Below are positions 1 through 64,000 of a DNA stretch of 64,000 nt, piece by piece (positions within the stretch are counted from its first letter, which is position 1; each line of letters starts with the position of its first letter). A program made the translations under genes and the position numbers. This DNA is from Alkalibacter rhizosphaerae (lineage in GTDB: Bacteria > Bacillota > Clostridia > Eubacteriales > Alkalibacteraceae), in the NCBI RefSeq assembly GCF_017352215.1, contig NZ_CP071444.1, forward strand, positions 806,001 through 870,000. The letters run 5' to 3'. Under the pieces are notes generated by a model, which was not told the DNA's origin, did not search any database, and was given only the letters and a program-made list of their open reading frames with translations.

Positions 1-464
1 TGGAAAAGTTCGCAAAATTTCATGAGAACTGCACATTGTTGGGAGGGATCTGTGATTCCAAACAGGAATACGATTTCTGTCATGATCGGGTCGTCCGAAC
101 CATCCATCGATTCAAAAGCTATCGGTTCTCTTAAAACAGCCATGGAAAAGAAGGACTTCAAACAACCATCATGGATGTGTGGAATGGCTACCGGAACTGC
201 TGAAGGCAAACCGGTTGGAAATTCATCTTCCCTTGCCAATATTTTTTCAACAAACTCATCGGTTATAAAACCTTTTGCCTTGGCTTTGCCGCAAAGAAGC
301 TGGATTACGTCTTTATTATTTTTAACCGTCTGGTCGATTACCAGCATAGATTCGTCTGTTTGTAATGTTACGATTTCGGGGGAACATGCACACTCATCAT
401 CCAACAACGTTTCACACAACTCGCTTTCGCAATTGTAATCCTTGTTTTTCTCTTCCGTATTCAA
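1..464 (-). CDS. PTS EIIA component, galactitol/fructose type (3' part outside window)
   Basis: This is a phosphocarrier EIIA domain that would take phosphate from HPr and pass it to an EIIB. The first 154 residues are visible and the gene runs off the left edge. The EIIA fold is recognisable from the DEFPTGLPS segment and the active-site histidine at about residue 96 in AIPHIHDG. The start is a TTG at 464, eight bases after AGGAG; the nearest GTG reads into a stop. The first 30 residues form an unusual extension with four cysteines (residues 12, 17, 25 and 27) not expected in GatA-type EIIA. It lies downstream of the methyltransferase cluster on the same strand and has its own promoter with a GntR-type operator. 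The matching EIIB and EIIC may lie outside the window. Family is secure; substrate is unknown. Confidence 0.85.
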   Translation of the reverse strand, partial: MNTEEKNKDYNCESELCETLLDDECACSPEIVTLQTDESMLVIDQTVKNNKDVIQLLCGKAKAKGFITDEFVEKILAREDEFPTGLPSAVPVAIPHIHDGCLKSFFSMAVLREPIAFESMDGSDDPIMTEIVFLFGITDPSQQCAVLMKFCELF

Positions 465-615
465 ATGATCACTCTCCTATTCTTAATGGGCTACTTGTCA
501 TATGTATTATAATACGTTTATATCCATATACAATTGAATTCGATTACTCTTTGACGTTGATTTCGATTACATCTTTATGTAGAAAATCTGCATTGTTTAT
601 ATGTATAATACATAC

Positions 616-644
616 ATTATATTGTACGTACGATATCACGTCAT
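616..644 (-). promoter_or_regulatory. Promoter with GntR-type operator in its spacer
   Basis: On the minus strand, ATGACG (644-639) and TATAAT (621-616) are separated by 17 bases. The spacer contains TCGTACGTACAA, a near-perfect copy of the palindrome found in front of the gntR gene at 8419-8434. A repressor bound here would block RNA polymerase. The promoter points at the EIIA gene about 150 bases downstream. Confidence 0.6.
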
Positions 645-708
645 GTTCATTATAACCGGCTACACCATTCACGTCAATACTATTTTGTAATAAATCTTCA
701 TTTTACTA

Positions 709-1632
709 CTATAAAATTATTTTTGGAGCAGTATCGAATTTGTTTTTCCACGCTTTCTCCGCCAACCGAATCCACTTGATCCCTACAGAAGATATTATAA
801 CCAACTGCAATGGTACACTGTCCGCATCCTCTTCTTTTACCTGAATGGCACAATTGACACAACTAATTTGGTGCACTTTTCCATTCAATACACCGTACCC
901 TTTCATACGATAAGCTCCTGTACATACTTCTTTCAAAAACCCAATGAAACTTTCCCTATCTAGATTTTCTTCTAGATCAACTTTGAAAACTGTCAACCGG
1001 CTTTCTGGAGTGTTGGTGCTTTCGCCATGGAATCGCCAGCCAGACTCCAAATCCGTGAGTAGCGCGGAATAATCTAAAGCGCCGTATGTTGTCACTTCCA
1101 ACTTGGCCACAGGATTTATAGATCGAATTTTCTCCTTGATTCTATCCAACTCTTCTTCTGTTCTGGTGTCCGCCTTGTTTAAAACAATCCAATCCGCAAA
1201 AAGTATTTGTCTTTCTATTGCAGGAAGCATGTCAAACAAATCTTCAAAAAACTCACCATCCACCAAGGCGATAGACCCACGATACTGAAACACATCTCCA
1301 GCTTTTTTGCCTAATACCTCAATGATTTTATCCATATTTGAAGGATCTGCCAATCCAGTACTTTCTACAAAAATATAATCAAAGTCCCATTGGACCAATT
1401 CGATCAATACATCCAAGAATTTATCCTTCAAGCAAGAACAAAAGATGGACCCATTGTTGATCTCAACCATATCAAATCCTTGTCGGCTGAGTATCTTGCC
1501 ATCAATACTGATATCGCCGAATTCATTCACTATGATCCCGATTTTTTTGTCTTTCATATTTTCTAAAATTTGTGCAAGCACTGTAGTCTTTCCGGAACCT
1601 AAAAACCCGGTGATCAAAACAATTTGTACCAT
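709..1632 (-). CDS. CobW/G3E-family GTP-binding metallochaperone-like protein
   Basis: A 307-residue P-loop GTPase of the G3E family, whose members handle metals and cofactors (nickel, zinc, cobalt or cobalamin). Walker A is GFLGSGKT (residues 9-16), the Walker B/switch region is ESTGLADP (90-97) and the guanine-specificity loop is NKAD (152-155). A CobW C-terminal domain follows. The usual metal-binding CxCC motif is reduced to CSC (Cys65, Cys67). It is the last gene of the methyltransferase operon and starts 60 bases after the thioredoxin-fused methyltransferase. No RamA-like reductive activator of the corrinoid protein is visible in the window, so I infer, without proof, that this GTPase loads or reactivates the corrinoid protein. 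The start is supported by a G-rich Shine-Dalgarno about nine bases upstream. Confidence 0.8.
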   Translation of the reverse strand: MVQIVLITGFLGSGKTTVLAQILENMKDKKIGIIVNEFGDISIDGKILSRQGFDMVEINNGSIFCSCLKDKFLDVLIELVQWDFDYIFVESTGLADPSNMDKIIEVLGKKAGDVFQYRGSIALVDGEFFEDLFDMLPAIERQILFADWIVLNKADTRTEEELDRIKEKIRSINPVAKLEVTTYGALDYSALLTDLESGWRFHGESTNTPESRLTVFKVDLEENLDRESFIGFLKEVCTGAYRMKGYGVLNGKVHQISCVNCAIQVKEEDADSVPLQLVIISSVGIKWIRLAEKAWKNKFDTAPKIIL

Positions 1633-1656
1633 GATAAGACCCCCTTGGGTCGGTAA

Positions 1657-1675
1657 GGCCTGCCTTAGGCAGGCC
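1657..1675. terminator. GC-rich hairpin between methyltransferase and CobW-like gene
   Basis: GGCCTGCC and GGCAGGCC flank a TTA loop. The hairpin lies between two genes of one operon without a clear T-run, so partial termination or mRNA processing is more likely than full termination. Confidence 0.4.
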
Positions 1676-1692
1676 CCCCAACAATAGCTGGT

Positions 1693-3048
1693 TTATTTTT
1701 TCATATGCTTTCGAATTTCTTCAAACAGTTCATCTTCACTTGGTATAATGGACTTCCATTTCAACTCACCGTTGATGTACAAACTGGGAAGATTTGTTAC
1801 GCCCATCTTCTTGCATCTTGCAATATTTTCTTTCGTAGTATATTTGTATTCGACAATGTCGATGTCTACACCAAACTGTTCTTTAGCATAGACTGCAGCC
1901 CCCCACATGTAAGTACATGCAGCACATGTTGCCGAATCTAACGTAAATGCTTCAATCAGCGGCCGCTCCAGGTTTTCATAATCTGGCAAATCAACTGGAA
2001 TATCTTCTTCTACTGCTTCATAGTTTTCAACCATCTTGCGTGACTCATCTGTGTTCAAGACAGCCATGGACGCTCCGATCGTGTTTTCAATGGGTACATC
2101 GTAAGGCATATCACACCCTGGGCTGATGATCAGATTTTTTTTGGAGATCCTATCAAGCAAATCAACAACGTACTTCATGTTGTCCTGCTGGTTCCCATGT
2201 AACATAACTGTTGTCAAAGGAATATTACCTCCAATGGCAATGTTATACCGATCCGTAACTTCTTTTGCTGCAACGATATCGACGTTTTCATCGATAGAGA
2301 TATTGTCCGGTTCCGTCTTGCACATGTCTTCGATTTGGTTGGTGGCATCCCCGCACACAAAGAAGGAAGAAAGCTTGCCTTTGCTTCGAATGTAACTGAA
2401 TACGGAGGAAAATGCTTCTGCCAGGTTTTTTTCGAAGTGCCGGGCAGAAACTTGGCTGACCAACGGGTCGACAATGGCGATAACATCCATCCCAGACTCT
2501 ATATAATACTCCGCCATCTTCATATTAACTTCTGCGCAAAATTCTACCAATTTCTGGACGTACTCTCCATCCTTGATCATATCCTTAAATATTTTATTTC
2601 CTCGCAAATGAGAAGCTAAGGTGAAGGGTCCGCAAATCAAGCCATACAATGCAGTTTCCTGCCCAATCTCTTTACTTAAACGTGACATGACATCCAATAC
2701 CATAGGGATACGTCCTTGATCCTTTTTTGGGATTTTACATTTACACGGCAAGTCTTTTGTTTCACTATACGGATGTGAGTTTACAGAAGGTGGAGCATCT
2801 TCCGCCCACAGCAATTCGCAGCCTAGTATTTCTGCCTCGATCTGCAAATCGAACACCACCGGCATCCCATCTGGTTTATAAAGACGATTCACTTCTATAA
2901 GGGATTCATAAAGTTTCTGACCGTCCGTCAATACTTCTTTAGCTGTATATCCTTTAAGTTTTCCTGCATGAACCCCAGCGAAAGGTACCCATGGCACTCG
3001 TTCGGTCTCTTCGTGGTTCATTACTTGTAAAATCAGTTCTTTTCCCAT
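1693..3048 (-). CDS. URO-D-fold corrinoid methyltransferase fused to a thioredoxin-like domain
   Basis: A 451-residue protein of the MtaA/CmuA branch of the uroporphyrinogen decarboxylase superfamily, which moves methyl groups to or from corrinoid proteins. The family zinc site is His-x-Cys plus a Cys roughly 80 residues later. Here the first part reads FFVCG (Cys232, with Phe230 where His is expected) and the second is Cys312 in SPGCDMP, so one metal ligand is lost or replaced. Residues from about 354 form a second domain with a redox CAAC motif (375-378) and a TNLP cis-proline-like turn near 421, as in thioredoxins. That fusion is not typical of the family. It is followed by the CobW-like gene and preceded by the corrinoid protein gene. 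The start has GGAGG six bases upstream. Substrate is unknown. Confidence 0.8.
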   Translation of the reverse strand: MGKELILQVMNHEETERVPWVPFAGVHAGKLKGYTAKEVLTDGQKLYESLIEVNRLYKPDGMPVVFDLQIEAEILGCELLWAEDAPPSVNSHPYSETKDLPCKCKIPKKDQGRIPMVLDVMSRLSKEIGQETALYGLICGPFTLASHLRGNKIFKDMIKDGEYVQKLVEFCAEVNMKMAEYYIESGMDVIAIVDPLVSQVSARHFEKNLAEAFSSVFSYIRSKGKLSSFFVCGDATNQIEDMCKTEPDNISIDENVDIVAAKEVTDRYNIAIGGNIPLTTVMLHGNQQDNMKYVVDLLDRISKKNLIISPGCDMPYDVPIENTIGASMAVLNTDESRKMVENYEAVEEDIPVDLPDYENLERPLIEAFTLDSATCAACTYMWGAAVYAKEQFGVDIDIVEYKYTTKENIARCKKMGVTNLPSLYINGELKWKSIIPSEDELFEEIRKHMKK

Positions 3049-3065
3049 TCTGTACCTCCAAATTA

Positions 3066-3701
3066 TTATTTCGCCATCAACGTCTTGACGAGTTGAACGG
3101 CACCGGATGCATCATCTGCATATCCGTCTGCACCGTTTTCCAACGCCCACTTTTCATAGATAGGCGCTCCTCCAAAGAGGACTTTCACATCTTTGTTCAA
3201 GGATCCTTGCTTAACCAATGCAGCTACTTCCGTCATGACCGGCATGGTGGTCGTCAAAAGAGCGGAGCAACCAATGATATCGGCATCATTTTCTTTGGCA
3301 GCTTGGATAAATTCTTCAGCTTTTACGTTGGTTCCGAGATCAATAACTTTAAAACCAGCACCCTCCATCATCACTCCAACAAGACTCTTTCCAATATCGT
3401 GGATATCACCTTCAACAGTACCTATAACTACTTTTACCTGAATGTCTCCTGGTTCTTCTACTAAAAGAGGTTTTATGATCTCCAAGGCCTCCGTCAAGCA
3501 TTCTGCAGCCATGGAGACTTCCGGTACATAGATCTCATTATCCTTGAAAAGTTGACCAACAACATCCATCCCTTTGATCAATCCCTCGTTAAGAATCTGT
3601 TTTGGACTCAATCCACTCTCCAGTGCTTCATTGACAAGAGCCACAGTATCATCCGGTTCAAACTCCATTAATGAATCTGCAATTTTCTTTAATATCTCCA
3701 T
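3066..3701 (-). CDS. Corrinoid (B12-binding) methyl-carrier protein
   Basis: A 211-residue two-domain corrinoid protein like MtaC, MtbC and MttC. The N-terminal helical cap domain covers about residues 1-85. The C-terminal Rossmann domain carries the cobalamin-binding DxHxxG motif at residues 99-104 (Asp99, His101, Gly104), where His101 would be the lower cobalt ligand, followed by the GCSALLTTTM segment. It shuttles a methyl group between two methyltransferases. Its position between two URO-D-fold methyltransferase genes, with gaps of 15-17 bases, strongly suggests a three-component system. The start has AAGGAG eight bases upstream. Function is secure at family level; the methyl donor is unknown. 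Confidence 0.92.
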   Translation of the reverse strand: MEILKKIADSLMEFEPDDTVALVNEALESGLSPKQILNEGLIKGMDVVGQLFKDNEIYVPEVSMAAECLTEALEIIKPLLVEEPGDIQVKVVIGTVEGDIHDIGKSLVGVMMEGAGFKVIDLGTNVKAEEFIQAAKENDADIIGCSALLTTTMPVMTEVAALVKQGSLNKDVKVLFGGAPIYEKWALENGADGYADDASGAVQLVKTLMAK

Positions 3702-3716
3702 TCTATTTCTCTCCTT

Positions 3717-4784
3717 CTATTTGTACCAACCGAATTCCTCAACAGCCTGTTGCATCATATAAATATTGTAAGCCGGTGTACTGGAAGGAATTTCACATCC
3801 ACTCATGAATAGGAATCGACCTTCCGCATACTTCATTCCGTCTTCGATCACTTTTTTTGAACCTTCGAATACTTCTTGTGGAGTTCCTTTGGCGATGATC
3901 TGCGGATCAAGGTTTCCTGCGATCACGTGATCCGGAAAAGTTTTCGCCGCCGTTTCAATGGTGACTTCATGACCAAAACTTAGGATTCCAGGATCTCCAA
4001 AGGGAATTTGCTGCCAGAGTTCCAGATTGTCGTTGTGTTCTCCACAAATATGCACATAAAACCGTTCTGCGCCTAGATCCAATACTTTCGTATGAAGCTC
4101 TTTCAGGTAAGGCAATGCAAATTTTTCAAAGTGCTTTGGTGAAATCAGTTTATTGCTTTCCGATGGTGCCGCAGAACGGGCCAATACACGGTCTTTTCCA
4201 AAAGTTTCAATAAAATATTCGGCAACAGATGTGATATGATCGGTCATCAGCCGCATGGCCTTGTGGGCAGCTTCCGGCTTTTTGATCAACCATTTCATAA
4301 AAGTATCCACACCACATAGGTTCGCTGCATGAGTGAAAGGACTTCCGCAGATAAATGCTATGGGAACGCCGTTTTCTTCTTGTAATTTTGCGAACTCCAT
4401 CATTTTCGGAACACAACCTGCAGTTTTCGGATCCGGCAATACCAAATCATCCAGTTCTTCCGGTTTGGAGATCGGTCTTTTAGACACGGATGGTCCTGAT
4501 GCATATCGATCGACAGGCCAATGGATCTCTCCACCGAATTCCCAGGAACCATAAGATACAAAAGTGTAAAAAGGAGTTCCATCCGAGTGGAACTGTTCTG
4601 CTGTTCTTGACTGTGCCAGAAAACTTTTCATAGGATCTTCATAAATATCAGCTATACTAAATCCCGTATTTTTTGCACAAAATCCATAACCCCTATGGAA
4701 AAATAGGATCCTGTCCGTCTGTTTTCTGTCCAAAGTAGCTCTGTAACGTTCCATGCTTGTCATCGTTTCTTTTCCAGTAGACAT
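3717..4784 (-). CDS. URO-D-fold corrinoid methyltransferase (MtaA/CmuA-like)
   Basis: A 355-residue methyltransferase of the uroporphyrinogen decarboxylase superfamily. In contrast to its neighbour, the zinc motif is complete: HIC (His245, Cys247) plus Cys330 in FMSGCEIP, a spacing within the family range. It may be the enzyme that demethylates the substrate, or the one that passes the methyl group from the corrinoid protein to tetrahydrofolate; the sequence alone does not decide. It lies 15 bases upstream of the corrinoid gene and 16 bases downstream of the alcohol dehydrogenase gene on the same strand, so it is part of the operon. The start has GGAGGGG in front. Confidence 0.85.
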   Translation of the reverse strand: MSTGKETMTSMERYRATLDRKQTDRILFFHRGYGFCAKNTGFSIADIYEDPMKSFLAQSRTAEQFHSDGTPFYTFVSYGSWEFGGEIHWPVDRYASGPSVSKRPISKPEELDDLVLPDPKTAGCVPKMMEFAKLQEENGVPIAFICGSPFTHAANLCGVDTFMKWLIKKPEAAHKAMRLMTDHITSVAEYFIETFGKDRVLARSAAPSESNKLISPKHFEKFALPYLKELHTKVLDLGAERFYVHICGEHNDNLELWQQIPFGDPGILSFGHEVTIETAAKTFPDHVIAGNLDPQIIAKGTPQEVFEGSKKVIEDGMKYAEGRFLFMSGCEIPSSTPAYNIYMMQQAVEEFGWYK

Positions 4785-4800
4785 TATTTCCCCTCCTTCA

Positions 4801-5844
4801 TTACTCTACTTGTGGCAACAAAACTACTTTCATCGCTTTGCCTTCGCGGATCAGCTGTACTCCTTGCTCCATATCTTTCAAAGGCAAACGATGGGTGATC
4901 ATGTCCATGTTTATCTGTCCGCCAGCCAGTAAATCAAACCCTTTCTTGAAATCACAGGGTGAATAAGAATACGCCCCAATGATTTTAAGTCGATTGTAGT
5001 GGATCAGGTTTCCATCCATGGTAGACCAGGGATCTTCCTTGCTCAAACCGCCAAAAATAGAAAGTCTTCCTTCTTTTTTTAGCATCAACAAACCTTCCTG
5101 ATGGGGTTTTGCTGAAGGTGCTGCAACGATGACAACATCTGCGCCGATTCCCCCTGTCAGATCTTTTACATACTGCACCAGGTCCACTTCTGCGGAATTC
5201 ACGAAATGAGTACCCCCAAAAGGACGAACAGCATCTACTCGCTCTTGATTGATGTCTGCCATGACGATGGTTGTCGCTCCACGCAATTTGGCAATTTGAG
5301 AATGCAAGCAACCGATCGGTCCTGAACCAACGATAACAACAGTATCGTTCAATCCTACTTCCAGTTGTTCTTGCGCTCGGATGACAGAGGATAACAATTC
5401 CGCCAAGATGACTTGATCGTATTCCAGATCTTCCGGCATGCGCAGGATTTGGCCCCTCTCAATGATATCACTGCCAACTGCCATATATTGGGCAAATCCC
5501 CCCTGAACTTGAGTGCCTACAACTTTTAAGTTTTCGCAAAGTCCCCGATTGTCGTTTTCGCAATAGTAGCATTTTCCACAAGGTATTGCAGGATTCAAAA
5601 CCAGCTTATCTCCTACTTTATACTCTTTGCATGCTTCTCCCACCTCAACTACGATACCAGCATTTTCATGTCCTAAAACGGCAGGATACTGCAACTTGGA
5701 GTGGCCATGTGTATAGTTTCTTACATCCGAACCGCACAAACCAACTGCTTCGACCCGCATTAAAAATCCGTCGTCCGGACACTCCGGCGTGGGGATCTCT
5801 TTATATTCCACATCTTGTTTCCCATTAAGAACCAGTGCTTTCAT
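4801..5844 (-). CDS. Zinc-dependent medium-chain alcohol/polyol dehydrogenase
   Basis: A 347-residue NAD(P)-dependent dehydrogenase, closest in appearance to sorbitol, threonine and galactitol-1-phosphate dehydrogenases. The catalytic zinc site includes Cys37 (CGSD) and His59-Glu60 (GHE). The structural zinc site has four cysteines (89, 92, 95, 103). The nucleotide fold has GSGPIG at residues 173-178. It would oxidise a secondary hydroxyl of a polyol or sugar phosphate. Given the nearby galactitol-type PTS EIIA, a GatD-like role is plausible, but the true substrate cannot be read from the sequence. The gene sits between deoC and the methyltransferase genes. Confidence 0.88.
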   Translation of the reverse strand: MKALVLNGKQDVEYKEIPTPECPDDGFLMRVEAVGLCGSDVRNYTHGHSKLQYPAVLGHENAGIVVEVGEACKEYKVGDKLVLNPAIPCGKCYYCENDNRGLCENLKVVGTQVQGGFAQYMAVGSDIIERGQILRMPEDLEYDQVILAELLSSVIRAQEQLEVGLNDTVVIVGSGPIGCLHSQIAKLRGATTIVMADINQERVDAVRPFGGTHFVNSAEVDLVQYVKDLTGGIGADVVIVAAPSAKPHQEGLLMLKKEGRLSIFGGLSKEDPWSTMDGNLIHYNRLKIIGAYSYSPCDFKKGFDLLAGGQINMDMITHRLPLKDMEQGVQLIREGKAMKVVLLPQVE

Positions 5845-5911
5845 TTTTTCACCTCATCTAAATTTTTATGCATTGAAATCCAATATCCATCTTTAAAATA
5901 AACAGAAACAA

Positions 5912-6598
5912 CTACATTCCCCGCTTGATAGCGTCCTCAATGATTTCTACAGTAGATCTGGTCCCTTGACGAGTTGCACCTGCATTATAGAATTCCACAA
6001 ACTGATCCAGTGTACGGATGCCACCTGCTGCTTTGATCTCAATGGATGGTTTGCAAATCTTTCTCATCAGTTTGATATCCTCTACAGTTGCTCCGCTTGG
6101 TGCATATCCGGTTGATGTTTTAACAAAATGAACATCCAAATCATCACAGATCCTGGAAAGTTCCGCAATTTCATCTTTCGTCAAGTAAGCATTCTCAAAA
6201 ATCACTTTCAAAATCGCATTCTTTTTTACACATGCATTCAAAATTTCACCAATTTCCCGCTTGGCATAGTCAAATTCTCCAGAACGAACCAAACCGATAG
6301 GCACCACCATGTCAATTTCTTTTGCTCCTTCATCGATGGTATCGCTTGTTTCAAACACTTTGCTGGCCAAAGTACCATTTCCATGAGGAAATCCGATGAC
6401 TGCACTTACAAAGACATCACTTCCCTGCAGTTTTTTTACACAATACGATACGTCGTAACCTCGGACACAAACAGATGCAGTATTATATTTAATGGCGATG
6501 TCACAGCCTTCGTCGATTTCTTCTCTCGTCATTTGCGGTTGCAACAAAGAATGGTCGATCATTTTTGCAATTTCACTGGCTTTTAGGTTTTTCATCAT
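5912..6598 (-). CDS. deoC: Deoxyribose-phosphate aldolase family (DeoC)
   Basis: A 228-residue class I aldolase of normal family length. The Schiff-base lysine is Lys160 in HFVKTSTGYA, the second catalytic lysine is Lys189 in EIKAAGG, and Asp96 in EIDMVVPIG matches the conserved aspartate. The reference reaction cleaves 2-deoxyribose 5-phosphate to glyceraldehyde 3-phosphate and acetaldehyde. No deoxyribokinase, phosphopentomutase or nucleoside phosphorylase accompanies it, so in this cluster it more likely cleaves another phosphorylated sugar produced by the neighbouring dehydrogenases. AGGAG precedes the ATG. Confidence 0.9.
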   Translation of the reverse strand: MMKNLKASEIAKMIDHSLLQPQMTREEIDEGCDIAIKYNTASVCVRGYDVSYCVKKLQGSDVFVSAVIGFPHGNGTLASKVFETSDTIDEGAKEIDMVVPIGLVRSGEFDYAKREIGEILNACVKKNAILKVIFENAYLTKDEIAELSRICDDLDVHFVKTSTGYAPSGATVEDIKLMRKICKPSIEIKAAGGIRTLDQFVEFYNAGATRQGTRSTVEIIEDAIKRGM

Positions 6599-6619
6599 AA
6601 TTCTCCTTTTATTTTTATT

Positions 6620-7663
6620 TTATTTTAAAACTTCCGGATTCACACAAAATTCAGGTTTGTTTCCATGGAGAATGTCATAGACTCCTTGTATGGCTTTGGT
6701 AGCACCAATCTCTGCCGCTTGAATACTGGCTCCACCAAGGTGAGTACAGGCTATGACATTATCCAAATCAAACAGCTTGCTGTTGTCAGCAGGTGGTTCA
6801 CCTTCAAAAACATCCAATGCCGCACCTTTGATTTTTTTTGATGCCAATGCATCGTATAAAGCATCGTGGTCTACCAGCTCTCCACGAGCCGTATTTATCA
6901 AAACAGCGCTCGGTTTCATCAAAGCCAATAATTTTTCATCAATCATTTTTTCCGTCTCTTTGCTATAACGGGCGTGTAGTGACACGACATCGGAACTTTT
7001 CATCAATGTTTCCAAATCCACAAAAGTGCAATCATGTTTCTTCTGGTCTTCCTCTTTAATGTAAGGATCATAAACCAAGACACGACTCCCAAATGCATTC
7101 AATATTTTGGTCACTTTCATGCCAATAGCCCCAAATCCTACCAGCCCAACTGTGCTTTCACCCAATTCGTTTCCAATATATTCATAGGCGTACATGTCAC
7201 CGCGCCATTGTTTATTATTGAAGAAAGAATCATGACAAAAGGTGATGTTCCGTGTCAAAGACAGCATCAACCCGATGGTAAACTCAGTTACCGCTCCACT
7301 ATTTCTTCCTGGTGCATTGACCACCGGTATTTCTCTTTCCGTACATGCCTTTACGTTTATATTGACGGGACCTCCCCGCCCAACACCCAAAACCTTGAGA
7401 TTCTTCGCAGCCTCGATCAATTTTTTTGTGACACATCCAGTATGTGTCATAATTACATCCACGTCTTCGACCAAAGAAATCAAATCGGAATCCGTTCCGC
7501 AAAATTCTGATACTTCATCATTTTTACAAATAGGATCGATGGGCCAGTTCCCGGTGTGGGTCACATATTCGAAAGAGTTTGCTTCTTCTCCAAATACTTC
7601 TGCTACAGCATCTCGCATAATGTCCACTGTAATGAACTTGTCACCTGACAATAATATCTTCAT
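6620..7663 (-). CDS. D-isomer-specific 2-hydroxyacid dehydrogenase
   Basis: A 347-residue member of the SerA/glycerate dehydrogenase superfamily. The NAD-binding motif is GFGAIG (176-181) and the catalytic triad is Arg260, Glu289 and His308. It has no C-terminal ACT domain, so it is not a feedback-controlled serine-pathway enzyme. It probably interconverts a 2-hydroxy acid and a 2-keto acid made from the substrate of this cluster. It is the first enzyme gene after gntR, 28 bases downstream, and has AGGAAGAAGGGG before the ATG. Confidence 0.88.
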   Translation of the reverse strand: MKILLSGDKFITVDIMRDAVAEVFGEEANSFEYVTHTGNWPIDPICKNDEVSEFCGTDSDLISLVEDVDVIMTHTGCVTKKLIEAAKNLKVLGVGRGGPVNINVKACTEREIPVVNAPGRNSGAVTEFTIGLMLSLTRNITFCHDSFFNNKQWRGDMYAYEYIGNELGESTVGLVGFGAIGMKVTKILNAFGSRVLVYDPYIKEEDQKKHDCTFVDLETLMKSSDVVSLHARYSKETEKMIDEKLLALMKPSAVLINTARGELVDHDALYDALASKKIKGAALDVFEGEPPADNSKLFDLDNVIACTHLGGASIQAAEIGATKAIQGVYDILHGNKPEFCVNPEVLK

Positions 7664-7691
7664 ATTTCCCCTTCTTCCTCATATATTTTCG

Positions 7692-8387
7692 TTAAATATT
7701 GAGTTCATATCCTGGACTGAACAAGTAAATGGCTCTTGAACCTTTGATTGGGACACCTTCCGGATTAAGAGTTACACGGAATCGAATAAGTACCGGAACA
7801 CCTGGTTCCATTCCAAACAGCTCCGCTTCCCTTTTCTCTAACGTCGCAACCGCCAGTTCGTCAACACCCTTTTCGGAAACATGTCCAAATTTCTCTTGCA
7901 TGACCTTAAAAGTGGATCCGCCACCTTCGAACATGTCTCTGGACACGCCTGGGTAGAGTTTGCTCGGCATATAGGAAAATTCCAAACCAACTACATGTTC
8001 ATCGGCAAGTAGCAAACGTTCCAAGACAACAACTTCATCTCCTTCATCCAATTGAAGTCGTTTCATCACCTGAGGCCATGCCGGTCTTTTTTCAAAAGTC
8101 AAAACGCGGTTCCCAGGCTTTTGCCCTCTTTTTTTCGCTTCATTAGTAAAACTGTGATTACCGCCTACCAGACCCCACAAACTCTCTGGTCGAACCGTTA
8201 CTTCGTCTTGGTTCCTGGGGTTTCTTTGCAAAACTCCCTCGTATATCAAATCACCTATTCCATTTTTCACGTCAATTTCTTCTACTTGATACTCTTTCGC
8301 CAATTCTTCTACTGTTGGCAATGCTTGCTTGATTGTGTACTTTCCTTTAATAATTTCTCCATAAAGTGTTACTGCTACTCTGTTCAT
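7692..8387 (-). CDS. GntR-family regulator with UTRA domain
   Basis: A GntR/HutC-type transcription factor of about 231 residues: N-terminal winged helix (roughly 1-70) and C-terminal UTRA ligand domain (about 75-230) ending in a typical RFRVTLNPEGVPI strand. I place the start at the ATG at 8387 because GGAGG lies six bases upstream; an in-frame ATG six bases earlier is too close to it. It heads the minus-strand operon running to the CobW-like gene and is preceded by a perfect 16-base palindrome, so it probably represses its own operon until a phosphorylated sugar binds the UTRA domain. Confidence 0.88.
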   Translation of the reverse strand: MNRVAVTLYGEIIKGKYTIKQALPTVEELAKEYQVEEIDVKNGIGDLIYEGVLQRNPRNQDEVTVRPESLWGLVGGNHSFTNEAKKRGQKPGNRVLTFEKRPAWPQVMKRLQLDEGDEVVVLERLLLADEHVVGLEFSYMPSKLYPGVSRDMFEGGGSTFKVMQEKFGHVSEKGVDELAVATLEKREAELFGMEPGVPVLIRFRVTLNPEGVPIKGSRAIYLFSPGYELNI

Positions 8388-8418
8388 GGTCATCCTCCAT
8401 CTCTTGTTTGTTATGTTA

Positions 8419-8434
8419 TATCGTACGTACGATA
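8419..8434. promoter_or_regulatory. Perfect palindromic operator TATCGTACGTACGATA
   Basis: A perfect 16-base palindrome just downstream of the minus-strand promoter and 32 bases before the gntR start. Related sites occur at 622-633 and 10222-10235. GntR-family proteins bind such symmetric sites, so this is the likely autoregulatory operator. Confidence 0.75.
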
Positions 8435-8447
8435 CAACCTATGTATA

Positions 8448-8476
8448 ATGATATACGCATTTCTTTGATTCGTCAA
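8448..8476 (-). promoter_or_regulatory. Promoter of the gntR-led operon
   Basis: On the minus strand, TTGACG (8476-8471) and TATCAT (8453-8448) are separated by 17 bases. The expected start of transcription falls just before the palindrome at 8419-8434. Confidence 0.65.
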
Positions 8477-8586
8477 GTTTTTATTTCAACTAGTTTTTAC
8501 AGAATTTTCTTTAATCGTATGTATGGACAATAGTACCATTAAATGTTATATTGATATTAAATGCAGAAGAAATGAGGCTGATGTGA

Positions 8587-9384
8587 ATGCGGTTCAAGGA
8601 TACCAACCAAGATATAAACAATATTGCAAAAATCGAATTAAATCGGGATATGCCTATTCCATTGTATTATCAAATATCTCAAATGATACGACAAGAAATC
8701 AATAGCGGTGATTTAAAACCCGGAGACAAGATTTTGACAGAAGAAAAATTACAACAACAGTTTGATGTGAGTAGAGCTACCGTACGAAAAGCCATATCAG
8801 ATTTAGTATACGACGGGCTTTTAGAAAAAAGAGCCAGCAAGGGAACCATCGTTGCAACGCCTAAAGTAGAGGAATCAATGTACGGTGTGGTGAGCTTCAC
8901 CGCCTCCACTCTCCAAAACAATAAAAGTTTAAGAACAGAGATCATTGATTTTAAAATCGTATCAAACATTTTTGAAATTGCGGAAAAACTGGAAATCCCG
9001 GAATCAGAGACCGTATACTACATAAAAAGGATCCGTTACATCGATGATCATCCAGTTACAATTGAAGACTGGTATGCACCAACAAGACTGTTACCGGATT
9101 TCAATCCTGACTTGTTTACCAGCGAGGGCGAGGGGCAATCCAGTTATTCATTGATACAAAAAAAATACAAATACAACCTGGTCAGCATTCATGACATCAT
9201 GTCCGCCGTATTACTGGACCCAGAAGAAAGCAAACTGCTGGATTGTCGAAAAGGAACTCCGGCACTACTTAGACAACGGGTCACATATGATGAGAATCGA
9301 GTTCCTATCGTTTATTCCAGCGGTCGATATTTGATCAAAATATCACTGGATTTTTACGCAGACCAAAAAGAAAAAGATCGTTGA
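8587..9384 (+). CDS. Second GntR-family regulator with UTRA domain, divergent
   Basis: A 265-residue GntR/UTRA transcription factor transcribed away from the first one. The winged helix covers about residues 22-90 (IPLYYQISQMIRQEINSG, then SRATVRKAISDLVYDGLL) and the UTRA domain about 95-255. The 199-base gap to the other gntR contains the palindromic operator and a weaker related site (TCGTATGTATGGA, 8515-8527). Two UTRA regulators back to back suggest that two ligands or two parts of the pathway are sensed. The stop lies inside a hairpin shared with the convergent HAD gene. Confidence 0.88.
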   Translation: MRFKDTNQDINNIAKIELNRDMPIPLYYQISQMIRQEINSGDLKPGDKILTEEKLQQQFDVSRATVRKAISDLVYDGLLEKRASKGTIVATPKVEESMYGVVSFTASTLQNNKSLRTEIIDFKIVSNIFEIAEKLEIPESETVYYIKRIRYIDDHPVTIEDWYAPTRLLPDFNPDLFTSEGEGQSSYSLIQKKYKYNLVSIHDIMSAVLLDPEESKLLDCRKGTPALLRQRVTYDENRVPIVYSSGRYLIKISLDFYADQKEKDR

Positions 9385-9404
9385 GTTCAACTCAGCGATC
9401 TTTT
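9372..9404. terminator. Bidirectional terminator hairpin
   Basis: Two 16-base arms with one G-T mismatch and a single-base loop, starting AAAAGATCG and ending CGATCTTTT, so there are A/T tails in both directions. It overlaps the 3' ends of the convergent gntR (plus) and HAD (minus) genes and should terminate both. Confidence 0.85.
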
Positions 9405-10204
9405 AGTATGAAAGTTTCTATGGCATGGGCGACACCATCTTCCCAGACTGGTTTTGTAATAAAGTCTGCGTGTTTGCATACGCTACTCAATGAATTTCCC
9501 ATAGCTACGCCAACGCCGGCTTCCAACAACATGGATATGTCTGTTTCCGCATCCCCGATCGCCATGACCTCGTGTTTATCTATTCCTTTCTGTTTCGCTA
9601 CATATGCTAGTGAAGCACCTTTGCTGGTAGATGAGGGATATATGTCTACGTGATTATCCAAACCTCGTTCCATATTCAATATGCCTTTGCTTATTGGTTT
9701 GATTTTATCAATAATTTCTGCGATTTTTTCATTTTGCGTCATTGCCATGATTTTGTTGACATTGTTATTTTTAGCATGTATAAACATATCTTCCACTAGT
9801 AAGACATTGTCCTTTTCTTTCATCAAATATCTTACTGTTTCATGTTGTGCATATTTTGGCTCTACATACAAAGCAAGTCCTGAAAAAACGATTCGAGGAG
9901 TTTGATCCTGATCGAGGATTTTCAGCATTTTTTCCACCACATCCGAAGGAATGATCGATTCTCGCATGATCTTTTCTTGATCCGTGTTTACTACAACACC
10001 ACCGTTTATGGTCAATGCTGCCCCATGGAGATTCAATTCACTTACGAATTTTTTCATGCTGTAGTAATTTCGTCCTGATATCAGAACTATTTCTATCCCT
10101 AAATCTCTTGCCTTCCGAATGGCAAATTTAACAGGTCTAGATATTTCGCTCTGGTTATAGTCAACTAAGGTACCGTCAATATCAATGGCAATCAATTTGA
10201 TCAA
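9392..10204 (-). CDS. Cof-type HAD-superfamily phosphatase
   Basis: A HAD-IIB (Cof/YidA type) phosphatase of 270 residues, the usual length. The nucleophile motif is AIDIDGT (Asp8, Asp10) and the C-terminal metal motif is GDAETD. It would dephosphorylate a sugar phosphate. I chose a TTG start at 10204 because AGGAAGAGGG lies just upstream and the protein then begins with the usual IKLIAIDIDG strand. A longer frame from an ATG at 10249 would place an operator-like sequence inside the coding region. That operator lies directly upstream of the ribosome-binding site and links the gene to the GntR regulon. Confidence 0.85.
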   Translation of the reverse strand: MIKLIAIDIDGTLVDYNQSEISRPVKFAIRKARDLGIEIVLISGRNYYSMKKFVSELNLHGAALTINGGVVVNTDQEKIMRESIIPSDVVEKMLKILDQDQTPRIVFSGLALYVEPKYAQHETVRYLMKEKDNVLLVEDMFIHAKNNNVNKIMAMTQNEKIAEIIDKIKPISKGILNMERGLDNHVDIYPSSTSKGASLAYVAKQKGIDKHEVMAIGDAETDISMLLEAGVGVAMGNSLSSVCKHADFITKPVWEDGVAHAIETFILKDR

Positions 10205-10221
10205 ATCTATCCCTCTTCCTT

Positions 10222-10235
10222 TTGTACGTATGTAC
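10222..10235. promoter_or_regulatory. Operator-like palindrome before the HAD gene
   Basis: TTGTACGTATGTAC resembles the gntR operator core TCGTACGTACGA. It follows a TATAAT box on the minus strand and precedes the Shine-Dalgarno, a position where a repressor would block transcription. Confidence 0.5.
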
Positions 10236-10290
10236 TTAATTATATACAACAGGATGATAAGAGTAAAGATTTATTCTATATAAAACGCAG

Positions 10291-10350
10291 AAATCATAGG
10301 GACGGTTCTTTTGATCGCGCCCGTAATCAAAAGAACCGTCCCTATGATTT
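10291..10350. repeat. REP-like hairpin, type I (paired)
   Basis: Two perfect 25-base inverted arms around a 10-base loop, each containing AATCAAAAGAACCGTCCC or its complement. The hairpin lies eight bases beyond the stop of the FAD oxidoreductase gene and may terminate it. It is one member of a family seen across 10-48 kb. Confidence 0.85.
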
Positions 10351-10358
10351 TTTAGATT

Positions 10359-11573
10359 TTACTCAAACTTATGATGCAACACCACATTCTGTGCCAATAG
10401 TTGCTCCTGCAATCCCTTGATGTCCACCTTGTCCACATCTCCATACAAGGCTGCAGCCGTACCAGCTGCTTCGCCGGTGACGGCACATACCGGGATCACC
10501 CGTGTGATGTCCCACATGGCGTCCGTTACGCTGATGTTTCGACCTGCAACATAAAGGTTTTTGATGTCATCCCCAATCAGGCATCGGAAAGGCAGTTCAT
10601 AGACTGGTCCTCTCTTCCTCCAGTCGCAGATGGTCCCGATGCTGTCCTCAAAATATGTATGCATCTCGCTGTCGTCCATAGTGTATTTCCCACAGAGCCT
10701 TCGGGTCATCCGAACCAAGGGCAGATTGGAAATGGTGACAGGTACGTACTCCGGATTCTTAGCTTTCTTTTCCATAATGTCCTTGAACATTTCATGTCTG
10801 GCATTGATGACCATTTCGCTCAACTCCAGACCATCCAGTCCCGTGTATCGCTTGTTGCTGATCACTTCGACGGTTTCGTTGCCTGTTCCCTGTGTGTTGT
10901 GACCCTCCACCAGATCGGCCAATCCAAACATTTTTAAATGAACTTCCGATTGTTCGTAATAGTAATACCAGCTGGCAAGCCCATTTTTGTTTTTGAAAAC
11001 CGCAGTTTCTGCTTCCGCATACTTGCATATGTCAGAATCTCCTGTGCTGTCGATAACGGTTTTTGAACGAATGGCACTACGTCCGGATTTGTTTTCTATG
11101 ATGACCGAGTCGATTCGATCCCCTTCTTTTTTTACATCCACTGCGACGGATCCATATAAAACATGAACACCCAGATCCAGAAGCATCTGCTCCATTTCTA
11201 TGGCAAAAATATGTGGATTGAATTGGGTCATAAAGCGCTTATTGATTCTTTCTTCCTGTGTTCCATCTTCCAGCCACGCCTTTGGGTAATGCTTCTCTGC
11301 GCCGTGCTTGATGGAAAGATGAAGTAATTCCTCCGCCAAACCAAAAGAGATTTGGTGTCCCATTCCATCACAGATGGGCAAATATATGGTGATCAAGCCG
11401 AGTGTGGCCAATCCTCCCAAGAGGAATTCCCTTTCCAAAAGGATTACTTTTGCCCCATTGCGGGCAGCTGCAATTGCTGCAGCCACACCTCCTATGCCAC
11501 CACCAGCAACCAACACATCACATTCCAGTGCAATGTCTGTTTTTCTCTCTTTTTCTATAATGTAAGAAGTCAT
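10359..11573 (-). CDS. FAD-dependent oxidoreductase (PF12831-like)
   Basis: A flavoprotein of about 404 residues. The N-terminal dinucleotide-binding motif is AGGGIGG (about residues 23-29) followed by an acidic strand end (LLERE). A second FAD-contacting segment, NLYVAGRNISVTDAMWD, lies near the C-terminus. I place the start at the ATG at 11573 because AGGAGG lies eight bases upstream; an in-frame extension to 11609 has no such signal. It is the last gene of an operon with two aconitase-X pairs and a TRAP transporter, so it probably oxidises the transported compound or its dehydration product. Confidence 0.85.
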   Translation of the reverse strand: MTSYIIEKERKTDIALECDVLVAGGGIGGVAAAIAAARNGAKVILLEREFLLGGLATLGLITIYLPICDGMGHQISFGLAEELLHLSIKHGAEKHYPKAWLEDGTQEERINKRFMTQFNPHIFAIEMEQMLLDLGVHVLYGSVAVDVKKEGDRIDSVIIENKSGRSAIRSKTVIDSTGDSDICKYAEAETAVFKNKNGLASWYYYYEQSEVHLKMFGLADLVEGHNTQGTGNETVEVISNKRYTGLDGLELSEMVINARHEMFKDIMEKKAKNPEYVPVTISNLPLVRMTRRLCGKYTMDDSEMHTYFEDSIGTICDWRKRGPVYELPFRCLIGDDIKNLYVAGRNISVTDAMWDITRVIPVCAVTGEAAGTAAALYGDVDKVDIKGLQEQLLAQNVVLHHKFE

Positions 11574-11615
11574 GCGTGTTCCTCCTGTATCAGATTCTTT
11601 GACAGACATGCTGCA

Positions 11616-12035
11616 TTATTTTTTCGTGATCTCTACTATGCCAAGATCGGCATCCACAACGACCCAATCTCCTGTTTCAATGACCTCGGTCGGATCCTGA
11701 TCCAAATTCGTAATCGCCGGCACTTTTGCCTCCATCGCAGCAAATATGGTCAAATTGTTGCCTTTTGTGTATACAAATGCCGCAGGATTCTGACCATAAA
11801 ACTTGGATCTTCCAAAAGAAACAAAACCACCGGAACCTCTCGGTCCTGGGAAAACAAGGATCTTCCCTTTGAATGAGATTCCCTTTAATGGGTGATTTCT
11901 TTCGGTAATGACACCCTTCTCCGCATCTACGTTCAACCAGCCCATCAAAGGCATCTTGCTGACCAACGCTTGGCCTTCTACCCGGCCGGGATACACCTTT
12001 TCTCCTTTTAGAATGATTTTTCTTTCTTCATTCAT
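11616..12035 (-). CDS. Aconitase-X small subunit (swivel domain), copy 1
   Basis: A 139-residue DUF126/AcnX swivel-domain protein, recognisable by the PGPRGSGG loop and the NLDQDPTEVIETGDWV C-terminal segment. With the large subunit it forms a hydro-lyase of the aconitase superfamily; characterised members act on cis-3-hydroxyproline or mevalonate 5-phosphate. The start codon directly follows the stop of the copy 1 large-subunit gene, so translation is probably coupled. It is only partly similar to the copy 2 small subunit, so the two enzymes likely differ in substrate. Confidence 0.9.
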   Translation of the reverse strand: MNEERKIILKGEKVYPGRVEGQALVSKMPLMGWLNVDAEKGVITERNHPLKGISFKGKILVFPGPRGSGGFVSFGRSKFYGQNPAAFVYTKGNNLTIFAAMEAKVPAITNLDQDPTEVIETGDWVVVDADLGIVEITKK

Positions 12036-13289
12036 CTACTTCCACTCTCCTTGCCAAACACCCTTGATGGCCGACTCTACGCAATCTTCTGTTGTTCCGT
12101 ACCAAACATGAAGATCCTGATAGATTCCGTTGATGTAATAATTTTGCTTGGCGGCATCGGTTGCCATGACCGTACTGGGTGGAAGTTTACCGAGTATCCC
12201 CGGGCAGGTGCCTGAAAGAACATTCCCGCCGGCTTTTTCGATGATTTCGATGAGCCCCATGTCTTTCGCTACTTTATAACTGGACGGATTGGTGGTGATC
12301 CACATTGTTGCTTTCAGTTTTTTCCCGTCCACCAATCGGGCAACCTTGAGGATCTCTTCAATGTTGTAATGGGGACAGCCCAGGTACACGAAATCCACCT
12401 GATCGTTGGATGCGTAATTCATTTTGTCGTAAATTTTTCTCAGATCATCGCGACCAAGTTGAATCTTTCGCTGATAATTTCCGGAAAATGCAGCTTCCAG
12501 AGTCGGTGCTTCCGGTGTCAATCCCGGAACATGATACATCCGCACCTGGCCTCCCGTATTCAAGCTGGTGTTCATTTTAACCAACTGGGAAGTCGTCGGT
12601 TTCCCAACACCAATCAGCGCCGGAACTTCCAAACCAACCATTTCACCAACAGCCCATCCAAAAAGGTCATAATCCATATCCGTTTTCAGCTCATCCATGT
12701 ATTCCACCAAAACGGTCGCTTTTCTGTTTTCATCCAGATGCATGTCATATGCCGGGACTTTTCCCAAATATGCCGTTTGAAAACAACCGTCAAAGTTGGT
12801 GCGGGCGCCAAGAACTGCGTTGCCCCAGGGGATCGCAGAACTCTCCACCCATGCGCAATGCTGTCCAACCGTGGGAGTGTAGGAACTCACCAAATAATAG
12901 TTGCAGGAAAGGATCGGGACCATTCCCATTTTCATGTAGGGTTTCATCATTTCTTCCTGCTTCATTCGAAATTCGGGATTTGTAAATGGTTCCAGATCGA
13001 TCTTCTCCCAACCATCCACGATCATCCCCGGATTCACCGCTTTGTTGGCAAAGGTGGGTACTTTGAACTTTTCCCCTATTTCCGCCAGCTCCACGACCTC
13101 TTCATAGGAAACATCATAATCTCCCAGCCAATTGCCATAGGGAGGATGAAGGTCTACATTGCCATCCAGATCGATCAGATGCTCCGCACCGGCAACCTCG
13201 CCGTAATCCACCAAAAACTGCATACATCTCTGTTTTATTTCCCCATGGTCTCCATTCAACATACTTTTTTCTTCATCCGTCAGATACAT
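12036..13289 (-). CDS. Aconitase-X catalytic subunit, copy 1
   Basis: A 417-residue DUF521/AcnX large subunit. The family-typical stretch around residues 130-165 (HCAWVESSAIPWGNAVLGAR, then TNFDG) and the segment DFVYLGCPHYNIEEI are present. It dehydrates a hydroxylated acid, probably with an iron-sulfur or metal centre. It pairs with the adjacent small subunit. A second complete pair lies upstream in the same operon. The substrate is not predictable from the sequence; 3-hydroxyproline-type compounds are one option. Confidence 0.9.
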   Translation of the reverse strand: MYLTDEEKSMLNGDHGEIKQRCMQFLVDYGEVAGAEHLIDLDGNVDLHPPYGNWLGDYDVSYEEVVELAEIGEKFKVPTFANKAVNPGMIVDGWEKIDLEPFTNPEFRMKQEEMMKPYMKMGMVPILSCNYYLVSSYTPTVGQHCAWVESSAIPWGNAVLGARTNFDGCFQTAYLGKVPAYDMHLDENRKATVLVEYMDELKTDMDYDLFGWAVGEMVGLEVPALIGVGKPTTSQLVKMNTSLNTGGQVRMYHVPGLTPEAPTLEAAFSGNYQRKIQLGRDDLRKIYDKMNYASNDQVDFVYLGCPHYNIEEILKVARLVDGKKLKATMWITTNPSSYKVAKDMGLIEIIEKAGGNVLSGTCPGILGKLPPSTVMATDAAKQNYYINGIYQDLHVWYGTTEDCVESAIKGVWQGEWK

Positions 13290-13317
13290 ATTCTTTCCTT
13301 TCTCATCCCACAGGTGA

Positions 13318-13731
13318 TCATTTTTTGGTCACTTCAACAATGCCATTGTCTCCATCTACCTTGACCCAATCTCCTGTAGCGATAACTTTGGTCGGATCCT
13401 GATCCAAATCGGTGACGGCAGGGACTCTCGTCACTACTGCCCCAAGTGCGATCTTGGTCGTTGTCTCGTTAAAGACCATGGCCAGTGGTGCCACGTTGTT
13501 CAATCTCGCTTCATGGAATTGTCCGGACCATCCGGAAGAACCTTTTGCACCCTGATAAACCAACACTTTTCCTGCAAATTTTTCTCCTGCCAATTCATGC
13601 CGCAAGTCGATGATGGTTCCTTCCTTGGGATCGATCCCTCCCCAACCTGAAATAGTTTCCGTAGTGACCAGTGCTTCTCCTTCTACACAACCTCCTACGA
13701 CTTTTCTACCGTGCAGTATGATTTTTCCCAT
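13318..13731 (-). CDS. Aconitase-X small subunit (swivel domain), copy 2
   Basis: A 137-residue DUF126 swivel domain with GAKGSSGW at the mobile loop and DLDQDPTKVIATGDWV near the C-terminus. Its ATG overlaps the TAA stop of the large-subunit gene by one base (TAATG), which indicates translational coupling. Like copy 1, it is encoded separately from the catalytic subunit rather than fused to it. Confidence 0.9.
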   Translation of the reverse strand: MGKIILHGRKVVGGCVEGEALVTTETISGWGGIDPKEGTIIDLRHELAGEKFAGKVLVYQGAKGSSGWSGQFHEARLNNVAPLAMVFNETTTKIALGAVVTRVPAVTDLDQDPTKVIATGDWVKVDGDNGIVEVTKK

Positions 13732-14999
13732 TATAGTTTACCTCCCCATCGACCAGTGACGGCTGCATCCACGCATTCCTGTGTCGAACCATACCATGCT
13801 TCGATGCCTGTCATGTTGGGCAAATAATGTCCTTGCTTCGCAGAGTCTGTAGCCATGACCGTGGAACCCTCCGGCTTGAAACGGCCAAGTGCAGGACAAC
13901 AATCTCTCATCAGAAGTCCGCCAAAGTCATTGATTATTTTTTCAAACCCGTTTCGGACGGCCAGATCTTTGATGGATTGAGCTGCAAATACCCAGAAATT
14001 CACACCATCTTTTACTTTTTTCCCTTCGATCATCTTGCACAAATTCCATATTTGATCAATAGAATAGTGAGGACATCCCAGCATGACAAAATCCACTTCC
14101 GTCTTTTTGCCGATGGAATTTAATATTTCGTAGGTTTCTTCCTTCTCTTTTTTGCCAAAAGTGATGAGCTCTCTAGGCTTGTTTTTTCCAAAAGCGTCCT
14201 GCAGGCTATTTGCTTCTGCTGTGATACCAGGAATATGATACATTTCGATGCCTCCTGCGGAAGCTGCAGCTGCTCCAAAATGTTTTATCATATCCATGGC
14301 AGGATTATGTTTGATGTTGTTGATGACAGGCACTTTATCCTGCACGATCTTACCAACGTAATATCCCAAGAGCCCCCAGTCTTTCGCTGTTTTAATGTCA
14401 CATTCTACTTCCACCAAATGAGTCCCCAACCGATTCTCCGGAATATGATAACCCCAATATGGGATCTTACCTGTCAGCATGGCAGACGTTGTACTTTCTC
14501 TGCCTTCACAATTGGTTCTCGCTCCAAGTACGCTGTTGATGTATACAACGGCAGAAGATTCCATCCAGGCACAATGCTCCCCTTTTACAGGAACATTCCC
14601 CACCTGATACGGAGTGCATGTGCACATGAGCTGGATCCCCATGTTGGCCAGAAACTCCATGTTTTTCTGATAAAGATCATAATCTTCTTTTGTTTTGCCT
14701 GCCAAGTGATAGTAGTCCGGATCCATTGGTGTTTCAAACTGACAGGAACCTACTTTTACCTTCGGAAATTCAATGGCCGTATCGCTGTCGATGCTCAACT
14801 CGGAAAATACTTTGTTGAAACTTCCAAAACGTTCCATTTGAACTTTATCTGCAATCATGTAACCACCAACGTTGTTGGTGTCCACAAGCTTTTCAGCACC
14901 TAATGCTTCTCCGTAGCGGACCAACATCTCCATGGCCTTTTGAACAGCCAAACCTTCTTTTCCGTCTAGCATTGCTTTTTCATCGTCTCTTAAATACAT
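13731..14999 (-). CDS. Aconitase-X catalytic subunit, copy 2
   Basis: A 422-residue DUF521/AcnX large subunit with HCAWMESSAVVYINSVLGAR followed by TNCEG, and DFVMLGCPHYSIDQI, matching copy 1 position by position while the rest has diverged. It lies directly downstream of the TRAP transporter genes with GGAGGAGG before its ATG. Two diverged AcnX enzymes in one operon could act on two stereoisomers or on consecutive intermediates; that is inference. Confidence 0.9.
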   Translation of the reverse strand: MYLRDDEKAMLDGKEGLAVQKAMEMLVRYGEALGAEKLVDTNNVGGYMIADKVQMERFGSFNKVFSELSIDSDTAIEFPKVKVGSCQFETPMDPDYYHLAGKTKEDYDLYQKNMEFLANMGIQLMCTCTPYQVGNVPVKGEHCAWMESSAVVYINSVLGARTNCEGRESTTSAMLTGKIPYWGYHIPENRLGTHLVEVECDIKTAKDWGLLGYYVGKIVQDKVPVINNIKHNPAMDMIKHFGAAAASAGGIEMYHIPGITAEANSLQDAFGKNKPRELITFGKKEKEETYEILNSIGKKTEVDFVMLGCPHYSIDQIWNLCKMIEGKKVKDGVNFWVFAAQSIKDLAVRNGFEKIINDFGGLLMRDCCPALGRFKPEGSTVMATDSAKQGHYLPNMTGIEAWYGSTQECVDAAVTGRWGGKL

Positions 15000-15016
15000 G
15001 GTCTTCCTCCTCCATT

Positions 15017-16354
15017 TTAATTAATGGCTCCTAATACAAGTCTCGGCAACCACAAGGATAGTTCCGGGAAATATGTTACCAGGAACATCATGGGCAATGC
15101 CGCAAACAACAGGAACGGTACCAAGGGCTTCAACATGTCCTTCAATTCGACATCGCATATCTTACCCGCAATAAACAAGTTCATAGCCATTGGCGGTGTA
15201 ATTGTTCCTACACCTACTGCAACAAACATCATGACACCCAACTGAACCTGGGTCAGTCCGATCAAGCTGGCAGTCGGCAGCAGCAAGGGTGTGAACACAA
15301 GCAACAGAACACCAACGTCCAGGAAGCAACCGGCAAAAATCAAAACGATATCGATGATCAACAAAATCACCAATCGATTCGTGGAAAAACCTGTTATAAA
15401 CTCGGTGAGCATTGCTGGTACGTTGTTGACGACCAAGATCCTGGAAAACATCAAGGTCATGGGAAACATGATCAAAATGGATCCCAAAGAGTTTCCTGTA
15501 TTTAAAAATGTTTTAAACACATCACGCAGTTTGATTTTTTTGTAGTAGGCAATTCCTACGATCAGTGCATAAAGACATCCAACAGCACCAGCTTCCGTAG
15601 CACTGAATATACCTGAATATATACCACCCATGATGATCACCGGCATAAGAAAGGCTGGAATGGAATCGATGACGATGGACAAGGATGATGTTTTCTTAAC
15701 TGGTTCCATCAAAGCAGGATCATTCAATGAACTTTGTACCGTCTGCTTCTCCACAGATTCGGGTACCTTGTACCATTGCTTGTACGTCAAACGATTGATG
15801 ATCAGATATAGAGCCAGCCAAATGATCCCCGGAATGACGGTTGCCAGAAACAAGGCTGCAACAGAAGCCGAAGAAACCGTAGTATAAATGATTGCATTCA
15901 TATTCGGCGGAATCATGTACCCCAACGGACCTGCGGCTGCAATAAATGCGCTTAAATATCGTCGATCCCATCCAAGCTCTTCTAATCTCGGTGTCAACAT
16001 GGTTCCCATGGTCGTAACCGTTGCCGTTCCAGATCCACTAAGAGCACCAAAGAAAGCGGAAACTACCGGTATGGTGGCGCCCATTCCACCTTTGAAACGG
16101 CGAAGCATCAATTCACCCAAATCGATGAGGGTCTTGGCAATACCGCTTTTTTCGATCAAGGTTCCTGCGATCATAAACAAAGGGATTGCCAATACACCGT
16201 GAGTGTGGGCGTTGAATGCCGTTGATACATAACCACCGGTGCTGGCGCCTGATAAAAATGCATAAAACAAAGATCCTGACAAAAAGCAAAATGGAACACT
16301 CATGCCCATGAAGATAAGTACAAGGATCAGTCCGGTTGAAATTAAGAGTTCCAT
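15017..16354 (-). CDS. dctM: TRAP transporter large permease subunit
   Basis: A 445-residue polytopic membrane protein of the DctM family with about 12 hydrophobic segments and the SGSGTATVTTMG loop typical of the family. With DctQ and DctP it forms a secondary, ion-gradient-driven importer for organic acids. Its start overlaps the end of dctQ by 13 bases, and AAGGAGG precedes the ATG. It is followed within 20 bases by the aconitase-X genes, which suggests those enzymes act on the imported compound. Confidence 0.93.
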   Translation of the reverse strand: MELLISTGLILVLIFMGMSVPFCFLSGSLFYAFLSGASTGGYVSTAFNAHTHGVLAIPLFMIAGTLIEKSGIAKTLIDLGELMLRRFKGGMGATIPVVSAFFGALSGSGTATVTTMGTMLTPRLEELGWDRRYLSAFIAAAGPLGYMIPPNMNAIIYTTVSSASVAALFLATVIPGIIWLALYLIINRLTYKQWYKVPESVEKQTVQSSLNDPALMEPVKKTSSLSIVIDSIPAFLMPVIIMGGIYSGIFSATEAGAVGCLYALIVGIAYYKKIKLRDVFKTFLNTGNSLGSILIMFPMTLMFSRILVVNNVPAMLTEFITGFSTNRLVILLIIDIVLIFAGCFLDVGVLLLVFTPLLLPTASLIGLTQVQLGVMMFVAVGVGTITPPMAMNLFIAGKICDVELKDMLKPLVPFLLFAALPMMFLVTYFPELSLWLPRLVLGAIN

Positions 16355-16857
16355 TTGATTGCCTCCTTAAAGCTTTTGATCGTTAGCAAGATGTAATAAA
16401 AAGACATCATAAACGTACTGAAAACCAGAACGCTTTGGATCATCCAGAACGGGATTTGCAGTCCTGGAGTTACATCGCCATATTGACGACTGGTTGCCAC
16501 AAATTTTACGCAAAGAACAAAAAATGATGATAATGCAACCGTGGTGATCAACCGTAAAACTGCTTCTATAAATTTATTGACTCTATCGTTTTTGATCACA
16601 AGATTCAACAGGTCGATCTTCACGTGTTGGTCCCTTCTAGCAACAAAGGGTGCTGCCAACCAAACAGAAATAATCATCAGGTATAATGGCAATTCTTCAA
16701 AGCCACCAATGGAAACATTTAAAACATATCTTGCAAATACTTGAACCAGAATAATTCCGGTCAGAGCAATCATTGCGATCCCGAGCAAGTTGCTAACAAC
16801 CTGATAAAGCCGCTTTTCCAATCGCTCAAATATTTCTTTTGTTCGACTCAACAACAT
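16342..16857 (-). CDS. dctQ: TRAP transporter small permease subunit
   Basis: A 171-residue membrane protein with four predicted helices and the family signature region (WLAAPFVARRDQHVKIDLL, about residues 67-85). It pairs with DctM. AAGGAGG ends only two bases before the ATG, so a TTG codon immediately after may be the real start; the difference is one or two residues. Confidence 0.9.
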   Translation of the reverse strand: MLLSRTKEIFERLEKRLYQVVSNLLGIAMIALTGIILVQVFARYVLNVSIGGFEELPLYLMIISVWLAAPFVARRDQHVKIDLLNLVIKNDRVNKFIEAVLRLITTVALSSFFVLCVKFVATSRQYGDVTPGLQIPFWMIQSVLVFSTFMMSFYYILLTIKSFKEAIKWNS

Positions 16858-16922
16858 CGCCTCCTTTATAAATTTTCCCTCTTCACTAAATTTAGCAAAG
16901 AGGGAAAATAATTATTTGAATG

Positions 16923-17987
16923 CTACTCCAGACTTGCTATGGCATCCAGTACTCTTTGAACTGTCTCTTCCCCTATTTCTTCTGCAAAAGTTTCATCTAA
17001 AGATCGTGCGTAGTCGATCCAGGTAGCTCTTTCTTCGTCCGTCAGGTTATACACTTCTACGCCGTTGTTTTTCAACTCATCAATTGCTTTGCTCGTGTTA
17101 GCCGACTCCAACTCGTATTGAACTTCCATGGCTTCCCATGCTGCATCGGATACGATCTGCTTCAAATCGTCTGGCAGCTCATCCCATTTTTCCTGGCTGA
17201 TGATGATGTTGGCACCCCAGGTCCACTGCCAGTTGATGTCGGAATAAAACTTTCCAACTTCGTAAAATTTCGAAGAGACAACAGATGTAGCAGCAAATTC
17301 CAATCCGTCTACAGCATTTGTCTGCAATCCGGTGTACACTTCACTGTAAGGCATGGGAGCTGCGTTGGAGATTCCAGCCCAAAATTGATGAACGATTGGA
17401 TCTTCATATGTACGAACTTTCAAACCTTCCATATCGTCAACAGTTGCCACTCTTTTTTTCGTATTGAAGAATCCTCTAAACAGGGAAGCTCCTGAACTGA
17501 CCAGGTGTCCTCCATTGTCCGCAACAAGTTCTTGTCCCAGCTTGTACAGCTCTCCATCTGGATTTGCAACCAACTCAAGCACTTGATCATAATCGCTCAT
17601 GATATATGGCAGATTGAATACGCCAAATCTAGGATCGATGTTGGACATAGGCTGGCCATAAAATACTTCCAACTCTCCTCTTCGCATTTGATCGTACAAT
17701 TCTCCGGAAGCACCCAAAACGGAATTGTAGAATGGGGTGATCACAATTCTTCCTTCACTTCGTTCATTTACCAAATCAATGAATGTCTGCATGGATTCAC
17801 CAAATGCGTTGAAATCCGGTCTGGAAACCGGATCGTTGTAGATGGTGCCCATTTTCCATTCGTATACCTTGCCGTCGTCTCCTCCATCACCATTGTCGCC
17901 ATCTCCAGAATCTCCTCCAGAGCACCCAGCAAAACCAATGATCAATGAAATCGTTACCATCAGTGCCAAAAACTTTTTCATTTTCAT
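16923..17987 (-). CDS. dctP: TRAP transporter solute-binding lipoprotein
   Basis: A 354-residue extracytoplasmic binding protein. The signal peptide ends in a lipobox (GFAGC, Cys22), followed by a Gly/Asp-rich linker. The substrate-binding region includes the conserved GLKVRTYED segment, whose arginine usually pairs with a carboxylate on the ligand, and YTGLQTNAVDGLE. A carboxylate ligand is therefore likely. It is the first gene of the operon; the divergent LysR gene starts about 230 bases away. Confidence 0.93.
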   Translation of the reverse strand: MKMKKFLALMVTISLIIGFAGCSGGDSGDGDNGDGGDDGKVYEWKMGTIYNDPVSRPDFNAFGESMQTFIDLVNERSEGRIVITPFYNSVLGASGELYDQMRRGELEVFYGQPMSNIDPRFGVFNLPYIMSDYDQVLELVANPDGELYKLGQELVADNGGHLVSSGASLFRGFFNTKKRVATVDDMEGLKVRTYEDPIVHQFWAGISNAAPMPYSEVYTGLQTNAVDGLEFAATSVVSSKFYEVGKFYSDINWQWTWGANIIISQEKWDELPDDLKQIVSDAAWEAMEVQYELESANTSKAIDELKNNGVEVYNLTDEERATWIDYARSLDETFAEEIGEETVQRVLDAIASLE

Positions 17988-18180
17988 TCCATGTCCCCCT
18001 AAAAATATTTTTATAATAATCTGCTCTCGGCAGTTATTACTTATTTGACGTACAAACCATGTGCAATCGATGATATAATGTTAACTACCATGAAAACGAT
18101 TGATATTTGTACTCGACTTGTTTCTTTTTTGTAATTCTATAGTATTTTATGGAATAAGAGAAATTGCTGATTCGACTAAT

Positions 18181-18203
18181 ATATATTCCATTTTGGAATA
18201 TAT
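18181..18203. promoter_or_regulatory. LysR-type palindromic site
   Basis: Two perfect 9-base arms, ATATATTCC and GGAATATAT, flank a 5-base spacer in the region between dctP and the divergent lysR gene. Such symmetric T/A-flanked sites are typical LysR-type binding sites. It lies about 20 bases before the lysR start, which fits autorepression. Confidence 0.55.
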
Positions 18204-18221
18204 TAAGAAAGGATGAAGAAT

Positions 18222-19142
18222 ATGATGGATTTTATGCAGATCAAATACTTCATACTGGTGGCCCAATACTCCAGCTTTTCCAAAGCTGCCAATGATGCCT
18301 ATACGACCCAGTCCAACGTCAGCAAGCAAATCGCCCATCTGGAGGAAGAATTGGGTGTCAAACTTTTTGAAAGAAATACCCGTCAAGTCCAGTTAACTCC
18401 ACAGGGTGCATATTTTTATAAAGAGATCAACCGCTTGCTCAATCATCTCGATGATATTGTCAAAAACGTTAAAACTATGGATGTGAACCGCAGTGGAACC
18501 TTAAAAGTCGGCCTACATGGTCAATTGGCCATGGATATCATCGCACCAGGCCTATTCTATCTGTTTCAAGACCGCTACCCGGATATCGATTTGCAGATCG
18601 TCAGCATGGGCTTTAAAAACTTGCGGGCAAACCTGCTCAACGAAACATTGGACGTGATCCTGACCTTTTCCTTCGAACAACAAAACAATAAGAGCATCAG
18701 CCATTTTGTCGTGTCCCGATCCACACCCAGGATCTATTACCTGAAAGAGCTATTCGAAGATCGAACCCCAATTTTTGAGGATTTTAAACAGATGCCCTTA
18801 GTCAGTTTGGATAATGAAGAATCAAAGCCGGCAATCGCTTACATTGATGAAATATGCAAGATCAATCAATTGGAATTCAAAAATCACATTCGCATCAACT
18901 CCATGGAAACCATGAAATTCTATCTGGAGTCCGGGCTCGGCGTTGCCATATTGGGTTGCAGCTATCAGATCGCCAACAGCAAGAAGTTAGGATATATCGA
19001 CATTCCAAAAGTACCCTATTTGATCGGTACCGATGCCATCTGGGTCAAAAACAACATGAATCCTGCCCTTGAATTATTCGTTGATGTTCTCAAAGAATGC
19101 ATTTGCGATAAAAACACTAAAGACCAATCTCTGTCTACGTAA
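18222..19142 (+). CDS. LysR-family transcriptional regulator
   Basis: A LysR-type regulator of about 306 residues. The N-terminal winged helix has SFSKAANDAYTTQSNVSKQI and then HLEEELGVKLFER; the C-terminal effector-binding domain follows. I prefer the ATG at 18222 because AGGA lies eight bases upstream, whereas the ATG at 18213 almost touches it. It is divergent from the TRAP/AcnX operon and probably activates it when the substrate is present. A half-copy of the type I repeat begins at its stop codon. Confidence 0.88.
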   Translation: MMDFMQIKYFILVAQYSSFSKAANDAYTTQSNVSKQIAHLEEELGVKLFERNTRQVQLTPQGAYFYKEINRLLNHLDDIVKNVKTMDVNRSGTLKVGLHGQLAMDIIAPGLFYLFQDRYPDIDLQIVSMGFKNLRANLLNETLDVILTFSFEQQNNKSISHFVVSRSTPRIYYLKELFEDRTPIFEDFKQMPLVSLDNEESKPAIAYIDEICKINQLEFKNHIRINSMETMKFYLESGLGVAILGCSYQIANSKKLGYIDIPKVPYLIGTDAIWVKNNMNPALELFVDVLKECICDKNTKDQSLST

Positions 19143-19162
19143 TCAAAAGAACCGTCCCTATT
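19141..19162. repeat. Single half of a type I REP-like repeat
   Basis: AATCAAAAGAACCGTCCCTA, without an inverted partner. It begins at the lysR stop codon and ends 17 bases before the next start codon, so it occupies most of the gap between the two genes. Confidence 0.7.
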
Positions 19163-19179
19163 AACTCAAAGGAGTCCTT

Positions 19180-19680
19180 ATGGAAACAAGAAAAATACTT
19201 TATAGCGATCAGGCCATCCAATTCGACCATGAAGCAAAACAACTTTATCTGACGGATTTGAAGAAATCCATTCCTTACAAGGATATTCAATCTTACCGTA
19301 AGATCGAGAAGAAGGGTTCCATGGGAAAAGGTGGTATCGCAAGAGCTTTTTCATCCACTATCTTTGGAGAACAAAATTTCATTGTTACTTCATTGTATTT
19401 GGAGATCCAGACAGAATCGGAAACATTTCACCTGGAATTCATCCAAACACCGCTGCGATCAAACTCGGTCATGGTCTCAAAAATACAAAAGAAAAACGAT
19501 GAAGTTCTGGCGCAACTGAATGTTGCATGTCCCTCACTAGGCAATCCCGATCCTTCGGAAAACTCACCTTCCTACATCGACGAACTAAGAAAACTAAAAG
19601 AACTCTTGGATGAAGGGATCCTCACTGCCGAGGAATTCGATGAACAGAAAAAACATATTTTGAGTACCTCCAAAAAATAA
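19180..19680 (+). CDS. PH-like/SHOCT-domain protein of unknown function
   Basis: A 166-residue cytoplasmic protein. The C-terminal 30 residues form a SHOCT motif (LRKLKELLDEGILTAEEFDE), a short helical module common at the ends of oligomerising proteins. The N-terminal 110 residues look like a small beta-rich, PH-like domain. AAGGAG lies seven bases before the ATG. No enzyme motif is visible. It is followed by a hairpin terminator and faces the class II aldolase gene. Confidence 0.7.
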   Translation: METRKILYSDQAIQFDHEAKQLYLTDLKKSIPYKDIQSYRKIEKKGSMGKGGIARAFSSTIFGEQNFIVTSLYLEIQTESETFHLEFIQTPLRSNSVMVSKIQKKNDEVLAQLNVACPSLGNPDPSENSPSYIDELRKLKELLDEGILTAEEFDEQKKHILSTSKK

Positions 19681-19687
19681 AAAAAAG

Positions 19688-19712
19688 GTGGGGATCCCTA
19701 AGGCTTCCCCAC
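19688..19712. terminator. Terminator between convergent genes
   Basis: GTGGGGA and TCCCCAC form a stem with A-rich sequence on the left and T-rich sequence on the right. It lies between the 3' ends of the SHOCT gene (plus) and the aldolase gene (minus). Confidence 0.65.
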
Positions 19713-19717
19713 TTTCT

Positions 19718-20392
19718 TCATCTTGTCATTGTTAGTTCTTCCGGTAAATCCGCTGTACCTTGTCCGTAATACTTGAAAACTTCTACAGCCTGGTCTACTT
19801 GTTCCTGGTCTAAAACTGCGACATCACCAACGGTCTTGGCTGCTATATACGTTTTTGCAGCCTCTTCCAAGTAAATGCTTGCGTAAAGCGCCTCTTTCAA
19901 GCTCTTTCCTATGGCAACAACGCCGTGATGTTTCAAAATGATCGCTAGACGATCTCCAATGGCTTCTACCGTGTCGATGCCCATGTCCAAACTTGCCGCA
20001 GAGCTATACTTTGCTACCTTTACCGATCCTTTGGTGGTGTTTGCCAAAGTAGTCAGCACACAAGGCAGTTCATCCTGCACAAGTCCCACAGCCGTTGCAT
20101 AAGGCTGGTGGGTATGGACCACCGCATTGATTTCTGGCCGTTTTTTGAAGATATACAGCAATGCTTTTGTATCAACAGAAGGTTTTCTAGTTCCTTCCAA
20201 CACATTTCCCTCCAAGTCCACGACTAGAACATCGTCAACCACCATTTCTTCGTAGATCATTCCGGAAGGAGTAACAAGAATGTCATTGTTGGGCATACGA
20301 ACGCTTACATTTCCACCACTTAAAGCAATCAAGCCATAACGGTCCATGGTGATTCCTGCTTTGATCACTTCCCGCTTTTCATTTTCATACAT
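19718..20392 (-). CDS. Class II aldolase (fuculose-phosphate aldolase/RuP epimerase family)
   Basis: A 224-residue member of the AraD/FucA family. Zinc ligands are His93 and His95 (VVHTHQPYAT) plus a histidine in LKHHGVVAIG. The usual acid-base glutamate in the SSE motif appears to be replaced by aspartate (PSVD, about residue 74), so activity or specificity may be altered. The family cleaves sugar phosphates to dihydroxyacetone phosphate and an aldehyde. Being near a galactitol-type PTS, it could split the imported phosphorylated sugar. The start has GAGGGG about ten bases upstream. Confidence 0.85.
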   Translation of the reverse strand: MYENEKREVIKAGITMDRYGLIALSGGNVSVRMPNNDILVTPSGMIYEEMVVDDVLVVDLEGNVLEGTRKPSVDTKALLYIFKKRPEINAVVHTHQPYATAVGLVQDELPCVLTTLANTTKGSVKVAKYSSAASLDMGIDTVEAIGDRLAIILKHHGVVAIGKSLKEALYASIYLEEAAKTYIAAKTVGDVAVLDQEQVDQAVEVFKYYGQGTADLPEELTMTR

Positions 20393-20410
20393 GTTACGAA
20401 ACCCCTCTTT

Positions 20411-20968
20411 CTATACCAGTTTTGCATCACTTTTGCAATCAACATCTTTAAAGAATGGGTCGATTTCATTTTCATCACTGACGACTTGATAGCAAGGCCG
20501 TACATTGAACATATTCTCTCGTCCCCGAAATTTCAAACTAATAGGGTGGATCTTCTTCTCAATCAAATACAGTTCGTCGATGAGCTCCTTTTGGTCCGAA
20601 AAATAATAATAGGAAACCCAGTATCTTCCCTTTTGTCCGGAATTGTCTTCCACTCGAATGTAAAACTGGGCATTGGCAAATTCTTTTATTTGAAATCTAG
20701 TCAAGTCTTCTAACTCATAGACTACTTCTCCAAAGGATATAAACCGAATCATGTTGTCATCGATTCGTATGGTTCCTGGATTGCTCTTCAAAAAAAATGT
20801 GTTTATTATACCATAAACAGCTACTACAGCCCCAAACAGGTACAACAACTGGGACGTATTCATGATAAAAAGTCCAGTCAACACTACTGCGATCAATATA
20901 AGAAAGTAACCTGTATAAACTACCTTGAATTGATACCTTTTTGGATCAAACTCATAAACTCGTTGCAT
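20411..20968 (-). CDS. Membrane protein of unknown function
   Basis: A 185-residue protein with two transmembrane helices near the N-terminus (about residues 18-58) and a cytoplasmic beta-rich tail of 125 residues. I do not recognise the family; the helix pair plus compact domain resembles bacterial PH-domain membrane proteins, but that is weak. It lies 18 bases upstream of the aldolase gene on the same strand and after a terminator, so these two genes probably form their own transcript. Confidence 0.65.
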   Translation of the reverse strand: MQRVYEFDPKRYQFKVVYTGYFLILIAVVLTGLFIMNTSQLLYLFGAVVAVYGIINTFFLKSNPGTIRIDDNMIRFISFGEVVYELEDLTRFQIKEFANAQFYIRVEDNSGQKGRYWVSYYYFSDQKELIDELYLIEKKIHPISLKFRGRENMFNVRPCYQVVSDENEIDPFFKDVDCKSDAKLV

Positions 20969-21004
20969 TGGTCCATTCCTTTCCCATTAATCATCGTTTT
21001 AAGA

Positions 21005-21036
21005 AACAGCCGCTCGCTTTTTGACGAGCGGCTGTT
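21005..21036 (-). terminator. Rho-independent terminator after the PTS EIIC gene
   Basis: A perfect 12-base stem (AACAGCCGCTCG) with an 8-base loop, six bases beyond the EIIC stop and followed on the minus strand by a T-rich tract. It separates the PTS transcript from the aldolase genes. Confidence 0.8.
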
Positions 21037-21041
21037 GATTT

Positions 21042-22415
21042 TTAAGCAGCTATATCAGCACTTGCCATCTCGTTGGCTTCTTTTATAATTTTCTTTCTGT
21101 TATATACCGCCATTGCCACTCCTATTGCTGCAATGACACCGATTCCCAGCCAACCAAGCCCGGACATTCGGAAAAAGGCCCACGTCATCGGGTTGGATCC
21201 ATCGCACAAGCTGGAGAAGTTTCCGGCCGCTGCATAAGATGCAGGGTCTGCTGCCACAGCGGCTTTAACAAACGTATCCACCATGTCCGTACCCATGTAA
21301 AGCATAATGATCAGCGTAAAGAATCCGGAAACCAAACTTCTCATGAAATCACCTTTTGCCGCCGGGATGAACAAAACAAACATCCAAGGAATAACAGCAA
21401 GGTCAGCAAATGGCAGCACTCGGTTGCCAGGCAGTAAAACAGCCAATAATATACTGACAGGTACCAAGATCAAAGCACTCGTCATACAGATCGGATGACC
21501 GATACCTACTGCAGAGTCCAAACCGATGTAGATCTTACCGCCACCTTTGATTCTCTTCTCAATAAATACTTGTGCTGCATCGGATACAGGGATCAATCCT
21601 TCCATCAATAATGCTGCCATTTTGGGGATCAACACCAAACAAGCCGCCAAGCTCATTCCAAGCGTTGTTACACCAAATACATCATATCCGGCAATGATTC
21701 CAATAACGATACCAAAAACCAAACCAATCAATATGGGTTCTCCGAAAACACCCAGTCTTCTTTGGATTTTTTCCATATCCACTTTTACATTGCTCAATCC
21801 AGGGATTTTGTCGATGATCCCACAGAAGAGATATGCAAATGGAACGAATGCGGTTGTAAAACCATGCGGTAAAGAAATACCGGGTAATCCATTGTATTTC
21901 TCCAACCCGGGTGCAGTCCAGTCTCCCAGGATCATAATGATGACCATGTTCAAAGCTGCCGCTGCAATACCCATCCAAATGCTTCCGGTATAACTCTGAA
22001 CGATTGCTCCTGTAAATGCAAAATGCCAGTAATCCCAGATATCCACGTTGATGGTCTGTGTTGTTTTTGTCAGCAACATGACCACGTTGATCGTGATACC
22101 GATCGGAATGATAAAAGTTCCTACTTGAGAAGCAAAGGCGATTGCTGCCGATGCCACCCAACCAATGTCCACAGCGTCCAGTTTCAAGCCATATCTGGCT
22201 ACCATTTCTTGAACTGCCGGTCCAAGACTGCCTCCAAGAAGACCTGTGACTAGGCCCAAACCTATGAAACCAACACCAACAGTCAAACCTGCACGCAAAG
22301 ATTTACCAAAAGGTGCTCCTAGAGCCAAACCAAGAATCAACATGATGATAGGCATCATAACGGATGGGCCTAGATTAGAAATAAACTGAAAAAAACTTAA
22401 AATTACGTCAACCAC
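21042..22415 (-). CDS. gatC: PTS EIIC, galactitol type
   Basis: A polytopic permease of about 457 residues in the galactitol EIIC family, with the typical N-terminal region SVMMPIIMLILGLALG and LTVGVGFIGLGLVTGLLGG. It moves the sugar or polyol across the membrane while it is phosphorylated by EIIB. I place the start at a GTG at 22415: GGAGGAGG lies seven bases upstream and the protein then begins like known GatC proteins. A longer frame from an ATG at 22484 adds 23 unrelated polar residues without a good signal. The leader between EIIB and EIIC contains an imperfect stem (ACACC/GGTGT). Confidence 0.9.
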   Translation of the reverse strand: MVDVILSFFQFISNLGPSVMMPIIMLILGLALGAPFGKSLRAGLTVGVGFIGLGLVTGLLGGSLGPAVQEMVARYGLKLDAVDIGWVASAAIAFASQVGTFIIPIGITINVVMLLTKTTQTINVDIWDYWHFAFTGAIVQSYTGSIWMGIAAAALNMVIIMILGDWTAPGLEKYNGLPGISLPHGFTTAFVPFAYLFCGIIDKIPGLSNVKVDMEKIQRRLGVFGEPILIGLVFGIVIGIIAGYDVFGVTTLGMSLAACLVLIPKMAALLMEGLIPVSDAAQVFIEKRIKGGGKIYIGLDSAVGIGHPICMTSALILVPVSILLAVLLPGNRVLPFADLAVIPWMFVLFIPAAKGDFMRSLVSGFFTLIIMLYMGTDMVDTFVKAAVAADPASYAAAGNFSSLCDGSNPMTWAFFRMSGLGWLGIGVIAAIGVAMAVYNRKKIIKEANEMASADIAA

Positions 22416-22492
22416 TGTTTTTCCTCCTCCAACGTTTTTTTTAAATACACCTGGACGGATCCGATCCTGGTGTAGTGTAAACATAAGGAATA

Positions 22493-22801
22493 CTACTTGT
22501 CTTCCGGCCAGAGAATTTCAATGACCTGATCTGCTACTTTGTCCATACCAACACCGGTAACCAGTGGTAGAGCATTGACGGTAGGTGTCGTTAAAAAACT
22601 GGGCACTGTCGTCGTGTGAACGATCACATCGAACCCACTATCTTTTGATGCCAGTTCCGCAATCTTGTATTGCGTTGTTTGATACTTGCCGGCATATCCA
22701 CGTTTGTCCAACAATTCGGAAAGACGCTTCGTTGCCAATGTTGATGTTACAACTCCAGTACCGCATGAGATCAAGATTTTTTTGATTTTGTTGTTCGCCA
22801 T
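22493..22801 (-). CDS. gatB: PTS EIIB, galactitol type
   Basis: A 102-residue phosphocarrier. The active-site cysteine is Cys13 in ISCGTGVVTST, matching the galactitol/lactose-like EIIB P-loop. It passes phosphate from EIIA to the sugar bound by EIIC. AAGGAGG precedes the ATG. It directly precedes the EIIC gene, while its EIIA partner lies about 1 kb upstream beyond a gene transcribed the other way. Confidence 0.93.
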   Translation of the reverse strand: MANNKIKKILISCGTGVVTSTLATKRLSELLDKRGYAGKYQTTQYKIAELASKDSGFDVIVHTTTVPSFLTTPTVNALPLVTGVGMDKVADQVIEILWPEDK

Positions 22802-22985
22802 GACAAACCTCCTTAAAATTTTTTATATTCAATCGATGTAAAAAAACTTGTCTATTCACAATTTATTCATTTACGATCGATCAAGAATATTTATCCAGCT
22901 CTGCCATTGAAATTTGAATTGCTAATGTGGTATAGTTGACCAGTATTCATATCAACTCAACGTCCAAATTTAGCGAGGTGAACCC

Positions 22986-23783
22986 ATGATCACAGAATTT
23001 AAGAAAAGTCTTTTCCAGTATGTAATGATCTTGTTTGCATTAACAATCCTGGTCTTTGCATTGATCATTCCCGAAAGTGCGCCAGCAGGTGGATTGACCC
23101 CCATCACCAAACTGATCTTGTCGGTTTTTGCACTGTTGATCGCCCATACCATCGCCGCCATTTTTGCCACTAAAACGGGAAACAAGGAATTTCAATACTT
23201 GGGTCGCATCCTGATGGAAGAATGTAATGCCGGCCGTTTCTACTCCATGGCTGACCCCCTTTATAGAAAGGGCAGCCGACAATCCAATCTAGCCAAATAT
23301 CTGTTGCTGGGCAATGCTGCATTGGCTGTAGGCGACTTCCAAAAACCCTTGAAACTACTGGAATCAGGCATTTCTGATTCCAACGTGGACTGGATCAGCG
23401 ATGAAATGCGTCTAAACATGTGCGGCATCTTCAAGAATGCTTGTATCGCCATGATAGAGCAGGGTTCTCCAGAAGAAGCTATCAAGTCATATTCCCATTT
23501 GAAAAAACATGCAGACCTGATCAAAAACAATGCTCGCATGAAAGAACAGGCAACCGACATCACCAGGACGACCCGAGACTATATCGCTGTCTTTACGAAA
23601 CCTTCTTTTGAAGACACGGACCATTTGGTTCATGCTTTTGAAACGGCTCCTACAAAGTACGACAAACTTTTTCTTGCCCACCTTCTGCAACGGTATTTTA
23701 GTAAGAAAGGAGATACGGACAACCATTTGATCTACCAACGATTTATTCACGACACGGACAATGATTTCTATTTCAGTGAGTGA
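22986..23783 (+). CDS. Membrane-anchored helical-repeat protein, unknown
   Basis: A 265-residue protein with two hydrophobic helices (about residues 10-60), then an alpha-helical domain that looks like TPR-type repeats (LGNAALAVGDFQKPLKLLES and similar). I do not recognise the family. It is encoded opposite to, and between, the EIIB and EIIA genes; its last 11 bases overlap the end of the EIIA gene. GAGGTG lies six bases before the ATG. Its position splits what would otherwise be one PTS operon. Confidence 0.7.
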   Translation: MITEFKKSLFQYVMILFALTILVFALIIPESAPAGGLTPITKLILSVFALLIAHTIAAIFATKTGNKEFQYLGRILMEECNAGRFYSMADPLYRKGSRQSNLAKYLLLGNAALAVGDFQKPLKLLESGISDSNVDWISDEMRLNMCGIFKNACIAMIEQGSPEEAIKSYSHLKKHADLIKNNARMKEQATDITRTTRDYIAVFTKPSFEDTDHLVHAFETAPTKYDKLFLAHLLQRYFSKKGDTDNHLIYQRFIHDTDNDFYFSE

Positions 23784-24231
23784 TCAAATCGATGACTGCC
23801 TTCGGCGTTTTACACTCCAGCAGTTGTTTCAAATGATTTTCATCCGCAAAATAACCTATCAGTTCTGGTAGTAGCTTGACGTTGTCGTCAAGCTTTTTCA
23901 TTGTCATGCAGAGCACGATGGAAACATCCACATTCTGGGTGGGGTCTCCCATGTTTCGAAAAGTTACCGGTTTGTCCAAAATGGCGATGGTGACCGCCAC
24001 TTCATTGATATGATCTGGATATGTATGAGGAATGGCTACGTTGATCTCGCCAATGGGTAGTCCTGTGGGAAACTCTTTTTCTCTTTGGATCAATGCATCG
24101 TAAAAGGTCTCTTTCACTATTTGCCGTTTACTCAGTTCATCGGATATAAAGCGCAAGACATCCGCTGATGTTTCTCCTTTTACATTCAAAAATACTAAGT
24201 CTTCACGAACTCTTTCTTTAAGCAATTCCAT
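23773..24231 (-). CDS. gatA: PTS EIIA, galactitol/fructose type
   Basis: A 152-residue EIIA protein of normal length. The active-site histidine is His69 in VAIPHTYPDH, following the FPTGLPIGEIN segment. It accepts phosphate from HPr and donates it to the EIIB at 22493-22801. It starts 47 bases downstream of the PRD regulator gene with GGAG eight bases before the ATG. Unlike the EIIA at the left edge, it lacks a cysteine-rich N-terminal extension. Confidence 0.92.
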   Translation of the reverse strand: MELLKERVREDLVFLNVKGETSADVLRFISDELSKRQIVKETFYDALIQREKEFPTGLPIGEINVAIPHTYPDHINEVAVTIAILDKPVTFRNMGDPTQNVDVSIVLCMTMKKLDDNVKLLPELIGYFADENHLKQLLECKTPKAVIDLITH

Positions 24232-24278
24232 CGAGTTAACTCCTTACGTTGAATTTTTATTGAAGTCATAGGGCCGGA

Positions 24279-26423
24279 TCAAAGCTCTCCAGTCACCTTT
24301 TTTTCAAAGTTTTCCATGATCTGCAACATCTCCTTGGATGTGGAAGCCTTATCCAACTCCTGAATAAATTCTCCAGTACCCAACATTTCCGTTAAATTGT
24401 ACAAGCTTTTAGCGATGGCCTTACCATCCGTGATGCTGAAAGACAAGACATAACGAACTGGATCGTTCAAATCGTGATTGAAGGAAACTGGTTCTTTCAA
24501 TCGAACCAAGCTGGCACCTGTTTTCAGTGCGCCTTTTTCTTTTTCTGCATGAGGTATGGCCAGGCCCGGATAAATAACCACGTAGGAATCCTTTTCAATG
24601 ATCTGGATCATGGCTTCGATGTATTCTTCCGTAACCATATTCTCTCTTTTCATTAATTCGCCAGAGATCTGTACGGCATGTTGCCAGTTTTCCGCTTCAA
24701 CATCCAGCGATATCCTGGAATCCGACAATAGGCCATATAGCTTTTCCATATCCTTTTTGCCGGGAACTTCGCGCAAATCTTCACTCATGTAATGATGGAA
24801 AGCATCTTTCAACTCCTGGATGGCATCCTCTTTGTAGTTGTTGTCAATGTACTTGTTGATGATGGATTCATATTGGGAAAAAAACGCTTTTTCATCAATG
24901 GGAAGCGGCTTTTGGGGATTGTTGATCCTTTTAAAGCGCTTGTCTTTTTCAATGGTGTTGATGATCTTGTGCAAGTTTACGATGTCCTCTTCCGTTGGAA
25001 TGGGATGGACGTGTATGTATGGTTTTTCGCTGTTTTTCAAATATACTGTTGAAACGACCAGATCTATACTGTCCAACTCCATGTTTTCCAATTGATGAGA
25101 TGATGTAATAGCTTCCACATTAAGTTTTGGAAAGATGGATTTTAACTTCGCCTTTAACAGCTGCACAGTGCCGCCGCCGGAATTGCAGACCAGGATCGCA
25201 TGGACTCTGGTTTTTCCTATCAGGCTGTTTTCCAAAATAGCTAGAATGTACATGACGATAAAAGAGCTTTCGTCTTTAGAAATTTTCTTGTTCAGGTATC
25301 TTTCAACAGGTTCCAGCGCTTTCTCCACAATGGAAAAAATGTATGTGTTTTCTTCCAGTTCCTCCAAAAGTGGATTTGCCACCATGGTTTCATCCATAAG
25401 GCGGTTGATCATGAGTTTCATGTGATTGATCAACAAATCGAACAAGTCTGAGTTCAGGTGATATTGTATGTTCAACTCTTTGGAGATTTGGTAGACAAAT
25501 TCAGTGATCAAAATCTGTATCTCCATGGAATCGATTTTTGTCCCAGAATCTTTCAAATAGCTTAGTGCGCATAAAATCTTGCACAGGTACTTCACTTCTT
25601 CATGAGATATTTCCAATTGCAGCTTTGCTGAAACGCGTCCACAAATCGTATTGGCAAAAGAATATTTGGAATTGTTTTCGATCGGTGTTTTGTTGACATC
25701 ATCCAGAGATTTCCCATTTTCCAATCGGTTTACCATGACAACGAGATAGCTCAACACCCTGGAAAAGGAATACTCGGAAAGCAACACTTCCTCCGCAGCT
25801 TCACATTGGCTTAAAATGGTTTTCAATTCAGGATATCGCCCTTTTTTATCGACGCTGGCCAACAATAGCCGGCGGAAAATATTGAGTTCGTCTTCAAAAG
25901 GATCGCTTTCTTCCGTCATGCCGTTTAGGACCAACAGTTTCGTCATGGCACTTCGTATGGTGTTCTCATCCCCTTTGACCAGATAGCCACGGCGAGTTTG
26001 GGAATACAGCTCCAGGTTGTGGTCTTCAAACCAGTCTCGTACCGCATCGATGTCGGTCAACAAGGTATTTCGACTGACCAGTACGTAATCTGAAAGATGA
26101 TAGGTAGTCAAGTAGGACGTGGCATTAAGTAGTTCCATCGCTAGGATCGTTCTTCTTTCGTTTTGGGACAACTTGTATGTCTGAAAAGAGTGAAACAGGG
26201 ATAGGAGCTCGCTTGCGCTGGCTTCATCGTTTTCAAAAGTCAGCTCCCCTTGAGGATTGATGATGATCTGTGATTTGTCGTTGGCCAACAGACTATCATT
26301 TGCTTCCTTCAAATCATTTCGTATGGTTTGTTCCGATACGTTGAACAATTCTGCATATTCCGAGATGGAGTATCGCTTGTCATTGCTGATATCCGTAATG
26401 ATAATATTGATTCTTCTGTTCAC
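24279..26423 (-). CDS. PRD-containing transcriptional activator (MtlR/BglG type)
   Basis: A 714-residue regulator: N-terminal helix-turn-helix (about 15-60, ISEYAELFNVSEQTIRNDL), a second helical DNA-binding region, two PTS regulation domains (about 170-400), an EIIB-like domain with a cysteine in LVCNSGGGT (about 405-490) and a C-terminal EIIA-like domain with an active-site histidine in AIPHAEKEKG. Such proteins activate PTS operons in response to their phosphorylation by HPr and EIIB, so this one probably controls the galactitol-type PTS next to it. The start is GTG at 26423 with AGGAGG seven bases upstream. Confidence 0.92.
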   Translation of the reverse strand: MNRRINIIITDISNDKRYSISEYAELFNVSEQTIRNDLKEANDSLLANDKSQIIINPQGELTFENDEASASELLSLFHSFQTYKLSQNERRTILAMELLNATSYLTTYHLSDYVLVSRNTLLTDIDAVRDWFEDHNLELYSQTRRGYLVKGDENTIRSAMTKLLVLNGMTEESDPFEDELNIFRRLLLASVDKKGRYPELKTILSQCEAAEEVLLSEYSFSRVLSYLVVMVNRLENGKSLDDVNKTPIENNSKYSFANTICGRVSAKLQLEISHEEVKYLCKILCALSYLKDSGTKIDSMEIQILITEFVYQISKELNIQYHLNSDLFDLLINHMKLMINRLMDETMVANPLLEELEENTYIFSIVEKALEPVERYLNKKISKDESSFIVMYILAILENSLIGKTRVHAILVCNSGGGTVQLLKAKLKSIFPKLNVEAITSSHQLENMELDSIDLVVSTVYLKNSEKPYIHVHPIPTEEDIVNLHKIINTIEKDKRFKRINNPQKPLPIDEKAFFSQYESIINKYIDNNYKEDAIQELKDAFHHYMSEDLREVPGKKDMEKLYGLLSDSRISLDVEAENWQHAVQISGELMKRENMVTEEYIEAMIQIIEKDSYVVIYPGLAIPHAEKEKGALKTGASLVRLKEPVSFNHDLNDPVRYVLSFSITDGKAIAKSLYNLTEMLGTGEFIQELDKASTSKEMLQIMENFEKKVTGEL

Positions 26424-26530
26424 GCCATCTCCTCCTTGTTTTATTATAAAACTGCCGTGTTTTTATTAAAAGTCCAAATCATTCCAGCATGGAGTCAAGT
26501 CAATTGGGTCAATTGATATTTCCGTATCAA

Positions 26531-26569
26531 AAGAACGGTTCTTGTGGTCATGACCACGAGAACCGTCTT
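26531..26569. repeat. Variant REP-like hairpin
   Basis: AAGAACGGTTCT and AGAACCGTCTT arms extended by TGTGGTCA/TGACCACG, with no loop. It is a diverged relative of the type I repeat, between the start of the PRD regulator gene and the end of the EamA gene. Confidence 0.65.
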
Positions 26570-26583
26570 CGTTTCTATGTGTT

Positions 26584-27573
26584 TCACACTATTTCTTCCC
26601 CTTCAACCACAACTACCTCCGCCACCGCCAAAGCAGGCTCTACCCCCAATGCGTAATCAAAAGAACCGTCCCTTTGATTTCTCGGCTTTCGATTCACCCC
26701 ATAGGCGCTGATGATAATGATCACCGACCCCAGCAACTGGAACACTCCGAAGTCCTCCTTCAAGATCAATACCCCTGCCAGGATGGAAACAATGGTGGTG
26801 ATGTTGGAAAAGATGGTGGCCTGGACCACACTAAGATGGGTGGCCGCATAATTGAGCATCAGAAAAGCACCAACAGAGGAGGCCACCGCCAAAAAGGTGA
26901 CGGAACCCCAAAAGACGGGATCTTTCATAGGTTCCAATACCGTCATCAGGGGCACGCCCCGGTTCTCCACCAGGGCAACTCCTGTAAAAACCACAAATCC
27001 CAGGGCAAACATCACATAGGTCCGCTCAAAGGAACCAAATTCCCTGGCCAGTTTCCGATTGAATATGTTGAAGAGGCCCGCAGAAAATACAGCTCCCATC
27101 AATAAAAAGAATCCGCCCCACTGAAAATCCACGTCCAACTGACCCGCCGTCGTGAAGAACACCCCCACTATAGAGAGCAATACGAAGAGCCCCTGGGTCA
27201 ATCGGACTTTTTCTTTCAAGATCAGTCCACTCAAGATCAAACTGACCATGGGCACCATGGCGATCATGATGCCGGCAAAGGAAGCCGTCGACAGGCGCAT
27301 CCCGAAGTTTTCAAAAATGAAGTACAGGATGGGTTGAAAGATCCCAAGTAGGAGCAGTCTCTTCACGTTTTTCCCTTTTAATCGAATGCGAAAGACGCCG
27401 AATGCCATCAGCAGGTTCAAGGTCAAAAAAGCCATGGAAAACCGTACCGCCAGCAGCACAAAGGGGGATACGACCCCCAGAGCAATTTTGGAGAACAAAA
27501 AACTGAACCCAAAAATGGAGTAAGCCATCAGGGCAAAAACCAGTGCCAATTTATTTTGTTTGTCTGTCGTCAT
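26584..27573 (-). CDS. EamA/DMT-family membrane transporter
   Basis: A drug/metabolite-transporter family protein of about 329 residues with ten predicted helices in two EamA halves. It probably exports or imports a small metabolite. I place the start at the ATG at 27573 (protein begins MTTDKQNKL) because AAAGGA lies nine bases upstream; an ATG at 27618 lies inside an inverted repeat. The last 30 or so residues after the final helix are odd: the first part of this tail (NQRDGSFDYA) is translated from a type I repeat (26655-26679), so a repeat insertion appears to have replaced the original C-terminus. Confidence 0.85.
   Translation of the reverse strand: MTTDKQNKLALVFALMAYSIFGFSFLFSKIALGVVSPFVLLAVRFSMAFLTLNLLMAFGVFRIRLKGKNVKRLLLLGIFQPILYFIFENFGMRLSTASFAGIMIAMVPMVSLILSGLILKEKVRLTQGLFVLLSIVGVFFTTAGQLDVDFQWGGFFLLMGAVFSAGLFNIFNRKLAREFGSFERTYVMFALGFVVFTGVALVENRGVPLMTVLEPMKDPVFWGSVTFLAVASSVGAFLMLNYAATHLSVVQATIFSNITTIVSILAGVLILKEDFGVFQLLGSVIIIISAYGVNRKPRNQRDGSFDYALGVEPALAVAEVVVVEGEEIV
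26655..26679. repeat. Type I REP-like half repeat inside the EamA gene
   Basis: AATCAAAAGAACCGTCCCTT and five further bases. It is read through as coding sequence at the 3' end of the EamA gene. Confidence 0.8.
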
Positions 27574-27612
27574 GTCATTTTGTCCTTTCTTACAACTGCA
27601 AATAATGGTTTT

Positions 27613-27646
27613 CGGCATGATGAACTATTTGAAATTCATCATGCCG
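27613..27646. terminator. Hairpin upstream of the EamA gene
   Basis: Perfect 12-base arms CGGCATGATGAA and TTCATCATGCCG with a 10-base loop, 40 bases upstream of the EamA start and next to a type I repeat. It could terminate the preceding lipoprotein transcript or be part of the repeat family's flanking sequence. Confidence 0.45.
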
Positions 27647-27653
27647 TTCCCCT

Positions 27654-27680
27654 GGTTCTTTTGATGCAATCAAAAGAACC
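27654..27680. repeat. REP-like hairpin, type I (paired)
   Basis: GGTTCTTTTGAT and ATCAAAAGAACC around GCA, continuing into GTCCC on one side only. It lies ten bases beyond the stop of the large lipoprotein gene. Confidence 0.8.
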
Positions 27681-27690
27681 GTCCCTTTTA

Positions 27691-30387
27691 TTATTTCGAT
27701 GCTTCGAAGTCGATGTAACCCAGGTACTCTACCCGATAATACATCAAGATCCTTCCAATCACATTTCCGTTTCCGTCGAAGCTCATCTTCACTTCCACCA
27801 GATCCCGCTCGTTGTCGATGACGGAAGCGTACAATTCATTTCCCCTGTATTTCAAATCTGTAAATGTGATATCGACATCATCAGTAACAAAGTTTCCTTT
27901 AATGCGAAGCTTGTCGGTCGTCAGTGTCAGCACAAAGGGATCGTTGCCTTTTTCCACCATGTCAAACATGCCGAATTCCGTAAATACTCCATTGTATTCT
28001 CCCGTGATTCCAACAGGTTGGACCGTCGTAGCTCCTTCGAATTCGCCAAACCCGCCTTCATCGCTTCCTCCACCACTTCCAGGGTCCGATCCTTGGGAGT
28101 CCGGTGGGCCGATTGGGTCTGCAGAGTCCGGATCTGTCGGGTCATCATCCGGTTTTGCCGGATCCTCCGGCATATCACCATCCACTACAAGCGGATCCTC
28201 TCCAGTTGCCGGATCATCTCCGTCTGCAGGTGTCGTCGGATCAGTATCTGCTTGATCCTCCCCTTGAGCGATGAGGATCTCTTCCTCCTTGTAAGCCGAT
28301 TCAAAATTTTCAAGGGTGGAATTGATCATTCCGGGTATATACCCCAAGGCCAGGCCTTGGACGTAATTTTTGATGACATCGCCGCTGCTCTCTCCGATGG
28401 CGTTCTTCACCAGTGCATTGTTGATGGTCGTTTTGTTGTTGATGGTGACCAGCTTGTCCTTGACCTTGTTGCCGAAGTTGGAGAGTTGCTTGCCAGCCAT
28501 CTCAAAAGTTTCATCGAAATACTGCTGGCTTTTTCCAATGGCGGAAACCGACTTATCATAAACAACATCAAGAACTGCCTTGCTTTTGGGGGATTTCCCG
28601 ATGGTAGATACCAGCTTGTCGCCAAACTTGCCGACATTCTTGCTTATCACCTCTTTTAATTTTCCAACACTGACCAATGTCTTTTTCATGATGGTTCCCG
28701 TCAGCTCTGCCGTCGGTTTGGCAATCCTGCTGCCCAAAGACAAGGTCTTGTTGATGCCGGATTTGATAAACTTGCTGGCCGCATCGGCGCCTGCGGCTGT
28801 CGTCAAGGCCACGTCCACTGCCGCCTTGATAAAGTCGCCGGTTTTCGTCTTTGGATTGGCCATGGTGATCATGGCCTTGGCAGATCCGGTAAAGCACCCG
28901 ACGGCAAATTTTGATCCTTCCTTGATCATCTTGGAAGTATTGCTGTCTTCTCCCAGCACATAGTCCGAGACGATGCCGATGCCGCCGTCCACGTACTTGT
29001 CGATCATCTTGATGGAATTTTCATAAACTTCCGCACCGGCTTCATTGTTGGCGATCCGACGTTTCTCCTCTACTAATACACGGGCCTTTTCTTCCGCAAT
29101 GGTCTTTGCATCCACCCCTAAGTCGGATGCATAGGAATCAAACGCATAATTGTAGATCCGGTTGCTGGTCTTTTCCAGAATGGTCCCTGCAGTAGACAAT
29201 ACTTTCTTTTTTATTTTGCTGAAAAAACCTTCTTTTTTATTTTCTTTTACTGGAGCGATTTTTGTCAGTTCTTTGGCCTGCTCGTAATACAGCTTGGAAC
29301 TGGTTCCATCGACACTTTCTGATGCCTGCACTGTTTTGGAACCGAAAAAGGCTTTTGAGAACAGGACTTGGTCATCCGATGCAGGTCCATGGTAGTGTAA
29401 TGCCAGTTGGGAAGCCTCCATCAAACCGTACCCCTCCACCAGTTGTGCTCCATAGTAAAGACCCATTTCTTGATGGAAGACGTTGCTGTCTTTTGCCATG
29501 TCGATCATGTCCTGGGTTATGCCGTCTTTCAGCTCGATGGCATTAATTTTAGGAGATGCTTCCTCCGTAAAGTCCATCATCCCTTGCAGCAGGGACATGA
29601 CCATGTAGGCATCCGCCTTCTCCAATTCCTTCAAGCCGGCAAAGATGGCGCCTACTTCATCTACGGTGCTTTGGATGGTAAACTCCTGTCCCTCCAATGA
29701 CTCCAGATTCAATATCATATTTTCCATTTCCATCTTGGTTATGGAATCTCCAAAAGCCACCTTTTCGTACTCTTCAAACAGGATCACACCGTCACTGACC
29801 AGCCTAGTCGCAAACCGAGCTGCCCGGTCTCCCAGATCTGCACTTTTGTACACTTGCAGATACTTGTTCCAATCGTTGATATAATCATCTGTTTCGTTGG
29901 AATCGACGTACGCATTCAATTGTGCGGATAAAATAGATAGTTGAGTAAGTTCTTCTGCATATTCTTCCGAGAGTTGATCATAAAGATCCTGATAGGTTGG
30001 ATCTGCTATAGCAGCTTTTTCATAGCTATCCAGAACTGTATATACTATATGATCCAAATGGGGCATCAATGCGATGTCCAGGTTTCCCTTGATCCGCGAG
30101 GACCGGATCAGCAGATCCTCCACTTTCCTGTCAAAAAGCTCAAAGTAACTTTGATCTTCGAAAAGATGTTGGATCTCCTCACTGATGTAGAAAGGACTGG
30201 CCGCCATGAAGTCACCAAGGGTATCTTCTCCGGCTTTTTCCAAATATTCCTCATCCGACATGCCTGAAATTCGCAACGTATCATTGTCCAGACTGTTGTA
30301 GCTCACGGATGAATTTTTCGGTGCACATCCTCCAACCACAAAGATCACTGCGACGATCCATACGATCATTTTGGACCAAGGTTTCAT
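27691..30387 (-). CDS. Large surface lipoprotein of unknown function
   Basis: A protein of about 898 residues with a lipoprotein signal peptide ending in VVGGC, so it is anchored to the outer face of the membrane. The first 380 residues are mostly helical. A central region (about 400-680) is rich in Lys, Gly and Ala with alternating amphipathic helices. Then comes an acidic Pro/Asp/Gly linker of about 90 residues and a final beta-rich domain of about 110 residues (from GITGEYNGVFTEFGMFD). I do not recognise any of these domains. I chose the ATG at 30387, six bases after a G-rich stretch; an ATG at 30393 abuts that stretch. It is followed by a type I hairpin. Confidence 0.7.
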   Translation of the reverse strand: MKPWSKMIVWIVAVIFVVGGCAPKNSSVSYNSLDNDTLRISGMSDEEYLEKAGEDTLGDFMAASPFYISEEIQHLFEDQSYFELFDRKVEDLLIRSSRIKGNLDIALMPHLDHIVYTVLDSYEKAAIADPTYQDLYDQLSEEYAEELTQLSILSAQLNAYVDSNETDDYINDWNKYLQVYKSADLGDRAARFATRLVSDGVILFEEYEKVAFGDSITKMEMENMILNLESLEGQEFTIQSTVDEVGAIFAGLKELEKADAYMVMSLLQGMMDFTEEASPKINAIELKDGITQDMIDMAKDSNVFHQEMGLYYGAQLVEGYGLMEASQLALHYHGPASDDQVLFSKAFFGSKTVQASESVDGTSSKLYYEQAKELTKIAPVKENKKEGFFSKIKKKVLSTAGTILEKTSNRIYNYAFDSYASDLGVDAKTIAEEKARVLVEEKRRIANNEAGAEVYENSIKMIDKYVDGGIGIVSDYVLGEDSNTSKMIKEGSKFAVGCFTGSAKAMITMANPKTKTGDFIKAAVDVALTTAAGADAASKFIKSGINKTLSLGSRIAKPTAELTGTIMKKTLVSVGKLKEVISKNVGKFGDKLVSTIGKSPKSKAVLDVVYDKSVSAIGKSQQYFDETFEMAGKQLSNFGNKVKDKLVTINNKTTINNALVKNAIGESSGDVIKNYVQGLALGYIPGMINSTLENFESAYKEEEILIAQGEDQADTDPTTPADGDDPATGEDPLVVDGDMPEDPAKPDDDPTDPDSADPIGPPDSQGSDPGSGGGSDEGGFGEFEGATTVQPVGITGEYNGVFTEFGMFDMVEKGNDPFVLTLTTDKLRIKGNFVTDDVDITFTDLKYRGNELYASVIDNERDLVEVKMSFDGNGNVIGRILMYYRVEYLGYIDFEASK

Positions 30388-30520
30388 GGTCATCCCCCAT
30401 TCCCATTTCAAATAAAACTTTATATCTTACAGTTTATCGTAAAAATTTCATGTGGACCAGTTTTATTGATGCTAATTTATGAAAATTGTTAAGACAAGGG
30501 GGCGTTTTAAATGTTTAAAT

Positions 30521-30558
30521 GGGGACGGTGACTTTTTTGCAAAAAAGTCACCGTCCCC
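30521..30558. repeat. REP-like palindrome, type II
   Basis: A perfect 38-base palindrome: GGGGACGGTGACTTTTTT followed by GC and its exact complement. It lies 30 bases beyond the stop of the surface-protein gene at 30589-32997. Confidence 0.9.
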
Positions 30559-30588
30559 ATCTCAACCCATCTCAATCACCTCAAAACA

Positions 30589-32997
30589 TCAAATCTGCTG
30601 TTTGTTCCACTTCGTTCGACCAAGGGCAACCATAGCCAGAATCAGCAGGATCCCGCCGGTCATCCAGCCGGCATCCATTGCCTTCCCTTGGGATGCTGCA
30701 TTCCCATCTCCTGTTGACGGATTGGCTTCCATGGTCTGCTCCACCAGGGCATAGTCGCTGAAATGGTCCGTTTCAAAGACGAAATAGGTCACTTTCCCTA
30801 TGGTCTTCTTCAGTCCCTGGATGATCTCCACAGAGCCATCTTCGGTAATATAAGCAATGGCCAGATCTTCCTTTGCCGCCTGCTGGGCGGTCAATGGAAG
30901 ATAGACGGATACGGGACCTGTTATGTCTTCATTGTCGATCTTTTCTTCCACCGGATCCCCCTCATAGGGCTCGATCCGCTTGTAAAGTTCGATGTCGTAG
31001 ACGCCAAGGAGCTCGTATCCCTTGCCAGCCAGAGCCGTTTCCACCGCATCCTGAATGGAAGGATCCAATTCTTTCTCCAAGGCCTTTACAAAGACGGTGA
31101 TCTTGGCAATGTCTTTGTCGTCTTTTTCCTCTACGACCACCTTGTCTTCCAAACCGGAGGCCATCACCCCGGTACCTTCATCTTCCTCTACAAATTCAAC
31201 CACCTGAGGAGGTCGGTCCCACTTGGCGTAGAGGGTCACATCTTCTTCGACGGCATACTCGTCAAAGACGATCTTCTCTGCATACTCCGTATCGAAATAC
31301 CATCCGTCAAAGAGGTAACCATCCCTGGTGGGATCTTCCGGTTTTACCGGATTTCCTCCCGGTGCCAAGATCTGGCCGGTGACGTCGCTGCCGCCCATGG
31401 AATCAAAGGTGACCAGGGGATAGGGCAGGATATGAACCACGCCGTTTTCATCGGGAGCGATGTAGTCGAATGTCTGGGCGACGTCCTGTTGGGTGATGTC
31501 CGGGTATTCGAAGGTTTCCACCGTTCCTTCCTCCGGAATAAGGATGTAGGAAGATTTCAACTGTATGTTTTTCTCCTCTGTCGTCTCCAGGGTGGTCATG
31601 TCGTCGTATTGGTAGTACGCCGCCACGGCATTGTAATCTCCTGTGTAATCATCCAGAAGGTCCACCTTGACTTCGCTGTAGTCGATGAGCAAAGCTCCAT
31701 CCAGCACAAATCCATTGATGATCCCTTTTTTGAAGTCTTTCACCAGGACGGTGCTCTCTTCAATGGTCACCGGTCCCATGGGATTGACGATGCCAACATT
31801 GTTGTTTTCGGGGCCTCTTTTCAAAGAGTAGGTTTCCATAATGTCAAAGCCGGTGAAGGATAATTCACTATTGGTGATGGAAACATAAGAAGGCAGGTAA
31901 TCGCCACGCAGTCCCATATAGTCGCTGGGGATGCTCATATAACGAGTAAAGCCTGTATTGATGCCAAACCAGAACCCGGTGGCCGTCACTTGGGCATTGG
32001 TAAGTCTGACGCTTCCTTGCAAGGCGTGGATGGCTGCCGTGCCGTCCGAATAAGGTCCCACTCCTGTTAAGAGGAGGGTTGCATTGTTGACATCAATGTC
32101 TCCAGATCCGGTAACTTCCACTTGCAGATCCGAGGACTGGGATAGCTGATCCAGGTAAATGTTTTCCGTTCCCGCGACGATGGCACTCTCATACCCATCG
32201 ACGGTCACTGCACTGTCCTGGGATATGGTGATATCCCCCTTCTCCGTAGAGATCCCCGTATCCCAAACTATGGTTGTCAGGGTTTGTTCCTTCGCTTCCG
32301 CCGGGACCCTGCTGTCACCCCGGTCCAAGTCGATGGTGGAATTTACGATGGTGATGGGATGCTCCACAAGTAGGGTCAAGGAAAGATCATTCATGTCTTC
32401 ATATCCCGCATAGAGCCCTACTCGAAATCCCTCCATGGCAATGTTGCTGTCTTCTACATCAATAGATGTACGGGCGATGATCCCAGCCTGATTATATGAG
32501 ATCTGCAGGTTGGAAGTTTCACTCCTATCCAAATAGTAAAGATCCATTGCCACATCGGCTTCGGATAGGCTCAAAGCACCCTTGGCCAGGATCCCAGTGT
32601 CCTGGACCTCCATGACCAGATCCGACAAAACGGTCAGGTCCCCCTCCGTATCGATTCCTACGTAAGAGCCTTTTAAGGTCAGGGTCCCTTCCCCCTGGAC
32701 GGTGAGATCGCCTTCCACATCGAACGCTGTGAAGACGTCCGATTCCAAGGTGATGTCCGAATCCACCTGTACCGTCGATCCCCCAGGGAGATCACAGGAA
32801 AAGGGAATGCTTTCCCCCACGCCGTCGAATGTCAGGGTTTTGGTGGTCTCGTCCCAAGCCCATCCGATACCGGAACGGCTGTCCGGGCTTGATACAAAGT
32901 CCTCAAATCCATCTGCCGCCAGTACCGGTCCGGGGAAAAACGACAGCAGCATCAGGAGACTCAACATGAGAGCCAATAATGCCTTGGTTCGTTTCAT
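30589..32997 (-). CDS. NPxTG cell-wall surface protein 1
   Basis: A secreted protein of about 802 residues. Order: signal peptide (1-28, ending PVLAADG); a long beta-helix-like region of irregular repeats such as GDLTVQGEGTLTLKG (about 30-540); one InlB-type B repeat ending DEYAVEEDVTLYAKW (about 555-620); a C-terminal domain shared with five neighbours, including FVFETDHFSDYALVE; then NPSTG (about 760), a hydrophobic helix and a basic tail. The tail is a cell-wall sorting signal with Asn-Pro instead of Leu-Pro. Start at ATG 32997 with AGGAG seven bases upstream. Probably expressed with the gene at 33067, 70 bases upstream. Confidence 0.82.
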   Translation of the reverse strand: MKRTKALLALMLSLLMLLSFFPGPVLAADGFEDFVSSPDSRSGIGWAWDETTKTLTFDGVGESIPFSCDLPGGSTVQVDSDITLESDVFTAFDVEGDLTVQGEGTLTLKGSYVGIDTEGDLTVLSDLVMEVQDTGILAKGALSLSEADVAMDLYYLDRSETSNLQISYNQAGIIARTSIDVEDSNIAMEGFRVGLYAGYEDMNDLSLTLLVEHPITIVNSTIDLDRGDSRVPAEAKEQTLTTIVWDTGISTEKGDITISQDSAVTVDGYESAIVAGTENIYLDQLSQSSDLQVEVTGSGDIDVNNATLLLTGVGPYSDGTAAIHALQGSVRLTNAQVTATGFWFGINTGFTRYMSIPSDYMGLRGDYLPSYVSITNSELSFTGFDIMETYSLKRGPENNNVGIVNPMGPVTIEESTVLVKDFKKGIINGFVLDGALLIDYSEVKVDLLDDYTGDYNAVAAYYQYDDMTTLETTEEKNIQLKSSYILIPEEGTVETFEYPDITQQDVAQTFDYIAPDENGVVHILPYPLVTFDSMGGSDVTGQILAPGGNPVKPEDPTRDGYLFDGWYFDTEYAEKIVFDEYAVEEDVTLYAKWDRPPQVVEFVEEDEGTGVMASGLEDKVVVEEKDDKDIAKITVFVKALEKELDPSIQDAVETALAGKGYELLGVYDIELYKRIEPYEGDPVEEKIDNEDITGPVSVYLPLTAQQAAKEDLAIAYITEDGSVEIIQGLKKTIGKVTYFVFETDHFSDYALVEQTMEANPSTGDGNAASQGKAMDAGWMTGGILLILAMVALGRTKWNKQQI

Positions 32998-33019
32998 CAA
33001 ATCACTCCTTTTATTTTTT

Positions 33020-33057
33020 GGGGACGGTGACTTTTTTGCAAAAAAGTCACCGTCCCC
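33020..33057. repeat. REP-like palindrome, type II
   Basis: The same perfect 38-base palindrome as at 30521, here nine bases beyond the stop of the surface-protein gene at 33067. Confidence 0.9.
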
Positions 33058-33066
33058 ATTAAAAAC

Positions 33067-35220
33067 TTACACACTTCTTTGTTTTCTACTCGTAATCAAA
33101 AGAACCGTCCCCAGGAAGAAGAAACTGAGGATCAACAGAAAAACGGAGCCAGTGTTTGCCGATTCCAAGAGACCAGTCTTGGGGTTGACCTCGTCTTGTA
33201 GCTGGACCAATGCATAAGTAGAGAAATGGTCCGCTTCAAATTCCACATAGGCTTTCCCATCCACCTCCACCATCATACCGGTGAGGATGGTGACATTCCC
33301 GCTTCCGTCCACATATGCCATGGCCAGGTTGTTCATGTCGACTTGCTCTGAAGTCAACTGGATCCGTACCGTAATGGGCGCCGTGATCTCTTCATTTTTC
33401 ACCATGACTTCCGTGATGGTTCCATCCGTATGTTCGATCCGCTTCATCAGCGTCAGATCATATACATCCAAAAGGTCATATCTTTTCCCTTTCAGCTGTT
33501 GTTCCACGATAGCCTGTATTACCGTATCCAAGGTTGTCTTGTCCCCTTGGAGATATACGGTGATTTTCATGGTGTCTTCTTGGTCTTTTTCCGGCAATAG
33601 GATATTTCCTTCCATGTCAGCTGCTCCAGCAACCGATCCGCTTTCCTGTTCCAGATAAGTGATGACCACTGGATCTTTGGTCCACTGGGCGTAGAAGACC
33701 ACGTCTGTTGCCCCCATCGTGTAAGCGCTGCCGGGCGCCAGTTTCGTGCCCGAGGCATCGGATTTTGTGTTCCAACCGGCAAAGGTGTATCCCATTTTTG
33801 CCAACGTACCTGCATTGGCAGATACAATCACTTCGTCATCCATATGGTAGGCGGCATCATCCGTTGGTACCGTCCCCGAGGTGGATCCGTTCCCGGCATA
33901 GGAAACCTGGTATTCTTCCATGGTCCACTGGGCATACAGGGTCACATCTTCTGTTCCCATGACGAAGGTTTCATCCGGTTCGTACGCCGTTCCGCTTCCA
34001 TCAGCACTGGAGTTCCAGCCTGTAAAAAGATGTCCGGTTTTTTCAAAAGTGCTAGCCAGTGCGATGACCGTATCATCCATGTTGTAGACCTTCGTGTCCA
34101 CTGGCGCCGTTCCACCAGTGGATCCGTTGCCGTCGTAGGTGACAGTATAGTCTACCATGTTCCACTGGGCATAGAGCACCGTATCTTCTTCCACATAGAT
34201 GGCATCCTCTACCCCGTAGGCCGTTCCGCTGCCGTCTTCTTCCGTATTCCATCCAGCAAATATGCTTCCGGCTTTGTCTGCTACTGCGGGTTTTTCCACA
34301 GCCTCTTCCCCATCGTTGACATGGGACGTTTTCAGGAGTGTAGCCCCGTCGTAGAACTCCACCTTGGTAAACTCATAGGGAATGGCCAGTGCATCCATTT
34401 CCACTCCGATGGATTGCAACAGGGTTGTGGCGCCTGTATCCTTGTTGATCTGGTACAATCCTCCGTTACCGGTGCTGTCGTACAAGGTGCCATATAAAAC
34501 ATTGTTGATCCGATCAAAGCCCATCCCTTGGGCGTATGTGATGTCGACCCCCAAATTGCCGATAAAAGAGGCTTGGCCGGTAGGTGCGTAAATTTGATAA
34601 ATGCTGTCCGTGGTGATATCGATGCCGTACAGACCGCCGTTGCCGTTAAAAGCAATGTCGATGATGGTCGATGAATTCGTCATTGGGCCGACCAAAGTGA
34701 CCGTAGCATCTACCAAGTCGATGGTATACAAATTTGCGCCAGTGGACACATATGCCGTTTCCGTGGTTGTATCGTAGGCGAAACCTGTTACGTTGTAACT
34801 ATTCAATCCGGTGTTCCCGATTTCCGTCAATGCCCCTGTATCCGTATCTACACCATACAGGATCCCGGTAAAAGAGATCATGTACAGATCCTTCCCGACA
34901 AAATCTCCTCCGGCCATGAAAGTCCCCAAGGTACTTGGAGTTATGTTGGTGATGGTCCCGTCCGGGATGCCGATGGTCGCCAGACCTTGCGGTGTCTGTT
35001 CAACGTTCACACTGTATGCGACCCAGCCATATGCAGTGATGGAACCACTTTTCAATGTCAATGTTCCTTGAGGAGTGTTATCCGTTTGATTCCTTGTTAT
35101 CCCATCCACTCCAGGGTCTACCCCCAAACCCGAATCTGTATCCTGAGCGATGATTCCTCCCGGAATCCAGGTAAAGATCAACAATAAAGCCAATAATAAT
35201 GAAAAGATTTTTGATTTCAA
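33067..35220 (-). CDS. NPxTG cell-wall surface protein 2 with propeller-like and InlB repeats
   Basis: A 717-residue secreted protein. Order: signal peptide (1-25); a region of beta-propeller-like blades (about 75-285, for example TGALTEIGNTG and TGATTLLQSIG); three InlB-type B repeats (about 290-505), each with FAGWNT or similar and ending YAQW; the C-terminal domain common to this locus; NPKTG (679-683), a hydrophobic helix and a basic tail. The start is TTG with GAGGAGG seven bases upstream. A type I repeat (33091-33112) is translated within the final helix (GTVLLIT), so the anchor helix is partly made of repeat sequence. Confidence 0.85.
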   Translation of the reverse strand: MKSKIFSLLLALLLIFTWIPGGIIAQDTDSGLGVDPGVDGITRNQTDNTPQGTLTLKSGSITAYGWVAYSVNVEQTPQGLATIGIPDGTITNITPSTLGTFMAGGDFVGKDLYMISFTGILYGVDTDTGALTEIGNTGLNSYNVTGFAYDTTTETAYVSTGANLYTIDLVDATVTLVGPMTNSSTIIDIAFNGNGGLYGIDITTDSIYQIYAPTGQASFIGNLGVDITYAQGMGFDRINNVLYGTLYDSTGNGGLYQINKDTGATTLLQSIGVEMDALAIPYEFTKVEFYDGATLLKTSHVNDGEEAVEKPAVADKAGSIFAGWNTEEDGSGTAYGVEDAIYVEEDTVLYAQWNMVDYTVTYDGNGSTGGTAPVDTKVYNMDDTVIALASTFEKTGHLFTGWNSSADGSGTAYEPDETFVMGTEDVTLYAQWTMEEYQVSYAGNGSTSGTVPTDDAAYHMDDEVIVSANAGTLAKMGYTFAGWNTKSDASGTKLAPGSAYTMGATDVVFYAQWTKDPVVITYLEQESGSVAGAADMEGNILLPEKDQEDTMKITVYLQGDKTTLDTVIQAIVEQQLKGKRYDLLDVYDLTLMKRIEHTDGTITEVMVKNEEITAPITVRIQLTSEQVDMNNLAMAYVDGSGNVTILTGMMVEVDGKAYVEFEADHFSTYALVQLQDEVNPKTGLLESANTGSVFLLILSFFFLGTVLLITSRKQRSV
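33091..33112. repeat. Type I REP-like half repeat inside a surface-protein gene
   Basis: CGTAATCAAAAGAACCGTCC plus two bases, in frame within the membrane helix of the sorting signal. Confidence 0.8.
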
Positions 35221-35363
35221 CTTCCGTCCTCCTCTTTTGATTTTTAATGTTTATGATTATTTATAATTTTATCTCATTTTACATTAAATCATAAACATTT
35301 CCAAGGGTATAATTCATTGTATCAGACTATCAACCACACGCTTCAGTATACCAAAAATATCCG

Positions 35364-35400
35364 GTCACGAACCGTGACAAATAAATTGTCAATGACAAAT
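35364..35400. promoter_or_regulatory. Two-part palindrome upstream of surface protein 3
   Basis: GTCACG-AAC-CGTGAC is followed by ATTGTCAATGACAAAT. The same two blocks occur at 41377-41423 upstream of another surface gene. It lies in the 245-base gap between divergent surface genes, 66-100 bases before the start at 35466, and may bind a shared regulator. Confidence 0.55.
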
Positions 35401-35465
35401 GCTGTCACGATTCTTATATGGATCCATATGGGATAGAATAAAGGTAAAGAAAGGAGCGATGATAT

Positions 35466-38111
35466 GTGATGCGAAAGAATACAGCGTGGTTGTTGACGGC
35501 ATTTTTGCTATTTGGTCTGATTTTATCCCCCTCCGGAGTGCTTTCCGCAGAGGGATCGGCGGAAGACCCGGTCCTGATGGCCCCGGCGGTATGCCGACTG
35601 GACTATACAGACGGTACACCATCGGAATTTTACGCAACGATTCAGGAAGGTTTTCTGCAGGCAGTGGCTGGCCAGGATCTGGTGCTTTTGCAGGATGTGA
35701 CTTTGAACCAGAGACTAAGCCTGGCGGGCACGGATTGCACCCTGGTCACCAACGGATTTGATTTGTCCGTTGTGGTCCCCGATGGACTGGGTATGGATGC
35801 TTTTCACGCCACTGTCCGATTGGACGACAGCGGAGGTGGCGGATTTTATGTCACCGGAACGGGACGGGGAGCCATGATCTCCAACTTTTCCGACATCACC
35901 CTGTCCTCCGTGGAATGCCTGCCTAATCCCGGCTATGGATCAGATAACGTGGGCGCTTACGTTCGGGAATTCAGCAACCTGAATGTACAAGGAAATGTTC
36001 AGGGTGTGACCGATGGACTATATATAGCGACGTCAAGCACCGCAACCATCGGTGGAGACGTGGTTTCCATCGCCGGCAAGGGGATCCAGGCTTTGAGTAC
36101 GGGGGCCATCACCGTAGAAGGAGATGTTGTCGCCGAAACGGAGGGGATCTATCATAGTGGAACAGGCCAGATCCACACCAAGGGCAACATAACATCCAAA
36201 ACCGGCACCGCCATCCAAACGGAATGCGACGATCCGTCCAACCTGATCACGGTGGACGGGAATGTCACCGTCACCGGCAACGACTCCCTGGGGTATGAAT
36301 GGGGAATTTTTGCAACTCGCCATTCCAATGTTATTGTGAAAGGTTCCGTCACTAGCGCCATTGACGGGGTCAAGTCCTGGCAGTCCGCACAAGTGGATGT
36401 CTTGGGAGATGTTACATCCAGCGGTTTTCAGATCGTCCAGGTCCAATATGGCGGCCAAGTCAACATCGGCGGATCCCTGGTCAGTACGGACCTTGCTGCA
36501 GAAGGTGTCTATGTCAATAACGCCGGCACGGTGACCATTGACGGCTCCATCACCACGGACCCCGATCAATACATCTTTGTGGCAGAATGGCTGCGAAGAG
36601 AAGGAGTGGACGATTCCTACCGACCGACCATGAAAACCGGTTACTACACTTATACGGACGACTCTCTGGAAAATCGGGTTTTCGTCAAGAAAACAGTAGT
36701 CACACCCGGGGCCTTGCAATTTGAAGCCGGAAGTTATGGTACCTACGAAGGTTACAACGGCTACATTTGGGTGGAACGTCTGGACGGAGATGACGAGAAA
36801 GTCACTGTTGATTATGCTTCTGTGGATGGCACCGCCATTGGCGGGACCCACTACAACACTTTGAGCGGGACTCTGACTTGGCAGGACGGGGATAGGGATC
36901 GGAAGTACATCCCCTTTACCGTCTACAACGACTCCACTTACAACGGATATTTGAACCTGACCGTGGAGCTGTCCAACCCGACGGGAGGAGCCACCTTGGG
37001 AGCGCAAAACCCCTTGAGTGTTCAATTAAGCGACAACGATACTCCACTGGCACCAACTGGGTTAACTGCCACTGCCGGAGATCAGGAAGTGGTCCTGGAG
37101 TGGGATGAAATAAAAGACACCTATTACCGTGTCTATTATTCCACAGAATCCGGAAATTTCAACGAGACAGACAAGGTGTCCGTCTACGGGAAAACGACCT
37201 ACACCTTTGAAGGATTGGACAACCAGACCACCTATTACTTCATGGTCAAGGCCGTCCACAATATTTACCCCAGTCTGGCTTCGGAAGAAGTATCTGCAAC
37301 CCCCTTCACCACCTACACCGTTGCCTTCGACGCCAACGGCGGAAGCAGTGTGGAAGCACGGATGGTGGCACATGGGGATCTGCTTCCTTCACCGGCAGAT
37401 CCTGCCAAGGAAGGATACACCTTCTTAGGCTGGTATGTGGATGAAGACTTGACCCAACTGTGGGATTTTGCCACAGAGACCGTCGTCTCCAACAACACCT
37501 TGTATGCCGGATGGGAAACCATCCCTCCCGCTGTTGCAGTCATCAAGACAGACGATGAAACAGGCGTGGAGGTCCAGGGGATCGAAGATGCGGTCACCAT
37601 CCCGGAAGAAGAAATGGAAGGGATCAAGGAAGTTGAAATCTACGTGGCTGCCAAGGAGATCCTGTTGAAAGGAGACCTGCTGGCAGAAGTGGAAGACCAA
37701 CTGGAACAACAGGGATACTCCCTGCTAACCACTCTGAACATCCAGCTTCGAAAGATCGTGAAAGACTACGAGGGCATAAAAAAAGACCTGTTGGTAGAGA
37801 ACAAGGACATCACCGGGGACTTGACCGTTCGCATCCCCTTGACGGAAGAACAGGCCGCCATGGATGACCTGGCCATCGCCTATGTGGATGGAGACGGCAA
37901 TGTAAGCATTTTGACCGGCATGGTGGAAACGGTAGGAGATAAAACATATTTTACATTTGAGACAGACCACTTTTCCATCTACGCCCTGGTGGAAGCAACC
38001 AGACCGGTGAATCCGGCTACTGGAACTGCCGGAAGCATGGGATTGGGTATGCTGGCATCGTTGCTTGGTTTGGCAGGCTTGGGCATGGTTTTGTGGCGGA
38101 AGCGGAAATAA
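35466..38111 (+). CDS. NPxTG cell-wall surface protein 3 with Calx-beta and FN3 domains
   Basis: An 881-residue secreted protein, the only one of the six on the plus strand. Order: signal peptide (1-30); beta-helix-like repeats (about 60-400); a Calx-beta domain (about 415-525, with DYASVDGTAIGGTHY and LTVELSNP); a fibronectin type III domain (about 527-615, with PTGLTATAGDQEVVLEWDE); one InlB-type repeat (about 617-685); the common C-terminal domain; NPATG (849-853), helix and WRKRK tail. Start is GTG at 35466, nine bases after AGGAG, or the adjacent ATG. Calx-beta and FN3 modules are adhesion or spacer domains. It converges on the next gene across a type I hairpin. Confidence 0.87.
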   Translation: MMRKNTAWLLTAFLLFGLILSPSGVLSAEGSAEDPVLMAPAVCRLDYTDGTPSEFYATIQEGFLQAVAGQDLVLLQDVTLNQRLSLAGTDCTLVTNGFDLSVVVPDGLGMDAFHATVRLDDSGGGGFYVTGTGRGAMISNFSDITLSSVECLPNPGYGSDNVGAYVREFSNLNVQGNVQGVTDGLYIATSSTATIGGDVVSIAGKGIQALSTGAITVEGDVVAETEGIYHSGTGQIHTKGNITSKTGTAIQTECDDPSNLITVDGNVTVTGNDSLGYEWGIFATRHSNVIVKGSVTSAIDGVKSWQSAQVDVLGDVTSSGFQIVQVQYGGQVNIGGSLVSTDLAAEGVYVNNAGTVTIDGSITTDPDQYIFVAEWLRREGVDDSYRPTMKTGYYTYTDDSLENRVFVKKTVVTPGALQFEAGSYGTYEGYNGYIWVERLDGDDEKVTVDYASVDGTAIGGTHYNTLSGTLTWQDGDRDRKYIPFTVYNDSTYNGYLNLTVELSNPTGGATLGAQNPLSVQLSDNDTPLAPTGLTATAGDQEVVLEWDEIKDTYYRVYYSTESGNFNETDKVSVYGKTTYTFEGLDNQTTYYFMVKAVHNIYPSLASEEVSATPFTTYTVAFDANGGSSVEARMVAHGDLLPSPADPAKEGYTFLGWYVDEDLTQLWDFATETVVSNNTLYAGWETIPPAVAVIKTDDETGVEVQGIEDAVTIPEEEMEGIKEVEIYVAAKEILLKGDLLAEVEDQLEQQGYSLLTTLNIQLRKIVKDYEGIKKDLLVENKDITGDLTVRIPLTEEQAAMDDLAIAYVDGDGNVSILTGMVETVGDKTYFTFETDHFSIYALVEATRPVNPATGTAGSMGLGMLASLLGLAGLGMVLWRKRK

Positions 38112-38133
38112 CGGGAAATAAAAGAAAACAAAG

Positions 38134-38197
38134 AAATCAAAGGGACGGTTCTTTTGATTCCACTCATATGGAATCAAAAGAACCGTCCCTTTGATTT
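38134..38197. repeat. REP-like hairpin, type I (paired), between convergent genes
   Basis: Two perfect 29-base arms with a 6-base loop, the longest copy in the window. It lies 22 bases after one surface gene and 12 bases after the convergent one and probably terminates both. Confidence 0.9.
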
Positions 38198-38209
38198 TAT
38201 TCCTTTACA

Positions 38210-41200
38210 TCAAACAGTTCGCTTGCGTTTTAGCACCACATAGCCTGCCAGCAAGATCCCGAATCCTGCAACCGGAAGAACTCCCGTCATCCCAGACTGG
38301 GTCGTCTCTTCCACACCCGTATCCGGGTTGGTTTCCTGGTCTCCCAGTGCCTGGATCAGTGCATAGTTGCTGAAATGATCCGTTACAAACTGCACGTAGA
38401 CTTTATCGCCTACAGTCACTTTTGTTCCCGTAATAACTGTCACATTCCCTGCATCGTCGATGTAGGCAATGGCTAGGTCGTCTTTGTCCACATCGTCGCC
38501 GGTTAGTAGTACCCGAACGGTGATGGGACCGGTGATGTCGGCATTGTCGATGGTCGATGTAGTAACGGTTCCGTCAAATTCCGTCACTTTTTTCATGAGG
38601 TTGATGTCCAGTATATCCAACAGTTCGTATCCCTTGTCTTTCAGATCCGCCATTACCTTGCTTCGAATGGCATCATCCAGGGATCCTGCCACGACATGGA
38701 CATACACTTCCACTTCTTTGGTATCCGGATCTTCTAGTTCCGGAAGTATCACGTTGGTTTTCATTCCTTCCGTAACCAATCCCGTTTCCGGATCGGTTTC
38801 CACGTATTTTACCACCGGCGGGATCTTGTCCCACTGGGCATACAGGGTGACGTTGCCCAAAATACCAAAGGTGGCTCCCGGTGCATACGTTTCGCCCGTT
38901 CCATCTGCCTTGGTGTTGAAACTATTGAAGGTATACCCCAATAAAGTAAATGCATTGTCTTTCACCGTTACGGTAGCATCCGTCAGGTAAGGCCCTTCCG
39001 TATCCGTTACGGTCCCGGTGCCTCCGTTGCCGTCATAGGTGACCAGATACAGAGGTTCGACAATGACAGCATTCAGTGCCTGCCCCCAGTAAGATATGAC
39101 ACCCATCTCCAACTCTTCCAGGTTGGTAACAGACTGGCAGTTGAATTCTCCGATGACAACATCAGCGATATAGGCGTCAGCCGGCTCTTTAAAGACGGCA
39201 TTGGACAGGATGATCTGTGCATGTCCCGTTTCTTCCAGGGTCTTGTCGTCTCCTGCAAATATGGCGGCATTCCCGGAAAGGGCATCCAAGGATACCGGTT
39301 GCAGATCCGATGCACAGCTGGCGTCCACGTAGCTTTGGTCGATGGTGATATCTCCGCCGGTCACTTCCGTGACCTCATTATAGGTCCAACCGGTGACCAG
39401 ACCGAATTGGTGTCCGTAAACGACCAAGTGGCTCAGTTTCACCGTGATCTCCGTTCCAGCCATGATTCCATAGCCTTTGTTGCTCTGATAACTTGGCTCA
39501 AGAGCTGTTGCTACAACGGTTGCATCCGGACAATTCTCGATCCAAGTGGAACCGGTGCTGTTGATCCCTTTTGCCAAACCCGAAATATCAACCACAGCAA
39601 TGTTTTTTAAAACCACATTGCCTGGAGATTCGCTCTGGGACCATTCGCCGTATGCATAATCTTCGTATCGATAAGAGGAACCGACACGCAGACCTGTCCA
39701 TTCGGAATCAATGTTCAACTCGTCCAGTCCATCCACGGTCAAGTTTCCTGTGATCCGCATGCCGTTGTGGCTGCTTCGAATGGTGATGGTACCGCAGTCC
39801 AGGAACTGGGCGTCTCCATTGCCTTCCACGTCGCTGTCCGGACCGAGACCAACTCGGATCCCCGTATGATACTGGGTCACGATCTCAAGCTCATCCACAT
39901 TTTGAACAAGTAGGTCTCCAATGACCCGCATGCCCGTATGATCTGCAGTGATGTCCAATGTTCCCACGTTGGTGATGGAGGCGTTTCCGTTGGATCCGGA
40001 GTCAGTGTCAGCGCCAGGTCCTACACGGAACCCGTTTTCATCCTCCGTTACGACAAACATGATTTCCACCTGATCGATGACCAGATTTCCCATGGCCCGG
40101 ATGCCGTTGTCCTCTGCTGTTATGGACACATCTCCGCAATTGGTGATGCTCACATCTCCATCCACTCCCGTGTCCTGATCCCCGTCGCTGTCCGGACCGG
40201 ATCGAATCCCGTTATAATCCTCCGCAAAAATCGTCAGGTCTTGAATGTTGTCCAAAATGACGTTTCCGGAATTTCGAATGCCGTTGTCATAGCCGCTTAA
40301 ATCGACGGTCGTACAGTTTTTGATGGTCACGTCTCCGTTTTCCAGGATGCCAAGACCATCGAAATAGTCGACATCATAGGGTTTGGCGTGGATGGCGGAA
40401 TTGTCATCAGAATAAATATCCACCGTGGTCACACCGTCTATGGTCACATTTCCGCCCATCAACCGGATCCCGGCTTCGTAGGAATCAATGGATAGAGAGG
40501 TCCCATTCATGATGGAAACATTTCCTGCCGAATCCGTATAATGTTCCACATCATAATCCGGTCCACCCCGGATCCCGGAATAATCGGATGATGTAAGATC
40601 CATGGAGTCAAAACCGTCAATGGTTATATCCCCCAATACTCTCATGGCGCTGTCGTAGGAATCAAGGATCACATCCCCAACATCGGTAATGGTCAGATGT
40701 CCGCCATCTTGGTTGACAGATTCGCCTCCCGGACCGACTCGGATCCCCGAATCCCCGTCGGAATAACCGCTTAACATACTCAATCCAGTGATGTCCAAAT
40801 TGCCGGTAGCCCGAATGGCATGATAATCAGCTTGGATGGTCAATGACCCGGACCCGCTGATGGTCAGGTCTCCATCGCAGACGATGCCGTTCCCGTTTGG
40901 TGAATTGACCATATTGGTTCCGTTGACAACGATCTCCGTCCCGTCGGGTACCAGAATGGCAAACTCGTAATAAGCATTCAGGGATACAAGCAGCGCATCG
41001 TTCAAGGTGATCCCGTTCAATGTCAGGACTTCACCTGTAGGATCCCATGTCCATCCTTCACCGGATGTCCCAGGATATCCTTCGTCCTCCGCAGCCAACG
41101 TGAAATCCAAGTAGGCTTGTGGCGGCGTTTCCGGCTCCATCAAGTTCAGTGTCTCCGTTTCTTTCAACTTGGCCGGATCTTCCACAAAGTCTTCTTCTGC

Positions 41201-41320
41201 CTTGTCTTCATATTGCGGCCCCAGTAGTGGCTGGTCCCCTTCTATGGCCTGTGCCGGTATGGTTCCGAAAACCAGCAACAAGGACAAGAACAGAACGATC
41301 AGTTTTGATTTCAAATGCAT
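38210..41320 (-). CDS. NPxTG cell-wall surface protein 4, beta-helix repeats
   Basis: A 1036-residue secreted protein. Order: signal peptide (1-25); a conserved entry segment GEGWTWDPTGEVLTLNGI (about 103-120); a long series of about 40-residue repeats with recurring units such as GIRVGPG and GDITIDGFDSMDL (about 140-600), likely a parallel beta-helix; a further region to about 770; one InlB-type repeat; the common C-terminal domain; NPDTG (998-1002), helix and KRKRTV tail. The start may be the ATG at 41320 or a TTG at 41314, which has better spacing to AAGGG and matches the TTG start of protein 2. The C-terminal 165 residues are almost identical to protein 5. Confidence 0.85.
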   Translation of the reverse strand: MHLKSKLIVLFLSLLLVFGTIPAQAIEGDQPLLGPQYEDKAEEDFVEDPAKLKETETLNLMEPETPPQAYLDFTLAAEDEGYPGTSGEGWTWDPTGEVLTLNGITLNDALLVSLNAYYEFAILVPDGTEIVVNGTNMVNSPNGNGIVCDGDLTISGSGSLTIQADYHAIRATGNLDITGLSMLSGYSDGDSGIRVGPGGESVNQDGGHLTITDVGDVILDSYDSAMRVLGDITIDGFDSMDLTSSDYSGIRGGPDYDVEHYTDSAGNVSIMNGTSLSIDSYEAGIRLMGGNVTIDGVTTVDIYSDDNSAIHAKPYDVDYFDGLGILENGDVTIKNCTTVDLSGYDNGIRNSGNVILDNIQDLTIFAEDYNGIRSGPDSDGDQDTGVDGDVSITNCGDVSITAEDNGIRAMGNLVIDQVEIMFVVTEDENGFRVGPGADTDSGSNGNASITNVGTLDITADHTGMRVIGDLLVQNVDELEIVTQYHTGIRVGLGPDSDVEGNGDAQFLDCGTITIRSSHNGMRITGNLTVDGLDELNIDSEWTGLRVGSSYRYEDYAYGEWSQSESPGNVVLKNIAVVDISGLAKGINSTGSTWIENCPDATVVATALEPSYQSNKGYGIMAGTEITVKLSHLVVYGHQFGLVTGWTYNEVTEVTGGDITIDQSYVDASCASDLQPVSLDALSGNAAIFAGDDKTLEETGHAQIILSNAVFKEPADAYIADVVIGEFNCQSVTNLEELEMGVISYWGQALNAVIVEPLYLVTYDGNGGTGTVTDTEGPYLTDATVTVKDNAFTLLGYTFNSFNTKADGTGETYAPGATFGILGNVTLYAQWDKIPPVVKYVETDPETGLVTEGMKTNVILPELEDPDTKEVEVYVHVVAGSLDDAIRSKVMADLKDKGYELLDILDINLMKKVTEFDGTVTTSTIDNADITGPITVRVLLTGDDVDKDDLAIAYIDDAGNVTVITGTKVTVGDKVYVQFVTDHFSNYALIQALGDQETNPDTGVEETTQSGMTGVLPVAGFGILLAGYVVLKRKRTV

Positions 41321-41376
41321 TCACCCTTTCTCTTAACGTTATAAATATGCATAAATACACAAAATCATCATATCAC

Positions 41377-41413
41377 ACAAAACCCTTGTCACGGTTCGTG
41401 ACAAGGGTTTTGT
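41377..41413. promoter_or_regulatory. Long palindrome upstream of surface protein 4
   Basis: Perfect 17-base arms around GTT, containing TTGTCACG and CGTGACAA, followed directly by TTTGTCATTGACAAA (41409-41423). The combination matches 35364-35400. It lies 57-103 bases upstream of the gene start and is a candidate shared operator. Confidence 0.6.
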
Positions 41414-41433
41414 CATTGACAAATGATAAACTT

Positions 41434-41479
41434 AAGTGGGGACGGTGACTTTTTTGCTCAAAAGTCACCGTCCCCACTT
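41434..41479. repeat. REP-like hairpin, type II
   Basis: Arms AAGTGGGGACGGTGACTTTT and its complement around TTGCTC, seven bases beyond the stop of surface protein 5. It is the exact reverse complement of the copy at 44870 apart from one end base. Confidence 0.9.
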
Positions 41480-41486
41480 GCACAAC

Positions 41487-44400
41487 TTAAAACGCTTTTC
41501 TTCTTCGTTGGATCCAGAGGATCCCTACTGCCAGCAACCAGATACCGAGGAAAGACAATAGGGACATTTCGTTGCCGCCAATACTGCTTCCTTCATCCAT
41601 CGATCCTGTGGATGGGTTGGCTTCCTGATCTCCCAACTCCTGGATCAAAGCATAGTTGCTGAAGTGATCCGTTACAAACTGCAGGTAGACTTTATCGCCT
41701 ACCGTCACTTTTGTTCCCGTGATCACCGTTACATTCCCTGCATCGTCGATGTAGGCGATGGCCAGGTCGTCTTTGTCCACATCGTCGCCGGTGAGAAGTA
41801 CCCGAACGGTGATGGGGCCGGTGATGTCGGCGTTATCTATGGTCGATGTAGTGACCGTTCCGTCAAACTCCGTTACTTTTTTCATGAGACTGATGTCCAG
41901 TATATCCAACAGTTCGTATCCCTTGTCTTTCAGATCCGCCAATACCTTGCTTCGAATGGCGTCATCCAGGGATCCTGTTGCAACATGGACGTATACTTCC
42001 ACTTCTTTGGTATCCGGATCTTCCAGTTCCGGCAAGGTCACGTTGGTTTTCATTCCTTCCGTAACCAATCCCGTTTCCGGATCCGTTTCTACATATTTGA
42101 CGACCGGCGGGATCTTGTTCCACTGGGCATACAGGGTCACATTTCCTTTAATGACAAAGGAGGCTCCCGGTGCATACTCGGTTCCTGATCCGTCGGCTTT
42201 GGTGTTCCAACTGTCATAAGTGTATCCCAATAAATCAAAGGTGTTCTCCAAAACCGTCACGGTTGCATCTGTCAAGTAAGGATCCTGGGTGTCTTCCAAA
42301 CTGCCTGTCCCGCCGTTGCCATCATAGGTAACGTAATACTGGGGCTCCAACACCACGTTGTTGAGGGCTTCTCCCCAATGGGTGATGGAATCCATCATCA
42401 GTTCCTCTTCATTGGTAAAGGACTGGCAGTTGAACTGACCGATGACCACGTCGGCAATGTAGCCGTCTACCGGCGTCTTGATAACCGTATCAATGAGGAT
42501 GATCTGGGCATGACCGGTGTCTTCATAAGCTTTGTCGTCGCCGGCAAAGATGGCAGCGTATCCCCCAAAAACTATTGGTCCTTCATAACCGATCATCATC
42601 TCAGGGGCTGCATTGGCATCTACATAGCTTTGGTCGATGGTGATGTCTCCACCTGGTGACTGGTTGATGTCCGTGTATCCGTAAGCGTCGTATACCCAGC
42701 CGGTGACCAGTCCAAACTTGTCCCCGTATACATTCAAATGGCTGTTTACTATATCGATGGTGGTGCCTGCCAGGATCCCGTATCCTACATTGTCTTCGTC
42801 GTCTTTTAGTGCCTGTTCCGATCCGGCCACCGTTGCCACGATTTCTGCAAAGGTGCAATTTTCCAACAAGGTGGATCCGTAGCTGTGGATCCCTTTGGCA
42901 TAGGCGTTGATGTCCATGGCTGCAACGTTCTTCAAGATGACATTGCCTGGAGAATCGCTTTGGGAATTGCCGTAGTCGGATCTTTCAGGATTGTCATAAT
43001 AATAGGACGATCCCACCCGTAGCCCTGTCCATTCAGACTGGATGTTTAGGGCAGTCAATCCATTGATGGTCAAATCCCCGGTGATGCGCATGCCGTTGTA
43101 GTCACTGGTAATGGACAAGGTTCCACAATTGAGGATCTCTGCATTGCCGTCGCTGGCAGTGATGATTTCTTCATCCCCCAAACCGACACGAATGCCGTTT
43201 CGGTTTTGAGAGGTAACATCAATGTTGGTCACATTCTCCATGTACAGATCGCCCATGGCGCGAATGGCATTATCATAGGCGTCGATGTCCAAGGTCCCGC
43301 AATCGGTGATGGTGATATCTCCGTTGGCAGCCGTCTGGCGATTCTGGGTTGGTCCGATGCGCAACCCACTATTATCGTCACAGACGATAGTGAAAGTCCC
43401 AACATTGTCAACAGTCAAGTCTCCAATGGCTTTAATTCCATCATAATATGATTCGATCTCAAAAGTTTCCACGTTGGAGATGACAACGCTTCCTAAAGCT
43501 CCAGTATCTTTTGTGTCTCCGTCTCCAGGTCCCACCATCATTCCTCGATTATCCGAAGAAATCAAAGAAACGGAATCTACGTTGTCGATCAAAACATCAC
43601 CTAGAGATCGGATGCTGTTTTCGTAGGAATTTATGGAGATATCCCCGCAACTGGTGATGGAGGTTTCGCCCAAGGTTCCAGGTGTATACCCATCGACGTT
43701 ATACGGTCCGGACCGAAGACCGGAAGCATCGTCGGAAAGGATCGTCAGATTTGTGATCCCGTCGATGAAAATTTCGCTCATGGTTCGGATCCCCGACTCC
43801 TCGGAATCGATATTCACTGTATCCACGTTGGAAAGATAGACGTCCCCGTTGGATCCCATGTCGTTCTCCCCATAGTCACCGGCTCCGGCACGGATGCCAT
43901 TATAGGAGGATGATGTCAGATCCAGCATCGTCAGTTGAGATATTCTTAAATCACCAATGGCACGGATGCTGTTGTAATAGGTATCCACCCAGAGGCTGCC
44001 GCTTCCATTAATGGTCAGATCTCCATAACAGAGAATGCCATTCCCGTTGTTGTGAGAAATACTGTTCATGCCCGTCACGGTAATGGTGCTGCCGTTTGGC
44101 ACCTGGATGGCAAAAGCATGGGCTGCCAAGGTACTGCTCAGCTCTGACGTGGTGATAATGGACATATTTATTCCATTCAAGCTCAATACTTTCGTAGCTG
44201 CATCCCAAGTCCATCCTTCTCCACTTTCTCCAGGATAGGAAGGATCGGTAGCTTCCAAGGTAAAGTCCAGATAATCCGGTGGGACAAAATCCAGCTCCAG
44301 TTCATCTTCCGGCTCTGCCATCAATGGTTCCATCAGTGGTTCCATTAAAACGACCGGCTCTTCCGGTTCCTCTGTCGGATCCGGTGGCAAATCTTCGTCC

Positions 44401-44678
44401 TGTGGTGGATCTTCCTGCACAGGGGGTTCTTCAATCAAGGATGGGTCGTTTTCTTCCAAGGGTGGTTCATTATAGTCAGCCGGGGGATCTTCTCCCTCTG
44501 GTGCCGGTTCTTCCAAATCTGCCGGTGGATCCTCTTCCAACGGAGGATATTCATCTGCAGGTGGCAAGGTTTCTAGTGCTGGTGGATCTTCCACCAGTAC
44601 GTCGGCCATGGCCTGTAACGGCAGGAATGAGAAGACCATAAATAGTGCAAACATCAGTACCAATACTCTGCGTTTCAT
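41487..44678 (-). CDS. NPxTG cell-wall surface protein 5, acidic proline-rich N-terminus and beta-helix repeats
   Basis: A secreted protein of about 1063 residues. Order: signal peptide (1-25); an acidic proline-rich stalk of about 110 residues (repeated EDPPAD/EEPP units), absent from its paralogues; the GEGWTWD entry segment; beta-helix repeats with GIRAGAG/GLRSGPY-type turns (about 190-600); InlB-type repeat; common C-terminal domain; NPSTG (about 1021), helix and RRRKAF tail. I chose the ATG at 44678, seven bases after AGGGAG, over a TTG 21 bases earlier. The final 165 residues differ from protein 4 at only a few positions while the rest has diverged, indicating recent recombination. Confidence 0.86.
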   Translation of the reverse strand: MKRRVLVLMFALFMVFSFLPLQAMADVLVEDPPALETLPPADEYPPLEEDPPADLEEPAPEGEDPPADYNEPPLEENDPSLIEEPPVQEDPPQDEDLPPDPTEEPEEPVVLMEPLMEPLMAEPEDELELDFVPPDYLDFTLEATDPSYPGESGEGWTWDAATKVLSLNGINMSIITTSELSSTLAAHAFAIQVPNGSTITVTGMNSISHNNGNGILCYGDLTINGSGSLWVDTYYNSIRAIGDLRISQLTMLDLTSSSYNGIRAGAGDYGENDMGSNGDVYLSNVDTVNIDSEESGIRTMSEIFIDGITNLTILSDDASGLRSGPYNVDGYTPGTLGETSITSCGDISINSYENSIRSLGDVLIDNVDSVSLISSDNRGMMVGPGDGDTKDTGALGSVVISNVETFEIESYYDGIKAIGDLTVDNVGTFTIVCDDNSGLRIGPTQNRQTAANGDITITDCGTLDIDAYDNAIRAMGDLYMENVTNIDVTSQNRNGIRVGLGDEEIITASDGNAEILNCGTLSITSDYNGMRITGDLTINGLTALNIQSEWTGLRVGSSYYYDNPERSDYGNSQSDSPGNVILKNVAAMDINAYAKGIHSYGSTLLENCTFAEIVATVAGSEQALKDDEDNVGYGILAGTTIDIVNSHLNVYGDKFGLVTGWVYDAYGYTDINQSPGGDITIDQSYVDANAAPEMMIGYEGPIVFGGYAAIFAGDDKAYEDTGHAQIILIDTVIKTPVDGYIADVVIGQFNCQSFTNEEELMMDSITHWGEALNNVVLEPQYYVTYDGNGGTGSLEDTQDPYLTDATVTVLENTFDLLGYTYDSWNTKADGSGTEYAPGASFVIKGNVTLYAQWNKIPPVVKYVETDPETGLVTEGMKTNVTLPELEDPDTKEVEVYVHVATGSLDDAIRSKVLADLKDKGYELLDILDISLMKKVTEFDGTVTTSTIDNADITGPITVRVLLTGDDVDKDDLAIAYIDDAGNVTVITGTKVTVGDKVYLQFVTDHFSNYALIQELGDQEANPSTGSMDEGSSIGGNEMSLLSFLGIWLLAVGILWIQRRRKAF

Positions 44679-44869
44679 CTTTCTCTCCCTTCTTGACAAA
44701 AAATAATAACACCATATATCGCATTTTCTTTTTTCCCTAACACAACCACCTTCTTTCTTGCAATTCTATTATTATTTAAAATATTATGAGCGTTATTCTC
44801 TATAGTTGATAATATTGGAATAAAATGTCATAACCTTATCTACAATATATCACAACTGCCTGCTTATGC

Positions 44870-44916
44870 AAGTGGGGACGGTGACTTTTGAGCAAAAAAG
44901 TCACCGTCCCCACCTT
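44870..44916. repeat. REP-like hairpin, type II, inverted relative to 41434
   Basis: Arms GTGGGGACGGTGACTTTT and complement around GAGCAA, 14 bases beyond the stop of surface protein 6. Confidence 0.9.
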
Positions 44917-44930
44917 GATACCTCGATACC

Positions 44931-47267
44931 TTAAAACGCTCGTCTTCTCTTCCAAGCAACTGCTGCTATCCCCAAAAGTGCCACTCCCACATATGGCAGT
45001 ACTCCCGAAGAATCCTCCGTTGGATCCACGTCGGTCTCATATCCCGTGGCCGGGTTGGCTTCCCGGGTCATTTCCACCAATGCATAAGTGGAAAAGTGAT
45101 CGGTTGTGAATACAAAGTATGGGTCTTCCCCGACGGTCACTACGGACCCTTCCATGATGGTCACTTCTCCTGCTTCATCGATAAAAGCCATGGCCAGTTT
45201 TTCCTTAGCGGCCTGGTCTGCTGTCAAGGGGATGCGCACCGTGATCTCTCCGGTGATATCCTCGTTGTCGATTTCCATTTCCGTTGTGACGCCATTAAGA
45301 TCCGTCACTCTTTTAAACAAACCGATGTCGTACACGCCAAGCAGGTCGTACCCTTTTCCCGCAAGCTCTGTCAAGACCTTGTCTTTGACGTCTTCCTCTA
45401 CATCAGTTTCTTCCGCCTTCACAAACACGGTGATCTCCACAATGGACTCATCCTCTGTTTCCGGCAAGTTGACGTTCTCTTCCATGCCTGCCGCTCCCAC
45501 TCCTGTGGTGTCGTCTTCTTCCACATAGGTGATCTTTTGAGGATCCCTGGACCATTTGGCGTACAAGGTCGTATTTTCCGTCATGGCTTCCGCTTCAAAA
45601 TCCCATGGATCTTCAAATGTTTCATCATCGGTAAACCACCCATCAAACGTGTAGCCATAGCGATCAGGATTGGAAGGTTCCTCCGCCTTTTCGCCTGGCA
45701 GCACTGTCTGACTTTCTACCGGATCCCCACCGTTGCTGTCAAAGGAGACCACTGGATACGTGGATATGACCACTTCCCCTTCCAAAGTTGCTTCAATGTA
45801 GTCAAATATCAGGGATTCCGCCAACTGCATCTGCAGGTCCTTCAGTTCTGTTTCATAACGTTCTACGGATCCATCCACCGGCACTTTGATGTAGCAGTCT
45901 TGCAAGACGATGTGATCCGGTTCCACTTCTGAGACCATGATGGGCGCACTCACCGTTCCGATGACGGCCTGGATCATGGCCGATTGATCCCCTACAACTC
46001 CAATCGTCACGTTGCTGGTATGGAACAAAACTTCGCCCGTGCCCTGCACACCGGCTGCAATGCCGGAATGCACATCATCAATAATAGCGCTGGTCTCCGT
46101 CAATGTGATGTTTCCGTTTGCCGTAACCAATCCCAAACTTGGCATCCCGTATTCAAGGTCAGCATCGTATCCAAAGCCCCGGATCTCCACCTGGCTGTTG
46201 TTGACGGTGATGTTTTGTGTATCCAAAACCGTTTCGTCCATAGATCGATTGGAGGGTCGAATTTCAAAGCCTCCGCTGGCAGCGACCATAAAATCCGCCA
46301 ATCCCACGTTAGAATCGGTGATGCTGATGTCGCCATCCTTCGCCAGCAGGCCATGTCCGGGATAGTAGGATTCCACCAAGCCGCTTCCTGTCAGATCAAG
46401 ACTGGATCCGGTGATGTTGATGTTCCCGGAAGGAGCAATTCTTCCTTGCAAGGTAAAGGGTGCTTCCGCAGCAAAAAATCCGTAATCCATGTACCCTGCT
46501 ACGATGGCATTTTGATATCCTTCTACGTCCACTGTACTGGCTGTTATATCCACGTCTTCTTCCACGGATGCTATGGCCGCAGAATTGAATTCCACTTCCG
46601 ATAATGTCAAGGTCATGGAGACATTGCTATCCGTGATGGAGACCCCCATCTCTTCCGGTTCCACCTGGGAAATGCTTTTTGATCCTCCAAACATCCCGCT
46701 GTTGATCCCGAAAAAGAAATTTTCCAGTGTCAAATCCGTATCGTCCAACAGGACCTTTCCGTATTCAGCATACAAACCCAGCAAACTGAAAGGCGGAAGA
46801 GAAGACAAGCCGGTTTCTGTCGGGAGATACTCCGGATGGATCCCTTGCATTGCAATGGTTGTATTGCTTAAGACAAGATTTCCCTCGGCTACTATTCCAA
46901 CAAAGGGTTCTTTTATGACGAGGGACCCGTTCCCGGTGATTGTCAGGGAACCCCAGCCCCAGATTCCAACTTCCGATGTTTCACTGGCAGTAATGACGTT
47001 TTCTCCCACCAGTACTACTGTTGAATCGTCCGGCAACAGAAACGCCGATCTCTTTTCCCCCAAATCAAAGTCGGTCAGGGTCAAGGTGTTGGTGTCCTCG
47101 TCCCAGGAAATGTCCTCCCGACCCGTCAGATCCGGATAATCGTCTCCGGCCGGATCCCGAAAGTCAAAGTCGACATAATCTGCCACGGCAAAGATCCCAA
47201 CCGGAAAATAGGTCAGTACCAACAATAAGGCCAATAACAATACGATGATTCTTTTTGAAGCTTGCAT
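44931..47267 (-). CDS. NPxTG cell-wall surface protein 6
   Basis: A 778-residue secreted protein organised like protein 1. Order: signal peptide (1-28); WDEDTNTLTLTDF entry segment (about 55-67); irregular beta-helix-like repeats (about 80-520); one InlB-type repeat (FDSNGGDPVESQTV to TENTTLYAKW, about 535-600); common C-terminal domain with FVFTTDHFSTYALVE; NPATG (738-742), helix and KRRRAF tail. GGGAGGG precedes the ATG. Its 5' end faces the toxin-antitoxin pair across about 170 bases. Role probably adhesion or cell-wall structure; no catalytic motif seen. Confidence 0.84.
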   Translation of the reverse strand: MQASKRIIVLLLALLLVLTYFPVGIFAVADYVDFDFRDPAGDDYPDLTGREDISWDEDTNTLTLTDFDLGEKRSAFLLPDDSTVVLVGENVITASETSEVGIWGWGSLTITGNGSLVIKEPFVGIVAEGNLVLSNTTIAMQGIHPEYLPTETGLSSLPPFSLLGLYAEYGKVLLDDTDLTLENFFFGINSGMFGGSKSISQVEPEEMGVSITDSNVSMTLTLSEVEFNSAAIASVEEDVDITASTVDVEGYQNAIVAGYMDYGFFAAEAPFTLQGRIAPSGNINITGSSLDLTGSGLVESYYPGHGLLAKDGDISITDSNVGLADFMVAASGGFEIRPSNRSMDETVLDTQNITVNNSQVEIRGFGYDADLEYGMPSLGLVTANGNITLTETSAIIDDVHSGIAAGVQGTGEVLFHTSNVTIGVVGDQSAMIQAVIGTVSAPIMVSEVEPDHIVLQDCYIKVPVDGSVERYETELKDLQMQLAESLIFDYIEATLEGEVVISTYPVVSFDSNGGDPVESQTVLPGEKAEEPSNPDRYGYTFDGWFTDDETFEDPWDFEAEAMTENTTLYAKWSRDPQKITYVEEDDTTGVGAAGMEENVNLPETEDESIVEITVFVKAEETDVEEDVKDKVLTELAGKGYDLLGVYDIGLFKRVTDLNGVTTEMEIDNEDITGEITVRIPLTADQAAKEKLAMAFIDEAGEVTIMEGSVVTVGEDPYFVFTTDHFSTYALVEMTREANPATGYETDVDPTEDSSGVLPYVGVALLGIAAVAWKRRRAF

Positions 47268-47384
47268 TTATTCCCTCCCAAGTATAATATTTCAATTTCT
47301 AAGTGACTTAAAATTTTTAGCCGTTTTCATTGTATTGTTTTTTTGTGTATTTAGCAAGGGGATATGGATATTCTCATGAATTTC

Positions 47385-47413
47385 TTGACATTTGTATTAC
47401 ATTGTCATACAGT
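47385..47413 (+). promoter_or_regulatory. Promoter of the toxin-antitoxin operon
   Basis: TTGACA and TACAGT are separated by 17 bases. The spacer and edges carry a partial dyad (TGACA to TGTCA), a possible autoregulatory site for the antitoxin. The ribosome-binding site GAGGAGGGG follows 22 bases later. Confidence 0.6.
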
Positions 47414-47435
47414 AAGAGCGAGAGGAGGGGATATC

Positions 47436-47648
47436 ATGTTGTCCGTACGATGCAACCCAGAAGATGAATATTTGATCAAAACCTTTGCTGCTTCAAAAGG
47501 TATGAACGTTTCCGAGTTTTTAAGGGAAGCGGCTATTGAAAAAATTCAAGAAGAATTCGACTTGGAAATCATAAAAGAGTACCTGGCCGTCAAAGATGAG
47601 TTGCCACTATATACGGCAGAAGAGGTAGATCGGGAATTGGATTTATGA
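47436..47648 (+). CDS. RelB/DUF6290-like antitoxin
   Basis: A 70-residue protein. The N-terminal half is a ribbon-helix-helix type DNA-binding unit (MLSVRCNPEDEYLIKTFA, then NVSEFLREAA) and the acidic C-terminal half (EEFDLEIIKEYLAVKDEL) would wrap the toxin. I chose the ATG at 47436 because GAGGAGGGG lies just upstream; a longer in-frame start at 47364 would overlap the promoter. It overlaps the toxin gene by four bases (ATGA). It likely neutralises the toxin and represses the operon. Confidence 0.82.
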   Translation: MLSVRCNPEDEYLIKTFAASKGMNVSEFLREAAIEKIQEEFDLEIIKEYLAVKDELPLYTAEEVDRELDL

Positions 47649-47908
47649 GCTATCAACTATTGTATACAGAAAAAAGCATAAAACAGTTGAAAAAACTCGA
47701 TCGATCCACACAAAAATTAATTACCAATTATATGAAAAACCTTGGCCTGTTGGAAGAGCCAAGGGCAAAAGGAAAAGCACTGTCCGCCAACTGGAGAGGT
47801 TTTTGGCGCTACCGAATCGGTGATTATCGTGCAATTTGTGAGATCGACGATGGAAGAATCGTGATCGTTGTAATCGACGTCGGCCACCGGAAAGACATTT
47901 ACAAGTAG
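47645..47908 (+). CDS. RelE/ParE-family toxin
   Basis: An 87-residue RelE-superfamily protein with the typical basic LKKLDRSTQK helix, WRYRIGDYRAICEI strands and a C-terminal VGHRKDIYK. RelE-type toxins cleave mRNA on the ribosome; ParE types inhibit gyrase. The Arg-rich strand and His near the end favour the RelE type. Start overlaps the antitoxin stop. It ends convergently with the cohesin-protein gene across a type II hairpin. Location within a surface-protein locus suggests a stabilising role for this accessory region. Confidence 0.87.
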   Translation: MSYQLLYTEKSIKQLKKLDRSTQKLITNYMKNLGLLEEPRAKGKALSANWRGFWRYRIGDYRAICEIDDGRIVIVVIDVGHRKDIYK

Positions 47909-47912
47909 TCGT

Positions 47913-47972
47913 GCTTGATGGGACGGTGACTTTTTTGCAAAAAAGTCACCGTCCCCATCGGAAAATCAAGCT
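47913..47972. repeat. REP-like hairpin, type II, one base deleted
   Basis: GATGGGACGGTGACTTTTTT pairs with the complementary arm ending CCGTCCCCATC; one G is missing on the left. Outer GCTTGAT and ATCAAGC extend the stem. It lies between the convergent toxin and cohesin-protein genes and overlaps the latter's stop. Confidence 0.85.
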
Positions 47973-49588
47973 TTTATCTTATTATTCTTCAGCAGCAATC
48001 CACCAAGTATCAAGATCACCATCAGTTCCAGCCCCGCTAGGAGGATCCAAATATTGATGCCTCCCTCTTCTTCCAAAGGCACCTTGGATGCTGTCAAGAG
48101 ATAATCGGAAGTATGCTCCAAGGGAAACACGACAGCCCCATCTGTCACAACCAGGTCTTCCTGCACCAGCTCCAGCTTCTGGGTCTCTTCGTTGAAATAG
48201 TAAAGTCGCAGCAGATCTCCGTCTTGGTAGCCGTCACCGGTAAACAACTGGAACCGGGTTCCTTCCGGCAGGGTTTCATTGTCTTCAAAGGACAGGATCC
48301 ATCCTTTGGCGTAGTTGGATGCGGCGTCCATCATGGCTCCATTTGGAGAAGTAAAAGATACCCTGGTTCGAAGGGTCTCTCCCCCTTGCAATGCTCCACA
48401 GTTCAAAGTCCATTCATAAAGGGACTTGCCAGATTCATCCCGACCTTTCACAATAAGGGTCTTCCCGCTGTCTTTCAATGCAGTGAGCATTTCCGTCGTC
48501 AATACCCCCGTTTCATCCGATATGACGGCGATCTCTTCACTAGTGACTTTCCCCAGGGCTTCCATCAATCCCGCCATAGGGACCGTAGGAGCCGAACCGC
48601 TTCGGTTGATCCGGATCACATAAGTCTTGTTGTCTCCGCTTTCAGAGGTGACCACCACTTCCACCACATTTTCACCCACCACAAAGGGGGTGGTTTTTTT
48701 GATCTCCATGGATGCCTTGCCGTCCGCCACTTCCGCCGATATCTCCACATCCGTGATCAAGTTGTCCACATCCAGGATGTAATCCAGTACATCCGCCTTG
48801 AATTCCAAGGGATATCCCTCTACACCCAAGGATTTCAGGTTGTTGTTTTTGGACAAAGCTCCTGCATTCCCGTCTTCATCCCGACGGACGATGTTGATGC
48901 TATAGGTTCGCTTGCTTCCGTTTTCCGCCGTCACTGTAACGTTGAAACGATTTTCATACACTTTCAAGGACTTTGTGCCAGTACCGGAAACAGATGCCTT
49001 GGGATCCGCTGCCGAAGCCTTGATGGCGGCAGAAGTGACATTGTTGTCCACCACCACCGTATAAGAGGTTTTGTTCTTGTCAAAGGAGATCCCTTTAGGG
49101 GATACGCTCAAAGAGGCCAGGTAATTGTTGGATGATTTGGGCACCGGCATGGAAACGGTTTTGGAAGAGCCGGATCCGCTCAAAGTAGCTGAGCCGTCCG
49201 AACCGATGACTCCACCCATGGAGACTTTGGCCGAACTCCCAATGGTAAAGCCGCTTTTTGCCTTGAAGGTCACTGTAGCAAAAGTAAAAGATCCACTTTT
49301 TGGTGATGCAGCGTCCACCACCACTTTTGAGCCCTGTGTCAGGGTATACCCATTCTTTCCCGTAGAAGAAACCAGCTGCAATTTACCGGTATCGTAGGAA
49401 AAAGATCCTTCAATGCCGTATAATGGCACGGAACTGGACGCCCGCAGATCCACGCTGAAGGTCTGACCGGCAGAAATGGTCCCCGGTCCGCTGATGGAGG
49501 TGGAAAATCCAGCGGCCTGGATGGTTTCTCCCGGCAATATGGAAAATATGCAAAACATGATAACTAGGATGATCCCAAACTTTTTCAT
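47966..49588 (-). CDS. Membrane-anchored cohesin-domain protein
   Basis: A 540-residue secreted protein. Order: signal peptide (1-25); a cohesin-like beta sandwich (about 27-150; GTISAGQTFSVDLRA, then PLYGIEGSFSYDTGKLQLV); two cadherin-like beta-sandwich domains (about 155-240 and 248-330); a domain of about 160 residues; and a single C-terminal transmembrane helix (about 510-532) with a short KNNKIKA tail. Cohesins bind dockerins with high affinity. The gene starts six bases after the stop of a dockerin-bearing subtilase, so the two are co-transcribed and probably form a complex on the cell surface. It lacks the NPxTG signal of its neighbours. Confidence 0.82.
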   Translation of the reverse strand: MKKFGIILVIMFCIFSILPGETIQAAGFSTSISGPGTISAGQTFSVDLRASSSVPLYGIEGSFSYDTGKLQLVSSTGKNGYTLTQGSKVVVDAASPKSGSFTFATVTFKAKSGFTIGSSAKVSMGGVIGSDGSATLSGSGSSKTVSMPVPKSSNNYLASLSVSPKGISFDKNKTSYTVVVDNNVTSAAIKASAADPKASVSGTGTKSLKVYENRFNVTVTAENGSKRTYSINIVRRDEDGNAGALSKNNNLKSLGVEGYPLEFKADVLDYILDVDNLITDVEISAEVADGKASMEIKKTTPFVVGENVVEVVVTSESGDNKTYVIRINRSGSAPTVPMAGLMEALGKVTSEEIAVISDETGVLTTEMLTALKDSGKTLIVKGRDESGKSLYEWTLNCGALQGGETLRTRVSFTSPNGAMMDAASNYAKGWILSFEDNETLPEGTRFQLFTGDGYQDGDLLRLYYFNEETQKLELVQEDLVVTDGAVVFPLEHTSDYLLTASKVPLEEEGGINIWILLAGLELMVILILGGLLLKNNKIKA

Positions 49589-49594
49589 CTCTTT

Positions 49595-52375
49595 CTACTC
49601 CAATCCGGCCAATCGTCGCCGTAATATGACGAGATCCGTAATATTGATGCTACCGTCGTTGTTGATATCCGCTGCAATCTTGCCTTTGCCTGCCACGTTG
49701 GTGAGTCCTGCCAGGTACCGACGCAAGGTGACCAAGTCGGTGATATTGCTCGTCCCGTCGTCGTTTAGATCCCCTTCCAGGACAAAAGTCACATTCACTG
49801 TAGTTTCCTTGTTCACCGTCACACTTTTCGACGTTTCCGTTCCTGCCACAAGGCTGTCGTTGACCTTCCACTCATATACCCGATATCGTTTCGACGGAAT
49901 TGCCGTAAGCTGCACTGTTTTTCCATGGATGACTTTCGCTCCGGAAGCGATGGTCTTGCCGTCCACTGTGGCATTCAAGCTTCCACCGGGACCATCCACT
50001 GAAAAAGTCACCCCAAAGGTTTGTTGGACCACCGTCACTGTAAAGGTGGTGGTCTTGTTCAGATAAGATACAGTCAAGGTCTGGGTCCCCAGTTTGTTCG
50101 GATCAAATCCAGTCACCATGGCAGTCGTCAAACCTGCGTCCTGTTTTGCTCCGCTGGCCATGTTTGCTGTAACGATCCCGCCGTTGGTGTTCAGACTTTC
50201 ACCCAGGTTATAAGTCCTCTTGGTGGGAAGTGTCTTCATCTGAATGGAGGTTGCATAATCGTCCACTCGGACACCAAAACTGGTGGTTTTGCCGTCATAC
50301 GTAACCGTCAATTGCTGATTCCCAAGTCTGTATGGATCGTACCCGGTCACCATTTCCGTTGTTAACGGAATTTGTGTACTTGCTCCACTGACCATATTTC
50401 CTTGGACCATTCCGCCTGTTGGCGCAAATGCTTCCCCATACAAGTAAGCGATCTTGTTGGGCAGGGTCTTCATTTGGATGGATTCCAGTACATCCGCCAC
50501 CTCCACCGTATATTGCAGCTGATATCCGAAAAACTCCACTGTTAGTTGCTGCTCTCCCAATACAAAAGGATCGTAGCCTTCCACCATGGATCCCAACAGC
50601 GGCATTTCATAAATCAAACCGCTGTCCATGATCACTTTCACCACCCCATCGGAAAGATCCATGGGAGTTCCGTAATCATGTTGTGTGTTGGTCGGCTGAC
50701 TTTTCCATGCCAAGCCTGTTACCTGATCAACGGGCGCTTCCGAAACCACCACATCTGCCATGACACTCAAGCCACCAAATAGAGAGGTCCCAACCAGTAC
50801 TGTGGCCCCATACCCGGAAGCCGTGACATTTCCACCATCATCTACTAAAGCCACCTGCTCATGCACCGATTCCCATGTCATGGATGGATCTGCATACTGG
50901 GGCAAAACATCCACTTGCATCTGTAAAGAATCCTCCGCTCCGTGGAGAAGGATCCGGTCTTGCACCAGTTCCATGGCATTTGGCATTTTCAGGGCTTTTT
51001 CCAAATCCACATACGGGTAGGAATAGACCACATTATTATATGTGATCCCTTGGGCAATGGTCCCCGACTGGATGATCTGCTCGCCAATTTCTCCAGGCGT
51101 CATTCCCACTGGGTCAGGATACAAGCCTCGAAGCAATCCCGCCATTCCCGTCACCACCGGTGTAGCCATGGAGGTTCCGCTTTTATTTCCGTATGCCTGA
51201 TCTCCCGTAAAAAACGTACTAAGAATCGATCCCCCTGGAGCCATTACTTCGTAGCCAATGCCGTCATCAAGTTGATTGTCCCAGTTGGAGAAGTCGGACA
51301 AATAATCTCCGTCGGACTTGGGTGCAGGATCCGTACTCATTACACCAAGAACACCCGGATAAGCTGCCGGGTAGGATTTTGCAGAAGAAGTGGCTCTACC
51401 TTCGTTTCCTGCCGCCGCAACCAAAACAGCTTGCTCCGATGCCGCCAGATATGCTTCCGCTTCCATGACAGAACCGACGTATCCTCCATAGCTCATGTTG
51501 ACGACTTGGGCTCCGTTTTCCACGGCGTAAGCCAGTGCAGCAATGGTGGAAGCAGCAGTAAGGGATCCAGTGGGACTGGATGCACGAACCGGCATGATGC
51601 GAACATTATCAGAGACTCCAGCTCCTCCAAGACCATTTCCCCTGGAAGCGGCAATGATGCCGGCTACATGGGTGCCGTGACCGTTCACGTCTTCAATATT
51701 GCTGTTATCATCATACGTGTTGTATCCATGGACATCATCGATGTAGCCATTTTCATCGTCATCCAGTCCATTTCCCGGGATTTCTCCCCCATTGACCCAC
51801 AAAGTGTCCACCAGGTCTTCATGGGTGGTGCGAATCCCGCTATCAATGACGGCCACTACCACGTCTTCCAGTGCGTCATCGGGCAATCCCAGGGACTCCA
51901 CATAACCCCAAGCTTCGGAAGCCTTGATGGCATCCAAGTGCCATTGATCCTCCAGTAGCGGATCCGTGATCCCTTCCAAAAGATACCTCTCCGGATTTTC
52001 TTCTACATATAGTACATCCACTTCCTGGCTCAGTCGCTCCATGATCACAGCAGAGTCTTCCCCTTCCGGGATCTCCACCGTGTACCACGCCGTTTCTTCG
52101 TATCTGCTCTTCTTCATTTTTTTTGATCTTGGAAGATCCACTTTCTTTGCCTTGGATATGCCCAAAGGGGCAAAGTCCGGTTGTTGATCTTTTCCAAACA
52201 ATTCCTTGAGAGGCTCCTGCTTGATTTTTACGTTGATGGTCTTTATCTTTCCATCTGAAGATGGTCCAGACTCTTTCGCCTGGGCCAAGAGCTCCCCTTG
52301 AATACCAAAAAAAGGTCCGAAAAGCAGGAATAGGCACAGCAATATATTGATCCATTGTTTTCTTCCTGTTTTCAT
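49595..52375 (-). CDS. Secreted subtilisin-like protease with Ig-like repeats and a C-terminal dockerin
   Basis: A 926-residue S8-family serine protease. Order: signal peptide (1-32); propeptide (about 40-135); catalytic domain (about 140-445) with Asp178 (AVIDSG), His233 (NGHGTHVAG), oxyanion Asn324 (AAGNEG) and Ser402 (GTSMATP); three bacterial Ig-like (Big_3) repeats (about 560-780), each with IQMKTLP-type strands; an InlB-like divergent repeat (about 783-865); and a type I dockerin (868-926) whose two calcium loops read DLNDDGTSNITD and DINNDGSINITD. All catalytic and calcium ligands are present. The dockerin would attach the protease to the cohesin protein encoded six bases downstream. 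GGAGGTGAGG precedes the ATG. Confidence 0.92.
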   Translation of the reverse strand: MKTGRKQWINILLCLFLLFGPFFGIQGELLAQAKESGPSSDGKIKTINVKIKQEPLKELFGKDQQPDFAPLGISKAKKVDLPRSKKMKKSRYEETAWYTVEIPEGEDSAVIMERLSQEVDVLYVEENPERYLLEGITDPLLEDQWHLDAIKASEAWGYVESLGLPDDALEDVVVAVIDSGIRTTHEDLVDTLWVNGGEIPGNGLDDDENGYIDDVHGYNTYDDNSNIEDVNGHGTHVAGIIAASRGNGLGGAGVSDNVRIMPVRASSPTGSLTAASTIAALAYAVENGAQVVNMSYGGYVGSVMEAEAYLAASEQAVLVAAAGNEGRATSSAKSYPAAYPGVLGVMSTDPAPKSDGDYLSDFSNWDNQLDDGIGYEVMAPGGSILSTFFTGDQAYGNKSGTSMATPVVTGMAGLLRGLYPDPVGMTPGEIGEQIIQSGTIAQGITYNNVVYSYPYVDLEKALKMPNAMELVQDRILLHGAEDSLQMQVDVLPQYADPSMTWESVHEQVALVDDGGNVTASGYGATVLVGTSLFGGLSVMADVVVSEAPVDQVTGLAWKSQPTNTQHDYGTPMDLSDGVVKVIMDSGLIYEMPLLGSMVEGYDPFVLGEQQLTVEFFGYQLQYTVEVADVLESIQMKTLPNKIAYLYGEAFAPTGGMVQGNMVSGASTQIPLTTEMVTGYDPYRLGNQQLTVTYDGKTTSFGVRVDDYATSIQMKTLPTKRTYNLGESLNTNGGIVTANMASGAKQDAGLTTAMVTGFDPNKLGTQTLTVSYLNKTTTFTVTVVQQTFGVTFSVDGPGGSLNATVDGKTIASGAKVIHGKTVQLTAIPSKRYRVYEWKVNDSLVAGTETSKSVTVNKETTVNVTFVLEGDLNDDGTSNITDLVTLRRYLAGLTNVAGKGKIAADINNDGSINITDLVILRRRLAGLE

Positions 52376-52456
52376 GACCTCACCTCCGAAAATTTCTTAG
52401 GTTTATCATACCATCAAGAGGCATTTTATTAAAGGTGAAGATCAACATATGATCTC

Positions 52457-52633
52457 TCATCTTTTTTTATGCACCACTTCCGTCAACTTCACATTCCTTG
52501 TGCCCCAAGAGGGACATCGGTTAAAGTCTGTTACTTCTTTATCCGGCAAAAAAGCCAGGGGCAAAAATCCTCCGATCGCCATCATTCCTTTTGACAGATT
52601 CAACAAGGCTGCATATCTTGCCTCCCTTACATC
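52457..52633 (-). pseudogene. Possible 3' remnant of a gene cut by the IS nest
   Basis: On the minus strand a frame of about 58 residues (beginning GDVREARYAALLNLSKGMMA and ending TEVVHKKR) stays open up to the left end of the outer IS3-family element and meets a stop just inside it. It has protein-like composition but no start or recognisable family. It could be the C-terminal end of a gene disrupted by the insertion, or chance. Confidence 0.3.
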
Positions 52634-52710
52634 CCCTATGTGTTAAGCTAGTTGTCAGTAGGCCGAAAAAAATATATATTAGTTGAAAGACTAAATATCA
52701 GGAGGCTCTA

Positions 52711-53208
52711 ATGGCTAAATATAGCGAAGAATTTAAGCTGAGTATCATAAAACAAATGATGCCACCACAAAATAAAACAGTAAGTATCTTGTCAAAAGAA
52801 AATGGCATCGCCGAGCAAACGCTCTTCAAGTGGAAACGCGAAGCAAAGGCCAAAGGTATTGTTATTACTGACGGAGAAGCTCAAAGTGAAAAATGGAGCA
52901 CTCATGACAAGTTCATGATCGTAGTTGAAACAGCATCACTAAATGCCGCAGAACTATCTGAATACTGTCGCCAAAAGGGACTTTATGTTGAACAGGTCGA
53001 ATCATGGAGAGACGCTTGTATGCAGGCCAATGGAGGCGTGGCAGAAGAAGCATCTCGATTAAATAAAGAAAGTAAAGAAAAAGACAAAGAAATTAAAAAA
53101 TTGCAAAAGGAACTTAAACGAAAAGAAGAAGCTCTTGCTGAAACCGCAGCACTCATCGTGCTTAGAAAAAAGGCCCAAGCCATCTGGGGGGACGACGAGG
53201 AAGAATGA
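52711..53208 (+). CDS. IS3-family transposase OrfA (IS3a)
   Basis: A 165-residue helix-turn-helix protein (YSEEFKLSIIKQMM, then ENGIAEQTLFKWKREAKAKG) with a C-terminal coiled coil rich in Glu and Lys. It is the DNA-binding half of an IS3-family transposase. An A6G run (53166-53172) near its end could support the -1 frameshift that joins it to OrfB. It is similar in layout to the 162-residue OrfA of the nested element at 56090-56578 but clearly diverged. Intact, but its OrfB is broken. Confidence 0.88.
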   Translation: MAKYSEEFKLSIIKQMMPPQNKTVSILSKENGIAEQTLFKWKREAKAKGIVITDGEAQSEKWSTHDKFMIVVETASLNAAELSEYCRQKGLYVEQVESWRDACMQANGGVAEEASRLNKESKEKDKEIKKLQKELKRKEEALAETAALIVLRKKAQAIWGDDEEE

Positions 53209-53296
53209 TTTCTCGTGAAGACAGAATTCTTGCAATAAACCTGATAGATGAAGCAGTAAAGAATGGAGCTAGGGAATTAAAGGCTTGTGAAGTTCT

Positions 53297-53300
53297 AAAT
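53297..53300. repeat. Target duplication AAAT of the IS5/IS1182-like element
   Basis: AAAT at 53297-53300 recurs at 54938-54941, directly flanking the element. Confidence 0.7.
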
Positions 53301-54937
53301 AGGGCTTGCTGAACGATTCACAGACTGTTGGCAGCAACCAAATTCTTTGCCTTAATGTCGCAAATGAAGCGAATCCAAAATTGCGACAAAAGGGACCGAA
53401 GCCTCCGGTCCAAGTTCATTACCAGAAACTGTAGAATAATGACGCTTTTCGTTGTATCTTCAAGCTTGGTTTTAATAAGGCCCAAGCCATATTTCCTCTT
53501 GCCGACACCGTAGGATCCTTCTACCGCATTACGTTCACCATTGTCTGCCTTTTGTATCTTCTTGACTTCCGGTGAAACAACTTTCGGTTTCCGTCCAAGC
53601 CTGGGTCCGCTGATGCGAATCCCTCGAAGTTTGAGCCATGCCAGGTTCTTGCGGTTACGAAAGATGGAATCCGCTAGAACGGCTTCCGGATAGCAGCCAA
53701 AGCGCCTGCGGTATTGTTCCACTGCTTCCTGCAGGAGAATCCCTTCGTTGAAAGTATCAAAGTCAAGCTTTTCTACGAAGGTGTAACCATCCACGACGCT
53801 TGTCATGACCTTGCACCCAAACTCTACGTCTGAGCCTGCTTTCCCTCGGACAATGGGTCTGATGTACGGCTGAGAAATGCTTACAATTCTCTCTTCTACA
53901 CTGTGGGTTCTCTCATCGTACATATATTGTTGCTGCCCATACAGTTTTTCTATGGTACCAAGCTGGTCGCTCTGGCGTTTTGTCAGTAGTTCAGCCCTTG
54001 TGGGATCTTCAAGATAGGATCTTACATATTCCAGGTCCCGCTTCACATAGCCAAGCTGTTTACGAATTGCTTTTCGTATCGCCTTGCTGCGTTTCTTGCG
54101 CTGCTTCTCCAGGGACAAATAATCTTTACGAGCGCGATTTCTGTAGGTTCTAGGTTTTGGCAAAACACTGATATCTGGGGCATGGAGAACATCAATCATC
54201 TCTTCCAACTTTTCCCGGGCTTCGTTGAGAAGGCGCAGGTCCGTCGGAAAGCGAATATCGCTGGGTGCACAGGTAGCATCAAGGATCAATTTCCCTCTCT
54301 TCGGAATGTCATCAAAGCTGATTTGAACATCCTCATTTGGTGGCTGTGTTGGACCAGAACCATTATTGTTATCGGAATCGTCCTCCTTGTTTTTGTCAGC
54401 AATGGTTTCCAGCTCTTTCATGGCAATGATGTTGTTTATCTCCATAAGGATGTCCGGTTTGAACCGCTTTCGAAAGTGGGTGATCAGGGATGAATCAAAC
54501 GGCGGCTTATCGTCTTCAAAGCTGTCATATCCAAGGAAATACTGGAGGTATGGATTTTCCATCACCTGCAAGGGTACTTCGGCATCCACCAGCTTCATTT
54601 TGGTTTGCAATATCAACGTTCCCAGAGCAACCCGGACAGATAGTGCTTCCTCTCCCTTGTTGGAGGGTTTGAAGTTCTTGGCATAGGCATCCTCGAAATC
54701 GGACCAAGGAATCAAATCGGCCAGTATGACCCAGCGATTGTTTTTGTTGAGCGTTCCACCAAAAGGCAGGAAAAAGTCATCCGAAAACTTGATCTGGTTG
54801 GTTTTTCTGATGTACATGAGGCGCCTCCATCTGCAAAGATTTTTGGACTAAAAGTGTATAATCCTTGCATCTATTATACCAAAAAATCGCATCAAAGTCA
54901 GTGTTTTCAATGGTCTTAGCTTTGTTCAGTAAGCCCT
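53301..54937. mobile_element. IS5/IS1182-like insertion sequence
   Basis: A 1637-base element with 14-base terminal inverted repeats (AGGGCTTGCTGAAC against AGGGCTTACTGAAC, 13 matches) and a 4-base target duplication, inserted in IS3a orfB. It carries one transposase gene on the minus strand. Confidence 0.85.
53318..54817 (-). CDS. DDE transposase, IS5/IS1182-like
   Basis: A 499-residue transposase, apparently intact. The N-terminal domain has the PYLQYFLGYDSFEDDKPPFD and THFRKRF segments typical of the IS5/IS1182 group. The catalytic triad is Asp in LILDATCAPSDIRFP, Asp in VLADSIFRNR and Glu in NAVEGSYGVGKRKYGLG. I am sure of the DDE_Tnp_1 superfamily but not of the exact family. It fills the element. 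Confidence 0.85.
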   Translation of the reverse strand: MYIRKTNQIKFSDDFFLPFGGTLNKNNRWVILADLIPWSDFEDAYAKNFKPSNKGEEALSVRVALGTLILQTKMKLVDAEVPLQVMENPYLQYFLGYDSFEDDKPPFDSSLITHFRKRFKPDILMEINNIIAMKELETIADKNKEDDSDNNNGSGPTQPPNEDVQISFDDIPKRGKLILDATCAPSDIRFPTDLRLLNEAREKLEEMIDVLHAPDISVLPKPRTYRNRARKDYLSLEKQRKKRSKAIRKAIRKQLGYVKRDLEYVRSYLEDPTRAELLTKRQSDQLGTIEKLYGQQQYMYDERTHSVEERIVSISQPYIRPIVRGKAGSDVEFGCKVMTSVVDGYTFVEKLDFDTFNEGILLQEAVEQYRRRFGCYPEAVLADSIFRNRKNLAWLKLRGIRISGPRLGRKPKVVSPEVKKIQKADNGERNAVEGSYGVGKRKYGLGLIKTKLEDTTKSVIILQFLVMNLDRRLRSLLSQFWIRFICDIKAKNLVAANSL

Positions 54938-55034
54938 AAATATCAGTCAAAGAACTCTCTTTAGATGGCGAAGTAAAAACACACCCGATGAGGATCGGTA
55001 ATTGTCAACATAGTTGTCGCTTTTCTCAAATATG

Positions 55035-56114
55035 CTAGCATGCTTTTTCACTGTTTTTTTCTTTTGATGGATTCAGCCAAACGGCTTGTTCCATGGTGCA
55101 GTTTTGAACCGGTCCGGTCCATCGTTCAGGGTTCTTTGCCTTTGCAGTTTCCAGTATTTCTTTTCTTCTTTGAAGGATCTCATCGGACGATCCATTGTGT
55201 CTTTGGTTGGGAGTCAAAAATTTCAAGCTGCTGTGGTGGTGGTCATTATTATAATAATCAACGAAGGCATCGACCCATCTGCGGGCAGTTTCAATATCTG
55301 AAAATCCATTATGGGGAAAAGATGGCATGTATTTGACCGTTCGGAACATTGACTCAATATAAGCATTGTCATTGCTCACTCTTGGCCTGCTGTTGGATCG
55401 CACGATCCCTAGATTATACAGCGTTGTCAACAAGGAAGCACCTTTCATCGGACTTCCGTTATCAGAATGTAACACCAAAGGCTCGTTCTTCATCAATACA
55501 TTTTCAGAGTACGCAGCCTTCTTCACAAGAACACTGGCGTTTTCAGAACTCTCGTGATCCCAGATCTCCCAGCCAACCACTTTGCGGCTGAATAAATCAA
55601 TGATCATGTACAGGTAATAGTATATTCCTTTCACGGGACCGGGAAGCCAGGTGATATCCCACATCCAGACCTGATTGGGGCCTGTTGCACAATGTGTTGT
55701 AATATTCTTGCTTATGGGTGCTTTTGCATAGCCCCGATGATTGACTTGACCAAAATATCTCAAGACCCGATAAAAACTTGAAACCGAAGCGATATATATT
55801 CCTTCTTTATCAATGAGCTTATGAAAGACTTGATTTGGTGAAAGGCTTCGATGTTCCTTTTGGTTCATCACCTCCAGGATCCTCTTCTCCTCCTCCAAAT
55901 GCAGCTTGTTTGCAGGTATGGGTCTTAGCGCATCCGGACGACCGTCTTTTGTATCGTTACCTTGAACTTTCCAGCGCTGGTAGGTCCTCTCGCTGATACC
56001 GACGACTTCGCAAGCCTTGAACTGTCTGGCTCCAGAAAGGACTGCTTCGTCGATGGCCACAACCACTTTGATGCGATTTGATTGGCTGGTCAATCTTCCT
56101 CGTCCGAACTCCAA
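55035..56114 (-). CDS. IS3-family transposase OrfB (IS3b)
   Basis: A 359-residue integrase-core protein with the DDE triad: MWDITWLPG, LVLHSDNGSPMKG and YIESMFRTVKY. It overlaps orfA by 25 bases in a different frame, the arrangement in which ribosomal frameshifting makes the OrfAB fusion. A run of nine A before G on the coding strand, within the end of orfA, is a good slippery site. It looks intact. Confidence 0.9.
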   Translation of the reverse strand: MEFGRGRLTSQSNRIKVVVAIDEAVLSGARQFKACEVVGISERTYQRWKVQGNDTKDGRPDALRPIPANKLHLEEEKRILEVMNQKEHRSLSPNQVFHKLIDKEGIYIASVSSFYRVLRYFGQVNHRGYAKAPISKNITTHCATGPNQVWMWDITWLPGPVKGIYYYLYMIIDLFSRKVVGWEIWDHESSENASVLVKKAAYSENVLMKNEPLVLHSDNGSPMKGASLLTTLYNLGIVRSNSRPRVSNDNAYIESMFRTVKYMPSFPHNGFSDIETARRWVDAFVDYYNNDHHHSSLKFLTPNQRHNGSSDEILQRRKEILETAKAKNPERWTGPVQNCTMEQAVWLNPSKEKNSEKAC

Positions 56115-56578
56115 ATCGCTTGCATCTTTTTTTTTAATACCAAGAGTGCGGCAGCTTCGGCAAGAGCTTTCTCCTTGCGCTCCAGTTCCTTTTTTGTAAG
56201 TTTAAGCTCTGCTTGACTGTCCTTGAGTTCTTTTTTGACCTTGGATTCTTCAGCTGTTTCACCGGTGATGAATGCTTGCTTCCAGACTTCGATTTCCTCC
56301 GCATATATGCCTTTGCGTCGGCAATATTCTGAGAGCTCATGGTTGTTGAGTGGACTGGTCTCAATAATGATTTGCAACTGCATTTCTTTAGAATATTTTT
56401 GTTTGGAGCCTGCATGATCCTGATAGACCGTCCCTTTGGATTTTGCCTTTTTACGCCATTTATACAGGGTTTGTTCATGAACATGATACTCATCAACCAG
56501 TTCCTTAATGGACCTGTTTTCGGGTGGTAACATCAACTTGATTAATTTGTCTTTAAATTCTTTACTGTAGGTAGCCAT
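56090..56578 (-). CDS. IS3-family transposase OrfA (IS3b)
   Basis: A 162-residue helix-turn-helix protein (YSKEFKDKLIKLMLPPE, then YHVHEQTLYKWRKKAKSKG) with a charged coiled-coil C-terminus ending SSDEED. It has the same layout as OrfA of the outer element, with substantial divergence, so the two elements are relatives rather than recent copies of each other. Confidence 0.9.
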   Translation of the reverse strand: MATYSKEFKDKLIKLMLPPENRSIKELVDEYHVHEQTLYKWRKKAKSKGTVYQDHAGSKQKYSKEMQLQIIIETSPLNNHELSEYCRRKGIYAEEIEVWKQAFITGETAEESKVKKELKDSQAELKLTKKELERKEKALAEAAALLVLKKKMQAIWSSDEED

Positions 56579-57435
56579 ATTGATCCTCTCTCTCTCTTGG
56601 CTACTAGCATATAATATTTTTGATCACCCGACAACTATCCTAACACAGGGGGGGATCAACGGCCTCATGCAATCAGACCTGAACCAAGTAATAAACTAAC
56701 TAGGCAAGAAAAAGAACGAATCATAGAAGTTGTTAACAGCCCAGAATATAAGAGTCTACCACCAAGTCAAATTGTCCCGGCATTAGCTGACAAAGGCGAG
56801 TATATCGCATCAGAATCAACAATGTACAAAGTTCTTAAAGAATATAGTATGCAACACCACAGAGGTATTTCTAAGGCACCTGTAAAACGAACAATATCAA
56901 CACATTATGCTGATGGGCCTAATCAAGTTTGGATGTGGGACATCACATATTTGCCCGCTGGAATCAAAGGTAAATATTACTATTTATACTTGATTCTAGA
57001 TTTGTACAGTCGGAAAATCATATCTTGGGAAGTCTATGAAAAAGAATCCGCTGACTACGCCAGTAAACTTGTACGCCGAGCTTTCATGAGTGAAAATCGC
57101 ACAAAAGATATGAAACCACTTGTTCTCCACAGTGACAATGGCAGTCCGATGAAAGGCGCGACATTACTTGAAACCTTGATTATGCTTGGCGTTATGCCGT
57201 CAAATAGTAGACCACGTGTGAGTAATGACAATGCGTACGCAGAAGCAATCTTTAAAACACTTAAATATCGTCCCGGTTATCCACGTAAGGGCCTTGCAAG
57301 TATAGAAGATGCAAGAACCTGGGTACTGAAATTTGCACGCTGGTATAACAAGGAGCATCATCACAGTGGGCTTAATTTTCTGACCCCGGAACAAAGACAC
57401 AATGGACTTGGAGAAGCTGTATTAGCAAATCGAAA

Positions 57436-58780
57436 GGGTCTGTCAATAATTTTGTGCTTTTAGCTAGTGATCCCTTTTACGGCAGATAACTTTTGACCCG
57501 TTCCGGAAAGAATACGGACAGCTGCAGGAGGATTTGCCCCCAGTTGTGCACTCGTCCAGTCCATTTTTTCATGACATCCTGCGTTACTAAATACAGCATT
57601 TTCATCAAGGCATCATCTGTGGGAAAGATAGCTTTCCCTTTGGTCACTTTACGTAATTGACGATGGTAGCTTTCTATGATATTTGTAGTATAGATGATCT
57701 TTCTGATCTGTGGCGGGTATTTAAAGAAGGTTGCCAGTTCCGCCCAGTTATTTCGCCAGGAACTCACAATAAGAGGGTATTTGCTCCCCCAAATGGCTTC
57801 AAATTCATTGAGTGCCTCCAATCCTGCTTCCTCACTGGGTGCTTGATAGATTGGTTTTAAATCAGCTGTAACTTTTCGTAGATCCTTATAGTTGACGTAT
57901 CGAACACTGTTGCGAATCTGGTGAACGATGCATTTTTGGATTTCTGCTTGCGGATAGCAGGCAGCGATTGCTTCGTTAAAACCTTTTAGATTATCGACGC
58001 TGACAATAAGAATATCCTCCACACCCCGGTTTTTCAGTTCGTTGAGTACTACCAGCCAGAACTTGGAGGTTTCGTTTTCGCCAATCCACATGCCCAGGAC
58101 ATCCTTCTGTCCATCCATGTCGATGCCGATGACCATATAGGCCGCTTTATTGACAATCATACCATCTTGTTTGACTTTATAATGAATGGCATCCAAGAAA
58201 ACCATGGCATAAGTCCTCATAAGAGGGCGGTTTTGCCATTCCTTTATGGTAGGCATAATTTTGTTTGTAATGTTGGATATCAAGGTAGGGGAAACCTCAA
58301 TCCCATAGAGCTGCTCCAAATGAGCTTGAATGTCTCTTGTGCTGACCCCTTTGGCGTACAAGGCTATGACTTGATCTTCGATGCCGGTCACGTTTCTTTG
58401 GCCTTTCTTGACGATTACAGGTTCGAATTCACTCTCTCGATCCCGTGGAATGTCCAGACTCACTTCGCCATAATCGCTGCGGACTGATTTGGAACTATGT
58501 CCATTTCGACGATTTGCAGTTTCTTTTTTGGCATCTTCGTGTTTCTGGTACCCGAGATGAGTATCCATTTCCCCTTCCAGCATGCCTTGCAGCGTTTCTG
58601 CAAACATGTCTTTGAGGACGTTTTGGATATCCTCCACGGATTGAATCTCGTTTTCTTTGATAAACTGCCTTACTTGATCCTGGGACATAATTCTTGGATT
58701 TTTGCTCTTAGCCATTTCCAACAACTCCTTAATGTTATTATAGTTGGATTAGCTAAAAGCACAATTTATTTTACACTCCC
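57436..58780. mobile_element. IS256-family insertion sequence
   Basis: A 1345-base element flanked by an 8-base target duplication AATCGAAA (57428-57435 and 58781-58788). The terminal inverted repeats share the block TTGTGCTTTTAGCTA and begin GGG. It sits in the fourth quarter of IS3a orfB. Confidence 0.9.
57477..58724 (-). CDS. IS256-family (mutator-type) transposase
   Basis: A 415-residue transposase of full family length. The N-terminal region has LKDMFAETLQGMLEGEMD and LGYQKHE; the catalytic core has Asp in VFLDAIHYKV, Asp in VSVDNLKGF and Glu in the EFEAIWGSKYP segment; the C-terminus has TTNIIESYHRQLRKVTKGK. It appears intact and may still be active. Confidence 0.92.
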   Translation of the reverse strand: MLEMAKSKNPRIMSQDQVRQFIKENEIQSVEDIQNVLKDMFAETLQGMLEGEMDTHLGYQKHEDAKKETANRRNGHSSKSVRSDYGEVSLDIPRDRESEFEPVIVKKGQRNVTGIEDQVIALYAKGVSTRDIQAHLEQLYGIEVSPTLISNITNKIMPTIKEWQNRPLMRTYAMVFLDAIHYKVKQDGMIVNKAAYMVIGIDMDGQKDVLGMWIGENETSKFWLVVLNELKNRGVEDILIVSVDNLKGFNEAIAACYPQAEIQKCIVHQIRNSVRYVNYKDLRKVTADLKPIYQAPSEEAGLEALNEFEAIWGSKYPLIVSSWRNNWAELATFFKYPPQIRKIIYTTNIIESYHRQLRKVTKGKAIFPTDDALMKMLYLVTQDVMKKWTGRVHNWGQILLQLSVFFPERVKSYLP

Positions 58781-58993
58781 AATCGAAAAGCAGTATATGA
58801 AGCAGCAAAGCTAAAAAATCCTAATAGATGGTCTCGAAACATCCGTAACTGGAATCTAGAAGAGAGAGTTTGGCTAAACCCAGAAAATGAAGAATCTATT
58901 GAATTCATTGAAGAAATATCATCATAGATTTTATAGGATTTACTGACAACTATGTTGACAAACACCGGGGGTCTTAGCTATAGAATTATGCCT

Positions 58994-60343
58994 TTAAATC
59001 TTCTTAATATTTTTGCCCTTAAGATATTTTTCAATCACACTATTTATTGCTACTGAGTCGTTTGGCATTAGCTTGTATGTTTGATAGTATCCCTTATGAA
59101 TCATAGATACAAACTCTGCCAACTCATACCTTAGTCCATCACCTTCAAATTTATAGTAGTGTTTTTTATTTCTACTGAAATCTTCATAACGAACTTCAAA
59201 GTATTCTGTCTTCCACCATGGAGACGGTACAAAAACGTAACCTTTAGTCCCAGAAATTATTAAATCACCTTCTGATTTAACTCCTAGACCAACCTTAGCT
59301 GAAGCAATTGCTTTATCAAACTTTATGTTGATTTTAGTAAACAAATCAATGTTCTTTTCTTCATCCATATATGAATAAAAATCAACATCCTCAAAATTAG
59401 TGCCCAATAGTTTAACAATCGCTAAAAGTGGATAAGTAGCTAACTCTGTCATACTACCACCAGCAGTATGTGCTTGAAGCTCACGAATATTTCCTTCCAC
59501 TAATTTAGTAAATGTAGCATCTACATTTTTGATCTGACCTATTAAACCACTTTTTGCTACACTAACTAGTCTAATAAATCCTGGAGCATAAGCAGTTTTT
59601 ATGGCCTCTAGCAGAACAAGTTTCTTATCGCTGGCTATCTTATAGACTTCTGTTGCTTCTTTTTCCGATAAAACCATAGGCTTTTCGCATAAAACATGTT
59701 TACCTCTATTTAGTGCACTTTTGATGTATTCGTAATGTGTCAGATGCGGCGATGCAATGTATACTGCGTCAATTTTGTCAAAGAAGCTGTCTAGATCAGT
59801 CTCATAGAAAGCTAATTCATGTTTATTAGCAAATTTATTAAGTGCTTCTGGATTAGGTCCATAAACACCCTCAACATTTACACCACTCACATATTTTGAT
59901 TCAATTATAAACCTATTAGCAATTCTACCATAACCGATTACACCAAGTTTAAGGATCCCATTATTTTCTGCTCTTAATTGAGTGCTCGAAACGCCTTTGG
60001 TTCTTTCAAGATATACTACTTCACAGTATTCACGCAAATAATCAAATTTACCCAACCAGTCAGAACCTATAGCAAATATATCTACCTTATTTTTCTGTAT
60101 GTCATTAATTTTTTGACCTTCATACTCTTCAATAATAATCTCATCAGCCAATCCGCTGTTTTTAACATTTTCAATTCTTTTCATTAAGCCTTCTTGGACA
60201 TTTAATTTACCTCGGCTATCATCGTAATTCTCGGTAGTCACACCAACAATTAAATAGTCTCCTAATTTTTTTGCACGTTCAAGGAGCCTGTAGTGACCCT
60301 CATGAAATAAATCAAATGTTCCGTAGGTTATTACTTTTTTCAT
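58994..60343 (-). CDS. Cytidylyltransferase-Gfo/Idh/MocA dehydrogenase fusion
   Basis: A 449-residue two-domain enzyme. Residues 1-125 are a TagD-type nucleotidyltransferase with HEGH (14-17) and RTKGVSSTQLR (114-124). Residues about 130-449 are a Gfo/Idh/MocA-type oxidoreductase with GYGRIA (137-142) and CEKP (about 217-220). The first half would make a CDP-activated alditol or glycerol and the second would oxidise or reduce a sugar; together they resemble the TarI/TarJ pair for CDP-ribitol but in a different fold combination. Its place among surface-polysaccharide genes supports a role in making a precursor for a teichoic-acid-like or capsular polymer. It is AT-rich compared with the genes before the IS nest. 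Confidence 0.85.
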   Translation of the reverse strand: MKKVITYGTFDLFHEGHYRLLERAKKLGDYLIVGVTTENYDDSRGKLNVQEGLMKRIENVKNSGLADEIIIEEYEGQKINDIQKNKVDIFAIGSDWLGKFDYLREYCEVVYLERTKGVSSTQLRAENNGILKLGVIGYGRIANRFIIESKYVSGVNVEGVYGPNPEALNKFANKHELAFYETDLDSFFDKIDAVYIASPHLTHYEYIKSALNRGKHVLCEKPMVLSEKEATEVYKIASDKKLVLLEAIKTAYAPGFIRLVSVAKSGLIGQIKNVDATFTKLVEGNIRELQAHTAGGSMTELATYPLLAIVKLLGTNFEDVDFYSYMDEEKNIDLFTKINIKFDKAIASAKVGLGVKSEGDLIISGTKGYVFVPSPWWKTEYFEVRYEDFSRNKKHYYKFEGDGLRYELAEFVSMIHKGYYQTYKLMPNDSVAINSVIEKYLKGKNIKKI

Positions 60344-60373
60344 TATTTATCACCCTTTTTATTTGATAATAAT

Positions 60374-61540
60374 TTAATCTCTACTAAATATATCTCTTGT
60401 ATAAACCTTGTCTTTCACATCTTTGATTTCATCAGATAATCTATTTGCTACGATAACATCAGAGATTTTCTTAAACTCCTCAAAGTCCTTGATAACTCTT
60501 GAATGATAAAACTCATTTTCATGAAGAGCAGGCTCGAACACTACAACTTCAATTCCTTTTGCTTTGATACGTTTCATAACACCTTGAATTGCAGACTGAC
60601 GGAAGTTATCAGAATCCATCTTCATTGTAAGTCTATAGATGCCGACAATCTTAGGTCGTCTCATAATGATCATATCTGCAATATGATCTTTTCTCGTACG
60701 GTTAGCATCAACTATGGCAGACATGATGTTCTGCGGCACATCCTGGTAATTCGCTAGAAGTTGCTTTGTATCCTTTGGTAAGCAGTATCCACCATAGCCA
60801 AATGAAGGGTTATTGTAGTGTGTGCCGATACGTGGATCGAGTCCTACGCCTTCAATAATCTGCTTAGTATCAAGACCCCTCACTTCTGCGTATGAGTCAA
60901 GCTCATTGAAGTAAGCTACACGAAGTGCAAGATAAGTATTGGCGAATAATTTAATAGCCTCTGCTTCTGTTGCATCTGTATAAAGAATTGGAATGTCTTT
61001 TTTGATAGCTCCCCCAGCTAATAACTCAGCAAATACTTTTGCTCTCTCCGATTGCTCTCCTACAACAATTCTTGAAGGGTACAAGTTGTCGTATAGAGCT
61101 TTTCCTTCTCTTAAGAATTCAGGTGAGAAGATAACATTCTCGGTATCGAATTTTTCTTTGATTGACTCTGTATATCCAACAGGTACCGTAGATTTAATAA
61201 TCATTACAGCTTCTGGATTTATCGATAATACATTTGCAATTACAGCTTCTACCGTTCTCGTATTAAAATAGTTCTTCTCAGGATCATAGTTTGTTGGTGT
61301 TGAAATGATGACATAGTCAGCATCTTTGAATGCTTCAAAGTTATCTGTAGTCGCTGTTAAGTTTAAATCTTTCGTTGCAAGATATTCTTCAATCTCCAGA
61401 TCAACAATTGGAGACTTTTTATTGTTTATCCTGTCAACTTTATCTTTAATTATATCCAAAGCGATAACTTCATTATGCTGTGCTAAAAGTATGGCATTGG
61501 ATAAGCCGACATAGCCAGTTCCAGCGATAGTAATTTTCAT
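60374..61540 (-). CDS. ugd: UDP-glucose/nucleotide-sugar 6-dehydrogenase
   Basis: A 388-residue NAD-dependent dehydrogenase. The N-terminal Rossmann motif is GTGYVG (7-12) and the catalytic cysteine is Cys253 in [10 protein letters not shown]. Such enzymes oxidise UDP-glucose to UDP-glucuronate, a precursor of acidic capsule polymers. At 388 residues it is of the short UGD type. AGGAGG lies before the ATG. It is followed by the fusion gene 30 bases downstream, and the two are probably co-transcribed. Confidence 0.9.
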
Positions 61541-61843
61541 GGATTCTTACCTCCTAAATTTATTAAATGTTTCACTTCAAATAACGAAGAGTTGCACTTA
61601 CTTGATAATAGTCACCTTGAATTTTTACACTTTTCAGATATGAACAGCTTTTTATTTTATATGATAAAAATATTAATCGCCATATCTCGTGAATAAGGCT
61701 ATAAAAACCTAGTCAATATTTTGTAAGTTGACGTTATGATTTTCGCAAATTCTGATTTCTTATAAATGCAAAAATTAAATTTATAATCTAGCAATAGTAT
61801 TCTAAAATAACAAATACTATTTTATTCTAAACGATGTATTGAT
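61541..61843. other. AT-rich intergenic region
   Basis: These 303 bases between ugd and the flippase gene hold no convincing gene on either strand. They are very AT-rich and probably contain the promoter of ugd. I see no clear hairpin terminator or repeat. Confidence 0.6.
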
Positions 61844-63067
61844 TCATACTTTTATATCATTTTTTAAGCTTAATGTCGTTACGACCACCATAAAAATTAT
61901 TTTTATTATATTAGCAATAAGGACAGCAAAACAAAACCCTAGCAAACCGTGCTCATTCATCAAAAATACTCCGAGTAATACATATATTAATATATATAAC
62001 ATCTGTATTAACGGTTGCCATTTAGCGTTACAGAATCTAATTAAAGTAGGTTGAATGGTATTCCCTAATATAAATATGGTTGTAGCTAAATTTGCAATTC
62101 TGAAATATGGCAGAACACTATCAACTATTGTCGGATAAAAAAAACGTGTAATCTGTATTCCAAAAGTTAAAACAAATAAATAAAATATTGTTGAAAATGC
62201 GACGAAAATTCCAAATCTTAAATAAAATTGCTTTAAAGTCAAAACAGACTGCTTTGCGTAGTAAGTCAATAAAACTGCAGAAATTGGAGACATTATAATC
62301 CCCGCAGTCTTTCCTAAGAAGGATGACACATTGTATATTGAAACTTGTTCTGCACCTAAAAATGGAAAAATAAAAAATCTGTCCATATAAGTCATTGTAG
62401 TAGCTATAAAAACACCCGACATAATCAACAAATATTTTTTTAAAGTTTCATTAAAAACTAAACCTCTCTTAAATTTTTCATTAAACAAAGATTTTGATTG
62501 TAAAAAAATATAGCTGCATGAAAATAATTCGCCAAAAATAAAAGTAAAAAACCAGATGCCAGTTTTATAAGCTATCAGAGATCCTACTGCAATACCTAAA
62601 AATGCAAAAATGTTTGCCAATAGCATTTTTTTATAGTTAATAATTATTCTAAAAGTTACGCTATAGTATGATCTAAATAATACCAAAGATGAAATCACAA
62701 CTACTCCCACGACAGTTAAAGAAAATCCCTTTTGCACAACAATTCCTAGTATTGTTACAAATAATGTATTTAAAAACAATCCAACAACAAAAATACTATT
62801 GAAGTCGCCTTTGTTCTTTTGTTCTTTATAACTTTCATGTAGAATTATTTTTGTGTTGTTAAGGGGATTCCCAATTGATACTCCAATTGCATTGGCAATC
62901 CCCATCATTGTTAGAATCATTCCATATTCCGATGTTGTAACAATTCTACTCAGATATGGATAAGCTATAAACTGCGTTGAAAATGTATATATTATAGACG
63001 CTATTATATTCAATATAAAGTCATTATAAATTTTATTATTAAATATTTTTAAATTTTTAAGTTTCAT
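61844..63067 (-). CDS. Polysaccharide flippase (Wzx-like, MOP superfamily)
   Basis: A 407-residue protein with about 12 hydrophobic segments and the N-terminal layout of the polysaccharide transporter family (FSTQFIAYPYLSRIVTTSEY). It would flip lipid-linked repeat units to the outer face of the membrane. It is followed by ugd on the same strand after 300 AT-rich bases and preceded by a Wzy-like gene, a typical Wzx/Wzy arrangement. AAGAGGT precedes the ATG. Confidence 0.85.
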   Translation of the reverse strand: MKLKNLKIFNNKIYNDFILNIIASIIYTFSTQFIAYPYLSRIVTTSEYGMILTMMGIANAIGVSIGNPLNNTKIILHESYKEQKNKGDFNSIFVVGLFLNTLFVTILGIVVQKGFSLTVVGVVVISSLVLFRSYYSVTFRIIINYKKMLLANIFAFLGIAVGSLIAYKTGIWFFTFIFGELFSCSYIFLQSKSLFNEKFKRGLVFNETLKKYLLIMSGVFIATTMTYMDRFFIFPFLGAEQVSIYNVSSFLGKTAGIIMSPISAVLLTYYAKQSVLTLKQFYLRFGIFVAFSTIFYLFVLTFGIQITRFFYPTIVDSVLPYFRIANLATTIFILGNTIQPTLIRFCNAKWQPLIQMLYILIYVLLGVFLMNEHGLLGFCFAVLIANIIKIIFMVVVTTLSLKNDIKV

Positions 63068-63162
63068 GTCGATACCTCTTCCGATTTATGCACAATCATT
63101 TTAGTCGCGATTCATACTTTCGATTTGGGCATTATAAATTATCAATAATAATATAATAATTA

Positions 63163-64000
63163 CTATACCCCAGTCCACAAGCTAATCAACAAACCCGTAT
63201 CATTAAATATAACCATTGAAAAGGCTAAGACCCCAGCTGAAACTACAACTGGTAAGTTGTAAGTTGCACAATCAGTTAACCAAAAAAGCAGACCAACTAT
63301 TATTGCTGCCAAAATCATTCCTAGAAACCCAAAATCCGCAAATGCATATGAAAATACTCCTGTATTTCCATTACTCAGAAATTCTGTACCTCTAAAAAAT
63401 TGATTTACAATAAAACCTATTGGTTTATTATATGGATACTCAATCGATAGTATCCTTCCAATTATTCCTTCAGAGAACTTCAATTTATCGTGAACCATAA
63501 AAAAATCGTAATATCTGAATTGCCCCATAGCTGGAACAAATAACGAGCGATATGGCAAAACATCTCTCAAAATTGTAGTTATTTTTAATTTTTCAAATAC
63601 TAAAGCAATTAGATTCCCTAATGACATTAATCCGATAAAGAGTTTTGATGAATTTAAATTACTTCTCAATACAAACTGAATAAATATCAAATATGCTAAT
63701 GAAAATAGGAATAATTTATTTCCAAAACTTAAGTACATAACCATCTGCATTACTAGTACTATCGCCGTTTTAACTACATTTTTTCTATGAAGAAAATAGA
63801 TTAAGAAAAAAGGTGCAAATCCCTTAGCTGACCAATTATATAAATAACCAGATAAACGATCTAAATTATACTCTGATCTAAGATTATAAATCTGTTGAAA
63901 ATTAAATGCTCGAACATCAATTCCACCTCTTTTAACTACAACATATACACTTATAAATATATATATCCAAAATATGAAGTCTAGCGCAACGTTTAATTTA
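63163..64000 (-). CDS. Wzy-like polysaccharide polymerase (5' part outside window)
   Basis: The frame is open to the right edge and gives 278 residues without reaching a credible start; methionines within it are internal. It is very hydrophobic with several helices and a hydrophilic loop (about 95 residues before the C-terminal helices, with DFFMVHDKLKFSEG and NKPIGFIVNQFFRG) as in O-antigen polymerases and oligosaccharide repeat-unit polymerases. Sequence conservation in this family is low, so the assignment rests on topology and the neighbouring flippase. Confidence 0.6.
   Translation of the reverse strand, partial: KLNVALDFIFWIYIFISVYVVVKRGGIDVRAFNFQQIYNLRSEYNLDRLSGYLYNWSAKGFAPFFLIYFLHRKNVVKTAIVLVMQMVMYLSFGNKLFLFSLAYLIFIQFVLRSNLNSSKLFIGLMSLGNLIALVFEKLKITTILRDVLPYRSLFVPAMGQFRYYDFFMVHDKLKFSEGIIGRILSIEYPYNKPIGFIVNQFFRGTEFLSNGNTGVFSYAFADFGFLGMILAAIIVGLLFWLTDCATYNLPVVVSAGVLAFSMVIFNDTGLLISLWTGV

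Follow-up and report, generated by a model that had tools for sequence, protein, structure and literature searches.

We propose that six neighbouring surface proteins, together with a seventh encoded elsewhere in the same genome, share a C-terminal base in which a divergent ZU5-like domain precedes an NPxTG sorting signal for a class B sortase, with a probable self-nick at an HF/S turn in the domain; we put the probability of this combined explanation at roughly 0.55. The seven proteins would be secreted, and their outer parts, which differ and are binding or enzyme-like, would sit on an exchangeable C-terminal base. After export, the hydrophobic tail would hold the protein in place, and the sortase would cut NPxTG between T and G and join the threonine to peptidoglycan, as the motif and the enzyme class suggest. 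The ZU5-like domain would nick itself between F and S during folding, which would leave a stretch of 16-18 residues, made up of the last strand and NPxT, covalently on the wall. The outer part would then be held solely by strand pairing within the domain and might be released under pull or unfolding.

If the HFS turn is indeed cut, sortase-attached proteins of this kind would lack an unbroken covalent link to the wall, sortase-substrate assays would change, and surface display could be released by force or unfolding. An animal receptor mechanism would also be linked to a simple bacterial one that is testable in one purified domain. Even without cleavage, a previously unclassified clostridial C-terminal module is placed in the ZU5 superfamily, and a clear NPxTG/class B pairing is given for a one-sortase genome.

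Six surface proteins with a common C-terminal module

The window, that is the whole 64,000-base stretch that was analysed (G000:C1:806001-870000), lies in a genome of one contig (2,449,552 bases, 98.9% complete). All six open reading frames were confirmed at window positions 30589-47267, five on the minus strand and S3 on the plus strand, each with an N-terminal signal-peptide-like stretch as judged by eye. S1 (803 aa; 30589-33000, minus) has, after its signal peptide, a beta-rich, beta-helix-like part, one Listeria-Bacteroides (List_Bact) repeat, the module and an NPSTG tail, and S6 (778 aa; 44931-47267, minus), with an NPATG tail after the module, is its paralogue (28% alike in the N-terminal part). 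S2 (717 aa; 33067-35220, minus) consists of a propeller-like DUF4394 domain, three List_Bact repeats, the module and an NPKTG tail, and S3 (881 aa; 35466-38111, plus) of a beta-helix-like part, a Calx-beta and an FN3 domain, a List_Bact repeat, the module and an NPATG tail. S4 (1036 aa; 38210-41320, minus) has a repetitive beta-rich N-terminal part, a List_Bact repeat, the module and an NPDTG tail; its paralogue S5 (1070 aa; 41487-44699, minus) ends in the module and an NPSTG tail. The preliminary description had named beta-helix, propeller, Calx-beta and FN3 as the differing N-terminal parts. Calx-beta and FN3 are clear in S3 and the propeller corresponds to DUF4394, whereas the beta-helix is weakly indicated, by a sub-threshold Cthe_2159 match and a weak NosD match. 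That description missed the InlB-B type Listeria-Bacteroides repeats, which precede the module in one to three copies in all six proteins.

The shared C-terminal domain claimed there is borne out: the last ~210 residues align end to end, and DHFSxYAL, NPxTG and the tail are present in 6/6. The module itself spans about 155 residues and is followed by NPxTG, a hydrophobic helix and a basic tail. On the minus strand it occupies 30739-31206 in S1 (HFS codons 30757-30765; NPSTG 30709-30723), 33202-33669 in S2 (HFS 33220-33228; NPKTG 33172-33186), 38351-38818 in S4 (HFS 38369-38377; NPDTG 38315-38329), 41640-42107 in S5 (HFS 41658-41666; NPSTG 41604-41618) and 45072-45539 in S6 (HFS 45090-45098; NPATG 45042-45056). 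The S3 module lies on the plus strand at 37527-37994 (HFS 37968-37976; NPATG 38010-38024).

The earlier picture of a set of tools displayed on one common base also fits the sequences well. The N-terminal parts are pairwise 24-32% alike (52% for S4/S5) compared with 38-56% for the module (96% for S4/S5), and in S4 and S5 the module appears to have been copied as a unit. In that pair, identity is 52% upstream of the module and 96% inside it, and at four-fold degenerate sites it is 35% and 75%, respectively (P 6e-9). Similarity drops again right after the module, with the near-identity in DNA covering exactly the module stretch. This module-limited similarity suggests that most likely one of the two modules replaced the other as a whole; no other pair among the six shows such a jump.

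A profile of the module, run over the whole genome with 12 candidates, recovered seven copies only: those of S1-S6 and one outside the cluster, at G000:C1:1915807 (NPKTG, E 3.8e-44). The seventh protein (G000:C1:1912000-1917500) is a beta-rich chain of ~1000 aa with an NPKTG tail and without a clear Pfam domain. The two closest congeners have no module, and one of them has no sortase at all; the module set thus does not belong to the core of the genus.

Directly downstream of S1 lies a gene for a 906-aa lipoprotein-like protein without a Pfam match (window 27691-30411, minus). An Rfam search of the window and of the other loci gave no match, and we discarded control by a c-di-GMP riboswitch, as in C. 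difficile, on the same result. Promoter-like sites were no more numerous than in shuffled sequence.

A single class B sortase and nine NPxTG tails

The six motifs read, in order, NPSTG, NPKTG, NPATG, NPDTG, NPSTG and NPATG, with 28-39 residues, hydrophobic and then basic, after the glycine. Among 51 DNA sites in the genome that could encode NPxTG, nine lie at the end of an open frame and are followed by a tail that is hydrophobic and basic, namely those of the six cluster proteins, the seventh module protein and two module-free proteins; a profile of the tail recovered the same nine genome-wide, the next match having an E value of 0.42. The module-free proteins are a NosD/right-handed beta-helix protein with an NPKTG tail (G000:C1:172.6 kb) and a small Big_5 protein with an NPTTG tail (G000:C1:1675.9 kb). 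The features of class B substrates (NPxT[GN], a hydrophobic stretch and a basic tail) are present in all nine, NPxTG is invariant and P4 is Asn in 9/9. No other PxTG tail family was seen in a search through which motifs far from both the tail model and the LPXTG_anchor model could slip, and additional LPXTG_anchor profile matches had no PxTG-type tail where the tail was readable. NPxTG is also recognised as a variant signal by NCBIfam family NF033846 (Rumino_NPXTG), which S3 alone matches, below the cut-off (13.1 vs 23.5 bits).

The preliminary description had staked its reading on the presence of a sortase, and one was found: the family PF04203 has one match and one candidate gene in the genome. 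By TIGR03064, which has a cut-off of 153.75 bits and gives it 241 (E 1.1e-71), the enzyme belongs to class B, and its best relative in the PDB is B. anthracis SrtB (2oqw, E 1.6e-51), in alignment with which the catalytic residues are present (GHH motif at 130, TLSTC at 220 and the arginine of ARF at 231). The gene stands alone, ~760 kb from the six-gene cluster and away from iron-uptake genes, beside genes that we named by eye as encoding an EFR1-type ferredoxin, a cobalamin-dependent-synthase-like protein and a YfiH-like protein. Published class B signals are NPxTG (NPKTG) or NPQTN, and that of B. anthracis SrtB is NPKTG (PMC11987632). Seven genomes of the same order with a single sortase each combine a class B enzyme with NPKTG-tailed proteins, which shows that the pairing exists; the search used an NPxTG-weighted model, and the frequency of other motifs does not follow from it. 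Taken together, the predicted NPxTG anchoring by the class B sortase is well supported.

The invariant Asn-Pro had earlier been read as pointing to a dedicated sortase with a specificity unlike that of LPxTG enzymes. The sortase exists and is of class B, but it is an ordinary member of that class and the sole sortase of the genome rather than a dedicated extra one; since class B enzymes already use NPKTG and NPQTN, an enzyme 'unlike LPxTG' is of a known kind. We regard a second, unseen sortase dedicated to the six proteins as next to negligible. It would suit the earlier wording and the ~760 kb between the known gene and the cluster, but a one-contig genome that is 98.9% complete has a single PF04203 match, and the same NPxTG is found on the seventh module protein and on two module-free proteins.

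The arrangement resembles the B. anthracis SrtB-IsdC pair in its class B enzyme and NPxTG-type signal, and C. difficile in that a class B enzyme is the sole sortase and serves several unrelated surface proteins. In C. difficile, the single class B sortase recognises a (S/P)PXTG signal (PMC4155245; PMC5118464), whereas P4 here is Asn in all nine tails, not S/P. Unlike the Isd-type class B systems, the six proteins contain no NEAT domain and no isd-like genes lie beside srtB, and we rejected a role in Isd haem uptake on these grounds. The substrates here also differ from other class B/NPKTG substrates in sharing a ZU5-like base.

The base also occurs with endings other than NPxTG: in relatives elsewhere, the module is followed by various PxTG motifs, a plain transmembrane helix, a dockerin or SLH. 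This bears on an alternative in which the NPxTG tails are vestigial or mere membrane anchors and the sortase serves other substrates. In its favour, module proteins without a sorting motif occur in five sortase-free genomes, and two genomes of the same order have a module followed by a plain transmembrane helix. Against it, NPxTG is invariant in the nine tails, and a sortase is present in 21/21 genomes with motif-bearing modules compared with 4/9 with motif-less ones (P 9e-4), a comparison in which the groups were picked by tail and selection may have played a part. We consider this alternative improbable. It should be noted that only 5-7 residues link the module domain to NPxTG; such short linkers are unusual for sortase substrates and count against our preferred explanation.

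The module as a divergent ZU5-like domain

The preliminary description had put no name to the module, and its ZU5-like nature was not seen there. No Pfam family recognises it, and PF00791 (ZU5), whose gathering score the module does not reach, has no match in the genome. An AlphaFold2 model of the S6 module is a confident beta-rich domain with one extra helix (pLDDT 97). A PDB sequence search with the module gave chance-level matches only, and a Foldseek search with the model gave nothing convincing. A second structural alignment placed several ZU5 and GAIN entries, including ankyrin ZU5 (Z 7.0, 3.6 A over 117 residues) and the CD97 GAIN domain (Z 6.5), near the top, in a tie with GH66-type enzymes and axonemal proteins, at values within reach of unrelated models. 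As a Z score of 7.0 is too low on its own, we sought an independent bridge through bacterial domains that Pfam itself assigns to ZU5.

A Pfam ZU5 search across the phylum gave 33 genomes, the domains of which were aligned (A5). Compared with this alignment by hhalign, the module scored 97.6% and 94.9%; with the HFS end removed from the comparison the value was 26% (P 7e-4), and the reversed and 12 column-shuffled controls gave 1% or less. The model of the A5 domain matched ankyrin ZU5 with Z 15.2, CD97 with 12.0, NLRP1 with 10.6 and CARD8 with 9.8, and as modelled the bacterial domain is unmistakably of ZU5/GAIN type. The identification of the module as a divergent ZU5-like domain is well supported, even though the module falls below the Pfam cut-off.

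It is through the bacterial ZU5 profile that the module connects to the ZU5/GAIN/Nup98 superfamily, from other members of which it differs in its divergence below Pfam ZU5, its extra helix, a sortase signal on the C-terminal side and a cleavage that here is predicted. As in PIDD, the FIIND of CARD8 and NLRP1, and the adhesion GPCRs, the domain stands directly before an anchor or effector part and has an HF-S turn before its last strand. The GAIN-ZU5-Nup98 superfamily is reportedly treated by Liao et al. (2014).

A possible self-cleavage site beside the anchor

In the AlphaFold2 model, the residues D-H-F-S form a coil (147-150) between the last two strands (139-146 and 151-156), and from the serine of HFS to the threonine of NPxT there are 16-18 residues in the six proteins. 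Self-cleaving domains carry their site just before the last ZU5 strand, as HF/S in PIDD and Nup98 and as SF/S in CARD8 and NLRP1; the reaction needs the serine and a buried phenylalanine, and the cut falls between F and S (PMC3210808). The HFS of the module matches in position the HF/S (HL/S,T) site of the self-cleaving ZU5/GAIN/Nup98 domains, and it is found in 10/10 sequences of the full-length module set. Its conservation in the 56 named loci was not used as evidence, since that scan was seeded with DHFS and the argument would be circular. Across 391 genomes of the class, a motif-free profile of the module (A4) added few copies: a single genome has two with HFS, and the others are one with RFS, one HLS-like and one from which the motif has been lost. 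HFS is also present in three copies from the same order or class that had been picked up by profile. Among the bacterial Pfam-ZU5 loci, 26 of the 29 that were readable have HF[ST] (S in 18, T in 8), the exceptions including RID, KLG and YFS. The Pfam match ends upstream of the motif, so HF[ST] played no role in finding these loci.

This conservation favours a functional site. However, the ZU5 domains of ankyrin and UNC5 are not known to cut themselves, and the fold alone is therefore no proof of the reaction. From fold, motif and position together, we would give self-nicking of the module at HF/S just under even odds. The chief alternative, which we hold to be a serious contender if clearly short of probable, keeps the same class B anchoring and makes the module a rigid, uncut ZU5-like spacer, in which HFSxY would be conserved for the packing of the turn before the last strand by the histidine, phenylalanine and serine, much as in ankyrin ZU5 domains that do not cleave. 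It gains from the likeness of the fold to ankyrin ZU5, which is not known to cut itself, and from relatives that have RFS, HLS or no motif in an otherwise intact domain, as well as from the RID, KLG and YFS of the Pfam-ZU5 copies. On the other hand, the motif-independent set of loci has only S or T at the place of the nucleophile when HF is present, as self-cutting requires, and packing alone should tolerate more residues there.

The Pfam-ZU5 loci also indicate where such domains sit. SLH-like sequence follows straight after the HF[ST] place in 22/25, one further locus has a CWB2 domain and one has SLH further on; Pfam confirms five of the SLH cases and the CWB2 case. With SLH, CWB2, PxTG, transmembrane and dockerin neighbours all represented, the ZU5-type domain tends to adjoin an anchor, whatever its type. 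Three clostridial loci (L033, L047 and L059, the first confirmed by Pfam) have a DHFS module followed directly by a dockerin-like C-terminus, which places the base on cellulosome-type anchors as well. We tentatively suggest, at somewhat less than even odds, that an anchor-adjacent, self-cutting domain of ZU5/GAIN type may serve bacteria generally as a 'break-away' mount, whether the anchor is a sortase signal, SLH, CWB2, a transmembrane helix or a dockerin. Every module protein here would then be a nicked, non-covalent two-piece assembly with a wall stump of 16-18 residues, a counterpart of the GAIN domain and stalk of adhesion GPCRs.

That ZU5 autoprocessing is general among bacterial surface proteins carrying adhesion modules was proposed earlier (Zhang et al. 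2012, PMC3482391), and bacterial ZU5 is called an 'autopeptidase' in the ShfP paper (PMC11488536); the parts of these two papers on which we draw do not describe a sortase-anchored, anchor-adjacent form. Whereas the neighbour in the bacterial Pfam-ZU5 proteins is mostly SLH, here it is a sortase signal. A full-text literature search, with most subscription journals outside its coverage, found no description of a sortase-anchored ZU5 form.

Next to the cluster, window 47966-49588 (minus) encodes a TM-anchored protein with two Cadherin-like domains. By eye its N-terminal part resembles a cohesin, for which there was no Pfam match, and its ectodomain ends in EHTSDYLL, which resembles the HFSxYAL end of the module. 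The adjoining gene (49595-52375, minus) encodes a subtilase with Big_3 domains and a C-terminal type I dockerin (E 6e-12), and the two products could form a two-protein cohesin-dockerin display of the protease.

Finally, the 11-mer GGGACGGTTCT occurs eight times in the window (10299, 10332, 19148, 26662, 27675, 33101, 38142 and 38179) against an expected 0.01. One of these copies lies within the coding sequence of the S2 tail and a facing pair lies at 10299-10342. Another facing pair, at 38142-38189 in the interval where S3 and S4 converge, makes up a perfect 20-bp hairpin. The 11-mer is probably a repeated palindromic element.

Follow-up and report, generated by a model that had tools for sequence, protein, structure and literature searches.

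Two surface-protein genes in the 64,000-nucleotide stretch of Alkalibacter rhizosphaerae DNA analyzed here (the window) are each preceded by a pair of adjacent palindromes, which a sequence-only reading had attributed either to a specific regulator or to a phase-control site. What reads this pair of palindromes, and to what effect on the genes behind it?

The composite site and its rarity

The two-part palindrome is real, and both of its dyads were located at each of the two genes (sites 1 and 2; Table 1). Each composite consists of an N7 dyad, TTGTCA-N7-TGACAA, and an N1 dyad, TTGTCA-N1-TGACAA, with a center-to-center distance of 21 bp, and the same is true of a third copy (site 3), 1.07 Mb from the window copies, which the sequence-only reading had not noticed and which was found in the genome scan it had suggested. 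At the 21-bp spacing these are the only three composites in the 2.45-Mb genome, and every one of them (3/3) lies directly upstream of a gene from a single seven-member family of NPxTG surface proteins; the concern that the pair might be widespread and unrelated to gene starts is thus removed. Allowing up to three mismatches, the 17-mer TTGTCACGGTTCGTGAC matched the window three times (0.16 expected; 0/100 shuffles reached three), as two exact copies plus site 2 read on the opposite strand with 3 mismatches; the two exact copies, at sites 1 and 2, are the only ones in the whole genome. The composites of sites 1 and 2 run in the same orientation along the + strand, as direct repeats; the block order had been described as reversed relative to the genes, which holds only since the genes at 35466(+) and 41320(-) face opposite ways. 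When the three regions were aligned, the runs of invariant columns were the dyads themselves, and all three sites conform to the family pattern (TGNCA-N1-TGNCA plus TGNCA-N7-TGNCA, centers 18 to 22 bp apart), with 1, 0, and 0 mismatches out of 16 at sites 1, 2, and 3, respectively.

At a 20-bp spacing there were two more matches in the genome, C1:89980 (2 mismatches) and C1:2068126 (3 mismatches), the former rejected as lying inside an open frame; a one-mismatch match to the N7 core at C1:1602453 was also rejected, as by eye it falls in coding sequence. With one mismatch, the N1 dyad matched eight times, versus four for a control pattern, and five of the matches lie beyond the known sites. The 881-aa protein downstream of site 1 contains an InlB-type repeat, Calx-beta, and fn3, and has at its C terminus NPATG, a hydrophobic stretch, and a basic tail; on the side of the divergent 717-aa gene, inspection by eye found no -10 box at the expected distance. 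Relatives of a surface protein were sought in the search for related loci, and none was confirmed.

Table 1. Features of the three composite sites, their genes, and the candidate regulator (window positions unless prefixed)
Feature	Position	Strand	Remarks
Divergent surface-protein gene, 717 aa	33067..35220	-	NPKTG; start 151 bp from site 1 N7 center
Site 1 first palindrome, GTCACGAACCGTGAC	35364-35378		
Site 1 N7 dyad, GTCACGAACCGTGACAA	35364..35380	.	Imperfect TTGTCA-N7-TGACAA, outer half CGGTCA; center 35371
Site 1 N1 dyad, TTGTCAATGACAA	35386..35398	.	Center 35392, 21 bp from N7 center 35371
Putative -10, TAGAAT	35434..35439	+	42 bp from site 1 N1 center; pattern match only
Surface-protein gene, 881 aa	35466..38111	+	Likely start ATG 35469
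Surface-protein gene, 1036 aa	38210..41320	-	NPDTG; ATG 75 bp from site 2 N7 center
Weak promoter-like pair	41352..41380	-	TTGTGT 15 bp and TATTTA 38 bp from site 2 N7 center
Site 2 N7 dyad, TTGTCACGGTTCGTGACAA	41386..41404	.	Center 41395; within longer inverted repeat AAAACCCTTGTCACG-N3-CGTGACAAGGGTTTT
Site 2 N1 dyad, TTGTCATTGACAA	41410..41422	.	Center 41416, 21 bp from N7 center 41395
Site 3 composite	C1:1913288-1913324 (L011:8289-8325)		5' of surface-protein gene L011:8393(+)
Candidate regulator, 505 aa	C1:1680044-1681558 (L012:3042-4559)	-	N-terminal HTH-like stretch; outside window

A candidate regulator and the composite in other genomes

Very probably, one DNA-binding protein docks at the paired palindromes, and a few surface-protein genes seem to be controlled by it. 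When a relaxed form of the composite was scanned across the genomes of 84,980 species, four matches were obtained; the single intergenic one lies just upstream of a gene for a 504-aa HTH regulator (locus L033), and the other three (L031, L032, and L034), inside open reading frames, were taken as chance. The A. rhizosphaerae genome encodes exactly one homologue of the L033 regulator at E ≤ 1, the 505-aa protein of Table 1 (37 to 38% identity, E = 3.2e-110). Both same-genus genomes compared lack a homologue at E ≤ 1e-20 as well as a strict composite (≤3 mismatches), and the viral contigs scanned contained neither the composite nor a relative of the regulator. No Pfam or NCBIfam model matched the regulator above its cut-off (HTH_26 gave E = 0.013 and 16.1 bits against a cut-off of 22), its C-terminal part of ~400 residues had no match in Pfam, NCBIfam, or the PDB, and no solved structure was found as a relative; an AlphaFold2 model of the L033 regulator by itself had a mean pLDDT of 34.6, unusable for a fold search. 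Among the titles and abstract openings surveyed in the literature, none appeared to concern the site or the regulator.

The composite (≤2/16 mismatches) was present upstream of 18 of the 44 regulator genes examined, 12 of them without any mismatch, compared with 0.11% of 880 shuffled regions; by set, it was found at 4/18 genes in the first and 14/26 in the held-out set. Excluded before counting were L059 (the same DNA as L033), L058 (a repeat of the A. rhizosphaerae locus), L044 and L083 (positions that the first set already contained), and six matches without an assigned locus; L077 was scored as a miss, though its composite is visible, because a long open frame shifted the searched stretch. 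The remaining 26 genes, many of them distant homologues, have no composite at this threshold in the stretch searched. At ≤1 mismatch there were 19 matches, all upstream of regulators and none elsewhere in the 187 kb of those loci. Exact dyads spaced by N12, N8, or N0 were found upstream of regulators as well. The composite in these genomes sits between the regulator gene and, often, a divergent gene of ~100 aa. A protein of ~189 aa appears by eye to be a membrane protein; no family model matched it. Searching 27 regulator-bearing genomes with the 21- and 20-bp patterns (≤3 mismatches) returned many chance-looking matches, 12 of them at 21 bp in the single genome G033, and the control patterns also gave some; among seven loci viewed, only L128 and L130 are likely to be targets away from the regulator. 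In A. rhizosphaerae itself, a one-mismatch N7 core is centered 58 bp upstream of the 505-aa regulator gene and overlaps the end of the preceding gene; this dyad stands alone, with no N1 partner and no -10 box at the expected place, and does not make up a full composite.

Promoter geometry and a proposed mechanism

On the partner-gene side, the best -10 box lies 43 to 45 bp from the N1 center in 14/16 promoters, and on the regulator side it lies 37 to 39 bp from the N7 center in 17/18. At the best -10, neither sites 1 and 3 nor the partner-gene promoters match a -35 at more than 4/6 positions, the best at site 1 being 3/6. Sites 1 and 3, with no good -35 and a -10 at 42 and 43 bp, respectively, from the N1 center, resemble in geometry the gene that often lies divergent to the regulator, a likeness that suggests activation. 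Another promoter-like pair, TTTACA-17-TAGTAT, is present at site 3, with its -10 at 48 bp. The weak pair at site 2, which is absent from the automatic scan list, has the spacing of the regulator-side promoters. Half-sites also co-varied with the HTH: TGGCA accounts for 20/26 half-sites where an HTH residue is Phe versus 6/36 where it is His or Tyr, in a grouping that was chosen after inspection, left relatedness among homologues uncorrected, took in TGNCA half-sites only, and excluded L046 (Ile).

We consider it likely that the composite is the operator of the 505-aa HTH regulator, which would control the three surface-protein genes and possibly its own gene. This reading is favored because the three composites all precede members of one seven-member family, because the composite recurs upstream of regulator homologues at fixed -10 distances, because one base of the half-site varies together with a residue of the HTH, and because the same-genus genomes lack composite and homologue alike; against it stand the incomplete site at the organism's own regulator gene, the weak site 2 promoter, the 26/44 genes without a composite, the second promoter-like pair at site 3, and the dyads with other spacers. 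The regulator would bind four TTGnCA half-sites, perhaps cooperatively. These form two dyads that differ in their inner spacer (N1 or N7) and would lie about two helical turns apart on the same face of the DNA. Once bound, the regulator would aid RNA polymerase at promoters whose -10 is not accompanied by a good -35, its targets being 35466(+), 38210-41320(-), L011:8393(+), and possibly the regulator gene, which would then be autoregulated. The earlier suggestion of a specific regulator is in this respect well supported, with the 505-aa protein a strong candidate.

Alternative explanations and known systems

Alternatively, the same regulator might be a repressor of the surface genes that obstructs polymerase or loops the DNA between sites 1 and 2 and is released on a signal. 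Cro/C1-type HTH regulators are often repressors, looping is possible between sites of the same cluster that are separated by 6 kb, and 11/18 regulator-side promoters have a TTG-type -35 starting 15 bp from the N7 center; however, the predicted -10 boxes are downstream of the dyads, and the -35 matches at sites 1 and 3 and at the partner genes are poor, with which activation fits better, and we regard repression as rather unlikely. An intrinsic terminator or RNA attenuator hairpin is very unlikely: at site 2 the dyad is part of a 15-bp stem, after which the minus strand reads TTTT, and a scan gave two terminator-like matches at site 1 and two more at site 3 (0.1 in shuffles), but it listed none at site 2, site 1 sits between divergent genes, the composites of other genomes lie upstream of -10 boxes, and a terminator leaves the N1 dyad and the 21-bp spacing unaccounted for.

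Inversion of the 6-kb segment as a means of phase variation has in its favor that two copies bracket a segment with surface genes. As direct repeats, however, they would upon recombination delete the 6 kb rather than invert it; moreover, the third copy is 1.07 Mb away, composites in other genomes are at promoters at fixed distances, and among the 17 window proteins scanned the only recombining matches were transposases and integrase-core proteins at 52.7 to 58.7 kb. The phase-control site originally proposed is thus extremely unlikely. Other repeated hairpins do occur in gaps of the region, as would be consistent with a dispersed REP-like element or a mobile-element remnant, yet three copies genome-wide at the 21-bp spacing are not many, the runs of invariant columns coincide with the dyads, and both the fixed -10 placement and the presence at regulator genes of other genomes speak against this origin, which we find exceedingly improbable.

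The candidate regulator resembles Cro/C1-type (XRE) proteins in its N-terminal HTH-like stretch and, in many homologues, in dyad operators upstream of its own gene, but differs in having no HTH model above the cut-off, an unmatched C-terminal part, and two dyads with different spacers. Mga and RofA-like proteins are stand-alone activators of Gram-positive surface-protein genes, and the arrangement predicted here, with one regulator acting on several surface-protein genes through upstream sites, is similar; a profile search found no Mga or PRD match in the 505-aa protein, and the operators of Mga and RofA-like proteins are not known to resemble the composite. Similarity to an EspR-type regulator over the HTH stretch is weak and nonsignificant (E = 0.76 to 0.97), and the EspR chain has 123 to 135 residues compared with 505.

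With less confidence, we lean toward a broader view, in which an HTH family that occurs across many genera of the phylum recognizes an operator of four half-sites. A single type of half-site would serve both dyad spacings, and the dyads would be two helical turns apart. Through this operator the family would act as a promoter switch working in two directions, with a fixed -10 distance on each side; in this lineage the switch would have been recruited away from its usual divergent partner gene to control sortase-type surface proteins at separate chromosomal places. What was an anonymous palindrome pair becomes a testable regulon, and a regulator family with no Pfam or NCBIfam match is now tied to a defined putative operator, to a residue that may set specificity, and to several surface-protein genes. 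This raises the structural question of how a single protein accommodates half-site distances of both 6 and 12 bp, and the composite rule may aid target prediction in other genomes that carry the family.

Paired dyads and the surface-protein genes behind them

The sequence-only reading had placed two adjacent palindromes upstream of two surface-protein genes, and both positions were confirmed in the window sequence. Each composite joins an N7 dyad (TTGTCA-N7-TGACAA, core GTCACG-N3-CGTGAC) to an N1 dyad (TTGTCA-N1-TGACAA), with centres 21 bp apart at site 1 and at site 2. At this spacing, with up to 3 mismatches, the whole genome (one contig, 2,449,552 bases) holds three copies, the third being site 3 on extracted locus L011; a backwards control pattern gave no match in the same two genome scans as the composite. 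Looser half-sites with 20-bp spacing gave two further genome matches, one within an open frame, and a 17-mer at 3 mismatches matched three times in the window against 0.16 expected, one match being site 2 on the opposite strand.

At site 1 the ATG at 35469 is 77 bp away from the N1 centre (35392); at site 2 the ATG at 41320 is 75 bp away from the N7 centre (41395). At site 3, the N1 centre (L011:8319) is 83 bp from an ATG (8402) and 74 bp from a GTG (8393) of a 1003-codon surface-protein gene. A genome search with one member protein returned a seven-gene family, of which six genes lie in the window and the seventh is the site-3 gene, plus a 156-aa open frame matching one repeat only. The proteins have a C-terminal part of ~170 residues in common; their ends carry an NPxTG motif, a hydrophobic segment, and a basic tail, which we infer to be a sortase signal. 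Since similarity of the site-3 protein to those of the window is confined to residue 806 onward, and the invariant-column runs in a DNA alignment of the three site regions are the dyads themselves, the site has been conserved although the upstream regions around it diverged, as had been noted. At the thresholds used, four family members in the window lack their own N1 or N7 dyad, including the nearest relative of 38210-41320, the gene 41487-44699; 33067-35220, the divergent neighbor of the site-1 gene, shares that site with it.

Several other features of this region were recorded. Two 300-bp stretches (38325-38624 and 41614-41913) in the 3' parts of adjoining surface genes are 91% identical, while the proteins are ~50% identical overall, which suggests gene conversion. 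A near-perfect hairpin (TGGGGACGGTGACTTTT...AAAAGTCACCGTCCCCA) recurs five times in gaps between surface genes and may be a dispersed repeat or terminator family; AATCAAAAGAACCGTCCC, with six copies in intergenic gaps or near gene ends, those at 10.3 and 38.1 kb opposite a reverse-complement copy, may be another dispersed repeat family. The surface cluster adjoins a subtilase gene, and a transposase gene cluster of several families borders the region.

Coordinates of composites, repeats, and genes (window positions unless prefixed C1, the genome contig, or L011)
Feature	Position	Remark
Site 1 composite	C1:841362-841398	window; genome scan, <=3 mismatches
Site 2 composite	C1:847386-847422	window; genome scan, <=3 mismatches
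Site 3 composite	C1:1913288-1913324 = L011:8289-8325	genome scan, <=3 mismatches
Candidate regulator gene	C1:1680044-1681558(-)	505 aa
N7 core near regulator gene	C1:1681609-1681623	one mismatch
Hairpin copies	30515-30559, 33014-33058, 41432-41476, 44868-44912, 47913-47957	window
AATCAAAAGAACCGTCCC copies	10314, 19130, 26644, 27657, 33083, 38161	window
Subtilase	49595-52375	two Ig-like domains, InlB-type repeat, type I dockerin
Transposase gene cluster	52711-58724	
Fusion gene	58994-60343	cytidylyltransferase-like domain fused to GFO/IDH/MocA oxidoreductase

A candidate regulator and its upstream regions

Among 198 genomes (own and relatives), the strict composite occurs in the own genome only. 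A relaxed form gave four matches in 84,980 species' genomes, a scan from which the window's genome and very close ones may be missing. Three lay inside open frames and were rejected; the fourth, in a Bacillota MAG (locus L033) of the same phylum as the window's genome, lies between two divergent genes, just 5' of a 504-codon gene whose product begins with an HTH-like stretch. The own genome has one homologue of this protein at E<=1, the candidate regulator. It falls below every Pfam and NCBIfam cut-off, and no solved structure matches it significantly; none of these searches accounts for its C-terminal ~400 residues, and a structure model of the L033 regulator was of no use.

At E<=1e-20, 15 of 198 genomes have a homologue; at E<=1e-40, so do 32 of 398 from the phylum, the own genome being counted both times. 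Regions upstream of homologue genes were compared with shuffles for exact dyads, TGTCA-Nk-TGACA with k = 0-12. The first 18 regions gave four dyads at k=1, four at k=7, two at k=12, and one at k=0, with about 0.003-0.02 expected each; L033 was in this set by selection, and leaving it out, k=1 or k=7 dyads occur in 5/17 regions. The 26 held-out regions gave three at k=1, two at k=7, three at k=12, and one at k=8. In neither set did any of 300 shuffles reach the combined k=1 and k=7 count. With the middle base left free (TGNCA), and up to 2/16 mismatches and a centre distance of 16-25 bp permitted, the full composite was found upstream of 18/44 regulator genes (4/18 in the first set, 14/26 held out), 12 without mismatch, its dyad centres 18-22 bp apart (mostly 20-21), and in 0.11% of 880 shuffled regions. 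Across 187 kb of loci, both strands, all 19 matches with <=1 mismatch lie upstream of regulators; with 2 mismatches, two do and five fall outside that definition, two of these also being upstream of a regulator on the opposite strand.

Two observations count against reading the composite as an operator of this family: 26/44 homologues, many of them distant, lack it in the stretch searched, and only half of it precedes the own regulator gene, where an N7 core already among the matches of the earlier genome scan is centred 58 bp upstream with no N1 partner beside it. Both same-genus genomes compared lack the regulator (E<=1e-20) and the strict composite, a pattern consistent with gain or loss of the whole regulon at once, but one that leaves no close comparison.

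Half-site specificity and promoter geometry

Half-sites read TGGCA in 20/26 cases where one HTH position is Phe versus 6/36 where it is His or Tyr (Fisher 4e-6), but this apparent covariation of residue and base is a lead, because the grouping was chosen after viewing the sequences and related sequences were counted repeatedly. In the own regulator this position is His, and the sites presumed for it in the window read TGTCA. Five upstream regions (L063, L065, L066, L073, and L074) mix TGACA, TGTCA, and TGGCA within single composites, which makes the middle base the variable position.

Often the regulator gene and a ~100-aa partner gene are divergently arranged around the composite (15/44 loci by tblastn, E<=1e-3, in loci extending about 1.5 kb past the match). 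Genome G539 has a composite 5' of a ~100-aa-type gene that is not next to the regulator; in G475 one lies upstream of a relative of a ~189-aa protein adjoining some of these genes. The gene for that protein, membrane-like by eye and without a family model match, adjoins the partner gene in other genomes (L103:1615-2184 and L128:2051-2620); a relative at L130:1544-2212 has a composite upstream.

The following counts are not independent, as several loci are closely related (e.g., L061/L062 and L068-L070). Measured from the N1 centre, the best -10 box of 14/16 partner-side promoters starts at 43-45 bp, with -35 matches of <=4/6 there; the exceptions are L078, without any -10 match, and L128, where the match at 43 is second-best, and L033 has an equal second -10 at 37 bp. 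Measured from the N7 centre, the best -10 starts at 37-39 bp in 17/18 regulator-side promoters, and a TTG-type -35 starts at 15 bp in 11/18. The best -10 lies 42 bp from the N1 centre at site 1 and 43 bp at site 3, which also has a TTTACA-17-TAGTAT pair (-10 at 48 bp). At site 2, counted from the N7 centre, TTGTGT lies at 15 bp and TATTTA at 38 bp, a weak match absent from the automatic scans' lists. Since sites 1 and 3 thus match the partner-side spacing and site 2 the regulator-side spacing, the reversed block order pointed out in the sequence-only reading would reflect a single bidirectional operator used from its two faces.

The composite is best read as a putative operator of this HTH family, here serving three surface-protein genes. 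Because -35 elements are missing and the composite lies upstream, we favor the regulator as a probable activator of these genes.
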